A stretch of DNA of 64,000 nucleotides from Candidatus Eisenbacteria bacterium (GTDB lineage Bacteria; Eisenbacteria; RBG-16-71-46; JAFGJU01). The notes beneath the pieces were generated by a model, which saw only the letters and a list, made by a program, of their open reading frames with translations, searched no databases and was not told where the DNA came from. The first letter of the stretch is position 1; every line of letters starts with the position of its first letter. The stretch covers positions 1 through 64,000 of the forward strand of contig JAPLKG010000002.1 in assembly GCA_026388185.1 (NCBI GenBank). The letters are read 5' to 3'. Of the stretch, positions 1 through 64,000 are shown piece after piece. The translations under genes and the position numbers were made by a program.

Positions 1-96
1 ACGGATCGTGGTGAGAAGGTAGCTAGTGGTGTGTTCTTCTATCAGCTTAACGCTCCTGGATACAGTGGCGCTAAGAAGATAGTGGTACTCCAGTAG
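1..96 (+). CDS. C-terminal end of a secreted protein with a sorting domain (partial)
   Basis: Only the last 31 codons are inside the window; reading frame 1 is open from base 1 to the TAG at 94-96. The tail reads GVFFYQLNAPGYSGAKKIVV followed by LQ. It matches the pattern (S)GVYFYRL...G....K.vvl seen at the ends of FlgD-Ig-like and type IX secretion type A sorting domains, which are common in FCB-group bacteria. This suggests a surface or secreted protein, but nothing can be said about its main domain. It is followed by a strong terminator hairpin at 123-153. The family call rests on a short pattern. Confidence 0.6.
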   Translation, partial: TDRGEKVASGVFFYQLNAPGYSGAKKIVVLQ

Positions 97-122
97 TAGA
101 GCTTTCTTTCTACGGGAACATT

Positions 123-153
123 GAAGGGGTTGGAGCATAGCTCCAACCCCTTC
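123..153 (+). terminator. Rho-independent-like terminator hairpin
   Basis: A perfect 14-bp stem (123-136 with 140-153) closes on a three-base loop (ATA), 27 bases after the stop codon of the secreted-protein fragment. There is no long T run after it, but the stem is G/C-rich and isolated between two genes. Confidence 0.7.
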
Positions 154-212
154 GCACGTATACCCCCGTTCACACCTATGCCCTCCTTTCACACCTATAC
201 CCCGCTTTTGCA

Positions 213-241
213 TTGACTTTGTCTTGCGCTGGTGCTACTAA
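213..241 (+). promoter_or_regulatory. Sigma70-type promoter, possibly leaderless
   Basis: TTGACT (213-218), a 17-bp spacer and TACTAA (236-241). The ATG of the next gene is at 249, seven bases after the -10 box, so transcription would begin at or next to the start codon. Confidence 0.5.
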
Positions 242-248
242 AGGGGTT

Positions 249-821
249 ATGTCACTCATCGCAGAGGCAAAGAGAAAGGCCATTCATTTCGCAACATCCT
301 GGGTGCCGCTGGCCTACTACATAATACCGGAGGAGGCAGGGAAGGTGGCCCTTCTCGCCGCCGCTACGGTGATTCTCACTCTAGACGTCCTCAGGCTGCA
401 CGAACCTAGGATGAAGAACCTGTTCCACAGGTTCTTCGGCGAGCTCGTGCGCGAGCACGAGAGAGATACCCTCTTGGGAGCGACTTCGCTGGTCATCTCG
501 GGCTTACTTACGGCATACTGTTTTGAGAAGAGCATTGTTGTTGCGAGCCTGCTATTTCTCACCGTCGGCGACACGACCGCTGCGATGATAGGCAAGACTT
601 ATGGAAGGACACCGATATTCGGGAAGACCTTCGAAGGGAGTCTGGCCTGTTTTCTCTCCTGTTTGGTGATGGCTATGGTCGTGCCAGGTATTCCTCTGTT
701 TGTGGGAATAGCTGGGGCATTGACGGCGACGTTTTTTGAGTTGCTGCCCATTCCCATTGATGACAACTTCCGTATTCCACTTGCGGCCGGGTTCATGATG
801 CAGTTCTTGATGCCGCACTAG
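249..821 (+). CDS. Polyprenol/dolichol-type kinase family membrane protein
   Basis: A 190-residue multi-pass membrane protein of the SEC59/VTE5-like kinase family, whose members phosphorylate long-chain prenols (dolichol, phytol) with a nucleotide. Supporting motifs are VGDTTAAMIGKTYGR (residues 106-120), then GKTFEGS (125-131), and PIPIDDN (167-173), the usual acidic segment near the C-terminus. Several hydrophobic helices separate them. The frame is open from 213, but ATG 249 gives the conserved family N-terminus (AEAKRKAIHFATSW). GGGG just before ATG 249 is too close for a normal Shine-Dalgarno site, which fits a leaderless message. It sits alone before a beta-propeller gene. The substrate is not predictable; diacylglycerol or undecaprenol are alternatives. 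Confidence 0.7.
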   Translation: MSLIAEAKRKAIHFATSWVPLAYYIIPEEAGKVALLAAATVILTLDVLRLHEPRMKNLFHRFFGELVREHERDTLLGATSLVISGLLTAYCFEKSIVVASLLFLTVGDTTAAMIGKTYGRTPIFGKTFEGSLACFLSCLVMAMVVPGIPLFVGIAGALTATFFELLPIPIDDNFRIPLAAGFMMQFLMPH

Positions 822-915
822 GAAAGCGGTGGTGGGACAAGGGGCCCGTACCCACTGCACCGGTCCGACCGGCGACATACTTACAGTAACAAAACACAGG
901 CTGGAAGTGCTGCCG

Positions 916-2769
916 ATGAAATCTAGCAAGATTATTGTGACAACGCACGGGATGTCCAAGGCGGAAGCAAGGCCTCTGCTGTTTCTGGAAACGGGGAGGG
1001 GAGGGAGAGCAGACGAAGCGTTCTTTCTCTTGTGTGAGGCATCGCCCGGCGGGCGTCGGGTCTTTCAGGAGAGCGTTGCTCAATTCAAGAGAGGGGATAG
1101 GATCAGAACTCCCGAGCAGTACGTCGAGGTTGTGTGCGAAATTGCGTCGTCCTGTGAGGAGCTGTTGGGCGGGCCTTCGATCTCGTTCGCGGCGGGATTC
1201 GTGAGGGGAGAGGAGTCCTGGTGGACGGCCGGCGGCGAGTTGTCAATCGCACTGATCTCCGCGGATGGAAACGTGACTTGTTCCGAAGAGAAGCGGGGTG
1301 CGTGGCGTTTGGAACCCGGAGGGAAACTGGTAGCCGGCGGGCGTGAGGCTCTCTGCAGATTGGGCGAAGGCCAGGCGACATTTGGGCGCGCTACGGACGT
1401 GGCTGGACTCGGGCCCGCGATCGTCGTCGAATCCGTGGGCGTCGCTCCGCTGGAGAGCGCTCGTCGCAAGCGAGAGTCCTCCAAATCGTTTTCGCTCGGA
1501 GTGAATGCACGAATCGCATCGAATGCACGCGGTACATTGAATGCGTGCGCTACGAGGATGCGGGGGTGGATTCCGGAGAGACTCAAGACCCTGAAGTTGA
1601 GCCCGGTCGGCTGGATCTCGCTGTTGGGAACGGTCGCAGTCATCATTGCACTCTTGCTCACGGCTTGGCCCTCGTCGAAAAAAACGAGTCGCGATCTTCG
1701 GGAGAAGAGGGCTCCCGCTCGGGAGACTGCCGCAATAGCACCCTCTGAGATGGCCGGAGAGGTTTCCGGCTCCTCTCGCGGTTCCCCCGGAGAGTTGAGC
1801 CTTTCTCTCAAATGGAAGAGAGGATTTCGGGGCGCCGTCACGTCTTCGCCTGCCGTGAATGACGGGAGAGTCTATTTCGGATGCAGGGACGGCCGGCTCT
1901 ATTGCCTGGACGCAGGCAGCGGCGAAGAGGCCTGGAAATTCACCGCGGGCGCGGGCATCGGTGCGAGTCCTGCCGTTTCGGGTGGCAGAGTTTTCGTGGG
2001 TGCTTACAACGGGAGCTTCTGGTGCATTGACGCTCGCTCGGGGCAGAAGGTCTGGGAATTCAAGGCCGGTGCGAAGATTGTGTCTTCTCCCTGCGTCGCT
2101 TCGGGAAGCGTTCTGTTCGGGTCACATGATAGGAACCTATACTGTGTGGCCGGAAAGGACGGCAAGCTTCGCTGGAAATATGAAGCCGCCGGTGTGGTGT
2201 GGAGCTCGCCGCGCGTGGAAAAAGGAAGGGTCTTTTTCGGTTCGGCGGACGGTAGCTTCTATTGTCTCTCCTTGGACTCGGGCAAGTTGATCTGGAAGTA
2301 CGCCGCGGCGGGTGGAATCTACTCTTCTCCGGCAGTGAGCGAAGGTGTTGTGTGCTTCGGCTCAAACGCACGACGGTTTCATTTTCTCGACGCTTCGACC
2401 GGGAAGGTGCTCTTCACCACGGATGCCGGCCGAGACGTGCGAGCCTCACCGGTCATGTTGGGGACGACGGCGTACGGAGCCTCGGACGATGGGGTCGTGA
2501 GGTGCATCAACGTCAAGGAGCGAACAGTGAGCTGGACGTTCAGCGCCGAGAGAAGCGTGCGTTCGACGCCACTCGTCCTCGAGGGAGTAGTCTACGTCAC
2601 TTCATACGACGGGAAGCTCTACGCACTCGAGGCCTCCTCAGGAAAGAAAATGGCTTCGTACGATGCCGGCGCGGAGATATATTCCAGCCCCGCGGTCTCA
2701 GGGAACATGGTTTACTTCGGGGCCAACAACGGTGGCTTTTACTGTCTGCAGATCGCATCCTCCAGGTGA
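916..2769 (+). CDS. Membrane-anchored PQQ-like beta-propeller protein
   Basis: 617 residues in three parts. Residues 1-175 are a soluble N-terminal domain with the flavour of a degenerate PPM/PP2C-type phosphatase (segments GGELSIALISADG and LEPGGKLVAGG), lacking an obvious metal-binding aspartate set; this is inference. Residues 231-251 form one transmembrane helix. The rest holds about eight repeats of roughly 40 residues with the pattern SSPAV..g.vYfGs.dG.lYcLd...G...W.f, typical of PQQ_2 beta-propellers such as BamB. The N-terminal domain would be cytoplasmic and the propeller periplasmic. The frame is open upstream to 829, but ATG 916 with GGAAG nine bases upstream gives a sensible N-terminus. 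It may be a scaffold or sensor linking cytoplasm and envelope. No enzyme motif is seen in the propeller. Confidence 0.65.
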   Translation: MKSSKIIVTTHGMSKAEARPLLFLETGRGGRADEAFFLLCEASPGGRRVFQESVAQFKRGDRIRTPEQYVEVVCEIASSCEELLGGPSISFAAGFVRGEESWWTAGGELSIALISADGNVTCSEEKRGAWRLEPGGKLVAGGREALCRLGEGQATFGRATDVAGLGPAIVVESVGVAPLESARRKRESSKSFSLGVNARIASNARGTLNACATRMRGWIPERLKTLKLSPVGWISLLGTVAVIIALLLTAWPSSKKTSRDLREKRAPARETAAIAPSEMAGEVSGSSRGSPGELSLSLKWKRGFRGAVTSSPAVNDGRVYFGCRDGRLYCLDAGSGEEAWKFTAGAGIGASPAVSGGRVFVGAYNGSFWCIDARSGQKVWEFKAGAKIVSSPCVASGSVLFGSHDRNLYCVAGKDGKLRWKYEAAGVVWSSPRVEKGRVFFGSADGSFYCLSLDSGKLIWKYAAAGGIYSSPAVSEGVVCFGSNARRFHFLDASTGKVLFTTDAGRDVRASPVMLGTTAYGASDDGVVRCINVKERTVSWTFSAERSVRSTPLVLEGVVYVTSYDGKLYALEASSGKKMASYDAGAEIYSSPAVSGNMVYFGANNGGFYCLQIASSR

Positions 2770-2898
2770 GGACGTCCCGCGCGCTGCAAGGCACCGGTCC
2801 CTGCGGGTCCTGCTCCCGGTGGCCGGCCGCATCGCTGGCCACGCAGGACTAAGGCGTACCCTGCGCCCGGCGGTTCCAGCCACTGTAACCGCCTCCCC

Positions 2899-2935
2899 TT
2901 GACAGGAGACCCCAACTGCAATAGCATGCTATGAT
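2899..2935 (+). promoter_or_regulatory. secA promoter with palindrome over the -10 region
   Basis: TTGACA at 2899-2904 and an extended -10, TGCTATGAT, at 2927-2935. TAGCAT at 2922 would give the standard 17-bp spacing to TTGACA. The 12-bp perfect palindrome ATAGCATGCTAT (2921-2932) overlaps the -10 region and could be an operator. A leader of about 65 nt containing a CGCCTCGGAGGCG hairpin would follow. Confidence 0.4.
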
Positions 2936-3008
2936 AACGCGCGCTTGCGCCGTCGCCACAGCGTGAGAGCAACGCCTCGGAGGCGGACGTGTCGTTCGCA
3001 AGAGTAAG

Positions 3009-6000
3009 GTGAGCTACGTGTTTGAATCCATTCTCTCGAAGATATTTGGAACAAAGCACGACCGAGACATCAAGCTGATGGCTCCGTTGGTCGAGGACAT
3101 CAACCGCGTGTGGCAGAGCCTATCCGGGCTAACTGACGAAGCTCTAGCCGCTAAGACCGAAGACTTCAAGCAGAGACTTAAGCAGGGCGCGACCCTGGAC
3201 GAAATACTCCCCGAGGCCTTCGCAGTGGTGAAGGAAGTCTGTAAGAGGCTCGTCGGCAGGTCGTGGACGGTGTGCGGGCAGACCATCCACTGGGACATGG
3301 TTCCCTACGACGTCCAGCTCGTAGGGGCGGTCGTTCTGAATCAGGGGAAAATCGCCGAGATGGCGACGGGTGAGGGGAAGACTCTCGTTGCCACGATGCC
3401 GCTCTATCTAAATGCCCTGACGGGCGAGGGCGTTCACCTCGTGACGGTGAACGATTATCTCGCTAAGCGCGACAGCGAATGGATGGGCCAAATCTACAAG
3501 TTTCTGGACCTCACGGTCGGATGTATCCAGAACGAAATGGATTCCACCGAGCGCCGCGCTCAGTACGGGTGCGACATCACGTACGGTACGAACAACGAGT
3601 TCGGTTTCGACTACTTGCGCGACAACATGGCGATCCGGCTGGAGGATCGCGTTCAAAGGGGTCACCACTATGCAATCGTCGACGAGGTGGACAGCGTGCT
3701 CGTCGATGAGGCCAGGACGCCTCTCATAATCTCGGGCAGCGTCTCCCATTCCACGCAGAGATATTCCGAGCTGAAACCCGAAGTCGAGCGTCTGGTGAGA
3801 AACCAGACCGTTCTTGCAAACCAACTCGTGACGGAAGCCGAAGAGATACTCAAGAATGGCGGAGATGCTTACGTGGCGGGAGTGAAGCTCCTTCAGGTCC
3901 AGAGGGGGGCGCCCAAGAACAGGAGATTCCTGAAGCTCATGGCGGACGGAAGCCTCAAGAAACTCATAGGGAGGGTGGAGGCGGATTTCTTGAGGGAAAA
4001 GAAACTCAACGAGATCGACGAGGACCTCCATTACAGCATCGACGAGAAGTCACACAGCGTTTCCCTGAGCGAAAAGGGCAGGGAAAGTCTCTCGCCCAAG
4101 GGGCGAAGTATCTTCCTGCTGCCTGACCTGAGCGAGGACCTGGGCAAGGTGTCGCAGGACGAAAGTCTTTCTGAGAAAGAAAAGGCGGAGAAAAAGGAAG
4201 AACTATACAGGCATAACGCGGAGATGAGCGAGAAGATCCACAACATCTATCAGCTTCTCAAGGCCTATTCTCTGTTCGAAAAGGACGTGGAGTACGTCGT
4301 CAAGGATGGAAAGGTCTTGATAGTGGATGAGTTCACTGGAAGGCTCATGCCCGGAAGGCGCTACAGCGACGGGCTCCATCAGGCCCTGGAGGCCAAGGAA
4401 GACGTGGAGGTGGAGGGAGAAACTCAGACGCTGGCCACAATCACGCTGCAGAATTATTTCAGGATGTACGAGAAGCTCGCCGGAATGACCGGCACCGCCG
4501 AGACAGAAGCGGGAGAGTTTTTTCAAATCTACAAGCTCGACGTCGTCGTAATCCCCACGAACGAGCCGGTGAGAAGGCTCGACTACCAGGACGCCATATT
4601 CCGAACGAGGCGTGAGAAATTCAATCGAGCCATCGACGAGATAGAGGAGTTGCACAAGAAGGGGCGCCCCGTTCTGGTTGGAACCGTGAGCGTCGAGGTG
4701 TCCGAGACGTTGAGCAGATTGCTCAAGAGGAAGGGGATAGACCACGCCGTGCTCAACGCCAAGTACCACCAAGCCGAAGCCGAGATCATTGTGAAGGCGG
4801 GGCGGGCAGGCGCGGTGACCATCGCGACCAACATGGCGGGCCGAGGCACGGACATCAAGTTGGGCGCAGGCGTCGTCAAGTGTGACCGATGCTGCATCGA
4901 GTGCGACGAGGACTGTTCGACGTGTACGCAGGGAAAGAGGCGCGAGGAGTGTCTCGCCCGGACTGACTGCGGCCTCCACATCATCGGGACGGAGAGGCAC
5001 GAAAGTAGAAGAATTGACAGACAGCTTCGCGGTAGAAGCGGAAGACAGGGAGACCCGGGCTCTTCACGATTTTACCTTTCGCTCGAAGACGACCTCATGA
5101 GGCTTTTCGGCTCGGACAGAATAGCCAGCGTGATGAGCAGACTTGGCGTGCAAGACGGTGAAGTCATTCAGCATCCTCTCGTGACCAGGGCCATCGAGAG
5201 AGCCCAGAAGCGTGTGGAGGCGTACAATTTCGACATAAGGAAACACTTGCTCGAGTACGACGACGTCATGAACCAGCAGAGGGAGGTCATCTACGCCAGA
5301 AGGCTCAAGGTGCTGGAAGGTGAAGACCTTTCTCAAGAAGTGAAGGAAATGATTGCCGATTTCGTCGAGGAAGGCGTTGAGGAATCCGTAGACGCACGGC
5401 GCCCTTCCGAGGACTGGGACCTTTCGGCGCTGGCAGTCGAACTGAGCACCGTCTTCCTTGTCGATTTCAACCTGAAGCAGTTCCAGGAGAGGCGTTCGGA
5501 TAAGGGGGAGGTTTTCGAGTATTGCCTCGAGCGTGCGAACGGGGCCTACGTTGCGAGAGAAAAAGAGCTCGGCCCGGAACTGATGAGACAACTGGAACGA
5601 CTCGTTCTTATGAGCGTGATCGACGACAAATGGAGAGACCACCTTTACGAGATCGATCAAATGAAGGAGGGCATCGGGCTCAGGGCATACGGACAGAAGG
5701 ACCCGCTCATTGAATACAAGTCCGAGGGGTTCAAGATGTTCGTTGAGATGAGCGGCACCATCACGCGCGACTCGTTGAGATTGTTGATGAGGGCCGACGT
5801 GAGGAGGGCCCCCGAGCCGCGCAGGCAGGCACAGCCTGTCGCCGTCGCTTCGCACCCGGAGACTTCAGCGTTTGCGGGGGCGGCCGTCAGAGGCGCGCCG
5901 CCGGAGGAACTCGCACGGGCCCAGAGGGCGACGCCCGTACAGCGGAGCGTGCCAAAGGCCGGAAGGAACGATCCGTGCCCATGCGGCAGTGGGAAGAAGT

Positions 6001-6035
6001 ACAAGAAGTGTTGCTTGCCGAAGGAAGAGGCGTAG
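3009..6035 (+). CDS. secA: Preprotein translocase ATPase SecA
   Basis: 1008 residues, cytoplasmic and membrane-associated motor that drives preproteins through SecYEG. Walker A MATGEGKT lies near residues 118-125, and the [15 protein letters not shown] segment near residue 226. [33 protein letters not shown] and [20 protein letters not shown] (helicase motifs IV-VI) follow in order. The C-terminus carries the zinc-binding SEC-C tail [18 protein letters not shown]. Odd feature: a cysteine-rich insert of eight cysteines (about residues 624-656) just before [11 protein letters not shown], able to bind one or two more metals. The GTG at 3009 gives the conserved start; no clear Shine-Dalgarno site is seen. 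The length fits FCB-type SecA, which is longer than the ~900-residue E. coli protein. Confidence 0.97.
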
Positions 6036-6102
6036 TGTACAAGGAATAGTCGGAGGGGCGCAGTCACGCCGGCTGCTGCAAGCGGAATAGAAGGAGAAGA
6101 GG

Positions 6103-6561
6103 ATGGAAGATTCTGTGAAAGATGTGCTCGCCTTGATCGCGCGACAGGTCCAGGCCTTTCTGAACGGAAAAAACGGGGCTCTGCACGAGCTGTGCGACAT
6201 CCTCGTAGCGGGGAAATTCTCGAAGGAGACCGTAGAGGAGGCCCTGGAGGCAATCATCGAACTTGCGATCGAGGAAGTCGAACTGGAGGAAAAAGAGAAT
6301 TTGCTTGAGACCGGCGAGACGAGCTACGAGGCTGAGAGATTTCCTCTTTCACCCGAAGCGCACGTGTATCTGTCCGAGCTCAGGAGTACCGGTGCAATAA
6401 ATATCTTGACCGAGCGGGCTCTCATGGAGAAGGTAGTGATCGGCTCCTCGGGTGAGGTCGGCGTGGAAGACCTCAAGAAGGCCATGGCAGAGGTAGTAGC
6501 AGATCCCTACAGTGTGCTCCTGCTTTCCTCCGGGGAAGGAGACAGCCCGACTATTCACTGA
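6103..6561 (+). CDS. smg: Smg/DUF494-like protein
   Basis: 152 residues, acidic and largely helical. The pattern of an N-terminal helix (VLALIARQVQAFLNG), an acidic middle, then LSPEAHVYLSELRSTGAI matches the Smg/DUF494 family of unknown function. In many Gram-negative genomes smg lies just upstream of topA, as it does here, which supports the call. It begins 67 bases after secA, preceded by AGAAGGAGAAGAGG, a good ribosome-binding site. topA starts 28 bases downstream, so secA-smg-topA-trmFO-xerC may form one transcript. No catalytic residues can be named. Confidence 0.75.
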   Translation: MEDSVKDVLALIARQVQAFLNGKNGALHELCDILVAGKFSKETVEEALEAIIELAIEEVELEEKENLLETGETSYEAERFPLSPEAHVYLSELRSTGAINILTERALMEKVVIGSSGEVGVEDLKKAMAEVVADPYSVLLLSSGEGDSPTIH

Positions 6562-6589
6562 GACAGGATGGTCACAACACAGAGCAACT

Positions 6590-9016
6590 ATGAAAAGAAA
6601 GTCTAGCCAGAAAGACACGCCGAAACAGCCGCCAAGACTGACGCCGAAACAGACGGACAAACCGACAGGCGAACAGCGCGAGAAGGATGCTCCCGTCCGG
6701 CGAACCTCACGCACCCAGGCCGCGCCGCAGCATGCCGCGCCACGGAAAAAGACCGCCGGCAAACAACGGCCTTCGGGCAGCCACGACGACGGCAAACCAC
6801 AGGCAGGTTCCAGACCGCTCATAATAGTCGAATCGCCGACCAAGGCCAGGACCATAGGCAAGTTCCTCGGCACCAGGTTTGGCATACGCGCTTCCAGCGG
6901 GCACATAATGGACCTCCCCAAGGCGAAACTCGGAGTGACGATAGAGAACAATTTCGAGCCGGAGTACGTCCTTCTGCCAAACAAGTCCAAGGCGCTCAAG
7001 GAAATCAAGCAGGCCGCCGAAAGGGCGAGCGAGATATATCTTGCGCCGGACCCGGACAGAGAAGGAGAAGCGATAGCGTGGCACTTGCAGACGTATCTCG
7101 GCGACACCAACAGCAGGACAAAGAGACTCGTTTTCTACGAGGTCACGAAGGAAGCGTTGCAGGAAGCTCTCGATCACCCGCAGCAAGTCGACATGAAGAA
7201 GGTCGACGCTCAGCAGGCGCGACGCGTGCTAGACAGACTCGTCGGCTACCTGGTGAGCCCGTTCCTTTGGACGACCCTGCGCTACGGCCTGAGCGCCGGA
7301 AGGGTACAGTCCGTGGCACTGCGCTTGATTTGCGAGAGGGAGGAGGAGATCTCCGCTTTTGTGACGAGGGAATACTGGTCCCTGGAAGCAGAGGTCGAGG
7401 GGCGGACGAAGGAGCCTTTCAAAGCCAGGCTGATCACCATTGATGGAAAGAAAATCGAGATAGGCGACGACAAGAGCGCGCAGTCCCTGGCCGGCGAGCT
7501 CAGAGAGCAGGCCTTCTCGGTTGACAGCGTGAGAGAAGACGAAAAGAAGAGAAACCCGTTTCCTCCTTTCACGACCAGCACCTTGCAACAGGAGGCCTCG
7601 AAGAGGCTCAGATTTTCGGGCAAGAGGACGATGTCAATCGCTCAGGAGCTCTACGAGGGGATCGACCTGGGTCCCGAGGGACAAGTGGGGCTCATAACGT
7701 ACATGCGAACGGATTCGATTCGTTCCTCGGCGCAGTCGATCGAGCAGGTCAGGAATCACGTAAGAACGTCGGTGGGCGACGCCTACTTGCCGGATTCCCC
7801 TCGAGTCTACACGAGCAAGAGTCGCACGCAGGGCGCCCACGAAGCGATAAGGCCTACTTCCGTGGTGCGAACCCCGGAGCAGGTTGCGAGGTTTCTTGCG
7901 GAGCCCCAACTTTCGCTCTACAGACTCATATGGAACCGTTTTGTGGCAAGCCAGATGGCCGTGGCGCGCTACCACACGACGTCCGCGGACATCAAGGCGG
8001 GCAGGTTCATGCTCAGGGCCTCGGGCACGCGGATGACGTTCGACGGGTTCACACGAATCTACAAGGACGTGGAGCGGGCCAAGGACACGAAGCCGGAGCT
8101 TCTTCCGGTCCTGGAGCGGGGCGAGGCACTGACCCTGAGGAAGCTCGACACTCTTCAGCACTTCACGGAACCTCCTCCGCGATACACCGAGGGAACAATC
8201 GTGAGGGTACTCGACGAAAACGGCATCGGACGACCCAGCACGTACGCCACGATTATCGGCACCATACTGGCGAGAAAGTACGTCGCCTCGGACGCCGGCA
8301 GGTTGAGACCCACCGAACTGGGCATGGTAACATGTAAGCTCTTGGTCAAAGCATTTCCGGACATCTTCAACATAGAGTTCACCGCCAACATGGAGGACAA
8401 TCTTGACCTCGTTGAAGCAGGCGAGAAGCAATGGGTCGAGGTCGTGAGAGAATTCTACGAACCTTTCCATCTGGACCTCGAGAAGGCGGAGAAAACAAAG
8501 TCCGCCTTGAAGGCCGAATTGATCACCGACACGGGTCTCACATGTAAACTCTGCGGGAAGAAGATGGTGAAGAAGTTCGGCCGCAACGGCACCTTCCTCG
8601 CCTGCAGCGGCTACCCCGAATGCAAGTTCACCATGCCGGTCGAAACGGACTCGCCTCAATCCGTGACCGACGAGAAGTGCGACGCTTGCGGTTCTCCCAT
8701 GACGGTGAGAGAAGGAAGATACGGGAGGTTTCTCTCCTGCTCCAAGTATCCCGAGTGCAAGGCCACGAAACCAATGACGCTCGGAATAGACTGCCCTCAA
8801 GAAGGGTGCGGCGGGAAGCTCGTGGAAAAGAGGTCGAGAGCGGGCAAGGTCTTCTATGGCTGCAGTAAGTACCCGGCCTGCAAATTCGCGTCGTGGGACA
8901 TGCCGATTAAGCAAGAGTGCCCCGAGTGCGGTTATCCAACAATGGTGGAGAAGATCACGAAAAGAAAGGGTAGAACTCTGCGATGCCTCGGGTGCAAGCA
9001 TGAGCTGTCAGGATGA
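6590..9016 (+). CDS. topA: DNA topoisomerase I (type IA)
   Basis: 808 residues; relaxes negatively supercoiled DNA by a transient 5'-phosphotyrosine. The first ~75 residues are a disordered tail rich in Lys, Gln, Pro and Thr. The Toprim domain follows (PLIIVESPTKARTIGKFLG, then DPDREGEAIAWHL). The active-site region is QVGLITYMRTDSIR with the catalytic tyrosine. The gate motif GIGRPSTYA and the family core come next. The C-terminus has four C4 zinc ribbons of the topoisomerase type, each CxxC...CSxYPxC or a variant, the last being CPECGYP..CLGC. ATG 6590 is chosen because an upstream extension in this frame would run back into smg. trmFO starts inside its last codons. Confidence 0.97.
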   Translation: MKRKSSQKDTPKQPPRLTPKQTDKPTGEQREKDAPVRRTSRTQAAPQHAAPRKKTAGKQRPSGSHDDGKPQAGSRPLIIVESPTKARTIGKFLGTRFGIRASSGHIMDLPKAKLGVTIENNFEPEYVLLPNKSKALKEIKQAAERASEIYLAPDPDREGEAIAWHLQTYLGDTNSRTKRLVFYEVTKEALQEALDHPQQVDMKKVDAQQARRVLDRLVGYLVSPFLWTTLRYGLSAGRVQSVALRLICEREEEISAFVTREYWSLEAEVEGRTKEPFKARLITIDGKKIEIGDDKSAQSLAGELREQAFSVDSVREDEKKRNPFPPFTTSTLQQEASKRLRFSGKRTMSIAQELYEGIDLGPEGQVGLITYMRTDSIRSSAQSIEQVRNHVRTSVGDAYLPDSPRVYTSKSRTQGAHEAIRPTSVVRTPEQVARFLAEPQLSLYRLIWNRFVASQMAVARYHTTSADIKAGRFMLRASGTRMTFDGFTRIYKDVERAKDTKPELLPVLERGEALTLRKLDTLQHFTEPPPRYTEGTIVRVLDENGIGRPSTYATIIGTILARKYVASDAGRLRPTELGMVTCKLLVKAFPDIFNIEFTANMEDNLDLVEAGEKQWVEVVREFYEPFHLDLEKAEKTKSALKAELITDTGLTCKLCGKKMVKKFGRNGTFLACSGYPECKFTMPVETDSPQSVTDEKCDACGSPMTVREGRYGRFLSCSKYPECKATKPMTLGIDCPQEGCGGKLVEKRSRAGKVFYGCSKYPACKFASWDMPIKQECPECGYPTMVEKITKRKGRTLRCLGCKHELSG

Positions 9017-10316
9017 GATTCGGATCATCGGTGGTGGTCTTGCGGGCGCGGAGGCGGCCTTTCAGATCGCGCGAAGGGGACAACGAGTAGCTCTTTACGA
9101 GATGCGACCGGCCAGGATGACCGAGGCTCACAAGACCTCTCGTCTGGCCGAACTCGTGTGCAGCAATTCGCTCAAGTCGGAGTTGTTGACGACGGGCTCG
9201 GGCCTTCTCAAGGCCGAGCTTCTTTCGCTGGGCTCCGTGCTGCTTGGGATAGCGCAGGAAGTGCGAGTGCCGGCAGGGACCGCCCTCGCCGTGGACAGAC
9301 TTAAGTTCTCAGAGAGGGTGGAGGAAGCCCTTTCGAGAGAGGCCGGCATCCGGGTCGTGAGAGAAGAGGTGTGCGAGCTAGAGCCCGCCCAACTCACGAT
9401 CGTAGCGAGCGGACCTCTCACCTCGAAGTCGCTGTCGGAGTGGATCGCCCGTTTTCTCGGGCACGACAGCCTTTTCTTCTTTGACGCAATCTCGCCGATC
9501 ATCGATTCGGAAACGATCGACCACGAAAGGACGTTTCCGGCTTCGCGGTACGACAAGGGAAGCGGCCCATACTTGAACTGTCCTTTCACGGAGGGGGAGT
9601 TCGACAACTTCTGGGAAGAACTCGTCAAGGCGAGGGTGGCAGACTGCCGCGCTTTCGAAACGGGTCTCTTCTTTGAACCCTGTCTCCCCGTCGAAGTGGT
9701 GGCCGGAAGGGGAAAGATGAGCCTGGCCTTCGGCGCACTGAAACCGGTTGGACTGGTCGACCCGCACACGGGCAGAATCCCACACGCCGTGGTGCAGCTA
9801 AGACCTGAGAACGTTGAAAAGACCGCGTACGGAATGGTCGGATTTCAGACGAGACTCAAGATCGAAGAACAAAAGCGAGTCTTCAGAATGATTCCGGGGC
9901 TTGAACGCGCTGAGTTCTTAAGGTACGGCAGCGTTCACAGAAATTCATTCATAGATGCGCCGGCCTGCCTGCTGCCCACGCTCCAGACAAGAAGGAGCCC
10001 CACAATGTTCTTTGCAGGGCAGCTCTCTGGTGTCGAGGGCTACGTCCCGTCGATAGCCACCGGGTTACTGGCGGGGATGAACGTCGCGAGATTGGCGGCC
10101 GGGAGAGACCCCGTCGTCCCTCCACCTGAAACGGCCGTCGGCTCGCTGTGTAGATACATTGCGTCGGCAGGAGTGAGCCCCTTTCAACCCATGAACTTCA
10201 ATTTCGGGCTTCTTCCGCCGCTTCCCAGACGAGTGCGAACGAAACTCCACCGGAAGGAGGCCGCGGCTTCGAGGGCGATGAAGGCAATCGAGGAATGGCG
10301 GGAAATCACTGTATGA
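9000..10316 (+). CDS. trmFO: Folate/FAD-dependent tRNA U54 methyltransferase TrmFO
   Basis: 438 residues; makes ribothymidine at position 54 of tRNA using methylenetetrahydrofolate and FADH2. The FAD-binding fingerprint is IRIIGGGLAGAEAAFQIARR at the N-terminus. Then come YEMRP, the SNSLKSE segment, and the C-terminal FAGQLSGVEGYVPSIATGLL, all typical of the family, as is the length. ATG 9000 overlaps the end of topA by 17 bases, so translation is probably coupled. The order topA-trmFO-xerC is also found in Firmicutes. The final ~40 residues (PFQPMNFNFGLLPPL) are likewise conserved in the family. Confidence 0.95.
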   Translation: MSCQDEIRIIGGGLAGAEAAFQIARRGQRVALYEMRPARMTEAHKTSRLAELVCSNSLKSELLTTGSGLLKAELLSLGSVLLGIAQEVRVPAGTALAVDRLKFSERVEEALSREAGIRVVREEVCELEPAQLTIVASGPLTSKSLSEWIARFLGHDSLFFFDAISPIIDSETIDHERTFPASRYDKGSGPYLNCPFTEGEFDNFWEELVKARVADCRAFETGLFFEPCLPVEVVAGRGKMSLAFGALKPVGLVDPHTGRIPHAVVQLRPENVEKTAYGMVGFQTRLKIEEQKRVFRMIPGLERAEFLRYGSVHRNSFIDAPACLLPTLQTRRSPTMFFAGQLSGVEGYVPSIATGLLAGMNVARLAAGRDPVVPPPETAVGSLCRYIASAGVSPFQPMNFNFGLLPPLPRRVRTKLHRKEAAASRAMKAIEEWREITV

Positions 10317-11227
10317 AACGGCCGCTGGAGAGTTTCGTGCGATACCTCAGAGATCAGAGGGCCTATTCTCACAACACGGTGGACTGCTACGCGAGAGACA
10401 TACTTCAGTTCGCGAGCTTCACTAAACGGCTCGCCAATTCCGACGTCATCGTGAACGACGTGAGGCCCGAGGAGGTTCGCGCCTTTCTCGCCCAGCTCGC
10501 CGGGATCGGCCTCGCTGATTCCTCGATCGCGCGAAAGCTTGCGTCTCTGAAGTCGTTCTTCAAGTTCCTAGTGCGTGAGGAAGCAATCGCCTCCAATCCC
10601 GCGTCGAGTCTCAAGTACCCGAAGAAAAGGCGCAGGCTTCCCGCGTTTCTCAGCGTCTCGGAGATAGAGAGATTCTTTAGCTTCGAGGCCGACGATTTTG
10701 CTTCTTCACGGGATCTTGCTATACTTGAACTCTTGTACGGAAGCGGCATCAGAGTCGGAGAGCTCGCCGCGCTCGATCTGGCCGACATGAAGCTCTCGGG
10801 AGGACTGATACGCGTTCGGGGAAAGGGGAAGAAGGAGAGGATATCGCCCGTGGGGGCGTGCGCGATACGCGCAATCGAGGGGTATCTTCCTTTCCGAAGG
10901 GAAAACCTGGCGCGCGTTCCGAAGAAAGGCGCGCGTGCTCGGAAGGACGCGGAGGCCGTCTTTCTCAATCAGAGAGGAGAGCGGCTCACGGTCCGTAGCG
11001 TGCAGAGGATGGTCGGCCATCGCCTCGGTAGCGCGGCCAGAGAGAGAGCGCTCAGCCCTCACGTCCTGAGACACTCTTTTGCGACGCATCTCCTGGATGC
11101 CGGCGCAGACCTGCGAGCCGTTCAGGAGTTGCTCGGTCACGCCAGCGTGGCCACGACACAGATATATACTCATGTTTCCTTGAGGCGCCTCAAAGAAGCG
11201 TACAGCAAGGCGCACCCACGCGCGTGA
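10313..11227 (+). CDS. xerC: Tyrosine recombinase XerC
   Basis: 304 residues, with an N-terminal SAM-like DNA-binding domain (1-100) and a C-terminal catalytic domain. The full catalytic set is visible: Arg147 (GSGIRVGEL), Lys171 (RGKGKKERI), His250 and Arg253 (SPHVLRHSFATHLL), His276 (LLGHASVATTQ) and Tyr285 (IYTHV). XerC and XerD exchange strands at dif to resolve chromosome dimers; both are encoded here (xerD at 36081) and a dif-like site lies at 44818. The start overlaps the trmFO stop as ATGA. Assignment to XerC rather than XerD rests on its place after topA-trmFO and is not certain. Confidence 0.9.
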   Translation: MKRPLESFVRYLRDQRAYSHNTVDCYARDILQFASFTKRLANSDVIVNDVRPEEVRAFLAQLAGIGLADSSIARKLASLKSFFKFLVREEAIASNPASSLKYPKKRRRLPAFLSVSEIERFFSFEADDFASSRDLAILELLYGSGIRVGELAALDLADMKLSGGLIRVRGKGKKERISPVGACAIRAIEGYLPFRRENLARVPKKGARARKDAEAVFLNQRGERLTVRSVQRMVGHRLGSAARERALSPHVLRHSFATHLLDAGADLRAVQELLGHASVATTQIYTHVSLRRLKEAYSKAHPRA

Positions 11228-11305
11228 GGCGGCAGGAAGGGCAAACAACTTCAGTGGGTTGGTCCCGCTTTTCGAACTGACTGACATGTCATGCGAGGAG
11301 GAGAA

Positions 11306-12247
11306 ATGGTAGAGGCTTCGAGAGGCTCCAAGCGCCCGGTTCGCAGTTTTCTTTCCATAAGAGATTTTACGAGGAGCGAGATTCAGCAGCTCTTCGCCCT
11401 TTCCGCCAAGAAGAAGAGGGAACTCAAAGAGGGTAAGACCAGCATCGATCTCGCCGGAAGGATTCTGGCGCTTCTCTTTCACAAGCCGAGTCTCCGGACG
11501 CGAGTGAGCTTCGAGGCGGGCATGCACATGCTGGGTGGAACGACGATCTATCTCACGGATCAGGAGATCGGCGTCGGACACCGGGAATCCATAGGAGACG
11601 TGGCCAAGGTCCTCTCCCGCTACGTTGACGGCATAATGATAAGAACCTTCGACCATTCGCTCGTCGTGGACTTGGCCCGCGAGGCTTCGATTCCCGTGAT
11701 AAACGGTCTTACCGACCTACTTCATCCCTGCCAGGTGCTTGCCGACCTCTTCACGGCGTTCGAGAAGGGGAAGGATCTCGATTCCATGTGCGTCGCCTTC
11801 TTAGGCGACGGCAACAACGTGTGCAACTCCTGGCTCAACGCCAGTACGAGATTCCACTTTTCGTTGCGCGTGTGCGTGCCGAAAGGCTACGAGCCGTCGG
11901 CCGAAATCATGAAAGTCGCTCAGAGCGAGGCTCGCGGCAAGATAGAGTTACTGCGGAACCCCGTCGAGGCGGCGCGCGGCGCCGACGTCATCTACACGGA
12001 CGTGTGGGCAAGCATGGGCCAGGAGAAGGAGGCTGCGAAGAAGAAAAGGGATTTCTCAGGTTTCACGGTCAACGACAAGGTCGTCTCCGCCGCGAAGCCC
12101 GACTGCCTGGTGATGCATTGTCTCCCGGCTCACAGGGGGGAGGAAATCACCGATGAAGTGATAGACGGACCGCGTTCGGTCGTGTTCGACGAAGCCGAAA
12201 ATCGTTTACACGTTCAGAAGGCAATTCTTCTGAAGCTCCTTGGGTAG
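11306..12247 (+). CDS. argF: Ornithine carbamoyltransferase
   Basis: 313 residues; joins ornithine and carbamoyl phosphate to form citrulline in arginine synthesis. The carbamoyl-phosphate loop is KPSLRTRVSFEAGM (S-x-RTR form). LTDLLHPCQVLAD, GDGNNVCNSWL and the ornithine-binding DVWASMGQEKE and MHCLPAHRGEE segments are all present. ATG 11306 is chosen because AGGAGGAG lies directly upstream; an in-frame ATG at 11291 lacks such a site. SLRTR in place of the commoner STRTR occurs in many bacterial enzymes. The intact SMG loop and HCLPA argue against an N-acetyl- or N-succinylornithine variant, though that is inference. Confidence 0.93.
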   Translation: MVEASRGSKRPVRSFLSIRDFTRSEIQQLFALSAKKKRELKEGKTSIDLAGRILALLFHKPSLRTRVSFEAGMHMLGGTTIYLTDQEIGVGHRESIGDVAKVLSRYVDGIMIRTFDHSLVVDLAREASIPVINGLTDLLHPCQVLADLFTAFEKGKDLDSMCVAFLGDGNNVCNSWLNASTRFHFSLRVCVPKGYEPSAEIMKVAQSEARGKIELLRNPVEAARGADVIYTDVWASMGQEKEAAKKKRDFSGFTVNDKVVSAAKPDCLVMHCLPAHRGEEITDEVIDGPRSVVFDEAENRLHVQKAILLKLLG

Positions 12248-12256
12248 AGGTAAGGC

Positions 12257-13345
12257 GTGCGAAAAGTAGCTCTTTTCATCCTTCTTGTCACGTTGTGCTC
12301 GCTCGTGGCAGTGTGCTCGTGCGCTCGCAGAGGCATGCCGCCTGGCGGCCCGGTTGACCTGGAACCGCCGCGGATAGTCTCCATGAAACCGGACTCTGGA
12401 GAGGTGAATACTCGTGCCGTGTCGGAAATCTGCATGACTTTCAGCGAGCCCATGGACAAGAGAACCGTGCGCGATGCGGCGGTGATAAGACCCGGCGTCA
12501 GGGTGGCTGAAGCGCACTGGCAAAAGAACACGTTCTGTCTATTGCTGACGGATTCACTTACGGCGGCCAGGACTTACACGGTGCTGCTGATGAGCGGGGG
12601 CAAGGACGCCCACGGCAACAGCATTAAGGCGCCTTATCTCTGGACCTTCTCGACCGGCGACACACTGTTCGGAGGTTCGATCCGGGGCAAGGTTCTGGCG
12701 AAGGGGCTTCCTGCGCCGGGCATCCCGGTGTGGGCGTTTGATTCAGTGAGGTGCCCCGCCCCCGACTTCGCCATTGACGAACCCGACTACGTATCACAGA
12801 GCGGAAGCGATGGCACGTTCGAGCTGATCGGCCTGCCCGCAGGAGTCTACTTGCTCTTCGGATTCAAAGACAAGAACACCAACAGAGCCTACGATGTCGA
12901 CGTCGATTTTGTCAGCCCTGCACAGTTCAATGCCGTGATTACTCCGGAGGAGCCTGAGTTCACGGGTGTTGAGATTCGTATGCTGGACCCCAACGAACCC
13001 GGAAGCATACAGGGCATCGTGGAACACTGTTTTCCTGAGAGCGTTTCGGTGGTGGTGCACGCCGTGTCGACGGAAGACTCACTCAGAGTTTTCATCGCCA
13101 CCGCTAAGCCGGACGGCACCTTCACCATCGCCAAGGTCAACGCGGGACAGTACCGCGTTGACTGTTTTGCAGATCTGAACGCGAATCGAACGTACGATCC
13201 CGGGGTGGAACCGACGTGCGAGGAGATACACACGGTTCAGGTAATGCCTGATGAAGCAACCAAAGACGTGAAGCTCAAGATGTTTTGCGCAACGCCCGCG
13301 GAGCCAGAGGAGAAGAGTGCAGACGAAAAGGAAACGGTGCAATAA
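12257..13345 (+). CDS. Ig-like domain lipoprotein
   Basis: 362 residues beginning at a GTG eight bases after AGAGG. An N-terminal hydrophobic signal (VALFILLVTLCSLVAVCSC) ends in a lipobox-like VCSC, so this is probably a lipid-anchored envelope protein. Residues ~30-135 form a bacterial Ig-like (SbsA/Big-type) domain, with PPRIVSMKPDSGEV and TFSEPMDKRTV, a pattern seen in many FCB lipoproteins. Two carboxypeptidase-regulatory-like beta-sandwich units follow (GTFELIGLPAGVYLLFGFKD and GTFTIAKVNAGQYRVDCFAD, each followed by a Ca-binding-like DxNxNRxYD). The last 25 residues are acidic and lysine-rich. It lies between argF and dapF and overlaps dapF by 29 bases. No enzymatic role is apparent. 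Confidence 0.7.
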   Translation: MRKVALFILLVTLCSLVAVCSCARRGMPPGGPVDLEPPRIVSMKPDSGEVNTRAVSEICMTFSEPMDKRTVRDAAVIRPGVRVAEAHWQKNTFCLLLTDSLTAARTYTVLLMSGGKDAHGNSIKAPYLWTFSTGDTLFGGSIRGKVLAKGLPAPGIPVWAFDSVRCPAPDFAIDEPDYVSQSGSDGTFELIGLPAGVYLLFGFKDKNTNRAYDVDVDFVSPAQFNAVITPEEPEFTGVEIRMLDPNEPGSIQGIVEHCFPESVSVVVHAVSTEDSLRVFIATAKPDGTFTIAKVNAGQYRVDCFADLNANRTYDPGVEPTCEEIHTVQVMPDEATKDVKLKMFCATPAEPEEKSADEKETVQ

Positions 13346-14219
13346 GAGTCCAAGGACGCGCGACGGCCGGAGACGTCGCGACGGCGCCATACACTTCTAC
13401 AAAGTATCCGGTGCGGGCAACCACTTCGTCCTCCTTGACGTGAGGGAGAAGCGGCTCCCCATGCCGAAGCGAGCCCTGGTGAAGGCTCTCTGCCTGCAGG
13501 GGCACTCCGTGGGCGCGGACGGAGTCCTGTTCATCGAGAGGAGCTCCGCTGCCGAATTCAGGCTGCGCTACCACAACGCAGACGGGGGCGAAGCTCCAAT
13601 GTGTGGGAATGGCGCTCGCTGTGCGGCCGCTTACGCGTTCCAGAACGGCGCAAGAGGAGCGAAGGTGGTGTTCGAGACGCCTCGCGGCCTCATTGAGGCT
13701 ATGGCCACCCGCGGGGGCGTAGAGCTCAACATGGGACCTCCTCGAGGGCTCAAAGAGGGACTGGTGGTTCGGACGAGTACCGGCAGGTTCGAGGGCAGCT
13801 TTCTGAACACGGGCGTGCCCCATTTTGTGACTGTGGTAGAAGACCTTCAGGAGTTCGACGTCCAGTCGTCGGGTCGAGAATTGAGGTTTCACAAGAGTTT
13901 CGGCAGGGGCGGAGCCAACGTTGACTTTGTTGAGATTGACCGGCGCGGCTCAGTACTACTCCGAACCTACGAAAGAGGCGTCGAGGCCGAGACGCTGGCC
14001 TGTGGCACGGGCGCCATCGCTGCGGCGGTGTGCCTGGCCGCCAAAGGACTCGTCAAGCCTCCGGTCAAAGTGCTGACCTGGGGAGGAGACATGCTCGTGG
14101 TCAGGTTTGCGGAGCGTTCTAATCCGCTGTCAGCGGCATTGTTAGAGGGGCCGGCTCAAGTAGTGTATGAAGGAGAAATCGCCCTTTCCGTTTTGAGGAG
14201 TGTCGCAGGACGGTTTTGA
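13317..14219 (+). CDS. dapF: Diaminopimelate epimerase
   Basis: 300 residues; interconverts LL- and meso-diaminopimelate for lysine and peptidoglycan. The first catalytic cysteine is in NADGGEAPMCGNGARCAAAY and the second in VEAETLACGTGAIAAAV; the start of the fold is FYKVSGAGNHFVLLD. The family core begins at about residue 25. The only ATG in frame is 13317, inside the previous gene, giving a basic leader (KRKRCNKSPRTRDGRRRR). A non-ATG start further in is possible but none is obvious. dapA and dapB follow, making a dapF-dapA-dapB cluster. Confidence 0.95.
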   Translation: MQTKRKRCNKSPRTRDGRRRRDGAIHFYKVSGAGNHFVLLDVREKRLPMPKRALVKALCLQGHSVGADGVLFIERSSAAEFRLRYHNADGGEAPMCGNGARCAAAYAFQNGARGAKVVFETPRGLIEAMATRGGVELNMGPPRGLKEGLVVRTSTGRFEGSFLNTGVPHFVTVVEDLQEFDVQSSGRELRFHKSFGRGGANVDFVEIDRRGSVLLRTYERGVEAETLACGTGAIAAAVCLAAKGLVKPPVKVLTWGGDMLVVRFAERSNPLSAALLEGPAQVVYEGEIALSVLRSVAGRF

Positions 14220-14302
14220 TGTACTCGACGTCGCCTTTCCTACGGCGTTTTCTTGCAGCCCAAGCACTTTCTCAACAGGCTCCTTACTTTGGAGAATGAA
14301 TC

Positions 14303-15169
14303 ATGTTTAGAGGACTTTTCGTTGCGATGGTGACGCCTTTCCGCGGCGGCAAGGTGGATTACGCTACGCTCAAGACTCTCACCGACACGCTTGTGCGCGC
14401 AGGTTGCGACGGACTCGTGCCGTGCGGGTGCACGGGGGAGGCCGCCACGCTGAGCCCTGACGAAAGACGTCAGGTGACGAAAGTGGTGATTGACGCGGCC
14501 GAGAAGAGATGCGTCGTCGTTGCCGGTACGGGCACGAATAGTACCTCTGATTCCATAAAGTACAGCAAAGCGGCCGAGGAGTTGGGCGCCGATGGAGTAA
14601 TGCTCATAACTCCTTACTACAACAAGCCCGGCCCTGAGGGGCAGTACCAGCATTTCAAGGCGGTCGCAGACGCGGTCGGCATCCCGGTCGTTCTCTACAA
14701 CGTCCCCGGCAGAACGGGCGTCAACATGCTTCCGGAGACCGTCTGGAGGCTCTCAGACGTCGAGAACATCGTGGCCATCAAGGAAGCGAGCGGTTCACTC
14801 GACCAGGTGAGTCAGATTCTTAGCAGGTGCAACATCACCGTGCTCTGCGGCGACGACTCTCTCACGCTTCCGATGCTTTCGCTCGGGGCGTCCGGAGTGG
14901 TTTCAGTGGCGGGGAACGTTGTGCCCGAGCTCACGAAGGAGATGTTGGACAGATTCTTCAAGAATGATATCGAAGGCTCGCGACGGATACACTTCGAGCT
15001 ACTGCCGATCTTTAGGGCGCTTTTCCTGGAGACGAACCCCGCGCCCGTGAAGAAGGCGTGCGAGCTCCTGGGTATGTGCTCCGGTGAACTGAGGCTTCCT
15101 CTCGTTCCGGTCAAGAAGGAAACTGAAGAGGCGTTGAGGAGAGTGCTCGGAGCCTTAGGGAAACTCTAG
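14303..15169 (+). CDS. dapA: 4-hydroxy-tetrahydrodipicolinate synthase
   Basis: 288 residues; condenses pyruvate and aspartate semialdehyde in the first committed step of the diaminopimelate/lysine pathway. GCTGEAATLSPDER holds the substrate-binding threonines. YYNKPGPEGQYQHF and LYNVPGRTGVNM (catalytic tyrosine) follow, and the Schiff-base lysine is in VAIKEASGSLDQV. Length and order are normal for the family. GGAG eight bases before the ATG serves as the ribosome-binding site. dapB begins 40 bases downstream. Confidence 0.96.
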   Translation: MFRGLFVAMVTPFRGGKVDYATLKTLTDTLVRAGCDGLVPCGCTGEAATLSPDERRQVTKVVIDAAEKRCVVVAGTGTNSTSDSIKYSKAAEELGADGVMLITPYYNKPGPEGQYQHFKAVADAVGIPVVLYNVPGRTGVNMLPETVWRLSDVENIVAIKEASGSLDQVSQILSRCNITVLCGDDSLTLPMLSLGASGVVSVAGNVVPELTKEMLDRFFKNDIEGSRRIHFELLPIFRALFLETNPAPVKKACELLGMCSGELRLPLVPVKKETEEALRRVLGALGKL

Positions 15170-15209
15170 CCAGTCTTCGGGGACGTGCGCTACCAGTAGG
15201 AGGCATTTG

Positions 15210-16052
15210 GTGAAGCGGAAAATTCTGGTTGCGGGCATATGCGGGCGCATGGGTGGAAGGGTCGCGGAGCTCGTGGCACAAGATCCAGAGCTTGACCTCG
15301 TGGGCGGCGTGGAGCTGGCCGGCCACCCGCGCGCGGGCGCCATACTTTCCGTGGGCGAGACCGAGGTGAGAGTGGCACGAGGTTTTGCCGACAACGTACC
15401 GCAGGCCGAGCTCCTTGCGGACTTCACAAGCCCCGAGGGCACAGTTTCGGCGGTCGAGTTTTGCTTGCAGAGAAGCATGGCCCTGGTCGCAGGAACGACC
15501 GGGCAGAGCGAAGCCAACGTCAAGATGATGAAAGACGCGTCCAAGAGGATACCGCTACTTTTCTCACCGAACATGAGCGTCGGTGTCACGTTACTCACAA
15601 AGGTACTTCCGGGAATCGTGCGTGCCCTGGAAGGGAAGTGCGAAATAGAAATCGTCGAGAAGCACCATCGCGCCAAGAAAGATTCCCCGAGCGGGACTGC
15701 GCTCAAGCTCGCCCAGGCGATCGTCGAAGCGTCACGTCAGGGAGCCGTCGGGTCGCGTGAAGATGGCGCCGCCTCGCGTGAGGGAGAGAGATTTCAGATA
15801 AGGTACGGCAGGGATCAGGGTGTTTCAGAGAGGCAGAGAAATGAGATATTCGTCCATTCCATCAGGGCCGGGGACATAGTCGGTGAACACACGGTGTTGT
15901 TGGCGTTGAAGGGCGAAAGAATAGAAATCAAGCACGTGGCGGAGTCCAGGGACTGCTTTGCTCACGGAACGCTCGCAGCCATCAAGTTCCTTCTGGGAAA
16001 GAAAGCCGGATGGTACACGATGGAGGACGTAATAGACCTGCAGGAAGTCTAG
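15210..16052 (+). CDS. dapB: 4-hydroxy-tetrahydrodipicolinate reductase
   Basis: 280 residues; NAD(P)H-dependent reduction of the DapA product. The nucleotide-binding loop is ILVAGICGRMGGRVAEL. Then come LVAGTTGQSE and FSPNMSVGVTLL, the catalytic EKHHRAKKDSPSGTALKLA, and FVHSIRAGDIVGEHTVLL. A Ser/Arg/Glu-rich stretch (GAVGSREDGAASREGER) is inserted just after the catalytic helix; its codons look repetitive. GTG 15210 is preferred over TTG 15207 because AGGAGG (15198-15203) is six bases from it. It completes the dapF-dapA-dapB cluster. Confidence 0.95.
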   Translation: MKRKILVAGICGRMGGRVAELVAQDPELDLVGGVELAGHPRAGAILSVGETEVRVARGFADNVPQAELLADFTSPEGTVSAVEFCLQRSMALVAGTTGQSEANVKMMKDASKRIPLLFSPNMSVGVTLLTKVLPGIVRALEGKCEIEIVEKHHRAKKDSPSGTALKLAQAIVEASRQGAVGSREDGAASREGERFQIRYGRDQGVSERQRNEIFVHSIRAGDIVGEHTVLLALKGERIEIKHVAESRDCFAHGTLAAIKFLLGKKAGWYTMEDVIDLQEV

Positions 16053-16140
16053 CGAACGAGGGGCACCGCCCGTCGAAGAGACCCACTTCGTGGGATAGAG
16101 TCCTCGGGAGCTCGATATACGGTCGCACTTGGAGGAAAAC

Positions 16141-17856
16141 ATGAGGTGGACACGGACATTCATACCGACTCTCAAGGAAGAGCCTTCCGACGCTGAGATT
16201 GTGAGCCACAAGCTGATGATCAGGGCGGGCCTGATGAGGAAGCTCACCAGCGGAATATACTCGTACCTCCCGCTCGGGATCCGGGCGATAAAGAAGGTCG
16301 AACAGATCGTCAGGGAAGAGATGGACCGCATCGGCGCCCTGGAGACGCTGCTGCCGATATTGCACCCCGCCGAGCTGTGGAAGGAAAGCGGTAGATGGGA
16401 CGTCTACGGTAAGGAGCTCATGAGGCCGGTCGACCGTCACGATCGTGAACACGTGCTCGCCCCCACGCACGAAGAAGTTATCACCGATCTCGTACGCAGG
16501 GAGGTTCGTTCGTACAAAGAACTGCCCATCACGTTTTACCAAATCCAAACAAAGTTCCGCGACGAGATCAGGCCGCGCTTCGGAGTCATTCGCGCGCGCG
16601 AGTTCATAATGAAGGACGCTTACAGTTTTCACAGGGACGGCCAGTCCTTGAGAGAAACATACATGGCCATGCACGGCGCCTATTCGCGGATCTTCGAGAG
16701 ATGCGGCCTCAAGTTCACGGCGGTTGAAGCCGACTCGGGCGCGATCGGCGGCGATTTCACGCACGAGTTCATGGTCCTCGCGGGAGAAGGGGAGTCGGAG
16801 GTGGTCTCGTGCGGATGCGGCTACAGCGCCACCTTGGACAGGGCGACGACCGCTGCCGTGACGGACGCTCAGAAAACCGGTAAGCCTGCGCCTCTCGGAA
16901 AAGTCCACACACCGGGGCTCAAGACGGCGGACGGCGTGGCCAAGTTCCTGGGCGTCGATACTTCCGCTCTGGTAAAGACCCTGTTGTACCAGGTGGACGG
17001 TACCACCGTTGCGGCCCTCATTCCGGGCGACAGGGAACTCAACGAGGCCAAGCTCAGGAACTTCCTTAGGGTAGACACGATCTCAATGTCGAGCCCCGAG
17101 GAAATACTGAAATGCACGGGTGGGCCACTCGGCTTTTCCGGGCCGATCGGCCTCAAGGGAACTAGGCTTATCGCCGACGAGCGACTGAAGCACATGGAGA
17201 ATTTCGTCGTGGGCGCGAACGAGGAGGACTATCACTACACTAATGCCAACCTCGAGCGCGATTTCACCGCGATCGACTACGCGGACCTGGTCGTGGCGCG
17301 GGAAGGCGACGCGTGCGTCAAATGCGCCAAGCCTGTTTCCATCACGCGGGGGATAGAGGTGGGGCAGATTTTCGAGCTCGGGACCAAGTACAGCAAGGCC
17401 ATGCACGCGACCTATCTGGAGCACGACGGCCAAGAGAGACCGTTCCTGATGGGCTGCTACGGGTTGGGAGTCACGCGCACCGTCGCGGCGGTAATAGAGC
17501 AGAACCACGACGCGAACGGAATCATCTGGCCGCTTTCCGTTGCGCCGTACGACGTGGAAGTTCTTCCAGTCAACGTGAACGACGAAGCGCTGCGCAAGGC
17601 GGGAGACGACCTCTACGAAATGCTGAGCAGGCGCGGCCTTCAGGTCCTTCTCGACGACAGGGACCAGAGGCCGGGCTTCAAGTTCAAGGACGCCGACCTC
17701 ATCGGACTACCCTTAAGAATAGTGATCGGGGAGAAGGCCATGGCCGAGGGGAAGGTCGAGATCCACGTAAGGCGGACCGGCGAGAACATGCGCGTCCTGC
17801 TCAACCAGGTGCCCGACACCATACAGACACTGATCGCGGAGAAAAAGGTGTACTGA
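16141..17856 (+). CDS. proS: Prolyl-tRNA synthetase (bacterial type)
   Basis: 571 residues; class II synthetase charging tRNA-Pro. Motif 2 appears as FRDEIRPRFGVIRAREFIMKD in two runs, and motif 3 as GCYGLGVTRTVAAVIEQ. An inserted YbaK-like editing domain (residues ~225-385) separates motifs 2 and 3, as in bacterial long-form ProRS, which clears Ala-tRNA-Pro. The anticodon-binding domain closes the protein (DRDQRPGFKFKDADLIGLPL). ATG 16141 follows GGAGGAAAAC; an in-frame TTG at 16129 lacks a good site. Upstream, 16082-16094 holds a CCCAC-TTC-GTGGG hairpin of unknown role. Confidence 0.96.
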   Translation: MRWTRTFIPTLKEEPSDAEIVSHKLMIRAGLMRKLTSGIYSYLPLGIRAIKKVEQIVREEMDRIGALETLLPILHPAELWKESGRWDVYGKELMRPVDRHDREHVLAPTHEEVITDLVRREVRSYKELPITFYQIQTKFRDEIRPRFGVIRAREFIMKDAYSFHRDGQSLRETYMAMHGAYSRIFERCGLKFTAVEADSGAIGGDFTHEFMVLAGEGESEVVSCGCGYSATLDRATTAAVTDAQKTGKPAPLGKVHTPGLKTADGVAKFLGVDTSALVKTLLYQVDGTTVAALIPGDRELNEAKLRNFLRVDTISMSSPEEILKCTGGPLGFSGPIGLKGTRLIADERLKHMENFVVGANEEDYHYTNANLERDFTAIDYADLVVAREGDACVKCAKPVSITRGIEVGQIFELGTKYSKAMHATYLEHDGQERPFLMGCYGLGVTRTVAAVIEQNHDANGIIWPLSVAPYDVEVLPVNVNDEALRKAGDDLYEMLSRRGLQVLLDDRDQRPGFKFKDADLIGLPLRIVIGEKAMAEGKVEIHVRRTGENMRVLLNQVPDTIQTLIAEKKVY

Positions 17857-17910
17857 GGCTCGGCTGCGGGGCACGAGCGCCTGCAGGATGTGCCAGGGAA
17901 CCGCAGCGAC

Positions 17911-18177
17911 CTACGTAGTGCCGGCCGACAGCTTACCTACAGCCTTCGCGAGTCTCGATTTCGTCCTATTGACAGTGGACTTGTGAAGTATTGATTTCTT
18001 CGCGGCCCTATCCATCAGAGAAGCGCATCTCTTGAACGCCGTGGCGCCCTCCGCCGCATTCGTGCTTTGCCTCACCTTCTTGACCGCACTCTTGATCTCT
18101 GTCTTGATGGCCTTGTTGTGGAGAGACTTCTTCTTGTCCTGTCTCATCCTTTTCCGTGGTGATGCGTGAACTGGCAT
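17911..18177 (-). CDS. rpsT: 30S ribosomal protein S20
   Basis: 88 residues, very basic and helical. It binds 16S rRNA early in small-subunit assembly. The pattern SPRKRMRQDKKKSLHNKAIK, KTEIKSAVKKV, LMDRAAKKSILHKSTVNRTK and SRLAKAV is typical. ATG at 18177 is preceded by AAAAGGAGGTATCG, a strong ribosome-binding site; a longer in-frame extension upstream is not supported. It is the only core gene on the minus strand left of 44.8 kb and marks the left border of the accessory island. Confidence 0.95.
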   Translation of the reverse strand: MPVHASPRKRMRQDKKKSLHNKAIKTEIKSAVKKVRQSTNAAEGATAFKRCASLMDRAAKKSILHKSTVNRTKSRLAKAVGKLSAGTT

Positions 18178-18205
18178 CGATACCTCCTTTTGATATCGCC
18201 AAGAG

Positions 18206-18233
18206 AGTACAATAGGCGAGGCGGGGAAGTCAA
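18206..18233 (-). promoter_or_regulatory. Putative rpsT promoter
   Basis: On the minus strand, TTGACT (18233-18228) is followed after 16 bp by TGTACT (18211-18206), about 30 bases before the rpsT start. The -35 box is good and the -10 box weak. Confidence 0.4.
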
Positions 18234-18329
18234 GGGGGGACAGGTCCCACAGATAGACCGCTGACATGAAGCCTGTAAGGCACTCATCTGGAAGCGGCAT
18301 AACCCATGGTTGTGCCGTCAATAAACGGT

Positions 18330-18358
18330 TTGACAGGAATGCTGATATCCGATATAAT
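18330..18358 (+). promoter_or_regulatory. Consensus sigma70 promoter of higBA, leaderless geometry
   Basis: TTGACA (18330-18335), a 17-bp spacer and TATAAT (18353-18358) is a perfect consensus promoter. The HigB ATG lies at 18366, only seven bases after the -10 box, so the transcript should begin at or beside the A of the ATG. The AT-rich, partly symmetrical stretch around GATATCCGATATAATATAAT is a likely HigA operator. Confidence 0.7.
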
Positions 18359-18365
18359 ATAATAC

Positions 18366-18659
18366 ATGATACGTTCGTTTTGCAATCGGGGAACAGAGGA
18401 TGTTTTTGATGGGGCCGACACGCCCGCCGCGCGACAAACGTGTCCACAAGGATCCTGGTCTGTCGCGCGGAGGAAACTTGACCAAGTCAACCGTGTAAGA
18501 GAATTGCAGCATCTGGCTGTTCCTTCAGGAAACCGTCTTGAACGTCTGAAAGGGAAGCGAGGCGGACAGTTCAGTATTCGCATGAACAGTCAGTACAGGT
18601 TATGTTTTCGATGGGAGAATGGAAATGCTTACGAAGTCGAAATCACGGACTACCACTAG
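18366..18659 (+). CDS. higB: HigB-type toxin (RelE superfamily mRNA interferase)
   Basis: 97 residues. The family begins with MI.SF..k.te..f.g, as here (MIRSFCNRGTEDVFDG). It ends with a strand-rich half, SGNRLERLKGKRGGQFSIRM, then NSQYRLCFRWENGNAYEVEI and TDYH, matching HigB/RelE toxins that cut mRNA on the ribosome. It is followed by an overlapping HigA antitoxin gene, the reversed toxin-first order usual for hig loci. The promoter gives a leaderless message, so translation may be weak or unusual. A moderately conserved Arg/His set is present; catalytic residues cannot be assigned firmly. Confidence 0.88.
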   Translation: MIRSFCNRGTEDVFDGADTPAARQTCPQGSWSVARRKLDQVNRVRELQHLAVPSGNRLERLKGKRGGQFSIRMNSQYRLCFRWENGNAYEVEITDYH

Positions 18660-19002
18660 ACGCAGGGTCTCCTCGCAGGAGATGGTTGGTCGTCGACTGC
18701 CACGGCATCGGCCTCCGACCCATCCGGGCGAGATGCTGCTGGAAGAATTCTTGAAGCCGCTGGGTATCACTCAATCTGAATTTGCAGTCCGTTTAGGAGT
18801 GTCATTCCCGCGCCTCAATGAAATCATCCGCTGTAAGCGTGGTGTCACCCCCGATACGGCCCTTCGTCTGGCCCGGGTACTAGGCATGTCAGCTGACTTT
18901 TGGCTTGGCCTCCAACTGGACTGGGATCTGTGGCGGGCCATGAGGGCGAAGAAGACAGATGACATAGCACGGTTGCAGCCGTTCAGCCGAAAGGCTTCAT
19001 AG
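18625..19002 (+). CDS. higA: HigA-type antitoxin (XRE family)
   Basis: 125 residues with one helix-turn-helix domain of the XRE type: HPGEMLLEEFLKPLGITQSE, FAVRLGVSFPRLNEIIRCKR, GVTPDTALRLARVLGMSADF, then WLGLQLDWDL. This is the standard HigA/VapI signature. It neutralises HigB and represses the shared promoter. Starts are possible at 18619, 18625 (GGAG upstream, overlapping the toxin) and 18682; 18625 is chosen, and the basic N-terminal tail before residue 20 is uncertain. Confidence 0.87.
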   Translation: MLTKSKSRTTTRRRVSSQEMVGRRLPRHRPPTHPGEMLLEEFLKPLGITQSEFAVRLGVSFPRLNEIIRCKRGVTPDTALRLARVLGMSADFWLGLQLDWDLWRAMRAKKTDDIARLQPFSRKAS

Positions 19003-19015
19003 ACTGCCCAATCCC

Positions 19016-19062
19016 TATGAGGCCCCCCCCGCGTCAAGGGGTGAAGTTCGACCGCGACCGGC
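19016..19062 (+). repeat. Left copy of a ~47-bp direct repeat flanking most of the island
   Basis: Begins TATGAGGCCCCCCC and contains GCGTCAAGGGG and CCGCGACCGG. A second copy with about 90 percent identity (a one-base deletion and a few substitutions) lies in the same orientation at 32283-32328. The copies lie 13.2 kb apart and bracket all the accessory genes except higBA. Confidence 0.75.
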
Positions 19063-19257
19063 CGCTCAATTCTACAGGTTGATTGACCAGACCAAGTATC
19101 ACAACTCCGTTGACCAACTCTTGTTGTTGTTGAATGTTCTGGAGTGTGATGTCCATTTCTCGGTACGGGCAAAGAGCGCTATCTGGAGAAGAAGACGTTC
19201 TAAGAGCACTTATGCGGAAACGGCATAAGCCGTAGTTAGGACTGATAAGAAAGAGGC

Positions 19258-19286
19258 TTGCATGCAGAGACGTTATGGTGTACAAT
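19258..19286 (+). promoter_or_regulatory. Promoter of the relBE-type operon
   Basis: TTGCAT (19258-19263), a 17-bp spacer and TACAAT (19281-19286). An AGGAGGT ribosome-binding site (19303-19309) precedes the ATG at 19315. GTGTAC near the -10 and GTACAC before the ATG form a separated inverted repeat that could be an antitoxin operator. Confidence 0.6.
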
Positions 19287-19314
19287 GTAATACGAACAGT
19301 ACAGGAGGTACACT

Positions 19315-19533
19315 ATGACTACACCCGTTTCCGTGAGACTACCGGCTGACCTGGCCAAGAAACTAGATGGGGTCGCCAAAGAGACTGAGAGGCCCAGGTC
19401 TTACATTGTGCAAAAGGCACTTGAGTCTTATCTTGAGGATTACGCCGACCTGCAGATAGCGCTCGATCGGCTGCACGACAGGACCGATCCGGTGGTTTCC
19501 GGTAAGGAATTAAGGAAATCCGTTGGCCTATAG
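19315..19533 (+). CDS. Ribbon-helix-helix antitoxin (CopG/RelB type)
   Basis: 72 residues. The N-terminal strand TTPVSVRLPADLAKKLDGVA and the helices after it (ETERPRSYIVQKALESYLED) are a textbook ribbon-helix-helix DNA-binding fold. The remainder is the toxin-binding tail. A strong promoter and AGGAGGT site precede it. The downstream toxin overlaps its last 11 bases. It probably represses its own operon as a dimer. Confidence 0.9.
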   Translation: MTTPVSVRLPADLAKKLDGVAKETERPRSYIVQKALESYLEDYADLQIALDRLHDRTDPVVSGKELRKSVGL

Positions 19534-19810
19534 CATTGTCTTCAAGAAGTCTGTTTCCCGAGACCTGGCCAAGCTGCGCAAGGAAGAGGCCCGCCGTATC
19601 CTGAGGCAACTCGAGAAGGATCTGTCCGACGATCCAGGTTCCTACCCCGTCTTGAAGGGCAAGTTTGCTGGACTCAGAAAATATCGCGTGGGGAGCTACC
19701 GCGTTATTTACACGATTCTCGGGCGAGACGTACTTGTTCTTCGTGTAGGACACAGAGGTGAAGTCTACAAGCAACGCAACACAAGAACCCTCACCCGGCC
19801 ACGCACCTGA
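19523..19810 (+). CDS. RelE/ParE-family toxin
   Basis: 95 residues from a TTG that overlaps the antitoxin gene. The pattern YSIVFKKSVSRDLAKLRKEE, LKGKFAGLRKYRVGSYRVIY and DVLVLRVGHRGEVYK is typical of RelE-type toxins. R-x(3)-YR and a late arginine/histidine are in the expected places. RelE toxins cleave mRNA in the ribosomal A site and ParE toxins poison gyrase; which applies cannot be told from sequence alone. The overlap with the antitoxin implies coupled translation. Confidence 0.88.
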   Translation: MAYSIVFKKSVSRDLAKLRKEEARRILRQLEKDLSDDPGSYPVLKGKFAGLRKYRVGSYRVIYTILGRDVLVLRVGHRGEVYKQRNTRTLTRPRT

Positions 19811-19911
19811 CGGTCGGAGTCTGACATCTAGATTCTGTGGCTCTGCCCCTGACTCTTCCGCTCGCAGGTGATGGCCATCGTTGGATGACGCTGATGAGGA
19901 GAAAAGAGGAG

Positions 19912-20418
19912 ATGCGATTCGATTCGTGTTTCAAGTTGACCGTCGTACTGGGCTGTTTGCTATTCCTGGCGCTCGCGGGCTGTGGGTCCGACGAGAATAG
20001 CCCGCTGGTTCCGAAGATCCCCGCTGACGAGCTCAGAACCGCTCCGGAGAGGATTGCTCTGGGAGATCAGGAGTACGCGCTCGAGACTTACTTGTGGAGA
20101 GATTTCATGCCCCCATGCCCCCCTGACGGTCAGCCGTTGATTGCCCTACTTCGGGTTGTCGAGCAAAACGGTGAGCCGATCGCACAGGACTTGAAGATCG
20201 AGTACTTGTGGGTGATCAACGGTGCGAAGATTTGGGCCACCCCTGTGTCGGACGAATCTCTGCCGCCTTCGCCGCAGAATGAACTTCACGTAATCGCCCG
20301 CGGAGGCCCGAAGTGGGGGCCGCAAATCCAGGTTGACGTAGTCGTGGCGTTGCGGTGGGGGCAGGGTTCTTTGCAGCTTTTGAGGGCTCCCAATCAGTGG
20401 ATTGGTCGAACGGACTGA
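19912..20418 (+). CDS. Small predicted lipoprotein
   Basis: 168 residues. The signal peptide FKLTVVLGCLLFLALAGC ends in a clear lipobox (LAGC), so the mature protein is probably lipid-anchored. The mature part (PADELRTAPERIALGDQEY...) contains a beta-rich domain with no recognised family; a predicted Ig-like fold would be a guess. Upstream in-frame ATGs at 19837, 19885 and 19894 exist; 19912 has AGGAG ten bases away. It sits between two toxin-antitoxin pairs with no obvious link to either. Confidence 0.55.
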   Translation: MRFDSCFKLTVVLGCLLFLALAGCGSDENSPLVPKIPADELRTAPERIALGDQEYALETYLWRDFMPPCPPDGQPLIALLRVVEQNGEPIAQDLKIEYLWVINGAKIWATPVSDESLPPSPQNELHVIARGGPKWGPQIQVDVVVALRWGQGSLQLLRAPNQWIGRTD

Positions 20419-20608
20419 GGCCTCCAGCAAAGCCCCCAGGGCCACCCGCAGGTTACGCCCACTCTAAGCCCCGCAGCACAGCATTGTCAGCATCATCTTG
20501 TTATCGGCAATGGGATCAACTTCCTCGTTTTGCTCTGGGCGGTCGGTGTGGTAGGATTGTGCACGCGTCCAACTGGCGATCAGGCCTTTGTGAACGGGGC
20601 AAGCGGGG

Positions 20609-20815
20609 ATGAAGATTTGTCACGTCATCAGACTCATAGAAGACGACGGTTGGTATTTGGTTGTGACCAGAGGAAGTCATCGGCAGTACAAGCACACTAC
20701 GAAGGCTGGTCGTGTCACGATTGCGGGTCACCTGAATGACGATCTGGCCCCCGGTACACTGAACAGCGTCTTGAAGCAAGCGCATCTACAGAAGCCTAGG
20801 AAGGGGAAGATGTGA
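20609..20815 (+). CDS. hicA: HicA-type toxin
   Basis: 68 residues with the compact dsRBD-like HicA fold: IRLIEDDGWYLVVTRGSHRQ, YKHTTKAGRVTIAGHLNDDL, APGTLNSVLKQA. The histidine in GSHRQYKH is the catalytic residue of HicA mRNA interferases. Its stop overlaps the start of hicB (ATGATG around 20812), the usual toxin-antitoxin arrangement. No clear promoter was found upstream. Confidence 0.9.
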   Translation: MKICHVIRLIEDDGWYLVVTRGSHRQYKHTTKAGRVTIAGHLNDDLAPGTLNSVLKQAHLQKPRKGKM

Positions 20816-21072
20816 TGTATCGTTTCTTGATTGTCATCGAGAAGGCCAACGGCAACTTTTCGGCATATTCACCTGATTTGCCTGGGTGTGTGGCAACCGG
20901 CAAGACGCGCGAGCAAGTTACCCGTAACATGTACGAGGCGATTGAAATGCACGTGCGCGGCCTGGTCGAAGATAAGCTTCCTGTGCCGAAGTCACACTCG
21001 TTTGCTGAATACGTTGCCGTTCCGCCAACCCGAGGAGCGTTTCAGTCTGGCAAGGCGGGGCTTGACCAGTAG
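20812..21072 (+). CDS. hicB: HicB-type antitoxin
   Basis: 86 residues. The partial RNase H-like HicB domain is plain: YRFLIVIEKANGNFSAYSPD, LPGCVATGKTREQVTRNMYE, AIEMHVRGLVEDKLPVP. It sequesters HicA. There is no C-terminal helix-turn-helix or ribbon-helix-helix domain, so DNA-binding autoregulation is not evident. It starts inside the last codons of hicA. Confidence 0.9.
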   Translation: MMYRFLIVIEKANGNFSAYSPDLPGCVATGKTREQVTRNMYEAIEMHVRGLVEDKLPVPKSHSFAEYVAVPPTRGAFQSGKAGLDQ

Positions 21073-21257
21073 CCTAAGCTGACGGACTTCGGTGTCACGG
21101 CGCCTACAGGGCCCGCGGCGCGCTATGAGGCGCCTTACGGCAGTCAAACCAGCTCGACCGGCACTACACCTGACGCGATCCCAGTCAACGTACGTTGGAC
21201 AGGTGGGTTATTCTTTTCGTTGCGCGACCACCCCGAAGTGAGGGAGGGAAGACTCTG

Positions 21258-21770
21258 ATGGCACGACGAGTATACGTAGTTCTTGTGGCTCTGCTACTTG
21301 TCACAACGGTGGTCTTCGCCTTCCTCTGGGCATTGGCAGGGCGACACTGCCAGGAGATGAGGATGACGATACGCGAATTGAGCGGAGTCCGCGAGAGCAA
21401 CCTGGCTCTGCAGGATAGCCTGCGCATGGTTGCCGGTAGCTTGTCCTCAGCGAAGGATTCTGCAGAAGCGGAAGCGGACCAACGCATCCTTCTTGATCAG
21501 GTCGATATTCGTAGGCTGAAAAAGCTGGGGCTTAGCGATCCAGCGACTCAGTTAAGACGGGACTTGGTTGCGCACCCAGAGCTGATACCGTATGAGGGTG
21601 TACTCGGCGGCACGATGGGCTTTGTAGAGCACAGAGTGACTTTGCTTTCGACTCGATGGGTTTTCGCTGAATTTGAAGACGGGCACATTATGGGTAGTTG
21701 TCTGCTTGAATACAACGTGGCGCGGGGAGGTCGTCTCTCGTGGAAGGTGCTGTCTGCAACACTGAACTAG
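21258..21770 (+). CDS. Unknown membrane-anchored protein
   Basis: 170 residues; not recognised. One N-terminal transmembrane helix (VYVVLVALLLVTTVVFAFLW) is followed by a short heptad-like helical segment (about residues 37-75). A mixed C-terminal domain with a GGTMGF turn and beta strands (RWVFAEFEDGHIMGSCLLEY) closes it. The topology suggests a periplasmic or extracytoplasmic domain. GAGGGAAG upstream of ATG 21258 is a plausible ribosome-binding site; an in-frame ATG at 21195 is less likely. It lies alone between hicAB and a repeat region. Confidence 0.5.
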   Translation: MARRVYVVLVALLLVTTVVFAFLWALAGRHCQEMRMTIRELSGVRESNLALQDSLRMVAGSLSSAKDSAEAEADQRILLDQVDIRRLKKLGLSDPATQLRRDLVAHPELIPYEGVLGGTMGFVEHRVTLLSTRWVFAEFEDGHIMGSCLLEYNVARGGRLSWKVLSATLN

Positions 21771-22344
21771 GGCATCTCAACACGCATCTGAGAGTCGCGG
21801 GTCGATTACCTAGCGCCGCGGTCAAGCCCCGCGAACCTGTCCTCGGCGCGGCAAACTGACTGTCACTGCGTCCTAGCCAGAGGATACCTCAGGGTCATGC
21901 AAGAATGCCAGACGAAGCAATTGTGCTGACGCTACCAGTATTCACGCGGGCATAGCAACTGGCCGGCATGGATTTGGAGTCGCGGCGGACACCTTTTTTC
22001 TCTCCCGCATTCAATGTTGCGACACTTGACTTGTGAGCAGGACAGTGCTATGGTTCTGTGAGCGCGCCACAGAGGTGCGGTAGTAGGATGTCGGAAGAAA
22101 ACGGTTCAGCGTGCAGGCGGGGGCCGTCGCTATGTTTATCTCGCTATGAAGACGAGCCTTGCAGTGTATCCAGACATGCTGAGGATAATCTAGATCGGCA
22201 ACTTATTCTAGATCAATGAGCTAACGCGGCAAGTTACACAGGTTTGGTCGAGATACACCGCAGATTCTTGTCTGTGTATTGGTTATCTAGTTCAGTATAC
22301 CGCATGTTAGGAGCGCAGGACTCTCGAGGAGAGGAGGATCGCAT
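21771..22344. other. 573-base intergenic region holding repeat copy A
   Basis: No credible gene. From 21831 to 22311 it holds the longer copy of a modular repeat that recurs at 31408-31621, including a promoter-like core and hairpin. The stretch before 21831 shows nothing recognisable. Confidence 0.6.
21831..22311 (+). repeat. Modular dispersed repeat, copy A (long form)
   Basis: Shares three blocks with 31408-31621. First, GCGAACCTGTCCTCGGCGC. Second, a core with TTGACT (22026-22031), a 17-bp spacer and TATGGT (22049-22054), then CTGTG-AGCGCGC-CACAG hairpin (22056-22072). Third, a tail containing GATACACCGCAGATTCTTGT and TTATCTAGTTC. Copy A has extra material between blocks 1 and 2 (about 120 nt) and between 2 and 3 (about 140 nt). 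It ends 33 bases before the gene at 22345, whose promoter it could supply. Confidence 0.7.
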
Positions 22345-23283
22345 ATGGCGAAACATGGAAGTGGGTCTCGATTTCGAGCAGTGCTTGCTGTCTTCTTGGG
22401 CATGCTGACGGCAGGGCTTATCCACCTAGCGGTCATGCCCTCCGCTCTCGATACGCTTGTCAGAGTTGTTCTCTTGGTGCTTGCGGGAGCTTGCGTTGCC
22501 GTAATGTTCGCAATGTACTTGTACGGCTTAGAATCAGGTCCGTCAATCACTGCCGAAGTCTCCGGGGTCCCACCGAAGGGCCGTCTATCAGTCGTTCCTA
22601 AGGAACTCGCCCCACCGAAGCGTGAGATCATGTCCGTTGCTCCGACAATTCGCGAAAAACCTGATTCCGCTCTCGAAGATCCAAGTGCGAAGGCTGTGCT
22701 TGACGACTTCTACGCCATCCTTGAGAAACCCGATCCGGCCAGATACCAGCGAGGCGCCGAGCATTTCGTTGCGCACGTTGCAGTCCTCGCGAAGTCGTGG
22801 AAGGCTTTGGCAAACTATGCTCGGTGTCTAGCCATGCTGGGGGACTTTGATTCCGCGCGCGAACACGCCGAGACACTACTTCATCTCCACGGTGCCACCC
22901 CAGAAGCGGTGGCATCCTATCATGACCTGATGATTCTCTGCGTTGCCTCGAGGACGCCTGAGACGGCAGGCGGTCTCCGCGACGCCTTGCTAAAGGAACG
23001 ACTGCACCACGTTGAGGAAGGGCTTCGTGCACTCCCCAATCATATGTCTCTCCTTCTGAATGGGTTCGAGACATCCGTCGCGCTGTCTGATTACGATGGG
23101 GCACTGCAGTTTCTCAGGCGGGCCGTGAACGTTGATAGGACGTCCGCGGCGATTCGCATCCAGCGAGCCATCGATGCTGACCCGCCTTTGTTTTCTGGGT
23201 TGCAGCATGATGAGGCGATACAGGCGATGCTCCGCGAACTTGGAGTGCGCACAGTCCCGATTACAGATCAAGGGAGGTCATAA
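22345..23283 (+). CDS. Unknown two-TM protein with a TPR-like domain
   Basis: 312 residues; no named family recognised. Two transmembrane helices (residues ~11-32 and ~36-57) are followed by a proline-rich linker (~65-95). A soluble helical domain of TPR character follows (segments YQRGAEHFVAHVAVLAKSW, ALANYARCLAMLGDFDSARE, ALSDYDGALQFLRRAVNVD). The C-terminal domain would face the cytoplasm if both termini are inside. GGAGG seven bases before the ATG sets the start. It follows repeat copy A and is followed after one base by a tiny open frame, so the two may be cotranscribed. Confidence 0.55.
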   Translation: MAKHGSGSRFRAVLAVFLGMLTAGLIHLAVMPSALDTLVRVVLLVLAGACVAVMFAMYLYGLESGPSITAEVSGVPPKGRLSVVPKELAPPKREIMSVAPTIREKPDSALEDPSAKAVLDDFYAILEKPDPARYQRGAEHFVAHVAVLAKSWKALANYARCLAMLGDFDSAREHAETLLHLHGATPEAVASYHDLMILCVASRTPETAGGLRDALLKERLHHVEEGLRALPNHMSLLLNGFETSVALSDYDGALQFLRRAVNVDRTSAAIRIQRAIDADPPLFSGLQHDEAIQAMLRELGVRTVPITDQGRS

Positions 23284-23284
23284 C

Positions 23285-23488
23285 ATGCCACGGTCTTCGA
23301 CAAGCGCTCTTCGTGCCATAGCCATCTCACTCGTGATCGGATTCCCTACCACCATTGGACCCAAACCGGCACCCCTGCCGCCTGTGGCTATCATCCTGAA
23401 AGCCGACATGCCGGCAACTAGCGAGGTGTCGGACGTGATGGAGCTCGCTACCCTCGACGCGGACGTGGTCTTCACTGAGTTTGATTGA
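23285..23488 (+). CDS. Small orphan protein (67 residues)
   Basis: 67 residues; not recognised. It begins one base after the stop of the TPR-like gene, with GGAGGT upstream (ahead of TCATAAC). The N-terminal half is hydrophobic and proline-rich (ALRAIAISLVIGFPTTIG), like a signal or membrane segment; the C-terminal half is acidic (DVMELATLDADVVFTEFD). The ribosome-binding site and tight spacing are the only evidence, so it may be a real short peptide or chance. Confidence 0.35.
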   Translation: MPRSSTSALRAIAISLVIGFPTTIGPKPAPLPPVAIILKADMPATSEVSDVMELATLDADVVFTEFD

Positions 23489-23954
23489 AGCTCGTCCTCT
23501 GACCGGTCGGGGAGATAGGTGTCAAGAGAGTCTGGGGACATGGGTTACACTTTGTGTCGTTTGAGTCTACCATATTCGTCCTCGATGCGCGTGTGTCGTT
23601 CATGTAGCCGGCCGAGTTTGAGGGGGCCGAAGTAGACGTTCCAGATGTTGTTGTCGATTTCTTCCAAGCCTACGTACTCCCCGGCGCACAGGATGGAGAT
23701 ATTGACCCAGTGCGAGTTCCAGCGGATGCCGCATCGTCGGCGCGCTAAGAAAACCGGGCAGGAGGACTTCTGAATGACCATTTCGGTGAGAGAAGTTGTT
23801 CGCCCAGGACACTCATAGTTGCATCCTTTGCGCCGTTCTGGGTCTCTTGTTGCGCCGACTATGGTTTCGATATATAGCCTATCTAGAGGCAAAAGCGTTT
23901 TTGGATTGTATATGACATCATCGATCCTGAACGTCTCTGATTGGAGGAAGGAAG
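23489..23954. other. Region with transposase remnant between the small ORF and the NACHT gene
   Basis: Apart from the degenerate transposase tail on the minus strand (23545-23724) and an IS-end-like sequence near 23529-23545 (TGGGGACATGGGTTACACTT on the plus strand), nothing is recognised. TGGAGGAAGGAAG just before 23955 is the ribosome-binding site of the NACHT gene. Confidence 0.5.
23545..23724 (-). pseudogene. C-terminal remnant of an integrase-core (IS481/IS3-like) transposase
   Basis: About 59 codons on the minus strand keep the characteristic tail of DDE integrase-core transposases: CAGEYVGLEEIDNNIWNVYF, then GPLKLGRLHERHTRI. The upstream part of the same frame does not continue into a catalytic domain, so only the end of the gene is left. 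The IS-end-like bases (GTGTAACCCATGTCCCC on the minus strand) lie just beyond the stop; no opposite end was found. It is evidence of past insertion and decay at this spot. Confidence 0.65.
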
Positions 23955-26900
23955 ATGGGTGACCATGACTTCACAGGGCTATCTGCTCGCTCCTTCGAGC
24001 AGATGATCCAAGCATTGTCCTACAAAGTTCTTGGTCCAGGACTTGTCATCTTCGGTGATGGGCCAGACGGGGGGCGCGAAGCGACCTTCTCCGGTCGCCT
24101 TTCCAACTTCCCATCAGCAACAGATGTTTGGGATGGTTATGTCGTCGTCCAGGCGAAGTTTTGCCAGCGACCCAAAGGGAAACCGGCTGAAGATGCGCGG
24201 TGGTTGTCGAATGAGCTGAAGAAGGAGTTGGACTCCTTTGCTGCAAGAGGTTCAAAGCGGAAGAAACCGGAGTACTACATACTCGTGACCAATGTGGTGC
24301 TTTCCCCCGCACCTTGCAGAGGTGGTAAGGACAAAATCACAGATGTGATAGCACAATATGCGAAGCGCGTGGGCATCAAGGAATATCGTGTGTGGGACTA
24401 CGATCAACTCTGCAGGTACTTGGATGCTGATCAGGATGTGCGGAACGCCTATCGCGTTTGGATTACGTCAGGCGATGTTTTGGCCAAGTTGGCATCGGTC
24501 GTGGAGAAGTCGTTTCCCGAATTCACGAAGGTGATGGTGAATTTCCTCCAAAAGGAACTCTTGGACGATCACTATTCGAAGTTGGAGCAAGCAGGACACA
24601 GCCCGGAGAACCGAGTCCCCTTGGAGCGTGTGTTTGTTGATCTCCCGACCTTTCCAGAGCGACAATCCGAAGCTCCAAAGGAGGGCGAAGACCCAAGAGA
24701 GTTGCCGTCCGGTTTCCTATTCGCGATCCTGAAGAAAGGGGCAATGTGCCTAAGACCAGACGAGGAATTCACCTCGCTTTCAGGGCAAAGGCCAGAACAG
24801 GTGCCGCAGCAAACTGAGGTTGGTCGATATGTATTGATCGGTGGCCCTGGCCAAGGGAAGTCAACGTTAGCGCAATTCCTTTGCCAGATCCACAGAGCGA
24901 ATCTTCTTAGGGATCGGGGTGATTTGGAACCTGACGCAAAGGATGCCGTAAACTCGATTCTCGCTCAGAGCAAGAGGCAAGGTCTTGATGCGGTTTTTGC
25001 CCGACGATTCCCATTTCGGATTGAGTTGGCGCGTTTTGCAAAGGTACTAGCCAATTCCAAGGAAACCAAAGTAACTTCGGTTCTTTCATACGTAGCGTTC
25101 GCGATCAGAGAAAGGAGTGACTATCAGGTTTCACCAGACGACCTCAGAATCTGGCTTCGGGATTATCCTTGGTTGCTAATCCTCGATGGCCTTGATGAGG
25201 TCCCGCCTTCGAGCAACCGAACACAAGTCCTTGAGGCGGTCAGGGACTTTCAAGTTGATGTGTCGAGCTGTCAGGCGGACGTGCTTATATTGGCGACTAC
25301 TCGGCCGCAAGGCTACAACGAGGAGTTCTCACCGAGAAGGTATGCGCACTTATGGTTAGCCCCCTTGTCAGTCGCTCGCGCACTTCATTACGGAACAACC
25401 CTGGTCGAGCTGACCTATCAACACGATAGCCAGAGAAAGAAGGAAGTTCTGAGCAGATTGAAGGAAGCTGCAAAAGTTGATGCTACTGTGCGTCTTATGG
25501 AGAGTCCTCTGCAGGTTACGATTATGGCGCGTCTCCTGGCGCAGATAGCAAAGCCGCCGCAGGAGAGATACAAGTTGTTCCAACAGTATTACAAGGTGAT
25601 TTATAGGCGAGAGATGGAAAGGAATGTACCGGTTCTATCGCAGTTGCTCCGGGATTACGAAACAGACATAGATGCCATCCATTACAACACCGGACTACTC
25701 CTCCAAATCGAAAGCGAAAGAACGCAACACACGGACGCAACCTTGTCAATTAAGGAATTCAAGACAATTGTTCGCGATCGCCTTGACAAAGAGGGGCATC
25801 TCGAAAAGGTGCTAGAAAAGCTTTCCGGAGATATTACCAAATGCGCAACGGACCGGCTCGTATTCCTTGTTCCGTCGCAAAGCGAACGAGTTGGTTTCGA
25901 GATCAGATCATTGCAGGAATTCATGGCTGCAGAGGCCCTGATGGACGGTAAAGACCAAGTGGTAGTCTCGAGGATGAAGGCTATTGCTGGTGTCCCATTT
26001 TGGCAGAATGTCTTGCTATTCACAGCTGGCAAGTGTTTTGCAGAGAGACAATGGCTTCGTGACAACGTTTCTGAAATCTGCGCTGAGATGAATGACGATC
26101 CAGGAGACCCTCTAGCACATCTGGTTCAGGCCGGTTCTCGAGTTGCCTTGGCGCTGTTAGAGGACGGACCTTCGCGAAGGCAACCAGCTTATTCTCACGC
26201 TCTGGCGCGTCGGGCTTTGGGCCTGTTATCGTTACCGCCATCACAAGTTCACGACCGCTTGGCCGATGTATATGAACCTGATTTCGAAACTGTATACCGC
26301 GAAGAGGTAGGACGATTCCTTGCAGGTGACCAAGGTAGTCAGACTCTGGGTACTTGGCGGCTCTTGCTGCGTCTGGCCACGAAAAAGTCGCTTGCCTGGG
26401 CGCGAAAATGCGCCGAAGAGTATTGGCCCAACGACATGGAGACAACCGAGACCGTTCTCGACGTTGTGGACGTCCTGGAAGAGCCATGGATCTGGAGCAA
26501 ATGCGAGGACAGATTCTTCGATTTTCCTTCTTTGGTTCGTCCTCATAGATTACTTCCCGATGGCATTAAAGACCTAGAAAAACAGCGAATTGTGCGGAAC
26601 AAGCTTGTTCTTCAAGCGTTGAAAGTTGAGGCCATGTGGTGGTATCCAAGAGAGGTGCCTACCCAATTGTTTAGGTTACCGGGAATCGGAGAGCTTTCGT
26701 TCTCCACACTCAGTCTTGAAGCAGCGCGCGCGATTCTGTCCTCACTCGCCAACCTGAAAAGTGTACATCCTTACTGGGTACCTTTGGTGGTGTCTGCACA
26801 ATTTTCTGAGAACCCTACAAAGGAAGTGCTTTCCGCGGCATTGAGGGAATTGGCGGATAGCATGCAACCCCAACAGACTGACCGCTCGTATTTCCTGTCG

Positions 26901-27989
26901 GTGCTCCCATGGCCGTTGCTAGCATGTATTGATGCGGCAGATGGACCAGATGATTTGCGGTCGTTCGCGGAGCGGATAGACCGCGGTGAAATGGGTAATT
27001 GCGAGGATTGGCTCAGAGCAGAGAAGCGTTGGCAGAATCAAGGGATCACCAGTGACGATGTACGTTTTATGAACGATGAAAGATGGCCGATTCCCAAAGA
27101 GATCGCTGATGTGGGGATCCCTCTTGGTGTTTGTCGCTTCGATTTTGGGAGGCGGACTTGGAAGACTGCTGGCCTCAAGAAGTTCTGGGAAGTTCTGCCG
27201 GGAGCGAAGTCGAGAGCCTGTTTTGCCCCATGGTTGGTTTATGCTTCGCTCGGCCAACACGGGCCTTTCGGTATTCCAGATGACTTGCACGCGATAGGGG
27301 AGGACATGCGTGAGGTTTTCAAAGATGCGCTTGGTGCACTCAAAGGAAGAATCCCGATGCCTTCTAGCATCATCACTGGGGTTATCACACTTTGGGGAAA
27401 ATCCCCGGATTCAGTGGCTTTGTTGGATCTCTTGGGGAAGAAGTCGGAATCCGTCTATCGTTCAGGGCCCGAATTCGTCTCATGGGACGGGGACAGCGCG
27501 GCCGTTGACTTCATCGCCTCTGCAATTGCTAAAGATTCCTCCCTTGTCGGTCTCCGGTCTTTGCTAGCCATGATAGCAGAGACGCGCAGGATTGGGGGTG
27601 TCGGGTCTTCTGTTGCACACCTCGTAGAAGATAAGGACCCTGGTGTTGCCAGAGATGCAACAATTTTGGAGATGTGTCGACCAGAACTTGACGAGAGTGC
27701 GGTTCGTCGCATTCTAGAGTCAATCCCGAAGCGGTGGTCGGGTGATTCCGAGACCGTGAGACGGTTCGTCGGAGTCTTCGCCCACCAGCTTATGGCGAGC
27801 ACCGCTGCTACCAGCTTCCTGGAGATTCTTTGGGAGCAGGTTCCTGCTGAAATGAGTCACGTCAGGCAACAGATTATTGAACTCATGATGACTTTCTTAG
27901 GCCAGAGAGTCACTCGCTTAGGAGAGGAGCGAGTCTGGAGGGACATGGAGTTTCCGCCTGGACTCCGCGGAATGCTGATGAAACAATGA
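23955..27989 (+). CDS. Large NACHT NTPase with N-terminal PD-(D/E)xK nuclease-like domain
   Basis: 1344 residues. Residues ~10-190 resemble a restriction-endonuclease fold: FEQMIQALSYKV, then GDGPDGGREATF with acidic Asp38, and VVVQAKF with Gln67-x-Lys69, the D...QxK form of the catalytic set. A NACHT module follows: Walker A GGPGQGKST (296-304), Walker B LLILDGLDEV with Asp411 and the NACHT-type Asp414-Glu415, and LILATTRPQGYNEEF as sensor. The remaining ~850 residues are helical, with no repeat named with confidence. This is the layout of bacterial NLR-like anti-phage proteins (bNACHT/Avs type), in which ligand binding by the C-terminal part triggers oligomerisation and nuclease activity. 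Codon and base use is more AT-rich than core genes. No partner gene is needed by known relatives. The ligand is unknown. Confidence 0.85.
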   Translation: MGDHDFTGLSARSFEQMIQALSYKVLGPGLVIFGDGPDGGREATFSGRLSNFPSATDVWDGYVVVQAKFCQRPKGKPAEDARWLSNELKKELDSFAARGSKRKKPEYYILVTNVVLSPAPCRGGKDKITDVIAQYAKRVGIKEYRVWDYDQLCRYLDADQDVRNAYRVWITSGDVLAKLASVVEKSFPEFTKVMVNFLQKELLDDHYSKLEQAGHSPENRVPLERVFVDLPTFPERQSEAPKEGEDPRELPSGFLFAILKKGAMCLRPDEEFTSLSGQRPEQVPQQTEVGRYVLIGGPGQGKSTLAQFLCQIHRANLLRDRGDLEPDAKDAVNSILAQSKRQGLDAVFARRFPFRIELARFAKVLANSKETKVTSVLSYVAFAIRERSDYQVSPDDLRIWLRDYPWLLILDGLDEVPPSSNRTQVLEAVRDFQVDVSSCQADVLILATTRPQGYNEEFSPRRYAHLWLAPLSVARALHYGTTLVELTYQHDSQRKKEVLSRLKEAAKVDATVRLMESPLQVTIMARLLAQIAKPPQERYKLFQQYYKVIYRREMERNVPVLSQLLRDYETDIDAIHYNTGLLLQIESERTQHTDATLSIKEFKTIVRDRLDKEGHLEKVLEKLSGDITKCATDRLVFLVPSQSERVGFEIRSLQEFMAAEALMDGKDQVVVSRMKAIAGVPFWQNVLLFTAGKCFAERQWLRDNVSEICAEMNDDPGDPLAHLVQAGSRVALALLEDGPSRRQPAYSHALARRALGLLSLPPSQVHDRLADVYEPDFETVYREEVGRFLAGDQGSQTLGTWRLLLRLATKKSLAWARKCAEEYWPNDMETTETVLDVVDVLEEPWIWSKCEDRFFDFPSLVRPHRLLPDGIKDLEKQRIVRNKLVLQALKVEAMWWYPREVPTQLFRLPGIGELSFSTLSLEAARAILSSLANLKSVHPYWVPLVVSAQFSENPTKEVLSAALRELADSMQPQQTDRSYFLSVLPWPLLACIDAADGPDDLRSFAERIDRGEMGNCEDWLRAEKRWQNQGITSDDVRFMNDERWPIPKEIADVGIPLGVCRFDFGRRTWKTAGLKKFWEVLPGAKSRACFAPWLVYASLGQHGPFGIPDDLHAIGEDMREVFKDALGALKGRIPMPSSIITGVITLWGKSPDSVALLDLLGKKSESVYRSGPEFVSWDGDSAAVDFIASAIAKDSSLVGLRSLLAMIAETRRIGGVGSSVAHLVEDKDPGVARDATILEMCRPELDESAVRRILESIPKRWSGDSETVRRFVGVFAHQLMASTAATSFLEILWEQVPAEMSHVRQQIIELMMTFLGQRVTRLGEERVWRDMEFPPGLRGMLMKQ

Positions 27990-28078
27990 ATGGGCAGATG
28001 GGAATTCTTGGGGCTCCTGCAGCGTTGGCAAGGACCGGCAGTCCCGATGCTAAAGATATGAGGAAAAGCGCCAGCACC

Positions 28079-28118
28079 TGCTTCACCTGCGCGTCACTGC
28101 GTGCCGCCAGGTGAAGCA
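28079..28118 (+). terminator. Inverted repeat downstream of the NACHT gene
   Basis: Perfect 11-bp arms (28079-28089 TGCTTCACCTG and 28108-28118) with an 18-nt spacer, 90 bases after the NACHT stop codon. There is no T run, so a terminator role is only likely; a protein-binding site is the alternative. Confidence 0.4.
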
Positions 28119-28247
28119 CACCTAGGCCCTGGGAGGGCGGCATTCAGATGTCTATCTGTTTAGGACAGGGTCACCAAAGTTACTAGCTTCTACAAATGTG
28201 AGAGGAAAGTCGCTCGACCGAATCCCAACGCCGGCCCGAGCAGTGAC

Positions 28248-28817
28248 ATGCGCAAGCGCATACCAGATAAGGCGGCGACAACGGTGCTCGTTATGAGCCG
28301 CAGAAGATGTTGTTTATGTTTTGGTCTTGAGGGGGATCACAGCATGGTATTGCATGGCCAGATAGCTCATCTGGACAGGGATCACGAGAACAACGACGAG
28401 GACAATTTGGCTTACCTGTGCAACAAGCATCATGCGGTCTACGACTCAAGAAGCCCGCTGAGCAAGAGCATGACTCCTGGCGAGGCCAGGAAATATAGAG
28501 AGGAGCTGTATGCATACAACAGGAACCACCTTGGCCTGCAAGACCCTCAGGAGGAAATGGAAATCGTATTGTTGGTGATCGGGCAAGATCCGCCAGTCTC
28601 ATTCAGAGCCATAAGACGCCACGTGACTTTGATCCGCTGTAGCGAGACAAGGCCTGCACAAACGCAACGGCAATTGGACGAGTTTGTTCGGCTTGGCGTG
28701 TTCGTCGAGGTAGGCTCTGAAGAATACATCATGAATGACACTGCGCTGGCCGAATTGAGCAAGGCTCACGATCATGCGACAGAAGAGCCAAGACAACTAC
28801 CAGAGAGCGAGGCATAA
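28248..28817 (+). CDS. HNH-type nuclease-like protein with C-terminal winged-helix-like part
   Basis: 189 residues. The N-terminal half has an HNH-like zinc and catalytic pattern: CxxC at Cys21/Cys24, His41-x-Asp43-x-Asp45-His46, Asn53, then Cys58 and His61-His62 (segment AHLDRDHENNDEDNLAYLCN). HNH endonucleases cut DNA with one metal. The second half (about 100-180, QDPPVSFRAIRRHVTLIRCS and TQRQLDEFVRLGVFVEVGSE) looks like a winged helix. The stop codon lies inside the left arm of an attC-like hairpin (28811-28874). No strong ribosome-binding site precedes ATG 28248, so the start is tentative. A role in phage defence is suggested only by its neighbours. Confidence 0.65.
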   Translation: MRKRIPDKAATTVLVMSRRRCCLCFGLEGDHSMVLHGQIAHLDRDHENNDEDNLAYLCNKHHAVYDSRSPLSKSMTPGEARKYREELYAYNRNHLGLQDPQEEMEIVLLVIGQDPPVSFRAIRRHVTLIRCSETRPAQTQRQLDEFVRLGVFVEVGSEEYIMNDTALAELSKAHDHATEEPRQLPESEA

Positions 28818-28874
28818 CAAGAGCATCCAACGGACAGGGCTAACGCCCTGCGCGCTGATGCTCGCCGTTATGCC
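28811..28874 (+). other. attC-like integron recombination site (solitary)
   Basis: A 64-base imperfect palindrome with attC architecture: outer boxes GGCATAAC (28811-28818) and GTTATGCC (28867-28874) pair perfectly. A 2/3-base internal loop follows, then inner boxes GAGCATC (28821-28827) and GATGCTC (28857-28863) pair perfectly. After an unpaired centre comes a terminal CAGGGC-TAAC-GCCCTG hairpin. The stop codon of the HNH gene is in the left outer box, as is usual for integron cassettes. No integrase of the IntI type and no second site were found in the window. Confidence 0.6.
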
Positions 28875-28919
28875 ACACGATGTTCACTGTAACTCGACTT
28901 GAGTGAAAACAGACTGAAC

Positions 28920-28939
28920 CCAGAGGCAATGCCCTCTGG
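28920..28939 (+). other. Short hairpin upstream of the TIR-like gene
   Basis: CCAGAGG (28920-28926) pairs with CCTCTGG (28933-28939) over a six-base loop. It ends 20 bases before the ATG at 28959 and just before its GGAGG site, so it could influence translation. Confidence 0.3.
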
Positions 28940-28958
28940 ATGTCTGGAGGTCAAACTA

Positions 28959-30119
28959 ATGGCTAAGCGTCAAAAGTTCGTCGGCTATGTATCGATCCCT
29001 TTCGGGATAAAGCATCGCGATGATTTCACGGAGTTGTATAAGAAGGCAATTTTTGCCTCGACCGCTCTCGTTGCTTCCGGAGAGCCGTCTAACGTATGCC
29101 TGTTCCGCGAAGATGAGGAGGAACCTACCCACCTGTACGAGGCACGACATTACCGGCGGTTGGAGCGGTTTGGACGTGCCTCCGTCAAGCCGGAGCGACG
29201 TCTTCGGGACGAGATTCAAAGGCATATCATCCTTGCCGACTTCGTAATTGCAGATATTTCTCACCTGAATCCCAACGTAATGCTAGAAGTTGGCTTTGCG
29301 CAAGCGATTGACAAGCGTATTATCTATGTCACTCATACTCCAGACCAATTTCCGAGCAACCTTGGCGACCTCAAGCGGCGTTATGATTACAATACTCGCG
29401 ACCTTTTTACTCTCAAACGAAACTTGTGGCACAAAATCAGCGAAGTCATTGAGGAGGTGAAGCACGAAGACCTGCTCGAGAAGGAACACGGAGGTACAAT
29501 CGAATACTTCCGAGAACGCAAGAAGGCCGCACTTGAGGATAAGTTCGCGAAGGCTCAGAATGTAATTCAGATATTGACTACTAACCTGATGACAGTTAGC
29601 GCCGTATATCTGGTTTCGATTCTTACTGCGATATCGAATGCGAAGAAGGATGGGAGGAAGCTCAAGGTGACCATATTGACTTCCGATCCGACAAACCCAT
29701 TCATCGAAGCGCGTGCTAATCAGCTGATTGAAAACCTCGATGGATATCGCGGTGAACTGGAAGGTAGTTTGAAAGCTATCGCAGCCAAGCTGCAAAGGGA
29801 ACCACATTGTAAGATTCTAACATATCGTGAGTTTCCCGTTCAACTCTGGCACCGTATCGATGGAACGATCTATATTGGAGCCCCCTCACTGATTCGCCGC
29901 TCACGGGACAACTGTGTATTCGCTGTTTCCGTGGATATTCCCGGAATAAAGGAGACATTTCTTGATCATTTTGCTGAACTTGAAAAGCGAGCTAGAGTCT
30001 ATGCTCCAGAGAAACACAGGCGCGTGAAGCCGATGTCCACAGGGGGCGATGCAGCCGGAGAAAAGAAAGAAGCCTCGAAGGCTAAGAAGCAGAAGTTCGA
30101 TTCTAACTCACGGAAGTGA
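28959..30119 (+). CDS. Protein with TIR/nucleoside-deoxyribosyltransferase-like N-terminal domain
   Basis: 386 residues. The N-terminal ~150 residues carry ADFVIADISHLNPNVMLEVG followed by FAQAIDKRIIYVTHT, the core of nucleoside 2-deoxyribosyltransferase and TIR-like domains; Glu110 is the expected catalytic glutamate and Asp99 the conserved acid. Such domains hydrolyse NAD or nucleotides in several immune systems. Residues ~190-365 form a second domain with KVTILTSDPTNPFIEARANQ, YREFPVQLWHRIDGTIYIGA and FAVSVDIPGIKETFLDHF, reminiscent of sensor domains with PLD-like character; that is inference. A basic tail closes it. GGAGG nine bases from ATG 28959 sets the start, not the in-frame ATG at 28899 or 28929. 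The four-TM gene follows after 93 bases, in the same direction. Confidence 0.65.
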   Translation: MAKRQKFVGYVSIPFGIKHRDDFTELYKKAIFASTALVASGEPSNVCLFREDEEEPTHLYEARHYRRLERFGRASVKPERRLRDEIQRHIILADFVIADISHLNPNVMLEVGFAQAIDKRIIYVTHTPDQFPSNLGDLKRRYDYNTRDLFTLKRNLWHKISEVIEEVKHEDLLEKEHGGTIEYFRERKKAALEDKFAKAQNVIQILTTNLMTVSAVYLVSILTAISNAKKDGRKLKVTILTSDPTNPFIEARANQLIENLDGYRGELEGSLKAIAAKLQREPHCKILTYREFPVQLWHRIDGTIYIGAPSLIRRSRDNCVFAVSVDIPGIKETFLDHFAELEKRARVYAPEKHRRVKPMSTGGDAAGEKKEASKAKKQKFDSNSRK

Positions 30120-30140
30120 CGTTCTAGGTAGCAGCTGAAC

Positions 30141-30162
30141 CCGCAGCCGGATCCGGCTGCGG
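30141..30162 (+). terminator. Perfect 22-bp palindrome between the TIR-like and four-TM genes
   Basis: CCGCAGCCGGATCCGGCTGC plus GG forms a 9-bp G/C-rich stem with a GATC loop. It lies between two co-directional genes and may be a partial terminator setting their expression ratio, or a protein-binding site. Confidence 0.45.
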
Positions 30163-30212
30163 CTAGTCGCAACGTCACGTGCACAGGATTCGCATGAAGG
30201 AAGTGTGAGATA

Positions 30213-30839
30213 ATGCATCGCCACGAGGAGTTTCTTCTGAGAGAGTACGATCTGGCCGCCAAATTGACTTATCACATAGACGATCTGCGCAATAAGCTTA
30301 CGAGCTTCTTCCTCTCTTTTGCCGCTGCGGCTGGTGCGGCTCTGGTAATCCTGGTGAAGGGGGAGGCGAGGGCGTTTCTCACGAACCAGCGTCTGGGTGT
30401 TCTCTGTCTTGGAATCGCGATTCTCGGTGGACTCGTTGTGGGAATACTTGCCCGATGCAGACGTGCACAGATTGAGCATTTTCGTATCATCAACAACGTG
30501 AGAGAGTACTTCCTCGGTCGAGATTACGACCTTTGGAACGTTGTGCAGCTGTCAGGTCAGACTCTGCCAGTTCCCAATAGGAGATCGGGGACATTCATGT
30601 GGACTGCGCTGATAATGGTCGTGGACAGTTCGCTTGTGTCCCTCAGCCTGTATCTCATCTTGTCCTCGACGTTGGCAAGTTGGTTCTTGGTCACAGGTGC
30701 GTTTCTCGTAGCCTGGTTGGTCCTGGATCGGTTATATTTTCGGCTTGCCAGGCCGCCGGAGGAGATCAGATACAGTGCGAGCAATCCACCGGATGGAGCG
30801 TGTGAGACGAGAGCACATGCGCGACATCGTTGCACATAA
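30213..30839 (+). CDS. Four-helix membrane protein (SLATT/4TM-like)
   Basis: 208 residues. Two pairs of transmembrane helices (about 29-49 with 61-81, and 127-148 with 153-173) are separated by a soluble helical segment, and an amphipathic helix (HEEFLLREYDLAAKLTYHID) precedes the first. This resembles the SLATT/S-4TM effector layout found with bacterial immune genes, but no signature motif proves it. GGAAG upstream sets the start. It follows the TIR-like gene on the same strand, suggesting a two-gene unit in which a nucleotide-sensing or NAD-consuming protein works with a membrane partner. The last ~20 residues are basic. Confidence 0.5.
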   Translation: MHRHEEFLLREYDLAAKLTYHIDDLRNKLTSFFLSFAAAAGAALVILVKGEARAFLTNQRLGVLCLGIAILGGLVVGILARCRRAQIEHFRIINNVREYFLGRDYDLWNVVQLSGQTLPVPNRRSGTFMWTALIMVVDSSLVSLSLYLILSSTLASWFLVTGAFLVAWLVLDRLYFRLARPPEEIRYSASNPPDGACETRAHARHRCT

Positions 30840-30924
30840 CTTGCGGTTGCGCCTGGCCTGGCGAGCGCTATTGTAACGCCGCTTGAGGGGCAAGTGTCGC
30901 GCCAAGCTGGCTACGGCACACAAT

Positions 30925-31275
30925 TCAAGTATCTAGTAGCCCGGATATCTTCAGTATGTGCTGCGCCCATAGGTTCGTTTGCCTGGCCACGGTGCGACGG
31001 CGCGCTCTGTCAGACCACGTTGTGGCCCAATTCTGCTGCAATTTCGCCAGCTCCACCTGTATCTGCACCAATTGGGCGGCGGTCTCTATTTCCATCTCGG
31101 GGACCGGCCACTCTATAAAATACTTGCCCTCTTCAAGTATGCTCTCCACAGTCGCCGAATCGGCATCGTCACGGGCAAACGATCTTACCCCGCTAAGATT
31201 GGCCGCGATCCCTCCAAGCCGGATCTGAAGGGGATCAAGCATATAGCGTTCACGGATCAGAAGAAGATCTCTCAT
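30925..31275 (-). CDS. Unknown small helical protein
   Basis: 116 residues on the minus strand; family not recognised. Sequence character is protein-like: an aliphatic N-terminal part (RDLLLIRERYMLDPLQIRLG), LEEGKYFIEWPVPEME, and a long helix with AAQLVQIQVELAKLQQNWAT, ending WAQHILKISGLL. GAGAGG lies three bases before ATG 31275; the frame is open further upstream to 31362. It is one of few minus-strand genes in the island and might be a coupled regulator of nothing obvious nearby. Chance open frame is a possible alternative. Confidence 0.45.
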   Translation of the reverse strand: MRDLLLIRERYMLDPLQIRLGGIAANLSGVRSFARDDADSATVESILEEGKYFIEWPVPEMEIETAAQLVQIQVELAKLQQNWATTWSDRARRRTVARQTNLWAQHILKISGLLDT

Positions 31276-31893
31276 ACGCCTCTCAGCAAAGCCTGAGCAA
31301 TCCCACGTAAACGTGCAATCTGAATCACAGCTCACTCCGATGAATAGACGTTGCCGCAGCATCGCCAGGCCTTATGGCGCTAGAAATCGACGGCGCGAGG
31401 AAACTCTGCGAACCTGTCCTCGGCGCTGGGAGCTGACAGTCACTGAGTACTTCATCTCCCTCCGACATTCACTGCGGCAACACTTGACTTGTGAGCAGGA
31501 CAGTGCTACGGTTATGTGAGCGCGCCACAGAGGCGTGGCAAGTTACCCAGGGTTCGTCAAGATACACCGCAGATTCTTGTCACTGTATTGAATTATCTAG
31601 TTCGGTGTACTGCATATTAGGTGGCTATAGGCACAGGCGCAGTTACACATAATTTAAGTTAGGTAAGATGGTATAGATAAGATGAAGGAGGTGAGATATG
31701 TTGATCTTACCAACTGAATAACATTTCAAATACTATATGGTTTGGAACATAGGAGGATGAAAATGTAATTCTAAATTGTAAAATACCATAAGGCATCATT
31801 TGTCATCAGTACTTTCCTTCTATTCTAAAGTTATACATCCAATTTTAGAACAATAGTGAGATCGATGTGCATCATTATGACAAGGAGGATTAC
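31276..31893. other. Long intergenic region with repeat copy B and AT-rich sequence
   Basis: 31408-31621 holds repeat copy B. From about 31620 onward the sequence becomes strikingly AT-rich compared with its surroundings, which continues to about 32280. No gene is seen before 31894. Confidence 0.6.
31408..31621 (+). repeat. Modular dispersed repeat, copy B (short form)
   Basis: Same order of blocks as 21831-22311 but shorter by about 270 nt: GCGAACCTGTCCTCGGCGC, then a core with TTGACT (31484-31489), a 17-bp spacer and TACGGT (31507-31512). GTGAGCGCGCCACAGAGG follows, then directly GGCAAGTTAC, GATACACCGCAGATTCTTGT and TTATCTAGTTC. The hairpin arm is ATGTG against CACAG, one pair weaker than in copy A. 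The conservation of the core, spacing included, is higher than that of the joining segments. Confidence 0.7.
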
Positions 31894-32160
31894 ATGGCAA
31901 ATTCAGTCGAAGTTAGTGGTTTCATTTTCAGTATTCTTGATCGAATAGGCACAAAATCCGAGGGAGTTGAATACTACTTGCAGCTACTGGAGAGATATGA
32001 TTCTTTTGATAACATGAAGAAATATCACATAGAAAAGAAGGCAGAGCCATGGAAAGTAGATGTCAAACTTCAACCCCTATCAGGTTGTATGGTCAAGATA
32101 AAGGGATCTATTCTTGAGGAAAATATTGAGTACATCTCGCTAGATAAAATCGGTCCGTAA
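31894..32160 (+). CDS. AT-rich orphan gene, 88 residues
   Basis: 88 residues; family not recognised. ATG 31894 follows AAGGAGGATTAC, a strong ribosome-binding site; an in-frame ATG at 31867 lacks one. Codon use is A/T-ending (AAA, GAA, ATA, TTC), unlike the surrounding genes, consistent with recent transfer. The product is a mixed alpha/beta protein with an amphipathic start (VSGFIFSILDRIG) and a C-terminal strand-rich part (VDVKLQPLSGCMVKIKGS); it has no signal peptide. It might be a small effector, immunity or regulatory protein, but nothing indicates which. Confidence 0.5.
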   Translation: MANSVEVSGFIFSILDRIGTKSEGVEYYLQLLERYDSFDNMKKYHIEKKAEPWKVDVKLQPLSGCMVKIKGSILEENIEYISLDKIGP

Positions 32161-32835
32161 TTGTTTCGAACTATGACAAACTATTGCCATTAGCATGTCT
32201 TTCCTTCTAGAACTTCTGTCTTGTAGATGATAAATATAGTATAGATAGTCTATTGCATAAGATAGACAAGCCGCTTTACCCATATGAGGCCTCCCCGCGT
32301 CAAGGGGTAGAGTTCGGCCGCGACCGGCGGGGGAGTCGGTCGTAGCATGTGTCAAGATATGGCCTCCTGACTTCGTTTCAGACTGTTGGTGCTGGGCGGT
32401 GTCCTGCACCAACCACGTACAGAGGTTCCAGGTTCATCGGACACGCCCTCTGAACCGCTGGCTTTAGGCGCCGGAGCGGGGGAGAAGATCCCCGCGCCAG
32501 CCTCAAGAGCCTTACCTTGGATACGCGTTCTTCCTTTTTCTGACCACAAGACGTCAAGACGACCCTCAGGGAAGCATCTAGACCCCAAGCCTTCTTCCTC
32601 CCGTCGCCTCGCGCAGGAGTGCACGTGTCATCTCCGACGTTAACTCGCTCGTCACCCCCCAGCTTTCCTCTTGCATCCTCCCGCGCAACAGCGTATTCTT
32701 GTTGTTTACATAATCAGACGTGATTTCCTCCGGGACCATTCGCGCAGTGTTTTTCTGCGAGCGCCCAGTCTGAACTGTGTGTTTCGCCCGAAGCATCCCA
32801 GCAGAATCGCGGAATTCTGAGAGGGGACCCGACAC
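32161..32835. other. 675-base intergenic region at the right border of the island
   Basis: The first ~120 bases are AT-rich and mark the end of the transferred tract. Then come the right copy of the 47-bp repeat (32283-32328), a hairpin with GTTGGTGC arms (32385-32392 and 32406-32413), and a GCGGGG-(8)-CCCCGC hairpin (32476-32495). Open frames here are short and not protein-like. The rest, up to the uvrC start, shows nothing I can name. Confidence 0.55.
32283..32328 (+). repeat. Right copy of the ~47-bp direct repeat
   Basis: TATGAGGCCTCCCCGCGTCA and the following AGGGGTAGAG, ending CCGCGACCGGC, match the left copy at 19016-19062 in the same orientation with few differences. Confidence 0.75.
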
Positions 32836-34863
32836 GTGGCAATCAATCGAACCCCCACCAGGAACAGGCTGCAGGAGCTGAGACCGATCCCGCCCAGACC
32901 CGGTGTGTATCTTTTCAAGGACAGGAAAGGGAAGATACTGTACGTCGGGAAGGCCAGGCAGCTTGATTCCAGGGTCAAGAACCATTTCGGGCCCACTTCG
33001 GAAGACCCCCGCCACGCCTCGATGATGACCCAGGTAAGAGACGTGGACTACATCGCGACGCAGTCTGAGATCGAGGCGCTCATCCTCGAAGCCAATCTCA
33101 TAAAGCAGCACAGGCCCAAGTACAACATCAACCTTAGAGACGACAAGCGTTATCCGTTTCTCAAGGTGACCGTGGCGGAGGACTTTCCGAGAATAGTGCT
33201 TACGCGCAGGCTCGAGGACGACGGTTCGCGCTACTTCGGTCCCTTCACGGATGTGAAGTCCGTGAGGCAGGGGATAAGGCTTCTGCGCGGCGCCTTCAGG
33301 CTGAGGAGCTGCCCCGGCGACGAGCCCGGAAGGCTCAAAGACCGGGAATGCCTGGACCACCAGATAAAGATTTGCTCCGCGCCTTGCACGATGAGGATAG
33401 ACAAAGAGGGCTACAGGTCACTCGTGAACGAGCTTCTCATGTGTCTTTCGGGGCAGAGCGAGGACGTTATCCATGGCGTCAAAGAAGAAATGAAGAAGGC
33501 CTCCGATGAGAGAGACTACGAGAAATGCACGAGGCTCAGGGATCGCATCGGAGCAATAGAAAGCGCCCTGAGAAGGCAACACGTTTTTGTGCTCAGGGCT
33601 TACGACTCCGATGTCTTCGGTCTCGCGAGACACGGAGACCTCGCCGCAGTTGTGATACTCAAGGTGAGAGAGGGGAAGGTGCTCGGGAAGGAGGCGCTGG
33701 TCCTCGAAGGCGTGGCGGCGAGGAGCGACGAGGAGATGCTTTCCTTTGTGATGTCGCAGTATTACCTGAACGCGGCTGTGATTCCGAAGGAGATACTCCT
33801 GCCCGTTTCTCTCGAGGGCGAGGAGGCCGTGGTCAAGCAATGGCTCTCCGAGAGGGCGGCGAAAGAGGTCGAGCTCAGAGCGCCGAAGAGGGGAGAGGGT
33901 GCTGCGCTTGAGAGGATGGCGAAGGACAACGCGGTACTCGCGCTGGAGGAGTCGAGGATAGCGAGCGGCGAGAAGCTGGAGAAGGTGGCGCCGGAGGTCG
34001 GCGAGCTTCAGGAAGCGCTTGACCTACCGGCCCTTCCCGCGAGGGTGGAGGCCTTCGACATATCGCAGATGGGAGGCCGGCAGGCCGTCGCTTCGGTGGT
34101 CGTGTTCCACAACGGTCAGGCGAAGCGCTCAGAGTACAGGCGCATGAGAATCAAGGGCGTCGTGGGGCAAGACGATTTTCACATGATGGAAGAGGTCGTG
34201 AGAAGAAGGCTGGAGCGACTCTTGAGAGAGAAGAAGCCTCTTCCCGATTTCATTCTCGTGGATGGCGGAAAGGCTCAGATAAGCGCGGCGGTCAAGGCGA
34301 TCAAGGCGGTGGAGCGCGTCGGCGGCGTAGAGCTTGCGATAGCACAGGCCGGCGCGGGGCAGCCTAGCGCGCGGCAGCTTGGTGTGATCGGGCTGGTCAA
34401 GGGTAAAGAGGAGCTCAATTTCTCGTGGCGCGAAGCGAGCCTGCAGCTTCCGCTCACGTCGAAGGCGCTTCGGCTTCTTCAGAGGATGAGGGACGAGGCG
34501 CACAGATCGGCGATCATGTACCACAGAAAGCTACGCACAAAGGCGACCATTCGGTCGGAGCTGGATGGAATAGAAGGAATAGGCAGGGAGAAGAGAAGGG
34601 CGCTGCTCAGGCATTTCGGCTCGGTGCAGAGCATAAGGGCCGCGTCGGTAGAGCAGATTCGTAGTGTCGACGGCATAGGACCGGCTCTGGCCGCGAGAAT
34701 TGTCGAAGAGCTTCGCGGGGGCGCCACGCAGAGCAACGCACGCGGAGTGCGTCCCGGAGCAACGCAGACCACTCAAGAGCTTCGCGGAGGCGCGACCCGC
34801 AAAGGAAGCTCCCAGCGCTCGGCCGGAGACAGCCGGAGTGCGACCGCCCCGACCCGCAGGTGA
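32836..34863 (+). CDS. uvrC: Excinuclease ABC subunit C
   Basis: 675 residues; makes both incisions around UvrB-bound lesions in nucleotide excision repair. The N-terminal GIY-YIG domain starts PGVYLFKDRKGKILYVGKAR. It is followed by PKYNINLRDDKRYPFLKV. The cysteine region (DHQIKICSAPC), the UvrB-interacting UVR segment (VKEEMKKASDERDYEKCTRL) and the RNase H-like half (DDFHMMEEVVRRRLERLL, FILVDGGKAQISAA) come next. A HhH2 domain follows (GIEGIGREKRRALLRHFGSV, VDGIGPALAARI). The GTG follows GAGGGG. The last ~45 residues are an unusual low-complexity tail with ELRGGAT, RPGATQT and ELRGGATRK repeats. Confidence 0.96.
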   Translation: MAINRTPTRNRLQELRPIPPRPGVYLFKDRKGKILYVGKARQLDSRVKNHFGPTSEDPRHASMMTQVRDVDYIATQSEIEALILEANLIKQHRPKYNINLRDDKRYPFLKVTVAEDFPRIVLTRRLEDDGSRYFGPFTDVKSVRQGIRLLRGAFRLRSCPGDEPGRLKDRECLDHQIKICSAPCTMRIDKEGYRSLVNELLMCLSGQSEDVIHGVKEEMKKASDERDYEKCTRLRDRIGAIESALRRQHVFVLRAYDSDVFGLARHGDLAAVVILKVREGKVLGKEALVLEGVAARSDEEMLSFVMSQYYLNAAVIPKEILLPVSLEGEEAVVKQWLSERAAKEVELRAPKRGEGAALERMAKDNAVLALEESRIASGEKLEKVAPEVGELQEALDLPALPARVEAFDISQMGGRQAVASVVVFHNGQAKRSEYRRMRIKGVVGQDDFHMMEEVVRRRLERLLREKKPLPDFILVDGGKAQISAAVKAIKAVERVGGVELAIAQAGAGQPSARQLGVIGLVKGKEELNFSWREASLQLPLTSKALRLLQRMRDEAHRSAIMYHRKLRTKATIRSELDGIEGIGREKRRALLRHFGSVQSIRAASVEQIRSVDGIGPALAARIVEELRGGATQSNARGVRPGATQTTQELRGGATRKGSSQRSAGDSRSATAPTRR

Positions 34864-34919
34864 CGCGCGGGCCCAGAGGCAGTGAGCGAGAAGGCGTGGG
34901 CTGAGAAGGAGGAACCGGT

Positions 34920-35450
34920 ATGGAGATTCTCAGGTATTCAACTATTGAAACCCCGTTTGGAACCGTCTGGTTTGCAGGAAGTCCGGCAGGCTTGAGCTTT
35001 CTTCTCCTGAGATACTTCAACGAGCGCCGCGTGGCTCAGGAATTGAGAAAGACTCGGAACAGAAAGATGATTAGGGACGACAAGTCACTTCGCCGCGTCG
35101 CAAACCAATTGACGCGATACTTCCAGGGAGAGAGGGTTCCGTTTGATTTCGATCTCGACCTCTCCACTGGAACGAAGTTTCAACAATCAATCTGGAAAAT
35201 AGCCCGGAAGATCCCTTACGGGACCATGGTCTCTTACAAGAAGATTGCCCGTGACTACGGAAACACGCTTTGTGCGCGGGCGGTGGGTAACGCGCTTGGG
35301 GCAAATCCGATTCCGATAGTGATTCCCTGTCACAGGGTCATCAGGGCGGACGACAGCCTCGGGGGCTTCTCCAGCGGCGTGAAGTGGAAAGAGAGACTGA
35401 TAGCGTTGGAGAGGGGCCAGGGGGACATCAAGTTCGGCGAGCCAAGATGA
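34920..35450 (+). CDS. ogt: Methylated-DNA--protein-cysteine methyltransferase
   Basis: 176 residues; removes alkyl groups from O6-alkylguanine by suicidal transfer to cysteine. The active site is IPCHRVI with Cys137. The recognition helix region YGTMVSYKKIARDYG and the family end LGGFSSGVKWKERLIALE are typical. The N-terminal half is an RNase H-like fold with FQQSIWKIARKIPYG near the junction. AGGAGGAACCGGT precedes the ATG. The MBL hydrolase gene begins at its stop codon (ATGA overlap). With uvrC directly upstream it makes a DNA-repair neighbourhood. Confidence 0.93.
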   Translation: MEILRYSTIETPFGTVWFAGSPAGLSFLLLRYFNERRVAQELRKTRNRKMIRDDKSLRRVANQLTRYFQGERVPFDFDLDLSTGTKFQQSIWKIARKIPYGTMVSYKKIARDYGNTLCARAVGNALGANPIPIVIPCHRVIRADDSLGGFSSGVKWKERLIALERGQGDIKFGEPR

Positions 35451-36073
35451 AAGAAATACTTCTAAAGAAGATAGTCGTCGGAAATTTCGAGACGAACTGC
35501 TACGTGGTGGGCTGCGCAATCACGAGGGAGGGACTCGTCGTGGACCCGGGCGCGGACGCCGACGCAATCCTCCAGGCGATAGAGGACATGAATCTGAAGA
35601 TTGTGGCGATTGTGAACACTCACGGACACGCCGACCACATCGCGGCGAATCAGGACATCAAGTCTGCCACTGGAGCCGAGCTTCTCATCCACGAGCGCGA
35701 CTCTCGCATGCTCGAGGACGCCGTGATGAATCTCTCGGCAATGTTCTCGTCTCCCGTTCTATCTCCGCCGGCGGATAGATTTCTGAAGGAGGGGGACGCG
35801 GTGAAGGTGGGAAGCATATTGCTGGACGTCATCCACACTCCGGGGCACACGGAAGGCGGGATCAGTCTCGCGGGTCAGGGGTTTGTTTTCTCAGGCGACA
35901 CGCTGTTTGCAGGGTCCGTCGGCAGAACCGACTTTCCGGGAGGATCGTTTAATCTTCTCGTTGAATCCATCAGGGTCAAGCTCATGTGTCTGCCGCCGAC
36001 CACAACCGTCTTTTCTGGCCACGGTTCAAACACAACTATTGGTGATGAGAGGAAGAATAACCCATTTCTATGA
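35447..36073 (+). CDS. Metallo-beta-lactamase-fold hydrolase (glyoxalase II-like, YcbL type)
   Basis: 208 residues. The zinc-binding signature THGHADH (58-64) replaces the usual THxHxDH and keeps the metal ligands. The other metal-binding segments are HTPGHTEGGI and FSGDTLFAGSVGRTDFPGG, with the last ligand in VFSGHGSNTTIGDERKNNP. This is the compact hydroxyacylglutathione-hydrolase-like family; its substrate (thioester or lactone) is not predictable. The start is ATG 35447, four bases overlapping the end of ogt, so the two are translationally coupled. xerD begins eight bases after its stop. Confidence 0.88.
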   Translation: MKEILLKKIVVGNFETNCYVVGCAITREGLVVDPGADADAILQAIEDMNLKIVAIVNTHGHADHIAANQDIKSATGAELLIHERDSRMLEDAVMNLSAMFSSPVLSPPADRFLKEGDAVKVGSILLDVIHTPGHTEGGISLAGQGFVFSGDTLFAGSVGRTDFPGGSFNLLVESIRVKLMCLPPTTTVFSGHGSNTTIGDERKNNPFL

Positions 36074-36080
36074 GACTAAG

Positions 36081-37154
36081 ATGAGACGAATCTCTATGAC
36101 ACGAAAATCGACTCCCGACGACAGTAAGAGCATTGGGCGCACGCGCAAGGCGAGCGAAGGCAATGCCGCCACGGACGTGCTCGACCGCAGGCACCGCAAT
36201 CCCGGAGGCCGTTGGCGCGCCTCAAGCACGACCGGCTCGAAACAGACCGAGGCGCTGCTCGAGAGCTTCAGGCAGTATCTTCTGCTCGAGCGCAGGCTGG
36301 CTGGCAACACGGTTGAGTGTTACGCGGGAGACCTCCGGAGGTTCTTGCGAGCTATGGCGGCCAAAGGGAAGCTTCCGGCCGAGGCGAAGAGGACACACGT
36401 GGCGGAGTATCTTTCTTCACTCACAAGAAAGGGTTTTGACCCTTCCTCCGTGGCGCGCAATCTGTCGTCCGTCCGCGCTTTTTATTCATACCTCATCGGG
36501 GCCGGGCTCACCGTGACGAACCCGACCGAGCTTCTGGAACGGCCGAGGCTGTGGAAGAGACTGCCGCAAACCCTGAGTGTGGACGAGGTAAAGGAGCTGC
36601 TCTCGCAGCCTGACTGTTCGACCCCGCTCGGCCTCAGGGACAAGGCCATGCTCGAGTTCATGTACGCGACCGGGTGCCGGGTGTCCGAGCTGCTGACGAC
36701 CACGGTTCAGGGTGTCGACCTGGAGGAACGCCAGTTCAGATGTCTCGGAAAGGGAGGAAAGGAGCGATTGGTACCGGTTGGCTCCCCCGCCTGCAGGGCG
36801 ATCGGCGAGTATCTGCGGACGAGCAGGCCTGCTTTGGCCAAGGGCAAGGGTTCGGGATTCCTTTTCTTGAACGCGCGGGGACGAAGGCTCTCGCGCATGG
36901 GTTTCTGGAAAATCCTCCGCAAGTATTGCCTCCAGGCGAGGCTCCGCATAACGCCGAGCCCGCACGTCCTGAGGCATTCGTTCGCCACCCATCTGCTCGA
37001 AGGTGGCGCGGATCTCAGGGTGGTCCAGGAGCTGCTCGGCCATTCGTCCATCTCGACCACTCAGATTTACACCCAGGTGGACCGTGAATACCTGAGGAGC
37101 GTTCATTCGCGTTTTCATCCCAGGGCGACCGTTCCGTCGCACAAAGGTGGATGA
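36081..37154 (+). CDS. xerD: Tyrosine recombinase XerD
   Basis: 357 residues. The first ~52 are an extra disordered, basic tail (KSTPDDSKSIGRTRKASEG...), then the SAM-like domain and catalytic domain. Catalytic residues are Arg200 (TGCRVSEL), Lys224 (GKGGKERLVP), His295 and Arg298 (SPHVLRHSFATHLL), His321 (LLGHSSISTTQ) and Tyr330 (IYTQVD). It is a second Xer recombinase in the window. XerC and XerD act as a heterotetramer on dif, activated by FtsK; the dif-like site lies 7.7 kb downstream. The assignment of D rather than C rests on the partner gene at 10313. The start lacks a clear Shine-Dalgarno site. Confidence 0.9.
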   Translation: MRRISMTRKSTPDDSKSIGRTRKASEGNAATDVLDRRHRNPGGRWRASSTTGSKQTEALLESFRQYLLLERRLAGNTVECYAGDLRRFLRAMAAKGKLPAEAKRTHVAEYLSSLTRKGFDPSSVARNLSSVRAFYSYLIGAGLTVTNPTELLERPRLWKRLPQTLSVDEVKELLSQPDCSTPLGLRDKAMLEFMYATGCRVSELLTTTVQGVDLEERQFRCLGKGGKERLVPVGSPACRAIGEYLRTSRPALAKGKGSGFLFLNARGRRLSRMGFWKILRKYCLQARLRITPSPHVLRHSFATHLLEGGADLRVVQELLGHSSISTTQIYTQVDREYLRSVHSRFHPRATVPSHKGG

Positions 37155-37248
37155 ACCCAGAGGAGGAGCACGCCCTACAGCGACCAGGGATCACAAAGAG
37201 TAACTACTTGCTTAGCTGAACCAAAGGTAGCTGAACCCAGAGGAGGAG
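37152..37248 (+). repeat. 17-bp direct repeat containing a ribosome-binding site
   Basis: TGAACCCAGAGGAGGAG occurs at 37152-37168 and at 37232-37248, 80 bases apart. The second copy is the ribosome-binding site of the barrel gene at 37253; the first has no start codon after it and may reflect a local duplication. Confidence 0.6.
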
Positions 37249-37252
37249 AAGG

Positions 37253-37849
37253 GTGAAGAGTCAAACCAAAGTCGTTCTTTTCTGCGGCCTGGCGGCGCTG
37301 GCAACACTTGCTTCGTCTCTTTGCGTGGCCGGCCCCATCTTTGAAGAAAGGGGAACTCTGACCGTTGGCGCGCAGGTGCAGCAGTGTTTGTTGGTGGGGG
37401 ACGCGCCCCCGACCGACGATTTTGACAGCGGAACCGGCTTCGCCATGAGGCTCAGGTACTACCTCGGTAACAACAGGGCGTTCGGTATCTCGTTCGAGAG
37501 TCAGGTGTTCGACGCTGTGCCCGCCCCGGTCAGCGACGATCAGCCGAGGGGATTCAAGGACGCCATCGTCATGGCGGACTATCTATTCTACTTCGACAGA
37601 GAGAGCAGCCTCTCGAGATACGTCGTAGTCGGCCTGGGCCTCCATCACCCCGGCAGGGACTACAGAAGCGGTAGCGAGGTGGGGCCGGACGGCCTTGCGG
37701 CGTCCCTCGGAGGCGGATTGGAGTACTTCTTCCACAGGTCGACGTCAGTCGATGTCTCAGTGAGAGGATACGGTCTCTTCGGTCAGGGAGACGGGCTTTT
37801 GGGCAGTGTGGAGGCCGCTGTAGGCATGAACTTCTACATAATGAATTAG
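37253..37849 (+). CDS. Outer-membrane beta-barrel protein
   Basis: 198 residues. A signal peptide (VVLFCGLAALATLASSLCVAG) is followed by alternating hydrophobic strands with turns: GFAMRLRYYLG, AFGISFESQVF, AIVMADYLFYF, YVVVGLGLHH, AASLGGGLEYFF, SVDVSVRGYGLFG. It ends in an aromatic-hydrophobic strand with a terminal asparagine (VEAAVGMNFYIMN). This is the layout of a small 8-strand OmpA/OmpW-like barrel. The start is a GTG after AGGAGGAGAAGG. A specific function is not apparent. It stands alone in its transcript as far as can be seen. Confidence 0.7.
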   Translation: MKSQTKVVLFCGLAALATLASSLCVAGPIFEERGTLTVGAQVQQCLLVGDAPPTDDFDSGTGFAMRLRYYLGNNRAFGISFESQVFDAVPAPVSDDQPRGFKDAIVMADYLFYFDRESSLSRYVVVGLGLHHPGRDYRSGSEVGPDGLAASLGGGLEYFFHRSTSVDVSVRGYGLFGQGDGLLGSVEAAVGMNFYIMN

Positions 37850-37938
37850 GGGCGCAGTCGCAAAGACGGCGTGTCCGGTTCTGTGTGGCCTGGACAAAGA
37901 GCCGGAGAGTCGGATAGTCGGAGGGAGCGCGATCGAAA

Positions 37939-39957
37939 TTGAGCAGCCAGGAATTTGCGGTCGGAAATAGAGTAGTACACAGGCTCTTCGGCGAGGGCCT
38001 CATCGTCGAGGTGCGTAAGGGAGTGCTCCACGACGTCCTCGAGGTCGTGTTTGCCTGCGGAGTCAAGCGAATAGTCTCCACGTATCCGCTCGTGGAGACG
38101 AAGGGAGCCGCCGCAAGACCTGATGGCGCCGCCGCCGGAACGCCCGACGCGCAGCAGGCTTCCACCGAGGAGAAATCCGCAACGCTGGGCGAGGCTTTGG
38201 CCGTCGTTGCCGCGAAGGAATGGGGAGGGGCGGAGTTGCTCGAGTGGGACGAGGGTTGCACGGAGGTACTCAAGGCCTACACCGAGGGGAGGCGTGATTC
38301 TCCTCAAGACTTCTCTCTCCGCATGGAGGCCGAACACTTCGCACTGGACAAGGGATTCACCCAGCTCGTGGCTTTCCAATACGTGAGGGAAGTGGACCGG
38401 CATGCCCATCAAGTCTCGGCGTGTCTCAAGGTCTTGAGGGAACTGGGTGGAAGAGTGCTGCTCGCCGACGAAGTCGGCCTTGGCAAGACCGTCGAGGCGG
38501 GCCTCGTTCTCAAGGAATATCTGCTGAGGGGGCTCGTGAAGAGGGCTCTCATCCTGGTTCCCGTTTCGCTTCTCACCCAATGGAGGGAGGAGCTGTGGAA
38601 CAAGTTCATGCTCAGGACAACCGTGGCGACGGGGCCGGACGACTGGGGCAAGGGAGCGCTGGTCATAGCTTCCATCGACAGCGCAAAGGGCTTAAGGAAC
38701 AGAGAGAGTGTGTGCGGGCAGGTTTTCGACCTCCTGATCGTGGACGAAGCTCACAGGTTGCGCAATCACAAGACCGTGGCCTGGAAGTTCGTGCACAGTC
38801 TGGACGTCAAGTACCTGCTGCTCCTCACGGCCACGCCCGTGCAGAACGACCTGAGAGAGCTTTTCAATCTCGTCACCCTGTTGCGGCCCGGCACGCTGGG
38901 CACGTACCGCTCGTTTCGCAGACAGTTCATGGTGAGGGGCGACAAGAGACTGGCTAAGAACACGCACAGCCTGAGCAGGCTTCTTTCGGAAGTCATGGTT
39001 CGCACGTCGAGAAGCCAGGCCGAAGTGCCGTTCACAAAACGCATCGTCCAGAATATCTCCTTTCAACTGTCCGAGGAAGAAAGGCGTCTCTACGACGCCG
39101 TCTCAGACCTCGTGAGGGAAATGCTCGGACCCGAAGAAACCAACATTGAGAGACAGTGGTACTTCACGCTTCTCGTGCTGCAGAAGGAAATAGGCAGCAG
39201 CAGCTTTGCCGCCCTACGCACGCTCGAGCGGATTTGCTCGAACCCGGTCTACAAGGCGGCCAGAGACAGGTTTATCGTCCTCTACGATATAGCCCGCTCC
39301 ATCCAGCACAACGCCAAGTGTGAAGGCCTGCTCAGGCTTCTGGAACAGAAGAAGGAGCGGGTCATCGTTTTCACGCAGTTCAGGAGCACGCTCGAGTACT
39401 TGAGGAAGGTCCTCGAGAGCACGGGGACCTCCGTGTCTGTTTTTCACGGGAGCCTGCCGGCGGCCGAGAAGGACGAGGCTATAAATAGTTTCAGGCGCTC
39501 GACTCAAGTGCTCTTGAGCACCGAGGCAGGCGGCGAGGGCAGAAATCTCCAGTTCTGCAGAAAGGTGGTCAACTACGACCTGCCGTGGAATCCCATGCGC
39601 GTGGAACAACGAATCGGGAGAGTACATCGGCTCGGTCAGAAGCACGACATTCAAATCTTCAACTTCACGACGGAAGACACCGTCGAGTCCTACGTGCTCG
39701 AGATACTGCACAAAAAGATAAGCATGTTCGAGCTCGTCGTCGGCGAAATGGACCTGATTCTTGGAAATATGGACGACAAGCGTTCCTTCGAGGAGATGGT
39801 CTTTCACATATGGGCAACGTCGAGAGACAGTGAGGAGGTAAAGCGCCGTTTCTCTTCCTTCGGCGCAAGACTGCTCTACGCAAAGAACAGATACGAGAAG
39901 GTCAAGGATCTTGACAGCAAGATCTTCGACGTCGAGTCCGGGAGAAACACGAAATGA
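37939..39957 (+). CDS. SNF2/RapA-type helicase-like ATPase
   Basis: 672 residues. An N-terminal CarD/KOW-like segment (VGNRVVHRLFGEGLIVEV) precedes a low-complexity Ala-rich stretch. Then the SF2 motor: Walker A ADEVGLGKT (176-184), DEAH box VDEAHRLRNH (Asp269-His272), TATPVQNDLRELFNLVTLLR and the C-terminal lobe with STEAGGEGRNLQFC and PWNPMRVEQRIGRVHRLGQK. It belongs to the SNF2-like group that includes RapA, which recycles stalled RNA polymerase; remodelling of some other protein-DNA complex is possible. The start is TTG 37939; GGAGGGAG is 12 bases away, which is weak. The next gene overlaps its stop (ATGA), so the pair is coupled. Confidence 0.9.
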   Translation: MSSQEFAVGNRVVHRLFGEGLIVEVRKGVLHDVLEVVFACGVKRIVSTYPLVETKGAAARPDGAAAGTPDAQQASTEEKSATLGEALAVVAAKEWGGAELLEWDEGCTEVLKAYTEGRRDSPQDFSLRMEAEHFALDKGFTQLVAFQYVREVDRHAHQVSACLKVLRELGGRVLLADEVGLGKTVEAGLVLKEYLLRGLVKRALILVPVSLLTQWREELWNKFMLRTTVATGPDDWGKGALVIASIDSAKGLRNRESVCGQVFDLLIVDEAHRLRNHKTVAWKFVHSLDVKYLLLLTATPVQNDLRELFNLVTLLRPGTLGTYRSFRRQFMVRGDKRLAKNTHSLSRLLSEVMVRTSRSQAEVPFTKRIVQNISFQLSEEERRLYDAVSDLVREMLGPEETNIERQWYFTLLVLQKEIGSSSFAALRTLERICSNPVYKAARDRFIVLYDIARSIQHNAKCEGLLRLLEQKKERVIVFTQFRSTLEYLRKVLESTGTSVSVFHGSLPAAEKDEAINSFRRSTQVLLSTEAGGEGRNLQFCRKVVNYDLPWNPMRVEQRIGRVHRLGQKHDIQIFNFTTEDTVESYVLEILHKKISMFELVVGEMDLILGNMDDKRSFEEMVFHIWATSRDSEEVKRRFSSFGARLLYAKNRYEKVKDLDSKIFDVESGRNTK

Positions 39958-41000
39958 TCTTCGAGCAGGGAAGACTGGAGGATTTCGCGCGCAGGTTCCT
40001 GACACAGAGGGGAGCCACGGTGGCGCCCGCTGGAAAGGACTTGCTGGAGGTCAAGCTCGGGCCCCGTCTGAGGGAGAAATTCAAGCGGGAGGGGTTGCTC
40101 CTGGCGTTCTCGGAGGAAGCCGCCACTCAGGTCCAAGAGGCCGAGCTTGCTACGCCCGGAAGCTACATTTTTTCTCAACTACTTTTCCTGGCGCGAGAGA
40201 AGGGCGTGGCCTGCAGGACCGTTGCGACCGAGAAGACGAAGAGCCCGACGTCGTTTCTGAAGCAGATGCAGTTCAAGGATTTTGGTGTTGAGATTGTCGA
40301 CAGGGAAAGCTATCATCATGCCTTTATCAGATTCCATTTCTTGATCTCGTACCGTAGCGTCGATTCGACGCACGAAATTAGAAGCGTTCTCTACGACACT
40401 GCTCTCAAGAGAGTGTCCCCCGAAGCCGACGGTTCCTGGGAGCGCATGCAATTCGAGAGCGCGACGCCGAAGGGGGAGTGCCTGCCCTCCGTGGGGCACG
40501 AAGCTCTGGCCGCGGCCCTGGAGGAGACCTGCTCGTACCTTATTGCACGGATCAAGCACAAGGTGTTCGCCCTGAAGGCGCGAAGCAACGGCCTTCTTGA
40601 GACCGAGCTCCAGAGGCTTGAATCTTACTACAGGCAACTCATAGAGGAACAACACTGTCCGTCGGCGGAGGCCGGCGAAAAGAACATCGAGACCAGGGAG
40701 CGCGTCGAGAATTGTAAGCGCGAATGGCAAAGAAAGGCGTCCACCGAAGCAATACGTTTTCGACCGAGAGTCAGGTTTTCATTGATCGGCCTGGAAGAGA
40801 TCTGTGTGCCGAGAAGTCTTCTGACTCTCAGGGTCAACGCGCACCCATTCACCGAGTTCTACGGGGTTTTTGATCATGCTTCGGGGACGGCCAAGGGGGC
40901 CTTCTGCCAGGGCTGCAATGAGCTTTCGATGGCGATGAGCCTGGACGGGTCGGGCGGCGTACTGTGCACAAACTGCGCTGAAATCCCCGCCTCTTTCTGA
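39954..41000 (+). CDS. Unknown partner of the SNF2-type ATPase
   Basis: 348 residues; not recognised with certainty. The product is helical with a coiled-coil-like middle (ALKARSNGLLETELQRLESY, RERVENCKREWQRKAS) and ends in a zinc-ribbon-like pair, CQGCNEL...CTNC. The start ATG overlaps the helicase stop, so the two products are probably made together. B. subtilis yqhG lies beside the SNF2 gene yqhH in the same kind of arrangement; I cannot tell whether this is a homologue. A role in recruiting or clamping the ATPase is inference. Confidence 0.55.
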   Translation: MIFEQGRLEDFARRFLTQRGATVAPAGKDLLEVKLGPRLREKFKREGLLLAFSEEAATQVQEAELATPGSYIFSQLLFLAREKGVACRTVATEKTKSPTSFLKQMQFKDFGVEIVDRESYHHAFIRFHFLISYRSVDSTHEIRSVLYDTALKRVSPEADGSWERMQFESATPKGECLPSVGHEALAAALEETCSYLIARIKHKVFALKARSNGLLETELQRLESYYRQLIEEQHCPSAEAGEKNIETRERVENCKREWQRKASTEAIRFRPRVRFSLIGLEEICVPRSLLTLRVNAHPFTEFYGVFDHASGTAKGAFCQGCNELSMAMSLDGSGGVLCTNCAEIPASF

Positions 41001-41092
41001 TATAATGTCTGGCCTGGGTGGCGCACCAGGAATCGTGCCCCAGGGACGAAGCGGAAACCAGTGGTTGGCTACTACAAGAGGAGGTAGGCAAC

Positions 41093-41830
41093 TTGCCCAA
41101 GAAAAGACACAGGATAACACGCAGGGAGATGAGAGAGGATTCTCTCGTGACGTTCTCTCTCAAGGCGGCTGACTTCGTGAAGAGAAACGCCAGGGTTCTC
41201 GCGATCGTCGCCCTCATCGCGGCGGCCTCGATCATAGTAGTCTTCATGATGACGCGCGACAGAGCAAAGGCCGAGTCTGAAGCGGAAGTGTTGCTTGCAC
41301 AGGCCAACAAGGAACTCTGGAGGGGAAACTCGCCCGAGGCCGTTAGCCTCTACGACGAGCTGCTTGACAGATACGCCGGGACCAAGAGCGGCAAGAAAGG
41401 TCTCTTGTTCAAAGGCGATGCTCTGCTGGATGCCGGCAAGTACGACGAAGCCATGGACAGCTACGAGAAATTTCTGGCGAAGGAAAGGAAGGACGAGCTT
41501 CTTCGTTCCTCGGCAAAGAAGGGAATCGCCACGGTCCTCGAAGACAAGGGTGAGTTCGCAAAGGCTGCCGAGGTGCACACCGCACTTGGCCTGAAACTCG
41601 AGGGAAACGACGCGGCCCAGGAGCTCATGAGCGCTGCACGCTGCTACACTGCGGCCTCCATGTATGGACAGGCGATAGAGCTCTACGAGAAGGTAATCTC
41701 GCGGCACCCCGACTACTGGGGTGTGGAACAGGCCAAGGTCTATCTTGAGGAGCTGCGCACCAAGCTCAAGCTGGCCGGGCTCAGCTCGAGCCCGGAAGGG
41801 AAGGGTGCCGTCCCGCAGAGTACAAAATAG
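41093..41830 (+). CDS. TPR membrane protein (YfgM-like)
   Basis: 245 residues from TTG 41093, chosen because AGGAGGT (41078-41084) lies just upstream; the longer in-frame ATG at 41018 has none. A short basic segment leads to one transmembrane helix (ARVLAIVALIAAASIIVVFM) and then four or five TPR-like repeats (for example SPEAVSLYDELLDRYAGTKS, GKYDEAMDSYEKFLAKERKD, SMYGQAIELYEKVISRHPDY). The topology is inside-out with a periplasmic TPR domain, as in YfgM, which works with SecYEG and periplasmic chaperones. A general protein-interaction role is safe; the YfgM link is inference. It is 92 bases after the 348-residue gene. Confidence 0.7.
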   Translation: MPKKRHRITRREMREDSLVTFSLKAADFVKRNARVLAIVALIAAASIIVVFMMTRDRAKAESEAEVLLAQANKELWRGNSPEAVSLYDELLDRYAGTKSGKKGLLFKGDALLDAGKYDEAMDSYEKFLAKERKDELLRSSAKKGIATVLEDKGEFAKAAEVHTALGLKLEGNDAAQELMSAARCYTAASMYGQAIELYEKVISRHPDYWGVEQAKVYLEELRTKLKLAGLSSSPEGKGAVPQSTK

Positions 41831-41916
41831 TCATGCCCTTCGTCAGATGGACCCCCAAATGGACCCCGGGCATTCTGAACTTTTCTTGTTTCAACAACTG
41901 AGGGGAGCCAATCAGT

Positions 41917-44124
41917 ATGTCAGCTAAGACTGTCCATCTTGCCATTGTGTGGCATATGCATCAACCGATGTACAAGGACCCCAGAACCGGTGTCTACGTC
42001 CTTCCCTGGGTCCGACTTCACGCGTCAAAGGACTACGCTGACATGGTGCGCGTGCTCCGGAAGTTTCCCGACGTGCGAGTGACGTTCAACCTTGTTCCCT
42101 CTCTCATGGAACAGATTGAAGAGTACGCTCGCAACGAAGCAAAGGATTACTTCCTCGAAATCTCGAGGAAGGCCCCCGAGTCCATGTTCAACGCCGAGAA
42201 ACTCTTTCTCCTCAAGAACTTCTTCCCGGGACACATGAAGAAGGTGGCGGATCGATATCCTTATTACTACAGGCTCTATCGCAAGACCGTCTCCCTGCAG
42301 GAAGCGCTGGCGCGAAAAGAGGGATTGGCAAAATTCACGGCACAGGATTTTCTTGACCTGCAGGCTCTGTTCAATCTTGTGTGGCTGGATCCTTCGTATC
42401 TTCAAGATCCCGACTTGGCCGGTATAGCTTCGAAGGCTTCCGGCTTCAAGCCCGAGGAAAGGGACGCCATCCTTGCCAAGCAGCTTGCCGTCACGGCGAA
42501 CGTGCTGCCGGCGTATCGAGAGGCTCTCTCGAGGGGCCAGATTGAACTCTCGTGTTCTGCCTACTATCATCCGATACTGCCTCTCTTGTGCGACGTCTCG
42601 GTTGCGCGTGAGGCCATGCCCGACGCGGCGCTCCCGAAGTCCCAGATCAAGTGGCCTGAGGACGCTCTCGCGCAGCTAACGCAGGCCACGAGTTACTATG
42701 AACGGCTATTCGGCAGTGCGCCTCGGGGTCTCTGGCCGTCGGAGGGAGGCGTGAGCGAGAAAACACTCGGACTGGCCAGGAAGGCGGGTTTCGAGTGGGC
42801 CGCAGCGGACGAGGACATCCTGGCGAGGGCCAAGGACGTGGCGAGAGGCGGAAAACGCGAGGTCAGGAGTTTCCTGTACGCACCTTACCGGTTCGACACA
42901 CCGTCGGGTCCAATATCCGTGGTGTTCCGCGACAAGGTCCTCTCCGACTTGATCGGCTTCACTTACATGAACTGGACCACAAAGGCGGCAGTGGGGGACT
43001 TCATGCTGCGCCTGGCGCGCGTTGCCGAACGCTGGCAGGAACCCGATCCGCTCGTCACGGTCATACTGGACGGTGAGAACTGCTGGGAGTTTTACGAGAA
43101 CGACGGGCAGGACTTTCTTGAGCTCTTGTACGAAAGGCTCTCTTCCGAGCCCGGCATCAAGACGACCACAATAAGTGAATACCTCGAACGCTTCCCGGCC
43201 TCCAGGAAATTGGAGGCCGTGCCGGCAGGTTCGTGGATTGACAGCAACTTCAGGATATGGGTAGGGCACGTCGAAGACAATATCGCGTGGGATCTTCTGG
43301 CGGACGCCCGCAACGCTCTGAACGATTACGCGCAGTGTCATGCGAGTCTTGAAGAAAGTGAGCCGGTAAAGGCTGCGTGGCGGGAAATCTACATCGCGGA
43401 AGGAAGCGACTGGTTCTGGTGGTACGGGGACGACAATACGTCGGCATTCGATCTCCAGTTTGACGCGCTTTTCAGGAGCCATCTGATAAAGGTCTACGAA
43501 TTGCTCGGTCTTGAAGTGCCTTCTCAGCTTTATTCTCCCGTGATCGGAGCGGCCGGCACAAAGCCCCACGCCATGGCGGCGCCGCCTGCGGGGTTTCTGA
43601 AGCCTAGCATCGACGGAAAGATCACGGACTACTACGAGTGGCAGTTGGGCGGATACTGCGACCTCTCCAAGAGCGGCGGCAGCATGCGTCAGGCACTCAG
43701 CGTCGTGCGGGCGCTCTATTACGGCTTCGACCTGAACAACCTCTACGTCAGGGTGGACACGACCACGAAACCCGATTCACAGGAGTTTTCTGAAATAACT
43801 CTCGTGTTTGAGGTGGCGGCGCCCGTGAGGGTGAGGATCAAAGTGCGACTCGGCCCCGATGGACGCGCAGAGCCTCGCGTTTCGGTTGAAAAGAGAGTCG
43901 ATTCCACGTGGGAGGCTATTCCGGCGTCCGTAAGATGGGCACTTGCGGACATAGTCGAATTTGCGATACCCTTCGCAGACGCAGGGCTTTCCCCGGGCAG
44001 GAGAGTGGATGCAGTCTTGCTCGTGTTCAGAGAAGGCATGGTGATAGAAAGCTGGCCGGCCCAGGAGAAGCTTGCCTTCCTGGTTCCGTCTGATGACTTT
44101 GAGAGTAGTATATGGACTGCGTGA
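41917..44124 (+). CDS. Glycoside hydrolase family 57 enzyme
   Basis: 735 residues. The N-terminal region has the GH57 hallmark HMHQP (13-17, metal/substrate site) and then AYYHPILPLL, LWPSEGG with a likely catalytic glutamate, and AAADEDIL. GH57 enzymes are alpha-amylases, amylopullulanases or 4-alpha-glucanotransferases with a (beta/alpha)7 barrel acting on alpha-glucans. Residues ~570-735 form a separate beta-sandwich, CBM9- or DOMON-like by its FDLNNLYVRVD pattern; that is tentative. No signal peptide is seen, so intracellular glycogen is the probable substrate. GGGGAG lies upstream of the ATG. No other glycogen genes are nearby. Confidence 0.8.
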   Translation: MSAKTVHLAIVWHMHQPMYKDPRTGVYVLPWVRLHASKDYADMVRVLRKFPDVRVTFNLVPSLMEQIEEYARNEAKDYFLEISRKAPESMFNAEKLFLLKNFFPGHMKKVADRYPYYYRLYRKTVSLQEALARKEGLAKFTAQDFLDLQALFNLVWLDPSYLQDPDLAGIASKASGFKPEERDAILAKQLAVTANVLPAYREALSRGQIELSCSAYYHPILPLLCDVSVAREAMPDAALPKSQIKWPEDALAQLTQATSYYERLFGSAPRGLWPSEGGVSEKTLGLARKAGFEWAAADEDILARAKDVARGGKREVRSFLYAPYRFDTPSGPISVVFRDKVLSDLIGFTYMNWTTKAAVGDFMLRLARVAERWQEPDPLVTVILDGENCWEFYENDGQDFLELLYERLSSEPGIKTTTISEYLERFPASRKLEAVPAGSWIDSNFRIWVGHVEDNIAWDLLADARNALNDYAQCHASLEESEPVKAAWREIYIAEGSDWFWWYGDDNTSAFDLQFDALFRSHLIKVYELLGLEVPSQLYSPVIGAAGTKPHAMAAPPAGFLKPSIDGKITDYYEWQLGGYCDLSKSGGSMRQALSVVRALYYGFDLNNLYVRVDTTTKPDSQEFSEITLVFEVAAPVRVRIKVRLGPDGRAEPRVSVEKRVDSTWEAIPASVRWALADIVEFAIPFADAGLSPGRRVDAVLLVFREGMVIESWPAQEKLAFLVPSDDFESSIWTA

Positions 44125-44212
44125 TGTCTGAGGCCGCGTCACGTCTGACATCCGGGTGGCCGTCGTGTGTCTTTGTTTGTCTCTGATCCGACTTGTCCAA
44201 CGGAGGTAAAAG

Positions 44213-44584
44213 GTGAACGAACAACTTGAACCGAAAGAACAAGTTGAACCAAAAGAGGCGCGACTCCTTGCAGCAGCGTCCTACGTCTTGTTCCTGTGTT
44301 TTCTACCGCCGCTCCTTATCAAAGAGAACGGCTTCGCGATGCATCACGCCAGACAGGGATTCCTCCTTTTCTTCGTGGAAATCGTCCTCTCAATATTGGT
44401 CTACATCGTAGAGCACTCCATAGGCCTCATCCCGATTCTCGGCTTCTTGATCGTGGTCCTTCTCAAGTTTGCGACCGGCATCGCCATCCTACTGGTGGTC
44501 GTCATAGGTATCGTCAAGGCAATCTCCGGTCAGACCTGGACAATTCCTTTCGTGGGGGAGTACAGCTCCAAGGTCCCGTTCTAG
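44213..44584 (+). CDS. Small DUF4870-like membrane protein
   Basis: 123 residues with a GTG start after ACGGAGGTAAAAG. A charged N-terminal tail (EQLEPKEQVEPKEARLL) is followed by a four-helix hydrophobic core (AASYVLFLCFLPPLL, GFLLFFVEIVLSILVYIVEH, GLIPILGFLIVVLLKFATGI, AILLVVVIGIVKA) with MHHARQGF between helices 1 and 2, the DUF4870 hallmark (HAxQ/RqG-like). Function unknown. It is the last plus-strand gene before the strand switch; dif-like site and a strong hairpin follow. Confidence 0.7.
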   Translation: MNEQLEPKEQVEPKEARLLAAASYVLFLCFLPPLLIKENGFAMHHARQGFLLFFVEIVLSILVYIVEHSIGLIPILGFLIVVLLKFATGIAILLVVVIGIVKAISGQTWTIPFVGEYSSKVPF

Positions 44585-44715
44585 GCGATGTTCTAGGCGG
44601 CCGCAGGCTCTTGCGCACGTGCCGGATCCAGCCGTCCACGTCGCGCGCACGATTCCGGCCGTCAGAGCAACAAATTGCACGACTGCCAAGCGCCTCACAG
44701 GGTACGCATGACGTA

Positions 44716-44749
44716 GCCACGGGCGGGCCGGAGTGCCCGCCCGGTGGCG
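44716..44749. terminator. Strong hairpin, likely bidirectional terminator
   Basis: GGGCGGGC (44721-44728) pairs with GCCCGCCC (44735-44742) over CGGAGT, extended by GCCAC with GTGGC around a one-base bulge. It is 130 bases after the last plus-strand gene and may end transcripts from both sides. Confidence 0.6.
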
Positions 44750-44817
44750 GCGTAGGCCTCGCTGCTCATACCGCATCCAGCTTGGGACTCGAACCCCTTC
44801 CCCGGCGCCCGATTTCT

Positions 44818-44845
44818 ATGTCGCATAATACCTATTATGTAAACC
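44818..44845 (+). other. dif: dif-like Xer recombination site
   Basis: 28 bp: left arm ATGTCGCATAA (44818-44828), central TACCTA (44829-44834), right arm TTATGTAAACC (44835-44845). The right arm TTATGTAAAC is the same as that of B. subtilis dif as I recall it, and CGCATAA-(6)-TTATG matches E. coli dif. The arms are an imperfect inverted repeat, as in known sites. It lies exactly at the switch from plus-strand to minus-strand genes. XerC and XerD are both encoded upstream. Confidence 0.8.
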
Positions 44846-44942
44846 TACTAGTCCAAAGCCTTCTAGCGGCCTCATTCCGCCCGCGCCGAGCACGATCCGA
44901 TCAGCTCGACTCAGCCTGTAGCTCGCCACCTTACCCGGTAAC

Positions 44943-47459
44943 TCATCTTGTCACTATGTTGAGTAGTTTACCCTGGACGTGGAAGGTTTCCTTTATGTCC
45001 TTGTCCTTCAGGTGCTGGGAGACCTTGGGATCCTGCTTCGCAGCCGTCTCGATTTCGTCTCTGGGCGTCCCCGCGGCCAGCGTGAGCCTGGCGCGCACCT
45101 TTCCGTTCACTTGGACGACCAGCAGGTAGGTCTCCTCAGTCAAGGCGTCCTCGTCCCATTCGGGCCACGGCTGGAGGAAGACGCTCCCGGGCGCGGCTCC
45201 TGCGGGCGCCAGCCAGCCGCCTGGTTTTGCGCCCCTAACGCGGGCTGATGCGGGCAGCTTTAGCCAGAGCTCCTCGGCAATGTGAGGAGTCATGGGCGAA
45301 AGCAGGACGACGAGGGCTCGCATGGCCTCGTCTACGACGTCATCCTGCCTCTCGGAGGCTTCGCCTCGAATGTAAACGGTTACGGCATTACTCAGTTCCA
45401 TTAAAGCACTTACGGCCGTGTTTTGATGGAACGTCTGAAGGTCAAGCGACACCTTCTTTATGGTTTGGTGGACCTTTCGCCTGAGCGCCACGGAACCGGG
45501 GGTGGGGGCACCGCCGGGTTTTCTCTTGCCTTCGGAGGCGTAGTAGTTCATGACGAGGCTCCATAGCCTCCCCAGGAACCGGTGGGCGCCTTCGACTCCC
45601 CTCTCCGTCCATTCCACGTCCCTGTCGGGAGGGCCGATGAAGAGAGTGTAAAGCCTTGCCGTATCCGCGCCGTAACGTCCAATAAGATCCTCGTTGCTCA
45701 CGACGTTGCCCTTTGACTTGGACATTTTCGCGCCGTTCATGCAGATCATGCCCTGCGTAAAAAGGCGCCTGAACGGCTCGCCAAAATCGAGTCGCCCTGC
45801 GTCCCTCAAGGCCTTCGTGATGAATCGAGAGTACATGAGGTGCAGGATGGCGTGCTCGACCCCGCCGATGTAGAGGTCCACGGGCAGCCAGCGGTTGACC
45901 AGTTCTCGACTGAAGGGATGTGTCGCATCCCGGGGTGTCGGATAGCGCAGATAGTACCAACTCGAATCTACGAAAGTATCGAGCGTGTCGGTTTCCCTGC
46001 GGGCAGGTCCGCCGCACTTGGGGCACGTCGCCTTGAGAAAATCGCTCCTCTTCAAAAGCGGCGACTTTCCGTCCGGCTCGAACTTCACGTCCTCGGGTAG
46101 AATCACCGGCAAGTCCGATTCGGGCACCGGCACCACGGAACATTTCTCGCAATAGACGACGGGTATGGGCGTCCCCCAATATCGTTGACGCGACACGAGC
46201 CAATCTCTGAGCCTGAAGCGCACTGCTCTCCGGCCAATCCCCTTGTCCTCCATGTACGAGGCTATCCTGTCACGCGCCTCGTCGCTCGGAAGCCGAGAGA
46301 ACTGCCCGGATTCTACGAGCATTCCATCCTCTTCGTAGGCCTCAGAGAGCTTCTCAGGCCGGTCTTTGCCGCTCGGTACGATCACTTCCTTCACGTCGAG
46401 ACCATATTTGTGTGCGAACTCAAAATCCCTTTGGTCGTGAGCCGGAACGGCCATGACGGCGCCCGTTCCATATTCCACGACGACGTAGTTCGCGATCCAG
46501 ATCGGAATTCTTGCCCCGGTCATGGGATTCGTGGCATAGAGTCCGGTGAAGACGCCCAACTTTTCCTTGGCGGGTTCCCATCGTCGCGCCAGGTTCTGCT
46601 CTCTTACCTTCTCGACGAAACTCCTGAGCTCATCGTCGTGCGTGCTACCCAGCACCCGGTCGAGTAGCCCGTGCTCGGGAGCAAGAACCATGTATGTGGC
46701 GCCGTAGATCGTGTCGTGTCTTGTCGTGAAGCAGCTTATCTTCCCGCCGGACTCCAGCGGGAAGTCTATGTCCACGCCTTCGCTTCTGCCGATCCAGTTG
46801 CGCTGCATGAGCTTCACCTTGTCCGGCCATTCGGTGAGCTCATCCAGCCCGTCAAGAAGTTCTTGAGCGTACGCAGTGATCTTGAAGAACCACTGCGCGA
46901 GTTTCCTCTGAGTGACCTCAGTCTCGCATCGTTCGCACGCGCCGCCAATTACTTGTTCGTTGGCCAGCACCGTGCCGCACTTGGGACACCAGTTTGCAGC
47001 AGCCTCCGCCTTGTAAGCCAACCCCGCCCTGTAGAGCTCCAGGAAGAGCCAGTGCGTCCACTTGTAGTAGCCTGGTTCGCACGTCCTGACCTCCCTGCTC
47101 CAGTCAAAACCCGTGCCCCACTGCTCGAATTGGCTCTTCATCGCCCTAATGTTGGTCCGGGTCCAGTCCGCGGGGTGAATGCTCCTCTCGATTGCGGCGT
47201 TCTCGGCAGGCAGTCCGAACGCGTCCCAGCCCATTGGCCTGAGGACGTCGTACCCCTGCATGATCTTCATCCTGGCAACCGAGTCGCCCAGGATGTAATT
47301 TCTGCCGTGACCCGCATGGAGCTCGCCCGACGGATATGGAAACATGTCCAAACAGTAGAATTTCTGTTTCGAATTGTCGAACTTTGCCTTGAAAAGCCCG
47401 ATCTCGTCCCAGTAGTGCCGCCACCTGGCTTCTATTCTTTCAAAGTCGTAGCTACTCAT
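44943..47459 (-). CDS. leuS: Leucyl-tRNA synthetase
   Basis: 838 residues; class I synthetase charging tRNA-Leu. The HIGH-type motif is [15 protein letters not shown], the KMSKS motif is [12 protein letters not shown]. An editing domain (CP1) with [18 protein letters not shown] lies between. Zinc-ribbon cysteines ([20 protein letters not shown]) and a second set CPKCGG are visible, as is [15 protein letters not shown] 47459 is chosen, although the frame opens at TTG 47468, two bases from GGGGAG. In E. coli leuS lies beside lptE and holA; here the same three genes are near, with a thioredoxin system between. Confidence 0.96.
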
Positions 47460-47480
47460 GAGGCCCAATTCTCCCCACGG

Positions 47481-48317
47481 TTACCCCTTTCCCTCACGCG
47501 CAAGCGTTAATTGACGCAGAGCCTCCTGCCCGACCCACTTGGCCGAAGCCCTCTCCTGCAGCCTCTTCAGTACATCGACGCCCTTTCCCCTTTGACCCGA
47601 GGCCAAGAGGGAAAGACCGTAGAAGAGTTGCGCTTCGTCAATCCGTTCACTACTCTTGAAGCGGCTCGAGAACTTCGCCAACTCGCTCACAGCCGACTCG
47701 TAGCTGCCTTGCTTGAAACGACAAACCGCAAGATTCAACGTGGCGTCGGCCTTCCTCTTTTGACTTGGGTCTCTTACTATTTTCTCGAGTATCTTCGTGG
47801 CCTCCTTAAACTGACCCTTCGCCATCAGTTCGTCGGCGTACAAGTAGCCCATCTCAACGTCACCGGGGTTCTTCTTGTGTTTCTCGGCGCGTGCGTCAAG
47901 CGTTCCCTTGTCATTGAGGATGCCGTCAAGGGCGGCGTCCAGCACCGCGGCCGTCACGTAACCGTAGATTCTCTTTATCTCGATTCCGTCTCTCGAAAGA
48001 AAAACAATAATGGGATAGGCGCTGATTCTGAACTGGCGGGCCAGTTGCCTTTCTCTTTCGGCATTGATCTTGAGGCAGACAAAATCCTTGGCCGACCCGA
48101 TGACGCTTGGGTCGGTGTACGTCTTGGCGTCAAGCACCTTGCAGTAGTGGCACCACAGGGTGTAGAAGTCTATCATCACCGGTTTCCGTTCGATTCTCGC
48201 GCGTTCAAGACCCGTCGAGTAATCATACATCCAGTCTATTCCGCCGGTAGCGGCGAAAACCCGGGTCGATGTGGCAATCGCGAGAAGAACCATCGTCAGA
48301 AACAAACGATTCTTCAA
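47481..48317 (-). CDS. Periplasmic thioredoxin-like protein with TPR tail
   Basis: 278 residues with a TTG start after GAGGAGGGG. A signal peptide (FLTMVLLAIATSTRVFA) leads to a thioredoxin-fold domain with an active site WCHYC (Cys56, Cys59), and AYPIIVFLSRDG as the cis-proline loop region. Residues ~160-270 are TPR-like (KGQFKEATKILEKIVRD, FKQGSYESAVSELAKFSSRF). Such thioredoxins act in the periplasm as reductase, isomerase or chaperone-like carriers. The HY dipeptide between the cysteines is unusual for thioredoxin (GP) and more like a periplasmic thioredoxin-like (TlpA/DUF255) type. It lies beside trxB and trxA, suggesting a redox module. Confidence 0.75.
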   Translation of the reverse strand: MKNRLFLTMVLLAIATSTRVFAATGGIDWMYDYSTGLERARIERKPVMIDFYTLWCHYCKVLDAKTYTDPSVIGSAKDFVCLKINAERERQLARQFRISAYPIIVFLSRDGIEIKRIYGYVTAAVLDAALDGILNDKGTLDARAEKHKKNPGDVEMGYLYADELMAKGQFKEATKILEKIVRDPSQKRKADATLNLAVCRFKQGSYESAVSELAKFSSRFKSSERIDEAQLFYGLSLLASGQRGKGVDVLKRLQERASAKWVGQEALRQLTLAREGKG

Positions 48318-48343
48318 TTCTCCCCTCCTCTTTTAGGCGCTTG

Positions 48344-49279
48344 CTAGGCTTGCCTGGGCTCTCGATTCTCCAGGTACCTCACGGCAGACATCGCAGCCAC
48401 CGCACCGTCACCAACCGCGGTCGATATCTGCCGCAGACTCTTACGCCTAACGTCTCCGGCGGCAAAGATACCTCGGACCGACGTCCCCATGTCCTCGTCG
48501 GTGACCACATAGCCTCTCTCGTCGCATCTGACGGCACCGCGCAGGAACTCTGTGTTGGGATAAAGGCCCACGTAAAGAAATACACCGGAGACGGCTATTC
48601 GTCTCACTACGCCGCTATTCAGGTCTCTCACTTCGACGGCCTCCACGCCCTCCGAGCCGACTATCCTCTCCACCACCGAATGCTTGACCAACTCTATTTT
48701 CTCGTTGCCCACGACACGCTCCACGAGCAACTTGACCGCTCTGAACTCATCCCTCCTGTGCACCAGGTACACTTTCCTGCAAAATCTTGTGAGAAAGAGC
48801 GCTTCGTCAAGTGCGGAGTCGCCACCTCCCAAAACTGCTACTTCCTGGTCCTTGAACAAAGGGCCGTCGCACGTGGCGCAGTATGACACCCCCTTACCGA
48901 AAAACTCTCGCTCTCCCGGGACTCCAAGTTCCGCCGACCTCGCTCCCGAAGCGACTATCAGAGCCGCCGACCGCAGCGATCCGACCCCGCCTTCCACGAC
49001 GATCTCGCCCCCCGCCAACGACACGCTCTCCACTTCTTGACTCACGATCTCGAGCCCGAAGGAGCGTGCCTGCTTCTCCATGCGCCGGCAGAGCTCAATT
49101 CCCGAAATCGGATCTTCAATTCCCGGGTAATTCTCCACCCTGGCAGTGAGCGCCGCCTGGCCTCCGGGAGAGAGCCTCTCGAAGCAGCAAACACGGACTC
49201 TGGCTCGGGACGCGTACAGTCCCGCAGTCATACCTGCGGGTCCGGCGCCAATGATTAGCATTTCATAGTTAGTGGACAT
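48344..49279 (-). CDS. trxB: Thioredoxin reductase
   Basis: 311 residues; NADPH-dependent flavoprotein that reduces thioredoxin. The FAD motif is MLIIGAGPAGMTAGLYASRA; the redox-active disulfide is CATC (Cys134, Cys137); the NADPH motif is VAVLGGGDSALDEALFLTRF. The end shows GIFAAGDVRRKSLRQISTAV. Length is normal. It begins 60 bases downstream of the trxA stop on the same strand. No good Shine-Dalgarno site precedes the ATG. Confidence 0.96.
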   Translation of the reverse strand: MSTNYEMLIIGAGPAGMTAGLYASRARVRVCCFERLSPGGQAALTARVENYPGIEDPISGIELCRRMEKQARSFGLEIVSQEVESVSLAGGEIVVEGGVGSLRSAALIVASGARSAELGVPGEREFFGKGVSYCATCDGPLFKDQEVAVLGGGDSALDEALFLTRFCRKVYLVHRRDEFRAVKLLVERVVGNEKIELVKHSVVERIVGSEGVEAVEVRDLNSGVVRRIAVSGVFLYVGLYPNTEFLRGAVRCDERGYVVTDEDMGTSVRGIFAAGDVRRKSLRQISTAVGDGAVAAMSAVRYLENREPRQA

Positions 49280-49341
49280 TAGGGGCTCTTGGCGGGAAGA
49301 AGCTTAAGCCTGGTGCCGTGAACCGATCCTTTGAATAACCT

Positions 49342-49677
49342 TCAACCCTTGAGAACGGCATCGAGTCTCTTCTCAAGTTCACCTTTCGGAACGGCTCCTA
49401 TCACTTGGTTCGCCACGATCCCGCCCTTGAAGATCAAGAGTGAAGGGATGCTTCTAATGCTGTATCTCGACGCCAGGGATTGATTTTCATCTACATTGAC
49501 CTTGCAGACCTTTACTCTGCCGGCGTACTGCTGAGCGATTTCTTCGACAGAGGCGGCGATCATCCTACACGGCCCGCACCACTCAGCCCAGAAGTCAACC
49601 ATGACCGGAGTGATTGACTTGAGTACTTCACTTTCGAAATTCGATTCGGTCACTTCCAGCGGCTTGACTTCTGCCAT
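49342..49677 (-). CDS. trxA: Thioredoxin
   Basis: 111 residues with active site [11 protein letters not shown] (Cys34, Cys37) and the cis-proline in [17 protein letters not shown] 49677 is chosen because GGAGG (inside the ATGGAGGAACAG leader) is five bases before it; starts further upstream at 49689 and 49734 are less likely. It donates electrons from TrxB to ribonucleotide reductase and other enzymes. A good promoter lies in the end of holA (49740-49769). Confidence 0.95.
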
Positions 49678-49739
49678 CTGTTCCTCCATGAGTTGCCAAC
49701 GGGACGGACTGGAATCGTCTGGGTGAACCCGCAAGAGTC

Positions 49740-49769
49740 ACAATACCCTACGTAACCCTATCTTGTCAA
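49740..49769 (-). promoter_or_regulatory. Putative trxA promoter inside the holA 3' end
   Basis: On the minus strand TTGACA (49769-49764) is followed after 18 bp by TATTGT (49745-49740). It gives trxA, trxB and perhaps the following genes their own start, with a leader of about 55 nt. Confidence 0.55.
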
Positions 49770-50756
49770 CTCGTTTATCAGAAGCTCTATGGCAAGTTCG
49801 GGCTCGAGAACGCCCGTCTTGATCCCTCTCTCTGTCTCGTAAAGAAATGAGATTGCCTGGCACATTTCTGATTCGTTGAACCTGCGGGCCAACTCTCCCA
49901 CCACGGCATTGTCCCTCCACGCCACTCTCTCGACTCCCGAACCCCCGGATGCCGTGAGAGCGTCGCGAAACGACCTGTTGAGCATCCACAGCAACACGGT
50001 CGGTTGAATACCGGCATCCAGGCATCTCGCGGCTTGCGTGTGGGCAGCATCCCTATCTGCGGCCGCCACCGCCATCCTGAAGCTGTTAGTGGACCCGACG
50101 GACGCGGCGCCGCCGACCAGGGAAACGTGCTCTGCCGTGATCTCCTCGCAGTTGCAGGCAACTGCCCCCGCCTTCTCAAGGATGTTCCACGTCTCGTAGC
50201 ACGAATGCCCCACGCTATCGAGAACCTCCCTGAGGAGACTCTCCTTCATTGTCTTTCCGTTTCCTTTCAGCCAGTCACCAGCCCACGTATGGGCGTCGCC
50301 CCTGTCGTTCTGCCAGAAGGCGTAAGTCGCTGCCGACCCCTCGAGAGCGCCCAGCAAACGATTGATCGAAACGCCCCCCTTCTTTCGGGCTTCATCGCCC
50401 TGGCTCGAGCTCATCAGAACGAGACTGGTACTCTTGCACGGTCTGCGGGAGTATTCCAACAACCCCGATACGTCGGCTTCCCCCATAACATCAACGCCCA
50501 CCAGTGCCACCACCCTCTTCTCCGAAAACAGAGGCGAACTCAGGCAAGCCACCTCTACGTCACCCCAGGAACAGTCCGCTCCGCTAAAAGACTGATGGTT
50601 GAGTAACCTTGCCTCGCGAGGAAGAACCATCTCCACGAGCTTCCTCAAGGCTTCCCTCTTGAGGAAGGCTTCCGTACCCGAGAAGAAGTACACGTGAGGC
50701 AGCTCCCGGCCCGAGAGGTCTCTCAGAAAGTCGGCGTAGCCTCTGGCTCTTCTCAC
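49758..50756 (-). CDS. holA: DNA polymerase III delta subunit
   Basis: 332 residues; clamp-loader subunit that opens the sliding clamp. The N-terminal part LPHVYFFSGTEAFLKREALR, then SSPLFSEKRVVALVGVD, and the helical C-terminal collar domain (QPTVLLWMLNRSFRDAL, IELLINEL) match HolA. The Walker A motif is degenerate, as in all delta subunits. The GTG start overlaps the lptE stop by four bases (GTGA), so translation is coupled. The lptE-holA pairing is conserved in many Gram-negatives. Confidence 0.88.
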   Translation of the reverse strand: MRRARGYADFLRDLSGRELPHVYFFSGTEAFLKREALRKLVEMVLPREARLLNHQSFSGADCSWGDVEVACLSSPLFSEKRVVALVGVDVMGEADVSGLLEYSRRPCKSTSLVLMSSSQGDEARKKGGVSINRLLGALEGSAATYAFWQNDRGDAHTWAGDWLKGNGKTMKESLLREVLDSVGHSCYETWNILEKAGAVACNCEEITAEHVSLVGGAASVGSTNSFRMAVAAADRDAAHTQAARCLDAGIQPTVLLWMLNRSFRDALTASGGSGVERVAWRDNAVVGELARRFNESEMCQAISFLYETERGIKTGVLEPELAIELLINELTR

Positions 50757-51376
50757 CAGCCCTCCACCGTCCTGGTCAGGATGTCTTTCCCGAGAAACTC
50801 AATTGCGGGAGCCCTTCCCTCCTGCTCGGTCTGGGCCTTCTGACCGGCCATGTCCACTGCAAAATAGCGCGCGCTGCTAGTGAGCGAGTCGTCCTTCCAT
50901 ATGATCTTGCCCTTCGACACGTCCTGAAACTCGACAGAAACCCTGATCGTGACTTCGTACTCCTGCGCCACCTCGCCGGACGAATACGAAAAGACGCTAT
51001 TCTTGTAACTCCTCACGGTGCCGAGGAGCAACGAGGACGCCTCTTTCTCCCCGACAACGCGCAGGCGGTTGTCGCTCACAAATTTCTCTATTACGGCCTT
51101 GGTGATCTCTTCCTCGATTCCGTATTCCAAAGTCTCATTCTTGAAGAGAGGAATTGCGACTGTTTTTATGTGACCGGGAAGATTGGCGGAGGCGGTGTAA
51201 CCGCAGGAAAGATGGGCGAGTGAAGCAAGCACTAGAAGATGGGCAAGAGCTAGCTTTAGACCTAGCGACTTTCGACTTGGGCGGGCTCCTCCTCCCTGAG
51301 ACCGTACAGTTTGATCCTGTAGCGCAACTTGTCCCGCTTTATCCCAAGAAGCTCTGCTGCCTTTGTTTGATTCCAT
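50753..51376 (-). CDS. lptE: LPS-assembly lipoprotein LptE-like
   Basis: 207 residues as drawn. The lipobox is in LASLAHLSCGYT (Cys58), and the mature protein has the LptE pattern HIKTVAIPLFKNETLEYGIE and TEEI-like helix, VSVEFQDVSKGKIIWKDDSL and TQEQ-type end. LptE plugs LptD in the outer membrane. The only ATG in frame is 51376, giving a long 58-residue leader and a 115-base overlap with the preceding response-regulator gene. No GTG or TTG in frame gives a normal signal peptide, so the start is uncertain. It indicates lipopolysaccharide or related lipid export. Confidence 0.78.
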   Translation of the reverse strand: MESNKGSRASWDKAGQVALQDQTVRSQGGGARPSRKSLGLKLALAHLLVLASLAHLSCGYTASANLPGHIKTVAIPLFKNETLEYGIEEEITKAVIEKFVSDNRLRVVGEKEASSLLLGTVRSYKNSVFSYSSGEVAQEYEVTIRVSVEFQDVSKGKIIWKDDSLTSSARYFAVDMAGQKAQTEQEGRAPAIEFLGKDILTRTVEGW

Positions 51377-52692
51377 CCGCAGACTTCCGAAGCTCTCACT
51401 ATGAGCGCCTTCTCTATGTCTTCCACTAGCCGCTCTAACTGGAGACCCTCCCTGGGTATCTCGCTGCCGGAAAGAATGCCCTGAATCAGATCCAACGACG
51501 TCAGCGCACCTACCGCGAGCTTTCCGCCGGTGAGCTGGACATGTCTGGCTTCAATTGTTTCACCTGACTCGAGCAGTATAATCCTCTCGAACAGGTTTTT
51601 CAACTGCCTGATGTTACCGGGCCAGTCGTACTCGAGGATCGTTCTCTCGGCTTCGGGCGAGATGCGCCGAAAGCTCTTGTGAAAGATCTGGTTAAAGTGA
51701 TTCATGAAGTGCTTGGCCAGAGGCAGAATGTCTTCAACTCTCTCCCTCAAAGGCGGAACGCATATGGGCAGCACCTTGAGCCTGTAGTAGAGGTCCTCTC
51801 TGAACTTGCCATCCCTTACCGACTTATCAAGATCCCTGTTCGTGGCAGATATTATTCTCACGCTCACAGTGAGATCCTTGGTTCCCCCCACCCTCTTGAA
51901 CGTCATCCTCTCGAGCACTCTCAAGAGCTTGACCTGAATGGGCAGCCCCATTTCTCCGACTTCGTCCAGAAACAACGTCCCTCCGTTTGCCACCTCGAGA
52001 AGTCCCTGCTTCTGGTAACGCGCGTCCGTGAACGCGCCCTTTTCGTGTCCGAAGAGTTCGCTCTCGAGCAATTCCGTCGGGATTGCCGCGCAGTTTATGT
52101 CGAGAAAGGGTTTGTCCCATCTCGCGCTCATTTCGTGAATGTAGTGCGCCACCAACTCCTTGCCCGTACCGCTTTCACCCTCGATGAGCACGCTCGTGGT
52201 GTCGCTCTTGGCCACCTGCACGGAGATTTCGTAGACGCGCTTTATGCTCCGGCTCTCACCCATCACGTACTCTCGCGAGAATTTCTCGCCCGCAACTCTT
52301 CTCCTGTGGATCAGCTCTCTCTCCAGAGAGTGTCTCTCCAGTTCACGTTTCACCAGCAGGCTCAGTTGCTCAAGGTTCACGGGCTTCACGACGAAATCGC
52401 ACGCGCCAGCCCTCATGGCCGACACCGCAACTTCAACGTCGCCGTAAGCGGTCATTATGATCACGCAAGTCTCGTCCCCGCCCTCGCGCACCTTCTTCAG
52501 CACGTCGAGTCCCGTCATGTCCGGTAGCTTCAGGTCCAAGAGAACCAGGTCGGGAGTTTCCCCCACTATCAGCGCAAGCGCTCCCTCTCCATTCTCCGCG
52601 GTAGAAACGGAGTAGCCCTCGTCGGCAAGAGCCTTGCTCAGGAAATGTCTTGTCGTTTCCTGATCGTCAACCACGAGAATCGATTCAGGCAT
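51262..52692 (-). CDS. NtrC-family sigma54-dependent response regulator
   Basis: 476 residues. Receiver domain (1-115) with phospho-acceptor Asp53, Thr81 and Lys103. AAA+ domain with Walker A GESGTGKE (172-179) and Walker B GGTLFLDE (237-244). C-terminal Fis-type helix-turn-helix (VCGWNQTKAAELLGIKRDKL). The sigma54-contact loop reads GAFTDA (219-224) rather than GAFTGA. The start overlaps the kinase gene by eight bases, so kinase and regulator are coupled. Targets may include the sugar transferase or Tad genes nearby; that is inference. Confidence 0.93.
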   Translation of the reverse strand: MPESILVVDDQETTRHFLSKALADEGYSVSTAENGEGALALIVGETPDLVLLDLKLPDMTGLDVLKKVREGGDETCVIIMTAYGDVEVAVSAMRAGACDFVVKPVNLEQLSLLVKRELERHSLERELIHRRRVAGEKFSREYVMGESRSIKRVYEISVQVAKSDTTSVLIEGESGTGKELVAHYIHEMSARWDKPFLDINCAAIPTELLESELFGHEKGAFTDARYQKQGLLEVANGGTLFLDEVGEMGLPIQVKLLRVLERMTFKRVGGTKDLTVSVRIISATNRDLDKSVRDGKFREDLYYRLKVLPICVPPLRERVEDILPLAKHFMNHFNQIFHKSFRRISPEAERTILEYDWPGNIRQLKNLFERIILLESGETIEARHVQLTGGKLAVGALTSLDLIQGILSGSEIPREGLQLERLVEDIEKALIVRASEVCGWNQTKAAELLGIKRDKLRYRIKLYGLREEEPAQVESR

Positions 52693-54622
52693 TGTCCCCT
52701 CTCTCTTGACCCAAGTTTGCTACGATCGGCAATTGCACGGTGAAGCTTGCCCCCTTGCTCGGTTCGCTTCGCACAGTTATCTCGCCTCCGTGCCGCTTCA
52801 CAATGTCGTGTGTGATGTAGAGCCCGAGGCCGGTCCCTGCCGGCTTCGTCGTGAAGAATGGCTCAAATATGTGATCTAAATTCGCGCCGTCGATTCCGAC
52901 TCCTGAATCTGTGACCGTGACCGCCAACGAGGAACACTGCTCTCCGCCCCCATCTTCGCTGCCGCGTATCTCAATGGAAACGCTGCCACCTTCGGAGGTG
53001 GCCTCGTAAGCATTCGTTATCAGATTGATGAACACCTGTTGCATCTGGTCTACGTCGACGGTGACTGCGGGAATCTCTCCGCTCAAGGACAAATCGAGAC
53101 TCACCGTTCTACTCTGAATGCTTGGCCCAAGCGACTTGAGCGCTCTTTCGACGACGTCCTCGATGCGTATCTCGCTCAGGATGAGCTCTTGCGGATGAGT
53201 GATTCTCAGCAAATCCTGCACTATTCTCTCGAGCCGCGCGATCTCCCTCAGAAGAAATCTCACGTTGTCCACGTCGGGACCGCTTTCGCCGAATTGCCTG
53301 GCCATGTATTGGATGCCGGCAGCGATTCCCGTCAGTGGATTGCGCAACTCGTGGGCAACGCTGGAGGCGAATCTCCCGAGGGCCGCCAATCTGTCCAGGC
53401 GTCTCATGCTCTCTTCGAGTTTTCTCGCCGGCCTCAGATCGCTGAAGGTGGCAATGACCCCCTTCACACTCCCGGCGTCTTCCCTGAGGAGTCGAGTGGT
53501 CATCTTCACCGGGACGCTCCCTCCGGACCGCCTCATCACGATCGTCTCAACACAGGACTGCTCGATGCCGTGCCTCAGGGCTCGGAGCATCGGCGACTCG
53601 TCTCGACACTCAGTAGGAGTCAGAAAATCGAGGGTCGTACCCACGACCTCATCAACGTCGAAACCTGTGAGTATGCCCGCCATCCTATTGAAGGCTATGA
53701 CCTGCCCCGATAGATCTGTCGCCACCAAGCATTCGCCCATCGAATCAAGGATGCTCTGTCGGAGTTCCTCTCCAACCTCGAGATCTCCGTAGAGCCTGCT
53801 GCTCTCCAGCATTCTTGAGATGTTGTATGCCACGGATTCCAGCATGGCCAACTCGCTCGGCGAAAGTTGTCCCGAAGTCTCCTTCGCGACGGCCAGCAGA
53901 CCGAGAAGGGGAAACACGTCGCATCTGAAGCAAAACTCTTCCCTTCTAGACAGATCGAAACCCTTCTCGTGAAGGCAGAGAGTGGACGGTGCCTCCCAGC
54001 AAAACCCTGATTTGCCGAAGTAAGCCCTGCAATCCTGCCTGATGCATCTTTTCACTTCCTTGCAGGGTAGCCATTGTCTGGAAGAGACCAGCGGCACGAG
54101 GGCGATTGCGCCTCCCTCTCCTGACAGCGGAAGGTGCAACTGCGTCTTCAGCTCTTCCGCGCCGACAAGAGTGCTCTGCAGGTGCCACAGAGCGGATCTT
54201 GCAGTGCCTCTGAGCGCGGCCGGGCAGAAACTGTGCTCAATACTATCGACCCCACCCTCGCCAAGTCTGCTCCACGTTCCTTGGAACGTCCCCAGCTCAC
54301 GACTCGTGAACCAGAGACCGACCTCTTGCATCTCAAGTACTCTGAGCATGTACGAACAGATCGTCGTTATCGCTTCCTCCGGCCTCACGGCTGACAGCAT
54401 GCCCTCTGCCATTTCGCCGAGCACGGACAATTTCGTGTTCGTCTCTATCAGCTTCCGGTGCGTACTCTCCAGAGTCTCGGCGAGTTCGAGGCAAAGTCGC
54501 GCCAGGAGAGACTGGTCGTCGAGAGATGAATACTCATGCGGAGTCAGGGAAAGGAGAGAGCGGACTTCATCCACCCTCTTGAGGACGGAGTCTATTTCTT
54601 GGTGGGTTTGCTGTCTCATCAT
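52685..54622 (-). CDS. Sensor histidine kinase with GAF-, Cys-rich and PAS-like domains
   Basis: 645 residues with no membrane segment, so a cytoplasmic sensor. Residues 70-280 are a GAF-like domain with a cysteine-rich insert (Cys187, 193, 198, 208, 216, 231 and 234), similar to the little-known two-CW pattern. PAS domain ~290-400. H-box SVAHELRNPLTG with His424. ATPase domain with NAYEATSEGG and DSGVGIDGANLDHIFEPFFT, then GTGLGLYITHDIV. The cysteines could bind a metal or Fe-S cluster and sense redox state; that is inference. It phosphorylates the downstream regulator. ATG 54622 or the adjacent ATG 54619 is the start. Confidence 0.9.
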   Translation of the reverse strand: MMRQQTHQEIDSVLKRVDEVRSLLSLTPHEYSSLDDQSLLARLCLELAETLESTHRKLIETNTKLSVLGEMAEGMLSAVRPEEAITTICSYMLRVLEMQEVGLWFTSRELGTFQGTWSRLGEGGVDSIEHSFCPAALRGTARSALWHLQSTLVGAEELKTQLHLPLSGEGGAIALVPLVSSRQWLPCKEVKRCIRQDCRAYFGKSGFCWEAPSTLCLHEKGFDLSRREEFCFRCDVFPLLGLLAVAKETSGQLSPSELAMLESVAYNISRMLESSRLYGDLEVGEELRQSILDSMGECLVATDLSGQVIAFNRMAGILTGFDVDEVVGTTLDFLTPTECRDESPMLRALRHGIEQSCVETIVMRRSGGSVPVKMTTRLLREDAGSVKGVIATFSDLRPARKLEESMRRLDRLAALGRFASSVAHELRNPLTGIAAGIQYMARQFGESGPDVDNVRFLLREIARLERIVQDLLRITHPQELILSEIRIEDVVERALKSLGPSIQSRTVSLDLSLSGEIPAVTVDVDQMQQVFINLITNAYEATSEGGSVSIEIRGSEDGGGEQCSSLAVTVTDSGVGIDGANLDHIFEPFFTTKPAGTGLGLYITHDIVKRHGGEITVRSEPSKGASFTVQLPIVANLGQERGDNA

Positions 54623-54662
54623 ACCTGAATACCCTCACTGTGGAGCTTACTCAGGCCAGGGC

Positions 54663-55499
54663 TCAGCCGTTAAGGTGGACTCCTTTCTTCAAAAGCACCA
54701 CGAAGGTCTTGAGAAGAATCTTGAGATCCGAAGCGAATCTCAGGTCTCTGACGTACCGGAGGTCGAGGACCAGTTTCGTGTCAATCTCTTCCTCTGTAAT
54801 GGTATCCATCGTCGAGACTTGTGCGAGTCCAGTAATCCCAGGCCTCACCCTGAGCCTTTGGGTGTACTCAGGTATCTTATCGGCAAATTTGTAGACAAAA
54901 TGAGGCCTTTCGGGACGCGGCCCGACGAGGCTCATTTCACCCGTGAAAACGTTCCACAACTGCGGCAGTTCGTCCAATCGCAGGGCTCTGAGGATCCGTC
55001 CGACACGCGTGATTCTGGGATCTTGCGGGGTAGACCAAGTCGGACCGGTGAAGTCCTCTGCGTTGCAGATCATGGTTCTAAACTTGTAAATGCGAAAGAC
55101 TCTTCCGTGGCTCAGAACGTTGCGCCTGTCGCCCTTTCTGCGCTCGCTCCTCACGCGAAGGCCCTCTCTTCTCCTTCTCCACCCTCGCCTTTCCTGCCCT
55201 ATCCTCATCTGCGTGTAGAACACGGGGCCAGGCGAGGCCAGCTTTACGAGAAGCGCTATGATGAGAAGAAGCGGAAAAACACAAATCAGCCCTGCTCCGG
55301 ATACCGCGAGATCCAGCGCACGTTTCAGCAAGGCCGTGTTGAGCGAAAGCGGAGAACCTAGCTCGCCGGGTAGCTCCAGCGAATGCTGGCTGCTCCCGTC
55401 CTCCACCGATCTCGCGCCGACCTCTTCTTCCATTCTCTGTCCCCTATTCCACGAAAGGGCACCTGGATTGAATACATTCATATCAAACAAACCCACCAC
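54663..55499 (-). CDS. Polyprenyl-phosphate sugar-1-phosphate transferase
   Basis: 278 residues. The hydrophobic hairpin of monotopic phosphoglycosyl transferases is [20 protein letters not shown]; the catalytic region includes [12 protein letters not shown]..., FRIYKFRTM and the [20 protein letters not shown] stretch, then RPERP and [12 protein letters not shown]. It begins exopolysaccharide or O-unit synthesis by moving a sugar phosphate to undecaprenyl phosphate. A basic Arg/Glu-rich insert ([19 protein letters not shown]) follows the hairpin. Start codons GTG 55499, ATG 55481 and ATG 55433 are all possible; the disordered N-terminus is uncertain. It is the gene next upstream of the kinase-regulator pair, 40 bases apart. 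Confidence 0.9.
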
Positions 55500-55747
55500 A
55501 CCGTGGACTACAATTGCAAGTACTATGCCGTACTCGATTAGTGTGCCTACCGCGCAGCAGAGCGCATCTCAGTGCGATTTGAGTGCGGCGAGCAGCGAAA
55601 TCAAGATTGCAGTTTGCGACTAGCATTGCAGATTGCGGCGCGAACTGAGGACCCGGAAAGAGCTCAAGCACGTCCCGGACACATTCAGTTGCCTTGTCAT
55701 CCACCGGCCTACGCTGAGAACTGGCTCGATCCGATGAAACGGGCCAG

Positions 55748-57019
55748 TCAGGGCACTGATACGCTTTTCTCGTTGCTCCCGGTTGTCAGACCAAGCTCGT
55801 CCACAACGTAAACTTTGTACCTGTATTGGCGACCCGAAACCACCGTGCTGTCGGCAAAGTAGGTTTCGCTTCTACCCGAAATCGCTCCCAACATGAGCGA
55901 AGAAAGCGTCACCGAGGTAGGATCCCGGTAAACCCGGTACGAAGCAAAATCCGCGTCGTTGTTCTGCGTCCATGTCAACTCAACGAACGTCGCCGGCGCG
56001 ACGGTCCTCACGTTCCCACTCACTATCACAACAGCCGCCGGCGCCGATGCCACCGTCATCAATCTTGGGGCAACCAACGCGGGAGCCGAGTTGCCGGCCT
56101 CATCGCTGAACTGTCCAAGGACGACCTCCTTGTAGAACTCCAGGTTCGGCGGAAGCGCGTACACTGCCTCGTAAATCCCATCGTCCGGCGCGTCATCGCC
56201 GTGCGTACCGTCGTCGAAAAGCGCGATTGTGTCTATCACGCTCCCGATCTCCACCCACGCTCTTCCACCCGTCTCGCCCCCGTCCAGTCTTATGTGGATG
56301 ATGGCTCCCGGCGACAACACGCTGTCGGTCGGGGACCAATTCAGCGAGCTAATGAATGCCCTCGTGTCCAGCACAACTGAGTCTGCAACAGGCACGGACT
56401 CGAGGCCGAACTCGTCCAGAAACTTGGCCCAGACGATCTTCTGGCCGTCTCCCGTCTCCAACTGCCAGCTCAACGGCGACAGGTAAGGTTGCCAACTCGC
56501 CTCAGAAAAGAGAGAGCTGTTGGACACCATGACCGACCGCGTGCCCGAAGCAGCCGAGAACCCCAAGGACACGTTTCTTGAACTCACATATCGCTTGCCG
56601 TTCTCGATCGTCACCGAGAAAGGAGCAGGAGTACATTCGATGGGGTCAGATCGTCTTCCCTCTCTCGCGTCCCTTGTCACGGCGCAGACCCTGTATCGGT
56701 AGGTCACACCATTGGAAACAGTCTCGTCGCGCCAGGTGTTCTCTTCCGTCGAGGACACCAGGGAATAGTCCTGGAAACTTCCCGAGGCTCTGTACACATG
56801 ATAGGAGCCTACGCCGGTGGTGTCAGAAAGGGTCCACGAGAGAACAACGAGCCGGTTGCCGACAGAACACGATGATATGACCGGCGCGACAGGCAGTTCT
56901 GGCCCATCGTAGCCTGGGTCGAGGGGGTTCTCGAAACGAGGGGCTTCGAGCCCCTTCTCGCAAGAACTCACCACAATCAGCAGAAGCGCTGCCATCAAAC
57001 CGACAAGTGTTCCTCTCAC
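55748..57019 (-). CDS. Fibronectin type III-like lipoprotein
   Basis: 423 residues from GTG 57019, seven bases after AAGGAG. The signal peptide ends in VVSSC (lipobox), then GLEAPRFENPLDPGYDGPEL, a motif common in FCB lipoproteins. Residues ~40-125 form an FN3 domain (VVLSWTLSDTTGVGSYHVYR, WRDETVSNGVTYRYRVCAVT). A middle beta-domain follows, then a Ca-binding-like loop FDDGTHGDDAPDDGIYEAVY, and a final FN3-like domain (VELTWTQNNDADFASYRVYR). Probably an outer-surface adhesive or structural protein. It is 23 bases from the next gene upstream. Confidence 0.65.
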   Translation of the reverse strand: MRGTLVGLMAALLLIVVSSCEKGLEAPRFENPLDPGYDGPELPVAPVISSCSVGNRLVVLSWTLSDTTGVGSYHVYRASGSFQDYSLVSSTEENTWRDETVSNGVTYRYRVCAVTRDAREGRRSDPIECTPAPFSVTIENGKRYVSSRNVSLGFSAASGTRSVMVSNSSLFSEASWQPYLSPLSWQLETGDGQKIVWAKFLDEFGLESVPVADSVVLDTRAFISSLNWSPTDSVLSPGAIIHIRLDGGETGGRAWVEIGSVIDTIALFDDGTHGDDAPDDGIYEAVYALPPNLEFYKEVVLGQFSDEAGNSAPALVAPRLMTVASAPAAVVIVSGNVRTVAPATFVELTWTQNNDADFASYRVYRDPTSVTLSSLMLGAISGRSETYFADSTVVSGRQYRYKVYVVDELGLTTGSNEKSVSVP

Positions 57020-57042
57020 TGTCAAGCTCCTTCCTCCCCGTT

Positions 57043-58197
57043 CTATCCTATGGGAACTCTCACAGCCACGTAAACTCCCCCGGAAGTTCCGGACACGTCC
57101 ATGGAAAGGGACTTCCCCGGAACGGAGCCGCTCTCCTCAGGGGCAATCGTGGAGGCGCGCGCGGCGTCCAGGATGCTCAAGGCCCAGAGGCCCAAAGTGA
57201 GACCTCTCAGCGTACGTTTCGCCAGCGATGCGCCGTCCAAAGTGTCGAACTTATCCTCGACTTCCTGCCTCGCCATCAAAACCGCTTCCTCGGTGCTCGC
57301 CGTCTCGTACTTGTGAAGAGCCTCGGAGTACCGAACCTGACAGTCCCTGTAGTACTGCTGGGCAATCAGCGCAGCGCCGGCCGCGGACACGACTGAAGCG
57401 CTCCAAAACGTGCCCGCGGATTTGTGCCCTGCGTAAATGTGCCCCATTCCAGGAAAAAGCGTTCCCCTGAGCACAGAGGATGACATGCTCACGGGCTTCA
57501 GACGAAACGACAGACCGTTCGCACCCGCGCCCACCACCCCGCTCCCACGATCAAGAAGAACATTCTCCAGGAATCCGTAGACAGCGGGCACGGCGGCTGC
57601 CATCAAGTAGCCGTTCCTGGCGAATCTCGCATTCTTGGCGAACTCGTAGTTCCGCGAGAGCTTCGTGTGATATACCGCGGCCTCCTCCTCGTTCCGAGCG
57701 GACTTGTACTTGCTATCAAACTCTTGGTACTTCTCCCTGTACCTCTCGGCCCGCCATTCCTCCCTCGCTGCCCCAAGCACCGCAATCCCCTGGGTTATGC
57801 TAAGTATGATTCCCTTCTGCGTCTCACCTCTTACAAACTTGGAAGGCCCGGCAAGTCCCGCCAGCGTAGTGACGACTTCGGCCCCGTTGGCGCCGGCCCT
57901 TACCTTAGGCGACACGCCCGGCCTCTGCGGTCCGATGTCCACCCATCCCACCCTCGTCTCGAATCCGGACTTCTCAATCTTGACTCGAAAATGACCGCCG
58001 AGCTGCATCGGGAGCTCAAACGCAGTGACACCGGAAATCCGGATCGGGCCGACGAACTCCACCGCACTTCCGTTCGGGCTGGAGGAAATCGCCATGCCGC
58101 TCCCTAGACAGGATCCGGTGAACAGCAAAACACCCAATATGACGGAGTGCACAACAATCACGGGGATTCTGTGCGTCATCTTGTATTCAGTAGTCAT
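57043..58197 (-). CDS. Unknown envelope protein with PEGA-like and DUF5683-like parts
   Basis: 384 residues. Signal peptide-like N-terminus (IPVIVVHSVILGVLLFTGSC), then a PEGA-like beta-domain (SSPNGSAVEFVGPIRISGVT, HFRVKIEKSGFETRVGWVDI). A helical part with a charged stretch (EEWRAERYREKYQEFDSKYK) follows, then hydrophobic LRGTLFPGMGHIYAGHKSAG and FWSASVVSAAGAALIAQQYY. The LFPGMGHIYAGH motif is typical of DUF5683-like proteins. The starting ATG is 58197 or 58179. A promoter (TTGACT 58234-58229, TAAGTT 58212-58207) lies only nine bases upstream of 58197, so the message may be nearly leaderless. Confidence 0.6.
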   Translation of the reverse strand: MTTEYKMTHRIPVIVVHSVILGVLLFTGSCLGSGMAISSSPNGSAVEFVGPIRISGVTAFELPMQLGGHFRVKIEKSGFETRVGWVDIGPQRPGVSPKVRAGANGAEVVTTLAGLAGPSKFVRGETQKGIILSITQGIAVLGAAREEWRAERYREKYQEFDSKYKSARNEEEAAVYHTKLSRNYEFAKNARFARNGYLMAAAVPAVYGFLENVLLDRGSGVVGAGANGLSFRLKPVSMSSSVLRGTLFPGMGHIYAGHKSAGTFWSASVVSAAGAALIAQQYYRDCQVRYSEALHKYETASTEEAVLMARQEVEDKFDTLDGASLAKRTLRGLTLGLWALSILDAARASTIAPEESGSVPGKSLSMDVSGTSGGVYVAVRVPIG

Positions 58198-58382
58198 ACT
58201 GGCTGAAACTTAGCCGCTCTGGGGGAAAAGTCAAGGGAAAAATCCTGGGGTACACCTAGGAGATTGAGGGGTGCAAGCAGTTGTCACAACAGGGAGTGGA
58301 CCGTGGCCGGCAGAACCGGGCCCTCACAGTGCGGGCGGGCGAGCGCTCGGATGGTGCGAAGGCAGGTGGCTCGGCCCGAGCA

Positions 58383-59507
58383 TCACGGGGCCGGGATAAG
58401 ACGCACGAAGTCGTAGCCTGCGATCTCGTGAAAGATGGGATACAAGTCGTCGGTGGTCACAGCGCGGAAGTACACGCCACCGGTAATCTGGACGACCTGC
58501 TTCATGAGGGGCTCGCCGATGTGGTATATCAGCTGGCCGGAAGGACACCGCGGGTCTTTGTCCTCGCCGAAAACGACTGCGTAGACGATAACGTGTTTCT
58601 CCTTCGCATAGTTGGCTTGCGTTACCACCCAGTTCAGTGGTCTAGAATCAAAGACACAAGGACTGAGTCTGTCGTAATATCTACCCTTTATAACGTTCGC
58701 CAGGCCGTCGGTTATCAGCACGACAATCTTGGGATTCGGACGTCCGCTGGTCGCCAGCGAGTCCGTTGCCATGCGCATCCCGCCTCCTATGTCGGTATAT
58801 ATGCTTGTTCCTCTTCCCGGCTCGAGCCTCTGTATGCCTGCTACGACGGCGGCCGCCTCGTTCTTCAGATACTTGAGCCGCACGTCACAGCTCAGGTACG
58901 TGTTGTAAGAAACCACACCCATCATGGTTTCGTCTGCTAACTGGTTGACCAGATAGACGCCGGCGTTTTTTACGCTGGTCATCGGCTCCCAGGCACATTC
59001 CGACGGGCAATACGGACAGGGCTGACCGGGATGGTCATTGCACATACTGCCGGAGCGGTCCAGGACCAGCATGAGGTCTGCACCCACTCTCTGTGCAGCA
59101 GACACTGCCCGGATGGTCGTGGACTGCTTGCCCAACACTCGCGCGAACCACAGCGATACCTCCTGGGTGCTCTCCACCTTCATGGTACCGACCGGGTTCC
59201 CGAGAAAGGTGAGGGTGACCTCGGGGGCGGTCACCGCTTCCGCCTCGGGGAGATTCCGAGCCATGTAATCGTTGAAGGTGTCAGTCGCGTCAGAGGTGTT
59301 CGGCAAGTCCTGAGCGGCGGCCAACGCCGAAGCGTCAGTGGCCTTCTGAAGCTGCGCCCTGTACGCCATTACCATGCCTACATCGACGACGAGCGCAACA
59401 GCACCTACAAGCACAACCATCAAGGCCGCAACCAGAACAATGACTGCCCCTCTTTGGCCCCGCCAATGTAACGTCCTTCGAATTCTAGACAACGCTTCTC
59501 TCAACAT
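58383..59507 (-). CDS. tadG: TadG-like protein with von Willebrand A domain
   Basis: 374 residues from ATG 59507, with GGAGG six bases upstream. The N-terminal pseudopilin-type segment (GQRGAVIVLVAALMVVLVGA, VALVVDVGMVMAYRAQLQKA) and ATDASALAAAQDL are the TadG/Flp-related hallmark. Residues ~135-340 form a vWA domain with the MIDAS motif DLMLVLDRSGSMC and later threonine and VVLITDGLANVI. It anchors or tips the Tad/Flp pilus and binds a divalent metal. Four cysteines (CNDHPGQPCPYCPSEC) next to the MIDAS are unusual. It lies downstream of tadE in the Tad cluster. Confidence 0.85.
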   Translation of the reverse strand: MLREALSRIRRTLHWRGQRGAVIVLVAALMVVLVGAVALVVDVGMVMAYRAQLQKATDASALAAAQDLPNTSDATDTFNDYMARNLPEAEAVTAPEVTLTFLGNPVGTMKVESTQEVSLWFARVLGKQSTTIRAVSAAQRVGADLMLVLDRSGSMCNDHPGQPCPYCPSECAWEPMTSVKNAGVYLVNQLADETMMGVVSYNTYLSCDVRLKYLKNEAAAVVAGIQRLEPGRGTSIYTDIGGGMRMATDSLATSGRPNPKIVVLITDGLANVIKGRYYDRLSPCVFDSRPLNWVVTQANYAKEKHVIVYAVVFGEDKDPRCPSGQLIYHIGEPLMKQVVQITGGVYFRAVTTDDLYPIFHEIAGYDFVRLIPAP

Positions 59508-59584
59508 TGCATTCCTCCGCATCGAATCGAAGATCAAGCCCCGCGTTCGTACCAAGGGGAATGGGCCGCCTGTCTCGATGCGCC

Positions 59585-59977
59585 CTACTCCAACCTCATC
59601 ACGGCCTCTGCGCTAACGGGGAAGGGATCGTTCGAAAAGAAGCGTTCAAACATGGGAGTGACAATCTCCACAGGATAGGTCACCCGGACGGTCACAGGAT
59701 CCCCTCGCAGTCCAGAGGCGCCCGTCACTTGCACCACCAAGAGGCTTGCACTGCAGCTCGGACAAGCGTTTTTCACCTTCTGGATCACTTCCGACGCGCT
59801 CACCCCCACAGCCGCATAGCGCGCTCCCTCCCTGGCCCCGTTGAGAACGACGAGGTAGGTGTTTAACACCCTCCCGAACTCCAGGATACCCACTACCAAC
59901 AACATAAGAAGCGGGAGTACGAGGGCGAATTCAACCACCGCAGCCCCTCTCCTGCTCCGAAGCAGAGAAAAACCCAT
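59585..59977 (-). CDS. tadE: TadE-like minor pseudopilin
   Basis: 130 residues. The class III signal/transmembrane segment is RRGAAVVEFALVLPLLMLLV followed by VGILEFGRVLNTYLVVLNGA and REGARYAAVG, the TadE signature. The Glu in VEF five residues into the mature form is conserved for processing by TadV. ATG 59977 follows GGGAAGTAGAAGGT; the frame is open to 60001 with a TTG. A CPSC motif in the middle might bind metal or form a disulfide. Confidence 0.9.
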   Translation of the reverse strand: MGFSLLRSRRGAAVVEFALVLPLLMLLVVGILEFGRVLNTYLVVLNGAREGARYAAVGVSASEVIQKVKNACPSCSASLLVVQVTGASGLRGDPVTVRVTYPVEIVTPMFERFFSNDPFPVSAEAVMRLE

Positions 59978-60146
59978 ACCTTCTACTTCCCTCCGAGACA
60001 ACGACCTTTCACTCTACGCCCCATTGACCTGAACGCGGGGTTCACCAACCTTCCCCACACACCCAGTACCCCTCTTCGTGCTCTAGCGATAGAGCAAAAT
60101 CCGTGCCGCTACACCCCTCCACAACCCACGCGCCCGCAACCGGGCT

Positions 60147-60995
60147 TTACTTCACCCTAAGAAAGAACAGGAAGACGAGCCCGGCAAGGAAAATGGCGAA
60201 GACTATCATCGTGAGGTGCTTTCCGTACTCCCGCACCAGGGGCCTCAGAGCAGTGGGAATTCCGCCTCGATCAGCAAATTGCGTTCTCGCGTACCCGTGT
60301 GACGTAACGGCCGTCCCGGCGCTCTTCTTCGTGACTGCCCCTGTAGTTGAGTCCGTCACCCCCGCCGTAGCCCCCAGGGCAGCCCCTGCCTGGGTTCCGA
60401 TGCCGCTTTCGGCGACCGGCTCCCGTCCGAGGACGACGCTCACACCCTTTTTCATCGCTACTACGGCCTCATCCAGAGTGATCCCCAGCAGGCCTCCGAT
60501 GAGTGCCCCGCATGCCAGCACAATCACCAAACCTATCGCAAAACGCACGAACCAACTGCCAAAAACGCCGATCACGGAATCCTCTTCATGCCGCGTTTCT
60601 TCGTGGCCCAGCATCAGCCCGTAGCGGCGTTCCTTGAGGGCACCCTCAAGTTTGTTCAAGAAGATAAAGATACTATGCCACCGCGCGATTATCTCCTCCG
60701 TTTCCTCCCTCGTCAGAGCCTCAGGCGTAGCGAGGGTCGTGAACGAATTGAGCATCTCCGTGATGTCGCGCACGGCTGCCAGTGCCTCGGGATCGCTGGC
60801 GCCACCTCTCTCCACCACCGTGAGAACCGGCAGAAGATGGGCGATCTTCGCCTTCAGTCGCAGGAATCCCTCTTCTTGCGCCTTCTGCACGCCCTCCTTG
60901 CCAAGGCTTGTCTTCAGGAAGTCGCCGAATCGAATCCAGGTTTCGATCAGGCATTTTATTTTTCGCTTCCCATTCCTTCCATTTGTGGAGTGCAT
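60147..60995 (-). CDS. Unknown two-TM protein in the Tad cluster
   Basis: 282 residues; family not recognised. The first ~150 residues are helical and charged (SLGKEGVQKAQEEGFLRLKA, DPEALAAVRDITEMLNSFTT). Then two transmembrane segments: GSWFVRFAIGLVIVLACGAL near 150-175, and HLTMIVFAIFLAGLVFLFFL at the end. Between them is a Gly/Ala/Thr-rich linker. ATG 60995 follows GGGG. It lies between the TadE gene and a small signal-peptide gene in the same direction, so it may belong to the pilus system, but nothing in the sequence proves this. Confidence 0.5.
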   Translation of the reverse strand: MHSTNGRNGKRKIKCLIETWIRFGDFLKTSLGKEGVQKAQEEGFLRLKAKIAHLLPVLTVVERGGASDPEALAAVRDITEMLNSFTTLATPEALTREETEEIIARWHSIFIFLNKLEGALKERRYGLMLGHEETRHEEDSVIGVFGSWFVRFAIGLVIVLACGALIGGLLGITLDEAVVAMKKGVSVVLGREPVAESGIGTQAGAALGATAGVTDSTTGAVTKKSAGTAVTSHGYARTQFADRGGIPTALRPLVREYGKHLTMIVFAIFLAGLVFLFFLRVK

Positions 60996-61048
60996 GCAAT
61001 CCCCTTCTGACTACAAGATCACGGTGCGCGCTGAGTCAAGACCGGAAA

Positions 61049-61071
61049 CCCGTGCGCGAACGCCGCACGGG
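61049..61071 (-). terminator. Hairpin between two Tad-cluster genes
   Basis: CCCGTGC (61049-61055) pairs with GCACGGG (61065-61071) over nine bases, just after the stop of the small gene at 61082 on the minus strand. No T run; role uncertain. Confidence 0.35.
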
Positions 61072-61081
61072 CGCCTGCCGT

Positions 61082-61438
61082 CTACCAGTATATCTTGGCG
61101 ATCAAGACATCTTGTTTCGGAATCACGAGTTGCTTCTCAACTCTCTGCCCGGTCCTCTTCACCACGTATCCCAGTGAAAGCGCAATCTCGTAGTCGGAGA
61201 TCTTCACGAGCCTGCCGGAATACTTTTCGCCGAAGAACGTGCAGACGTCTACGTAACTCGTCGATGGGGCGTTGCTTCCCCACGGCTTCAGAAAGAAAAC
61301 CTCGTTTGTCACGTAGACACAGGGCTCGACGTCGGATCTCAGAAAGTACTGCCGATAGGTCTCGACGCCGAGAGCCGACCCATCAATCAACAAGGTAGCC
61401 AGGACCGTCAGTGCGACAGCAATGAACACGTTTCGCAT
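61082..61438 (-). CDS. Small exported protein in the Tad cluster
   Basis: 118 residues; not recognised. Signal peptide (FIAVALTVLATLLIDGSALG) then a beta-rich domain with two cysteines (VEPCVYVTN and VDVCTFFGE), FSGRLVKISDYEIALSLGYV-type strands and an end IPKQDVLIAKIYW. AAGGAGGAAGGTCACAC precedes the ATG. Its place between the Tad ring proteins (TadC) and a two-TM gene suggests a periplasmic pilus accessory factor. Confidence 0.5.
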   Translation of the reverse strand: MRNVFIAVALTVLATLLIDGSALGVETYRQYFLRSDVEPCVYVTNEVFFLKPWGSNAPSTSYVDVCTFFGEKYSGRLVKISDYEIALSLGYVVKRTGQRVEKQLVIPKQDVLIAKIYW

Positions 61439-61476
61439 GTGTGACCTTCCTCCTTCTTTTCGCCCAAAGAACTAGT

Positions 61477-62445
61477 CTAACCCTTTCCTGTGATCTGCTG
61501 AATGGCCCGGATAATGGTCACCACCGCCGGACCCAGTATGACGGCAAGCAATGCCGGAAAAATGCACAGGACCAGCGGGAAGACCAGCTTCACGGTGGTC
61601 TTGGCCGCGGCCTCCTCTGCTCTCTGCCTTCTTCTCGTCCGCACGGAATCCGAGTGCACACGCAGCGCCTGGGCAACGCTGGTGCCGAGTTTGTCCGTCT
61701 GCACCAGCATGGCGACCAAAGAGCTCAAATCCTCCACGCCCGTCCTGGCCGTCAAGCCACGAAGAGCTTCCGCGCGCGGCTTACCCGCTTTCGTTTCCTG
61801 CGTAACGAGCAGCAGTTCGGAGCTAAGGGCAGGGCTGGCCGCACGCATTTCGTTCGCCACTCTCGCCAGTGAAGCATCGAGACCCAGACCTGCCTCCACG
61901 CAAACCACCATGAGGTCGAGGGCATCCGGAAGGTTACGCACTATCTCCTTCTGGCGACGTCTGGCGGAATAGTTCAACCAGTAATCCGGTATCAGATAAC
62001 CCGCAATCGCGGCAAGTAACCCAATGAGGAGAATCCCTCCGGGCGATTGCCCCAACCAGACACCGAGGGGAATCGAGAACGCGAAGAGCACCATTGCAAC
62101 GAAGATCTTGGCTCCGTGATATATTCTGAGAGCGTTCTCCCTACGATAACCCGCATACGTGAGCAGCTTCTTTAGTCTCGGCTCCGCCTTGCGCCCCCTC
62201 GTGGGGGCAAGCCCCCCAACTACGCCCTTCAGCGAATCCAGGGCGCTACTCGACACATATCTCGCTTTAGCCGTGAACCCGACACGTTTCGGCCCACGCC
62301 GTCCGTCCGTGTCACTCAGCGCTCCCAACCTCTTCTCCAGCGCTTCGGGAGGCTTCAACGCGAAGTAGAGAAGAACTCCCGCACAGAGGCTGAGGCTGGC
62401 GAACACGAGCAGCGCTATCATCTGAATGGAACCCAACATCGTCAT
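61477..62445 (-). CDS. tadC: Type II/IV secretion F-type platform protein TadC
   Basis: 322 residues with the T2SSF domain: DALDLMVVCVEAGLGLDASL, ELLLVTQETKAGKPRAEALR and the C-terminal FPLVLCIFPALLAVILGPAV helix. Transmembrane helices at both ends and near 120-170. Together with TadB it forms the inner-membrane platform of the Flp/Tad pilus. The ATG at 62445 overlaps the tadB stop (ATGA), and GAGGT lies next to it; the longer frame to 62475 is not needed. Confidence 0.92.
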   Translation of the reverse strand: MTMLGSIQMIALLVFASLSLCAGVLLYFALKPPEALEKRLGALSDTDGRRGPKRVGFTAKARYVSSSALDSLKGVVGGLAPTRGRKAEPRLKKLLTYAGYRRENALRIYHGAKIFVAMVLFAFSIPLGVWLGQSPGGILLIGLLAAIAGYLIPDYWLNYSARRRQKEIVRNLPDALDLMVVCVEAGLGLDASLARVANEMRAASPALSSELLLVTQETKAGKPRAEALRGLTARTGVEDLSSLVAMLVQTDKLGTSVAQALRVHSDSVRTRRRQRAEEAAAKTTVKLVFPLVLCIFPALLAVILGPAVVTIIRAIQQITGKG

Positions 62446-63410
62446 ACCTCTAAGTTCACTATCCGTCTGATCCACACGTAGCCAATGGCTTGCAGACCTA
62501 ATCCGATACCCAGCATGTAGTGGCCCACGTGATCACGAAATAGAAACATGATGTACGAAGGATTCACCAAGAGAAGTATCAACCCCACGCAAACCGGCAA
62601 CAGCGCAAGAACGATCCCGGAGAGTCTGGCTTCGGCCGTTAGGGCGCGAAGTTGCCCCAGAATCTTGAACCTTTCCCTCACGGTGTAGCTGATCTTCTCG
62701 AGTATCTCAGCGACGTTGCCACCGGTCTCCCTCTGGATAATCATGGCTATGGCAAAGAACCTCAGGTCAAGGCTGTCTATCCTCTCCGTCAGGTTCAACA
62801 GGGCCTCTTTGAAACTCAGTCCGAGGTTTTGTTCGTCGAAGGTGTCCTTGAACTCGATGCCGACGGGATCCGGCATTTCCTCGCCCACCATCTGGATTGC
62901 GCCGGTAAACGCGTGACCTGCTCTCAATGCGCTCGTCATCAGGTCCATGGCGTCGGGGAACTGCTCCACAAAAAGCTTCACCCTTCTCCGTTTTCTCCTC
63001 ACGACGTTTACGATCGGAAGAGATCCCGCAAGAAGGGCCCCCACAAGTCCCGAAATCGGCGAGCGTCCGATCCAATTCGCCAAGGCGAACCCTACTGCGG
63101 CAAAGATCAGGGTGAAGAGAAGCAGCTCGCCCACTCTCATCGGTGAATCTGCCTGCTTCAGGAGTTTGTCCAGCCTGCGGGCGATGGCAACCCTGGAAAG
63201 CCACCTGTTTAACGCAGGTATCTGACTCAGTAGCTCGTCCCTCAGAATACTTGGAGAGATCGTCGCCACGGGACTTTGCCTGACGATGGCGCTCAAGCGT
63301 CTCTTGAGCCTTCCGACCTTGCTCTCACGCGAGGTCTGCCAGCTGAGAAAGACGGCGATTATGGCGAATACTATCGCTAAGAAAATCGAAACAAATGCTA
63401 GAGCCAGCAA
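62442..63410 (-). CDS. tadB: Tad pilus platform protein TadB
   Basis: 322 residues with the T2SSF domain: FVEQFPDAMDLMTSALRAGH, AFTGAIQMVGEEMPDPVGIE, AMIIQRETGGNVAEILEKIS. The N-terminal transmembrane helix and two later hydrophobic segments fit TadB. A TTG start follows AAAGGAGAAGCG. It pairs with TadC and receives force from the TadA ATPase encoded just upstream. Confidence 0.92.
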   Translation of the reverse strand: MLALAFVSIFLAIVFAIIAVFLSWQTSRESKVGRLKRRLSAIVRQSPVATISPSILRDELLSQIPALNRWLSRVAIARRLDKLLKQADSPMRVGELLLFTLIFAAVGFALANWIGRSPISGLVGALLAGSLPIVNVVRRKRRRVKLFVEQFPDAMDLMTSALRAGHAFTGAIQMVGEEMPDPVGIEFKDTFDEQNLGLSFKEALLNLTERIDSLDLRFFAIAMIIQRETGGNVAEILEKISYTVRERFKILGQLRALTAEARLSGIVLALLPVCVGLILLLVNPSYIMFLFRDHVGHYMLGIGLGLQAIGYVWIRRIVNLEV

Positions 63411-63429
63411 ACGCTTCTCCTTTCCCTAA

Positions 63430-64000
63430 TCATACGTCGTCAAAAATGCCCGGAGGAAGATGGACGCCGGAAAGGAAGAGTCTCTCGGCGAACTTGGGCC
63501 TGATTCCCGTCGGCTTGAACCTGCCGAGCACGGTCCCGTCCTCCGCCACGCCCATGCGCTCGAATACGAAGATGTCCTGCATCGTCACGACGCTGCCTTC
63601 CATGCCGACGATCTCAGAGACGTTCGTAACCTTTCGTCTTCCGTCACTCAATCTCGAGATCTGAACCACCACGTCCAGTGCAGAAGATATCTGTTCGCGA
63701 ATGGCCTTCTCCGGAAGCTCCAGTCCGGCCATCAACACCATGGTCTCCAATCTGCTCAGCGAGTCACGCGGGCTGTTGGCGTGGACAGTGGTCAGCGAGC
63801 CGTCGTGCCCCGTGTTCATGGCCTGGAGCATGTCGAGTGCCTCGTCGCCTCTAACTTCACCAACGATGATCCTGTCCGGGCGCATTCGCAGAGCATTGCG
63901 GACCAGGTCTCTCTGATTTACCTTACCCCTGCCTTCGATGTTGGGCGGCCTGGTTTCAAGTCTCACTACGTGTTCCTGCTGAAGCTGTAGTTCGGCGGCA
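63430..64000 (-). CDS. tadA: Tad secretion ATPase TadA/CpaF (partial)
   Basis: C-terminal ~190 residues; the gene runs off the right edge. The frame is open to base 64000 without a start. It begins [20 protein letters not shown], then [20 protein letters not shown] and [36 protein letters not shown], the Walker B, Asp and His boxes of type II/IV secretion ATPases of the CpaF/TadA group. It powers pilus assembly and sometimes retraction. The Walker A is off the window. Order here is tadA-tadB-tadC then unknown genes and tadE-tadG. Confidence 0.95.

Follow-up and report, generated by a model that had tools for sequence, protein, structure and literature searches.

The locus considered here raises the question of whether a 28-bp sequence with Xer-type arms, lying in a gap between genes that converge on it, is the dif site of the chromosome and marks its replication terminus. 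The window, i.e. the whole stretch of 64,000 nucleotides that was analysed, belongs to a Candidatus Eisenbacteria bacterium, and a sequence-only reading of it had proposed both. With a probability of roughly 96%, judged from sequence comparisons, the 28-mer is the chromosomal dif site of this organism. The proposal is supported by the uniqueness of the 28-mer, the retention of its arms in relatives, and a GC skew maximum 560 bp away.

Sequence and genomic setting of the site

The 28-mer was recovered with the sequence and coordinates originally given for it, and its parts are as follows.

44818–44845, plus strand (XerC arm to XerD arm): predicted dif site, 28 bp, ATGTCGCATAATACCTATTATGTAAACC; unique; phylogenetic footprint from 29 class loci
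44818–44828, plus strand: XerC-type arm ATGTCGCATAA; conserved in the class; identical to E. coli at 7 of 11 bases and to B. subtilis at 6 of 11
44829–44834, plus strand: 6-bp central region TACCTA; the middle varies among relatives and the final TA is kept
44835–44845, plus strand: XerD-type arm TTATGTAAACC; identical to B. subtilis at 10 of 11 bases and to E. coli at 8 of 11; TTATGT invariant in 29 class loci

The layout is that of classical dif/XerCD sites, 11-6-11 with partial dyad symmetry, and the inner CATAA is the perfect reverse complement of the inner TTATG, from which 6 bp separate it. Allowing up to three mismatches, the 28-mer was matched a single time in the window (mean of 0.00 in shuffled sequence) and a single time in the 2,619,162-base genome, where the reversed-pattern control gave 0 matches. 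As in classical systems, the site is single-copy (1 match in 2.62 Mb), intergenic (gap 44585–44942) and low in G+C (9 of 28 bases, versus approximately 57% in the surroundings).

The gap comprises the 358 bases that had been described and is bounded by two genes.

44213–44584, plus strand: small open reading frame (ORF), 123 aa, the last plus-strand gene before dif; no Pfam match; kept in this place in several relatives
44943–47468, minus strand: leuS, leucyl-tRNA synthetase, the first minus-strand gene past dif; kept in this place in most relatives

The strand switch at the gap was also confirmed. Pfam scans covered 29 ORFs judged likely to be genes, most of which have matches; those on the plus strand lie to the left and those on the minus strand to the right, and class-wide tblastn gave the same orientations. 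The minus-strand genes include a cluster at 57043–63966 of Tad/Flp pilus-like genes (T2SSE, two T2SSF, and TadE/G-like with a VWA domain).

GC skew, origin and terminus

A turning point of cumulative GC skew near 44.8 kb had been predicted, and one was found beside the site.

44258, no strand: peak of the cumulative GC skew curve, 560 bp to the left of dif

The curve covers 144 kb of the dif-bearing contig, while other contigs were sampled in stretches with gaps rather than as a full curve. Skew flips from plus to minus at the site (+0.064 in the 10 kb to the left, -0.125 in the 10 kb to the right), and to the right it remains minus over the rest of the 166-kb contig. The single dnaA gene lies on contig C14 at 148 kb, where skew switches the opposite way, rising to positive values from values around zero or a little below it. 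No second clear, sustained plus-to-minus switch was seen in the samples from other contigs, and contig C5 alone wavers weakly (+0.039, -0.028, +0.074). The distance of 560 bp between dif and the skew maximum compares with a proteobacterial median of 7277 bp (PMC2731167). From these observations we infer that the site marks the chromosome terminus.

Conservation within the Eisenbacteria class and beyond

Class genomes at least 90% complete (26 in total) were searched with the arms fixed, the centre open (N6) and up to three mismatches allowed, alongside a reversed control. The same arms were found in 20 of the 26 and the control gave 0 matches; a looser pattern added G005, G008, G020 and G022, which carry further arm changes, for a total of 24. 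In the other two, G006 and G015, a convincing site was not found even with the looser pattern. G015 is listed as 100% complete, and an FtsK gamma domain was not found in it either, though XerD-like proteins are present; missing contigs or real loss may account for the absence of both. Two contigs each with a site occur in G001, a family-level relative of the window's genome, and in G011.

The sequence-only reading had also expected relatives to carry the 28-mer once per genome at the same skew switch. The same arms do occur usually once per genome. With the site oriented, skew is lower to its right than to its left in 11 of the 12 class loci that could be used, and in 45 of 53 usable public loci among the matches listed. 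The expected sign is absent at G009 and at the scaffolded G002. The latter was rejected as a closed relative, and its long-range skew order and 104-kb xerD distance were set aside, because G002:C1, although listed as one contig, is a string of pieces with 100-N gaps between them.

In a footprint of 29 aligned class loci, the arms carry high information. The middle of the centre carries little, its last two bases, TA, again carry much, and information falls to near zero bits from one base outside the 28 bp. Conservation of the arms is partly built in, since the arms served to find the loci, whereas the open positions and flanks are free of this effect; the TA is conserved even though the class-wide search pattern left the centre open. 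Conserved arms, above all the XerD arm, are characteristic of classical dif/XerCD, and TTATGT is invariant in these loci, with the same proviso that they were found by their arms. Among the matches listed in a public scan, which sets a lower bound on taxonomic extent, the same arms were found in at least Aminicenantes, Chitinispirillales and Desulfuromonadales, and in others.

Recombinases, FtsK and comparison with known systems

Both recombinases that had been reported from the window were identified.

10295–11227, plus strand: XerC recombinase gene, preceded by topA and a gidA/trmFO-like gene; TIGR02224 334.2 bits, 1 bit under the cut-off of 335.15
36081–37154, plus strand: XerD recombinase gene; TIGR02225 354 bits, above the cut-off

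Catalytic residues of tyrosine recombinases are kept in both proteins: R, K, HxxR, H and Y in XerD aligned to E. coli XerD (1a0p), and likewise in XerC aligned to E. coli XerD. An FtsK with the gamma domain of the classical system is encoded elsewhere in the genome (G000:C8:295031; PF09397, 99.3 bits). When KOPS-like polar motifs, which would guide FtsK toward dif, were looked for, many G-rich octamers proved strand-biased; no motif exceeds the general skew, and KOPS of E. coli does not stand out from the other octamers.

The site shares with B. subtilis dif the 28-bp length, the 11-6-11 layout and 20 of 28 bases overall. The right arm had been likened to that of B. subtilis, and the two indeed agree at 10 of 11 bases, while the XerC arm is identical at just 6 of 11. 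With E. coli dif it shares the layout, CGCATAA in the XerC arm and TTATGT in the XerD arm, and both organisms encode XerC, XerD and FtsK-gamma; overall identity is 18 of 28, and xerD lies 7.7 kb from dif here whereas surveyed xerD genes are mostly near the origin (PMC3025954). XerS/difSL of streptococci and XerH/difH of epsilon-proteobacteria resemble the present case in having a recombinase gene near dif (PMC5357621), but here there are two recombinases, a classical 28-bp site and a linkage of 5-23 kb rather than adjacency. A single-recombinase XerS/XerH system was rejected, as XerC and XerD are both present, the site is classical and xerD is 7.7 kb away. By every sequence criterion tested, polar motifs excepted, the site classifies as classical dif/XerCD.

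Binding, cleavage and dimer resolution by XerCD at the 28-mer would be expected to follow the E. coli scheme, with XerC binding the left arm and XerD the right (PMC3025954, PMC5357621). FtsK would pump DNA toward the terminus at septation and join two dif sites at the closing septum, where its gamma domain would activate XerD for the first strand exchange; XerC would then perform the second, resolving the chromosome dimer to two monomers.

Alternative explanations

Phages, plasmids with pdif and other Xer-exploiting elements use dif-like sites (PMC5357621), and five further tyrosine recombinase genes are present in the genome, so that the 28-mer might be the attachment site of a present or former mobile element and not the chromosome's own. 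This is highly improbable given that the site is single-copy, is conserved from family to family and is flanked by housekeeping genes whose order is conserved across the class. Bidirectional terminators occur where gene ends converge, and the position of the 28-mer between two such ends would also suit a terminator, a regulator site or another DNA or RNA element, or a chance arm-like sequence. Shuffled sequences gave no chance matches, 29 loci retain the XerD arm together with the 6-bp spacing, and the same arms occur at skew drops in other phyla, all of which makes such an origin extremely improbable; an inverted repeat at 44720–44743 is a separate candidate terminator in the gap.

A further alternative is compatible with dif identity and limits only the word terminus, namely that the forks mostly meet elsewhere. 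Kono et al. found that dif-to-skew distance is uncorrelated with skew strength and concluded that forks need not terminate strictly at dif (PMC3025954), which keeps this a real though lesser possibility; the skew peak merely 560 bp from dif here speaks against it. Taken as the chromosomal dif, the 28-mer is, judged by its sequence, an ordinary and well-supported site of an uncultured bacterial lineage and represents standard bacterial biology. A literature search found no dif report for the candidate phylum Eisenbacteria, for which a well-supported dif sequence and terminus position are now available. The position of dif allows metagenome contigs to be oriented, growth to be estimated from origin-to-terminus ratios, and elements inserted at dif to be recognized.

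Gene order and linkage of xerD to dif

Comparison of the window's genes with relatives by tblastn revealed an order that is largely shared across the class: topA, xerC and the genes following it, uvrC, xerD, a helicase of the SNF2 type, a glycosyl hydrolase 57 gene and dif, followed on the right by leuS and a set of minus-strand genes that is likewise conserved. Both xerD and dif lie on a single contig in 14 usable genomes, a count that leaves out G002 (gapped scaffold, 104-kb distance); in every one of them xerD is found on the side of the XerC arm and points at dif. The distance is 5 to 14 kb in G000, G001, G003, G009, G011, G013, G014, G016, G021, G023, G024, G027 and G030, with 7.7 kb in the window's genome, and 23 kb in G012. 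The xerC gene lies 19-34 kb from dif in G000, G013, G014, G016 and G027. A Xer gene was detectable near dif in only 4 of the 115 public loci listed, each with a few kilobases of flank.

In the survey by Kono et al., most xerC genes lie close to dif and most xerD genes close to the origin (PMC3025954), and linkage of recombinase and dif has been considered a possible hallmark of single-recombinase systems (PMC5357621). The proximity of xerD to dif is the one unusual aspect of the locus and a small departure from published surveys. Since conservation extends over the entire block of genes, shared ancestry without selection explains the linkage. That the Eisenbacteria terminus is a conserved module of a two-recombinase system, in which selection beyond shared ancestry alone keeps xerD, and often xerC, near dif, is unlikely; if true, the linkage could, for example, match the timing of recombinase expression to late replication.

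Between the xerC and xerD gene blocks, the window contains a stretch of lower GC (17900–32800; about 0.49-0.56) that includes an ORF of 1344 aa with a weak NACHT match (23955–27989). This stretch may be an acquired island, since its genes have almost no matches in the relatives' loci around dif.

dif at metagenome contig ends

Among the 115 public loci listed (L039-L153), dif lies within 200 bases of a contig end in 14, versus 3.5 expected (an excess of about four times), and within 500 bases in 23, versus 8.7 expected. Positions near contig ends were also observed at loci of G001, G011, G030 and G005. In three MAGs, two contigs meeting at dif share overlaps of exactly 87, 99 and 127 bases; these are typical assembler k-mer values, so the assembly graph branches at dif. 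Such breaks may reflect strain variants, elements at dif or low terminus coverage. For the two dif copies of G011, an element integrated at dif was rejected, as the flanks show a strain variant with the same left gene end, and reading of the flanks revealed no second dif at the far end of the insert. The variant contains, to the left of dif, an inserted stretch of a few hundred bases with one small ORF (L236, G011:C154; protein of roughly 135 aa); the insert is absent from the sister contig L237. The contig break at dif in G011 stems from a strain-level insertion beside dif.
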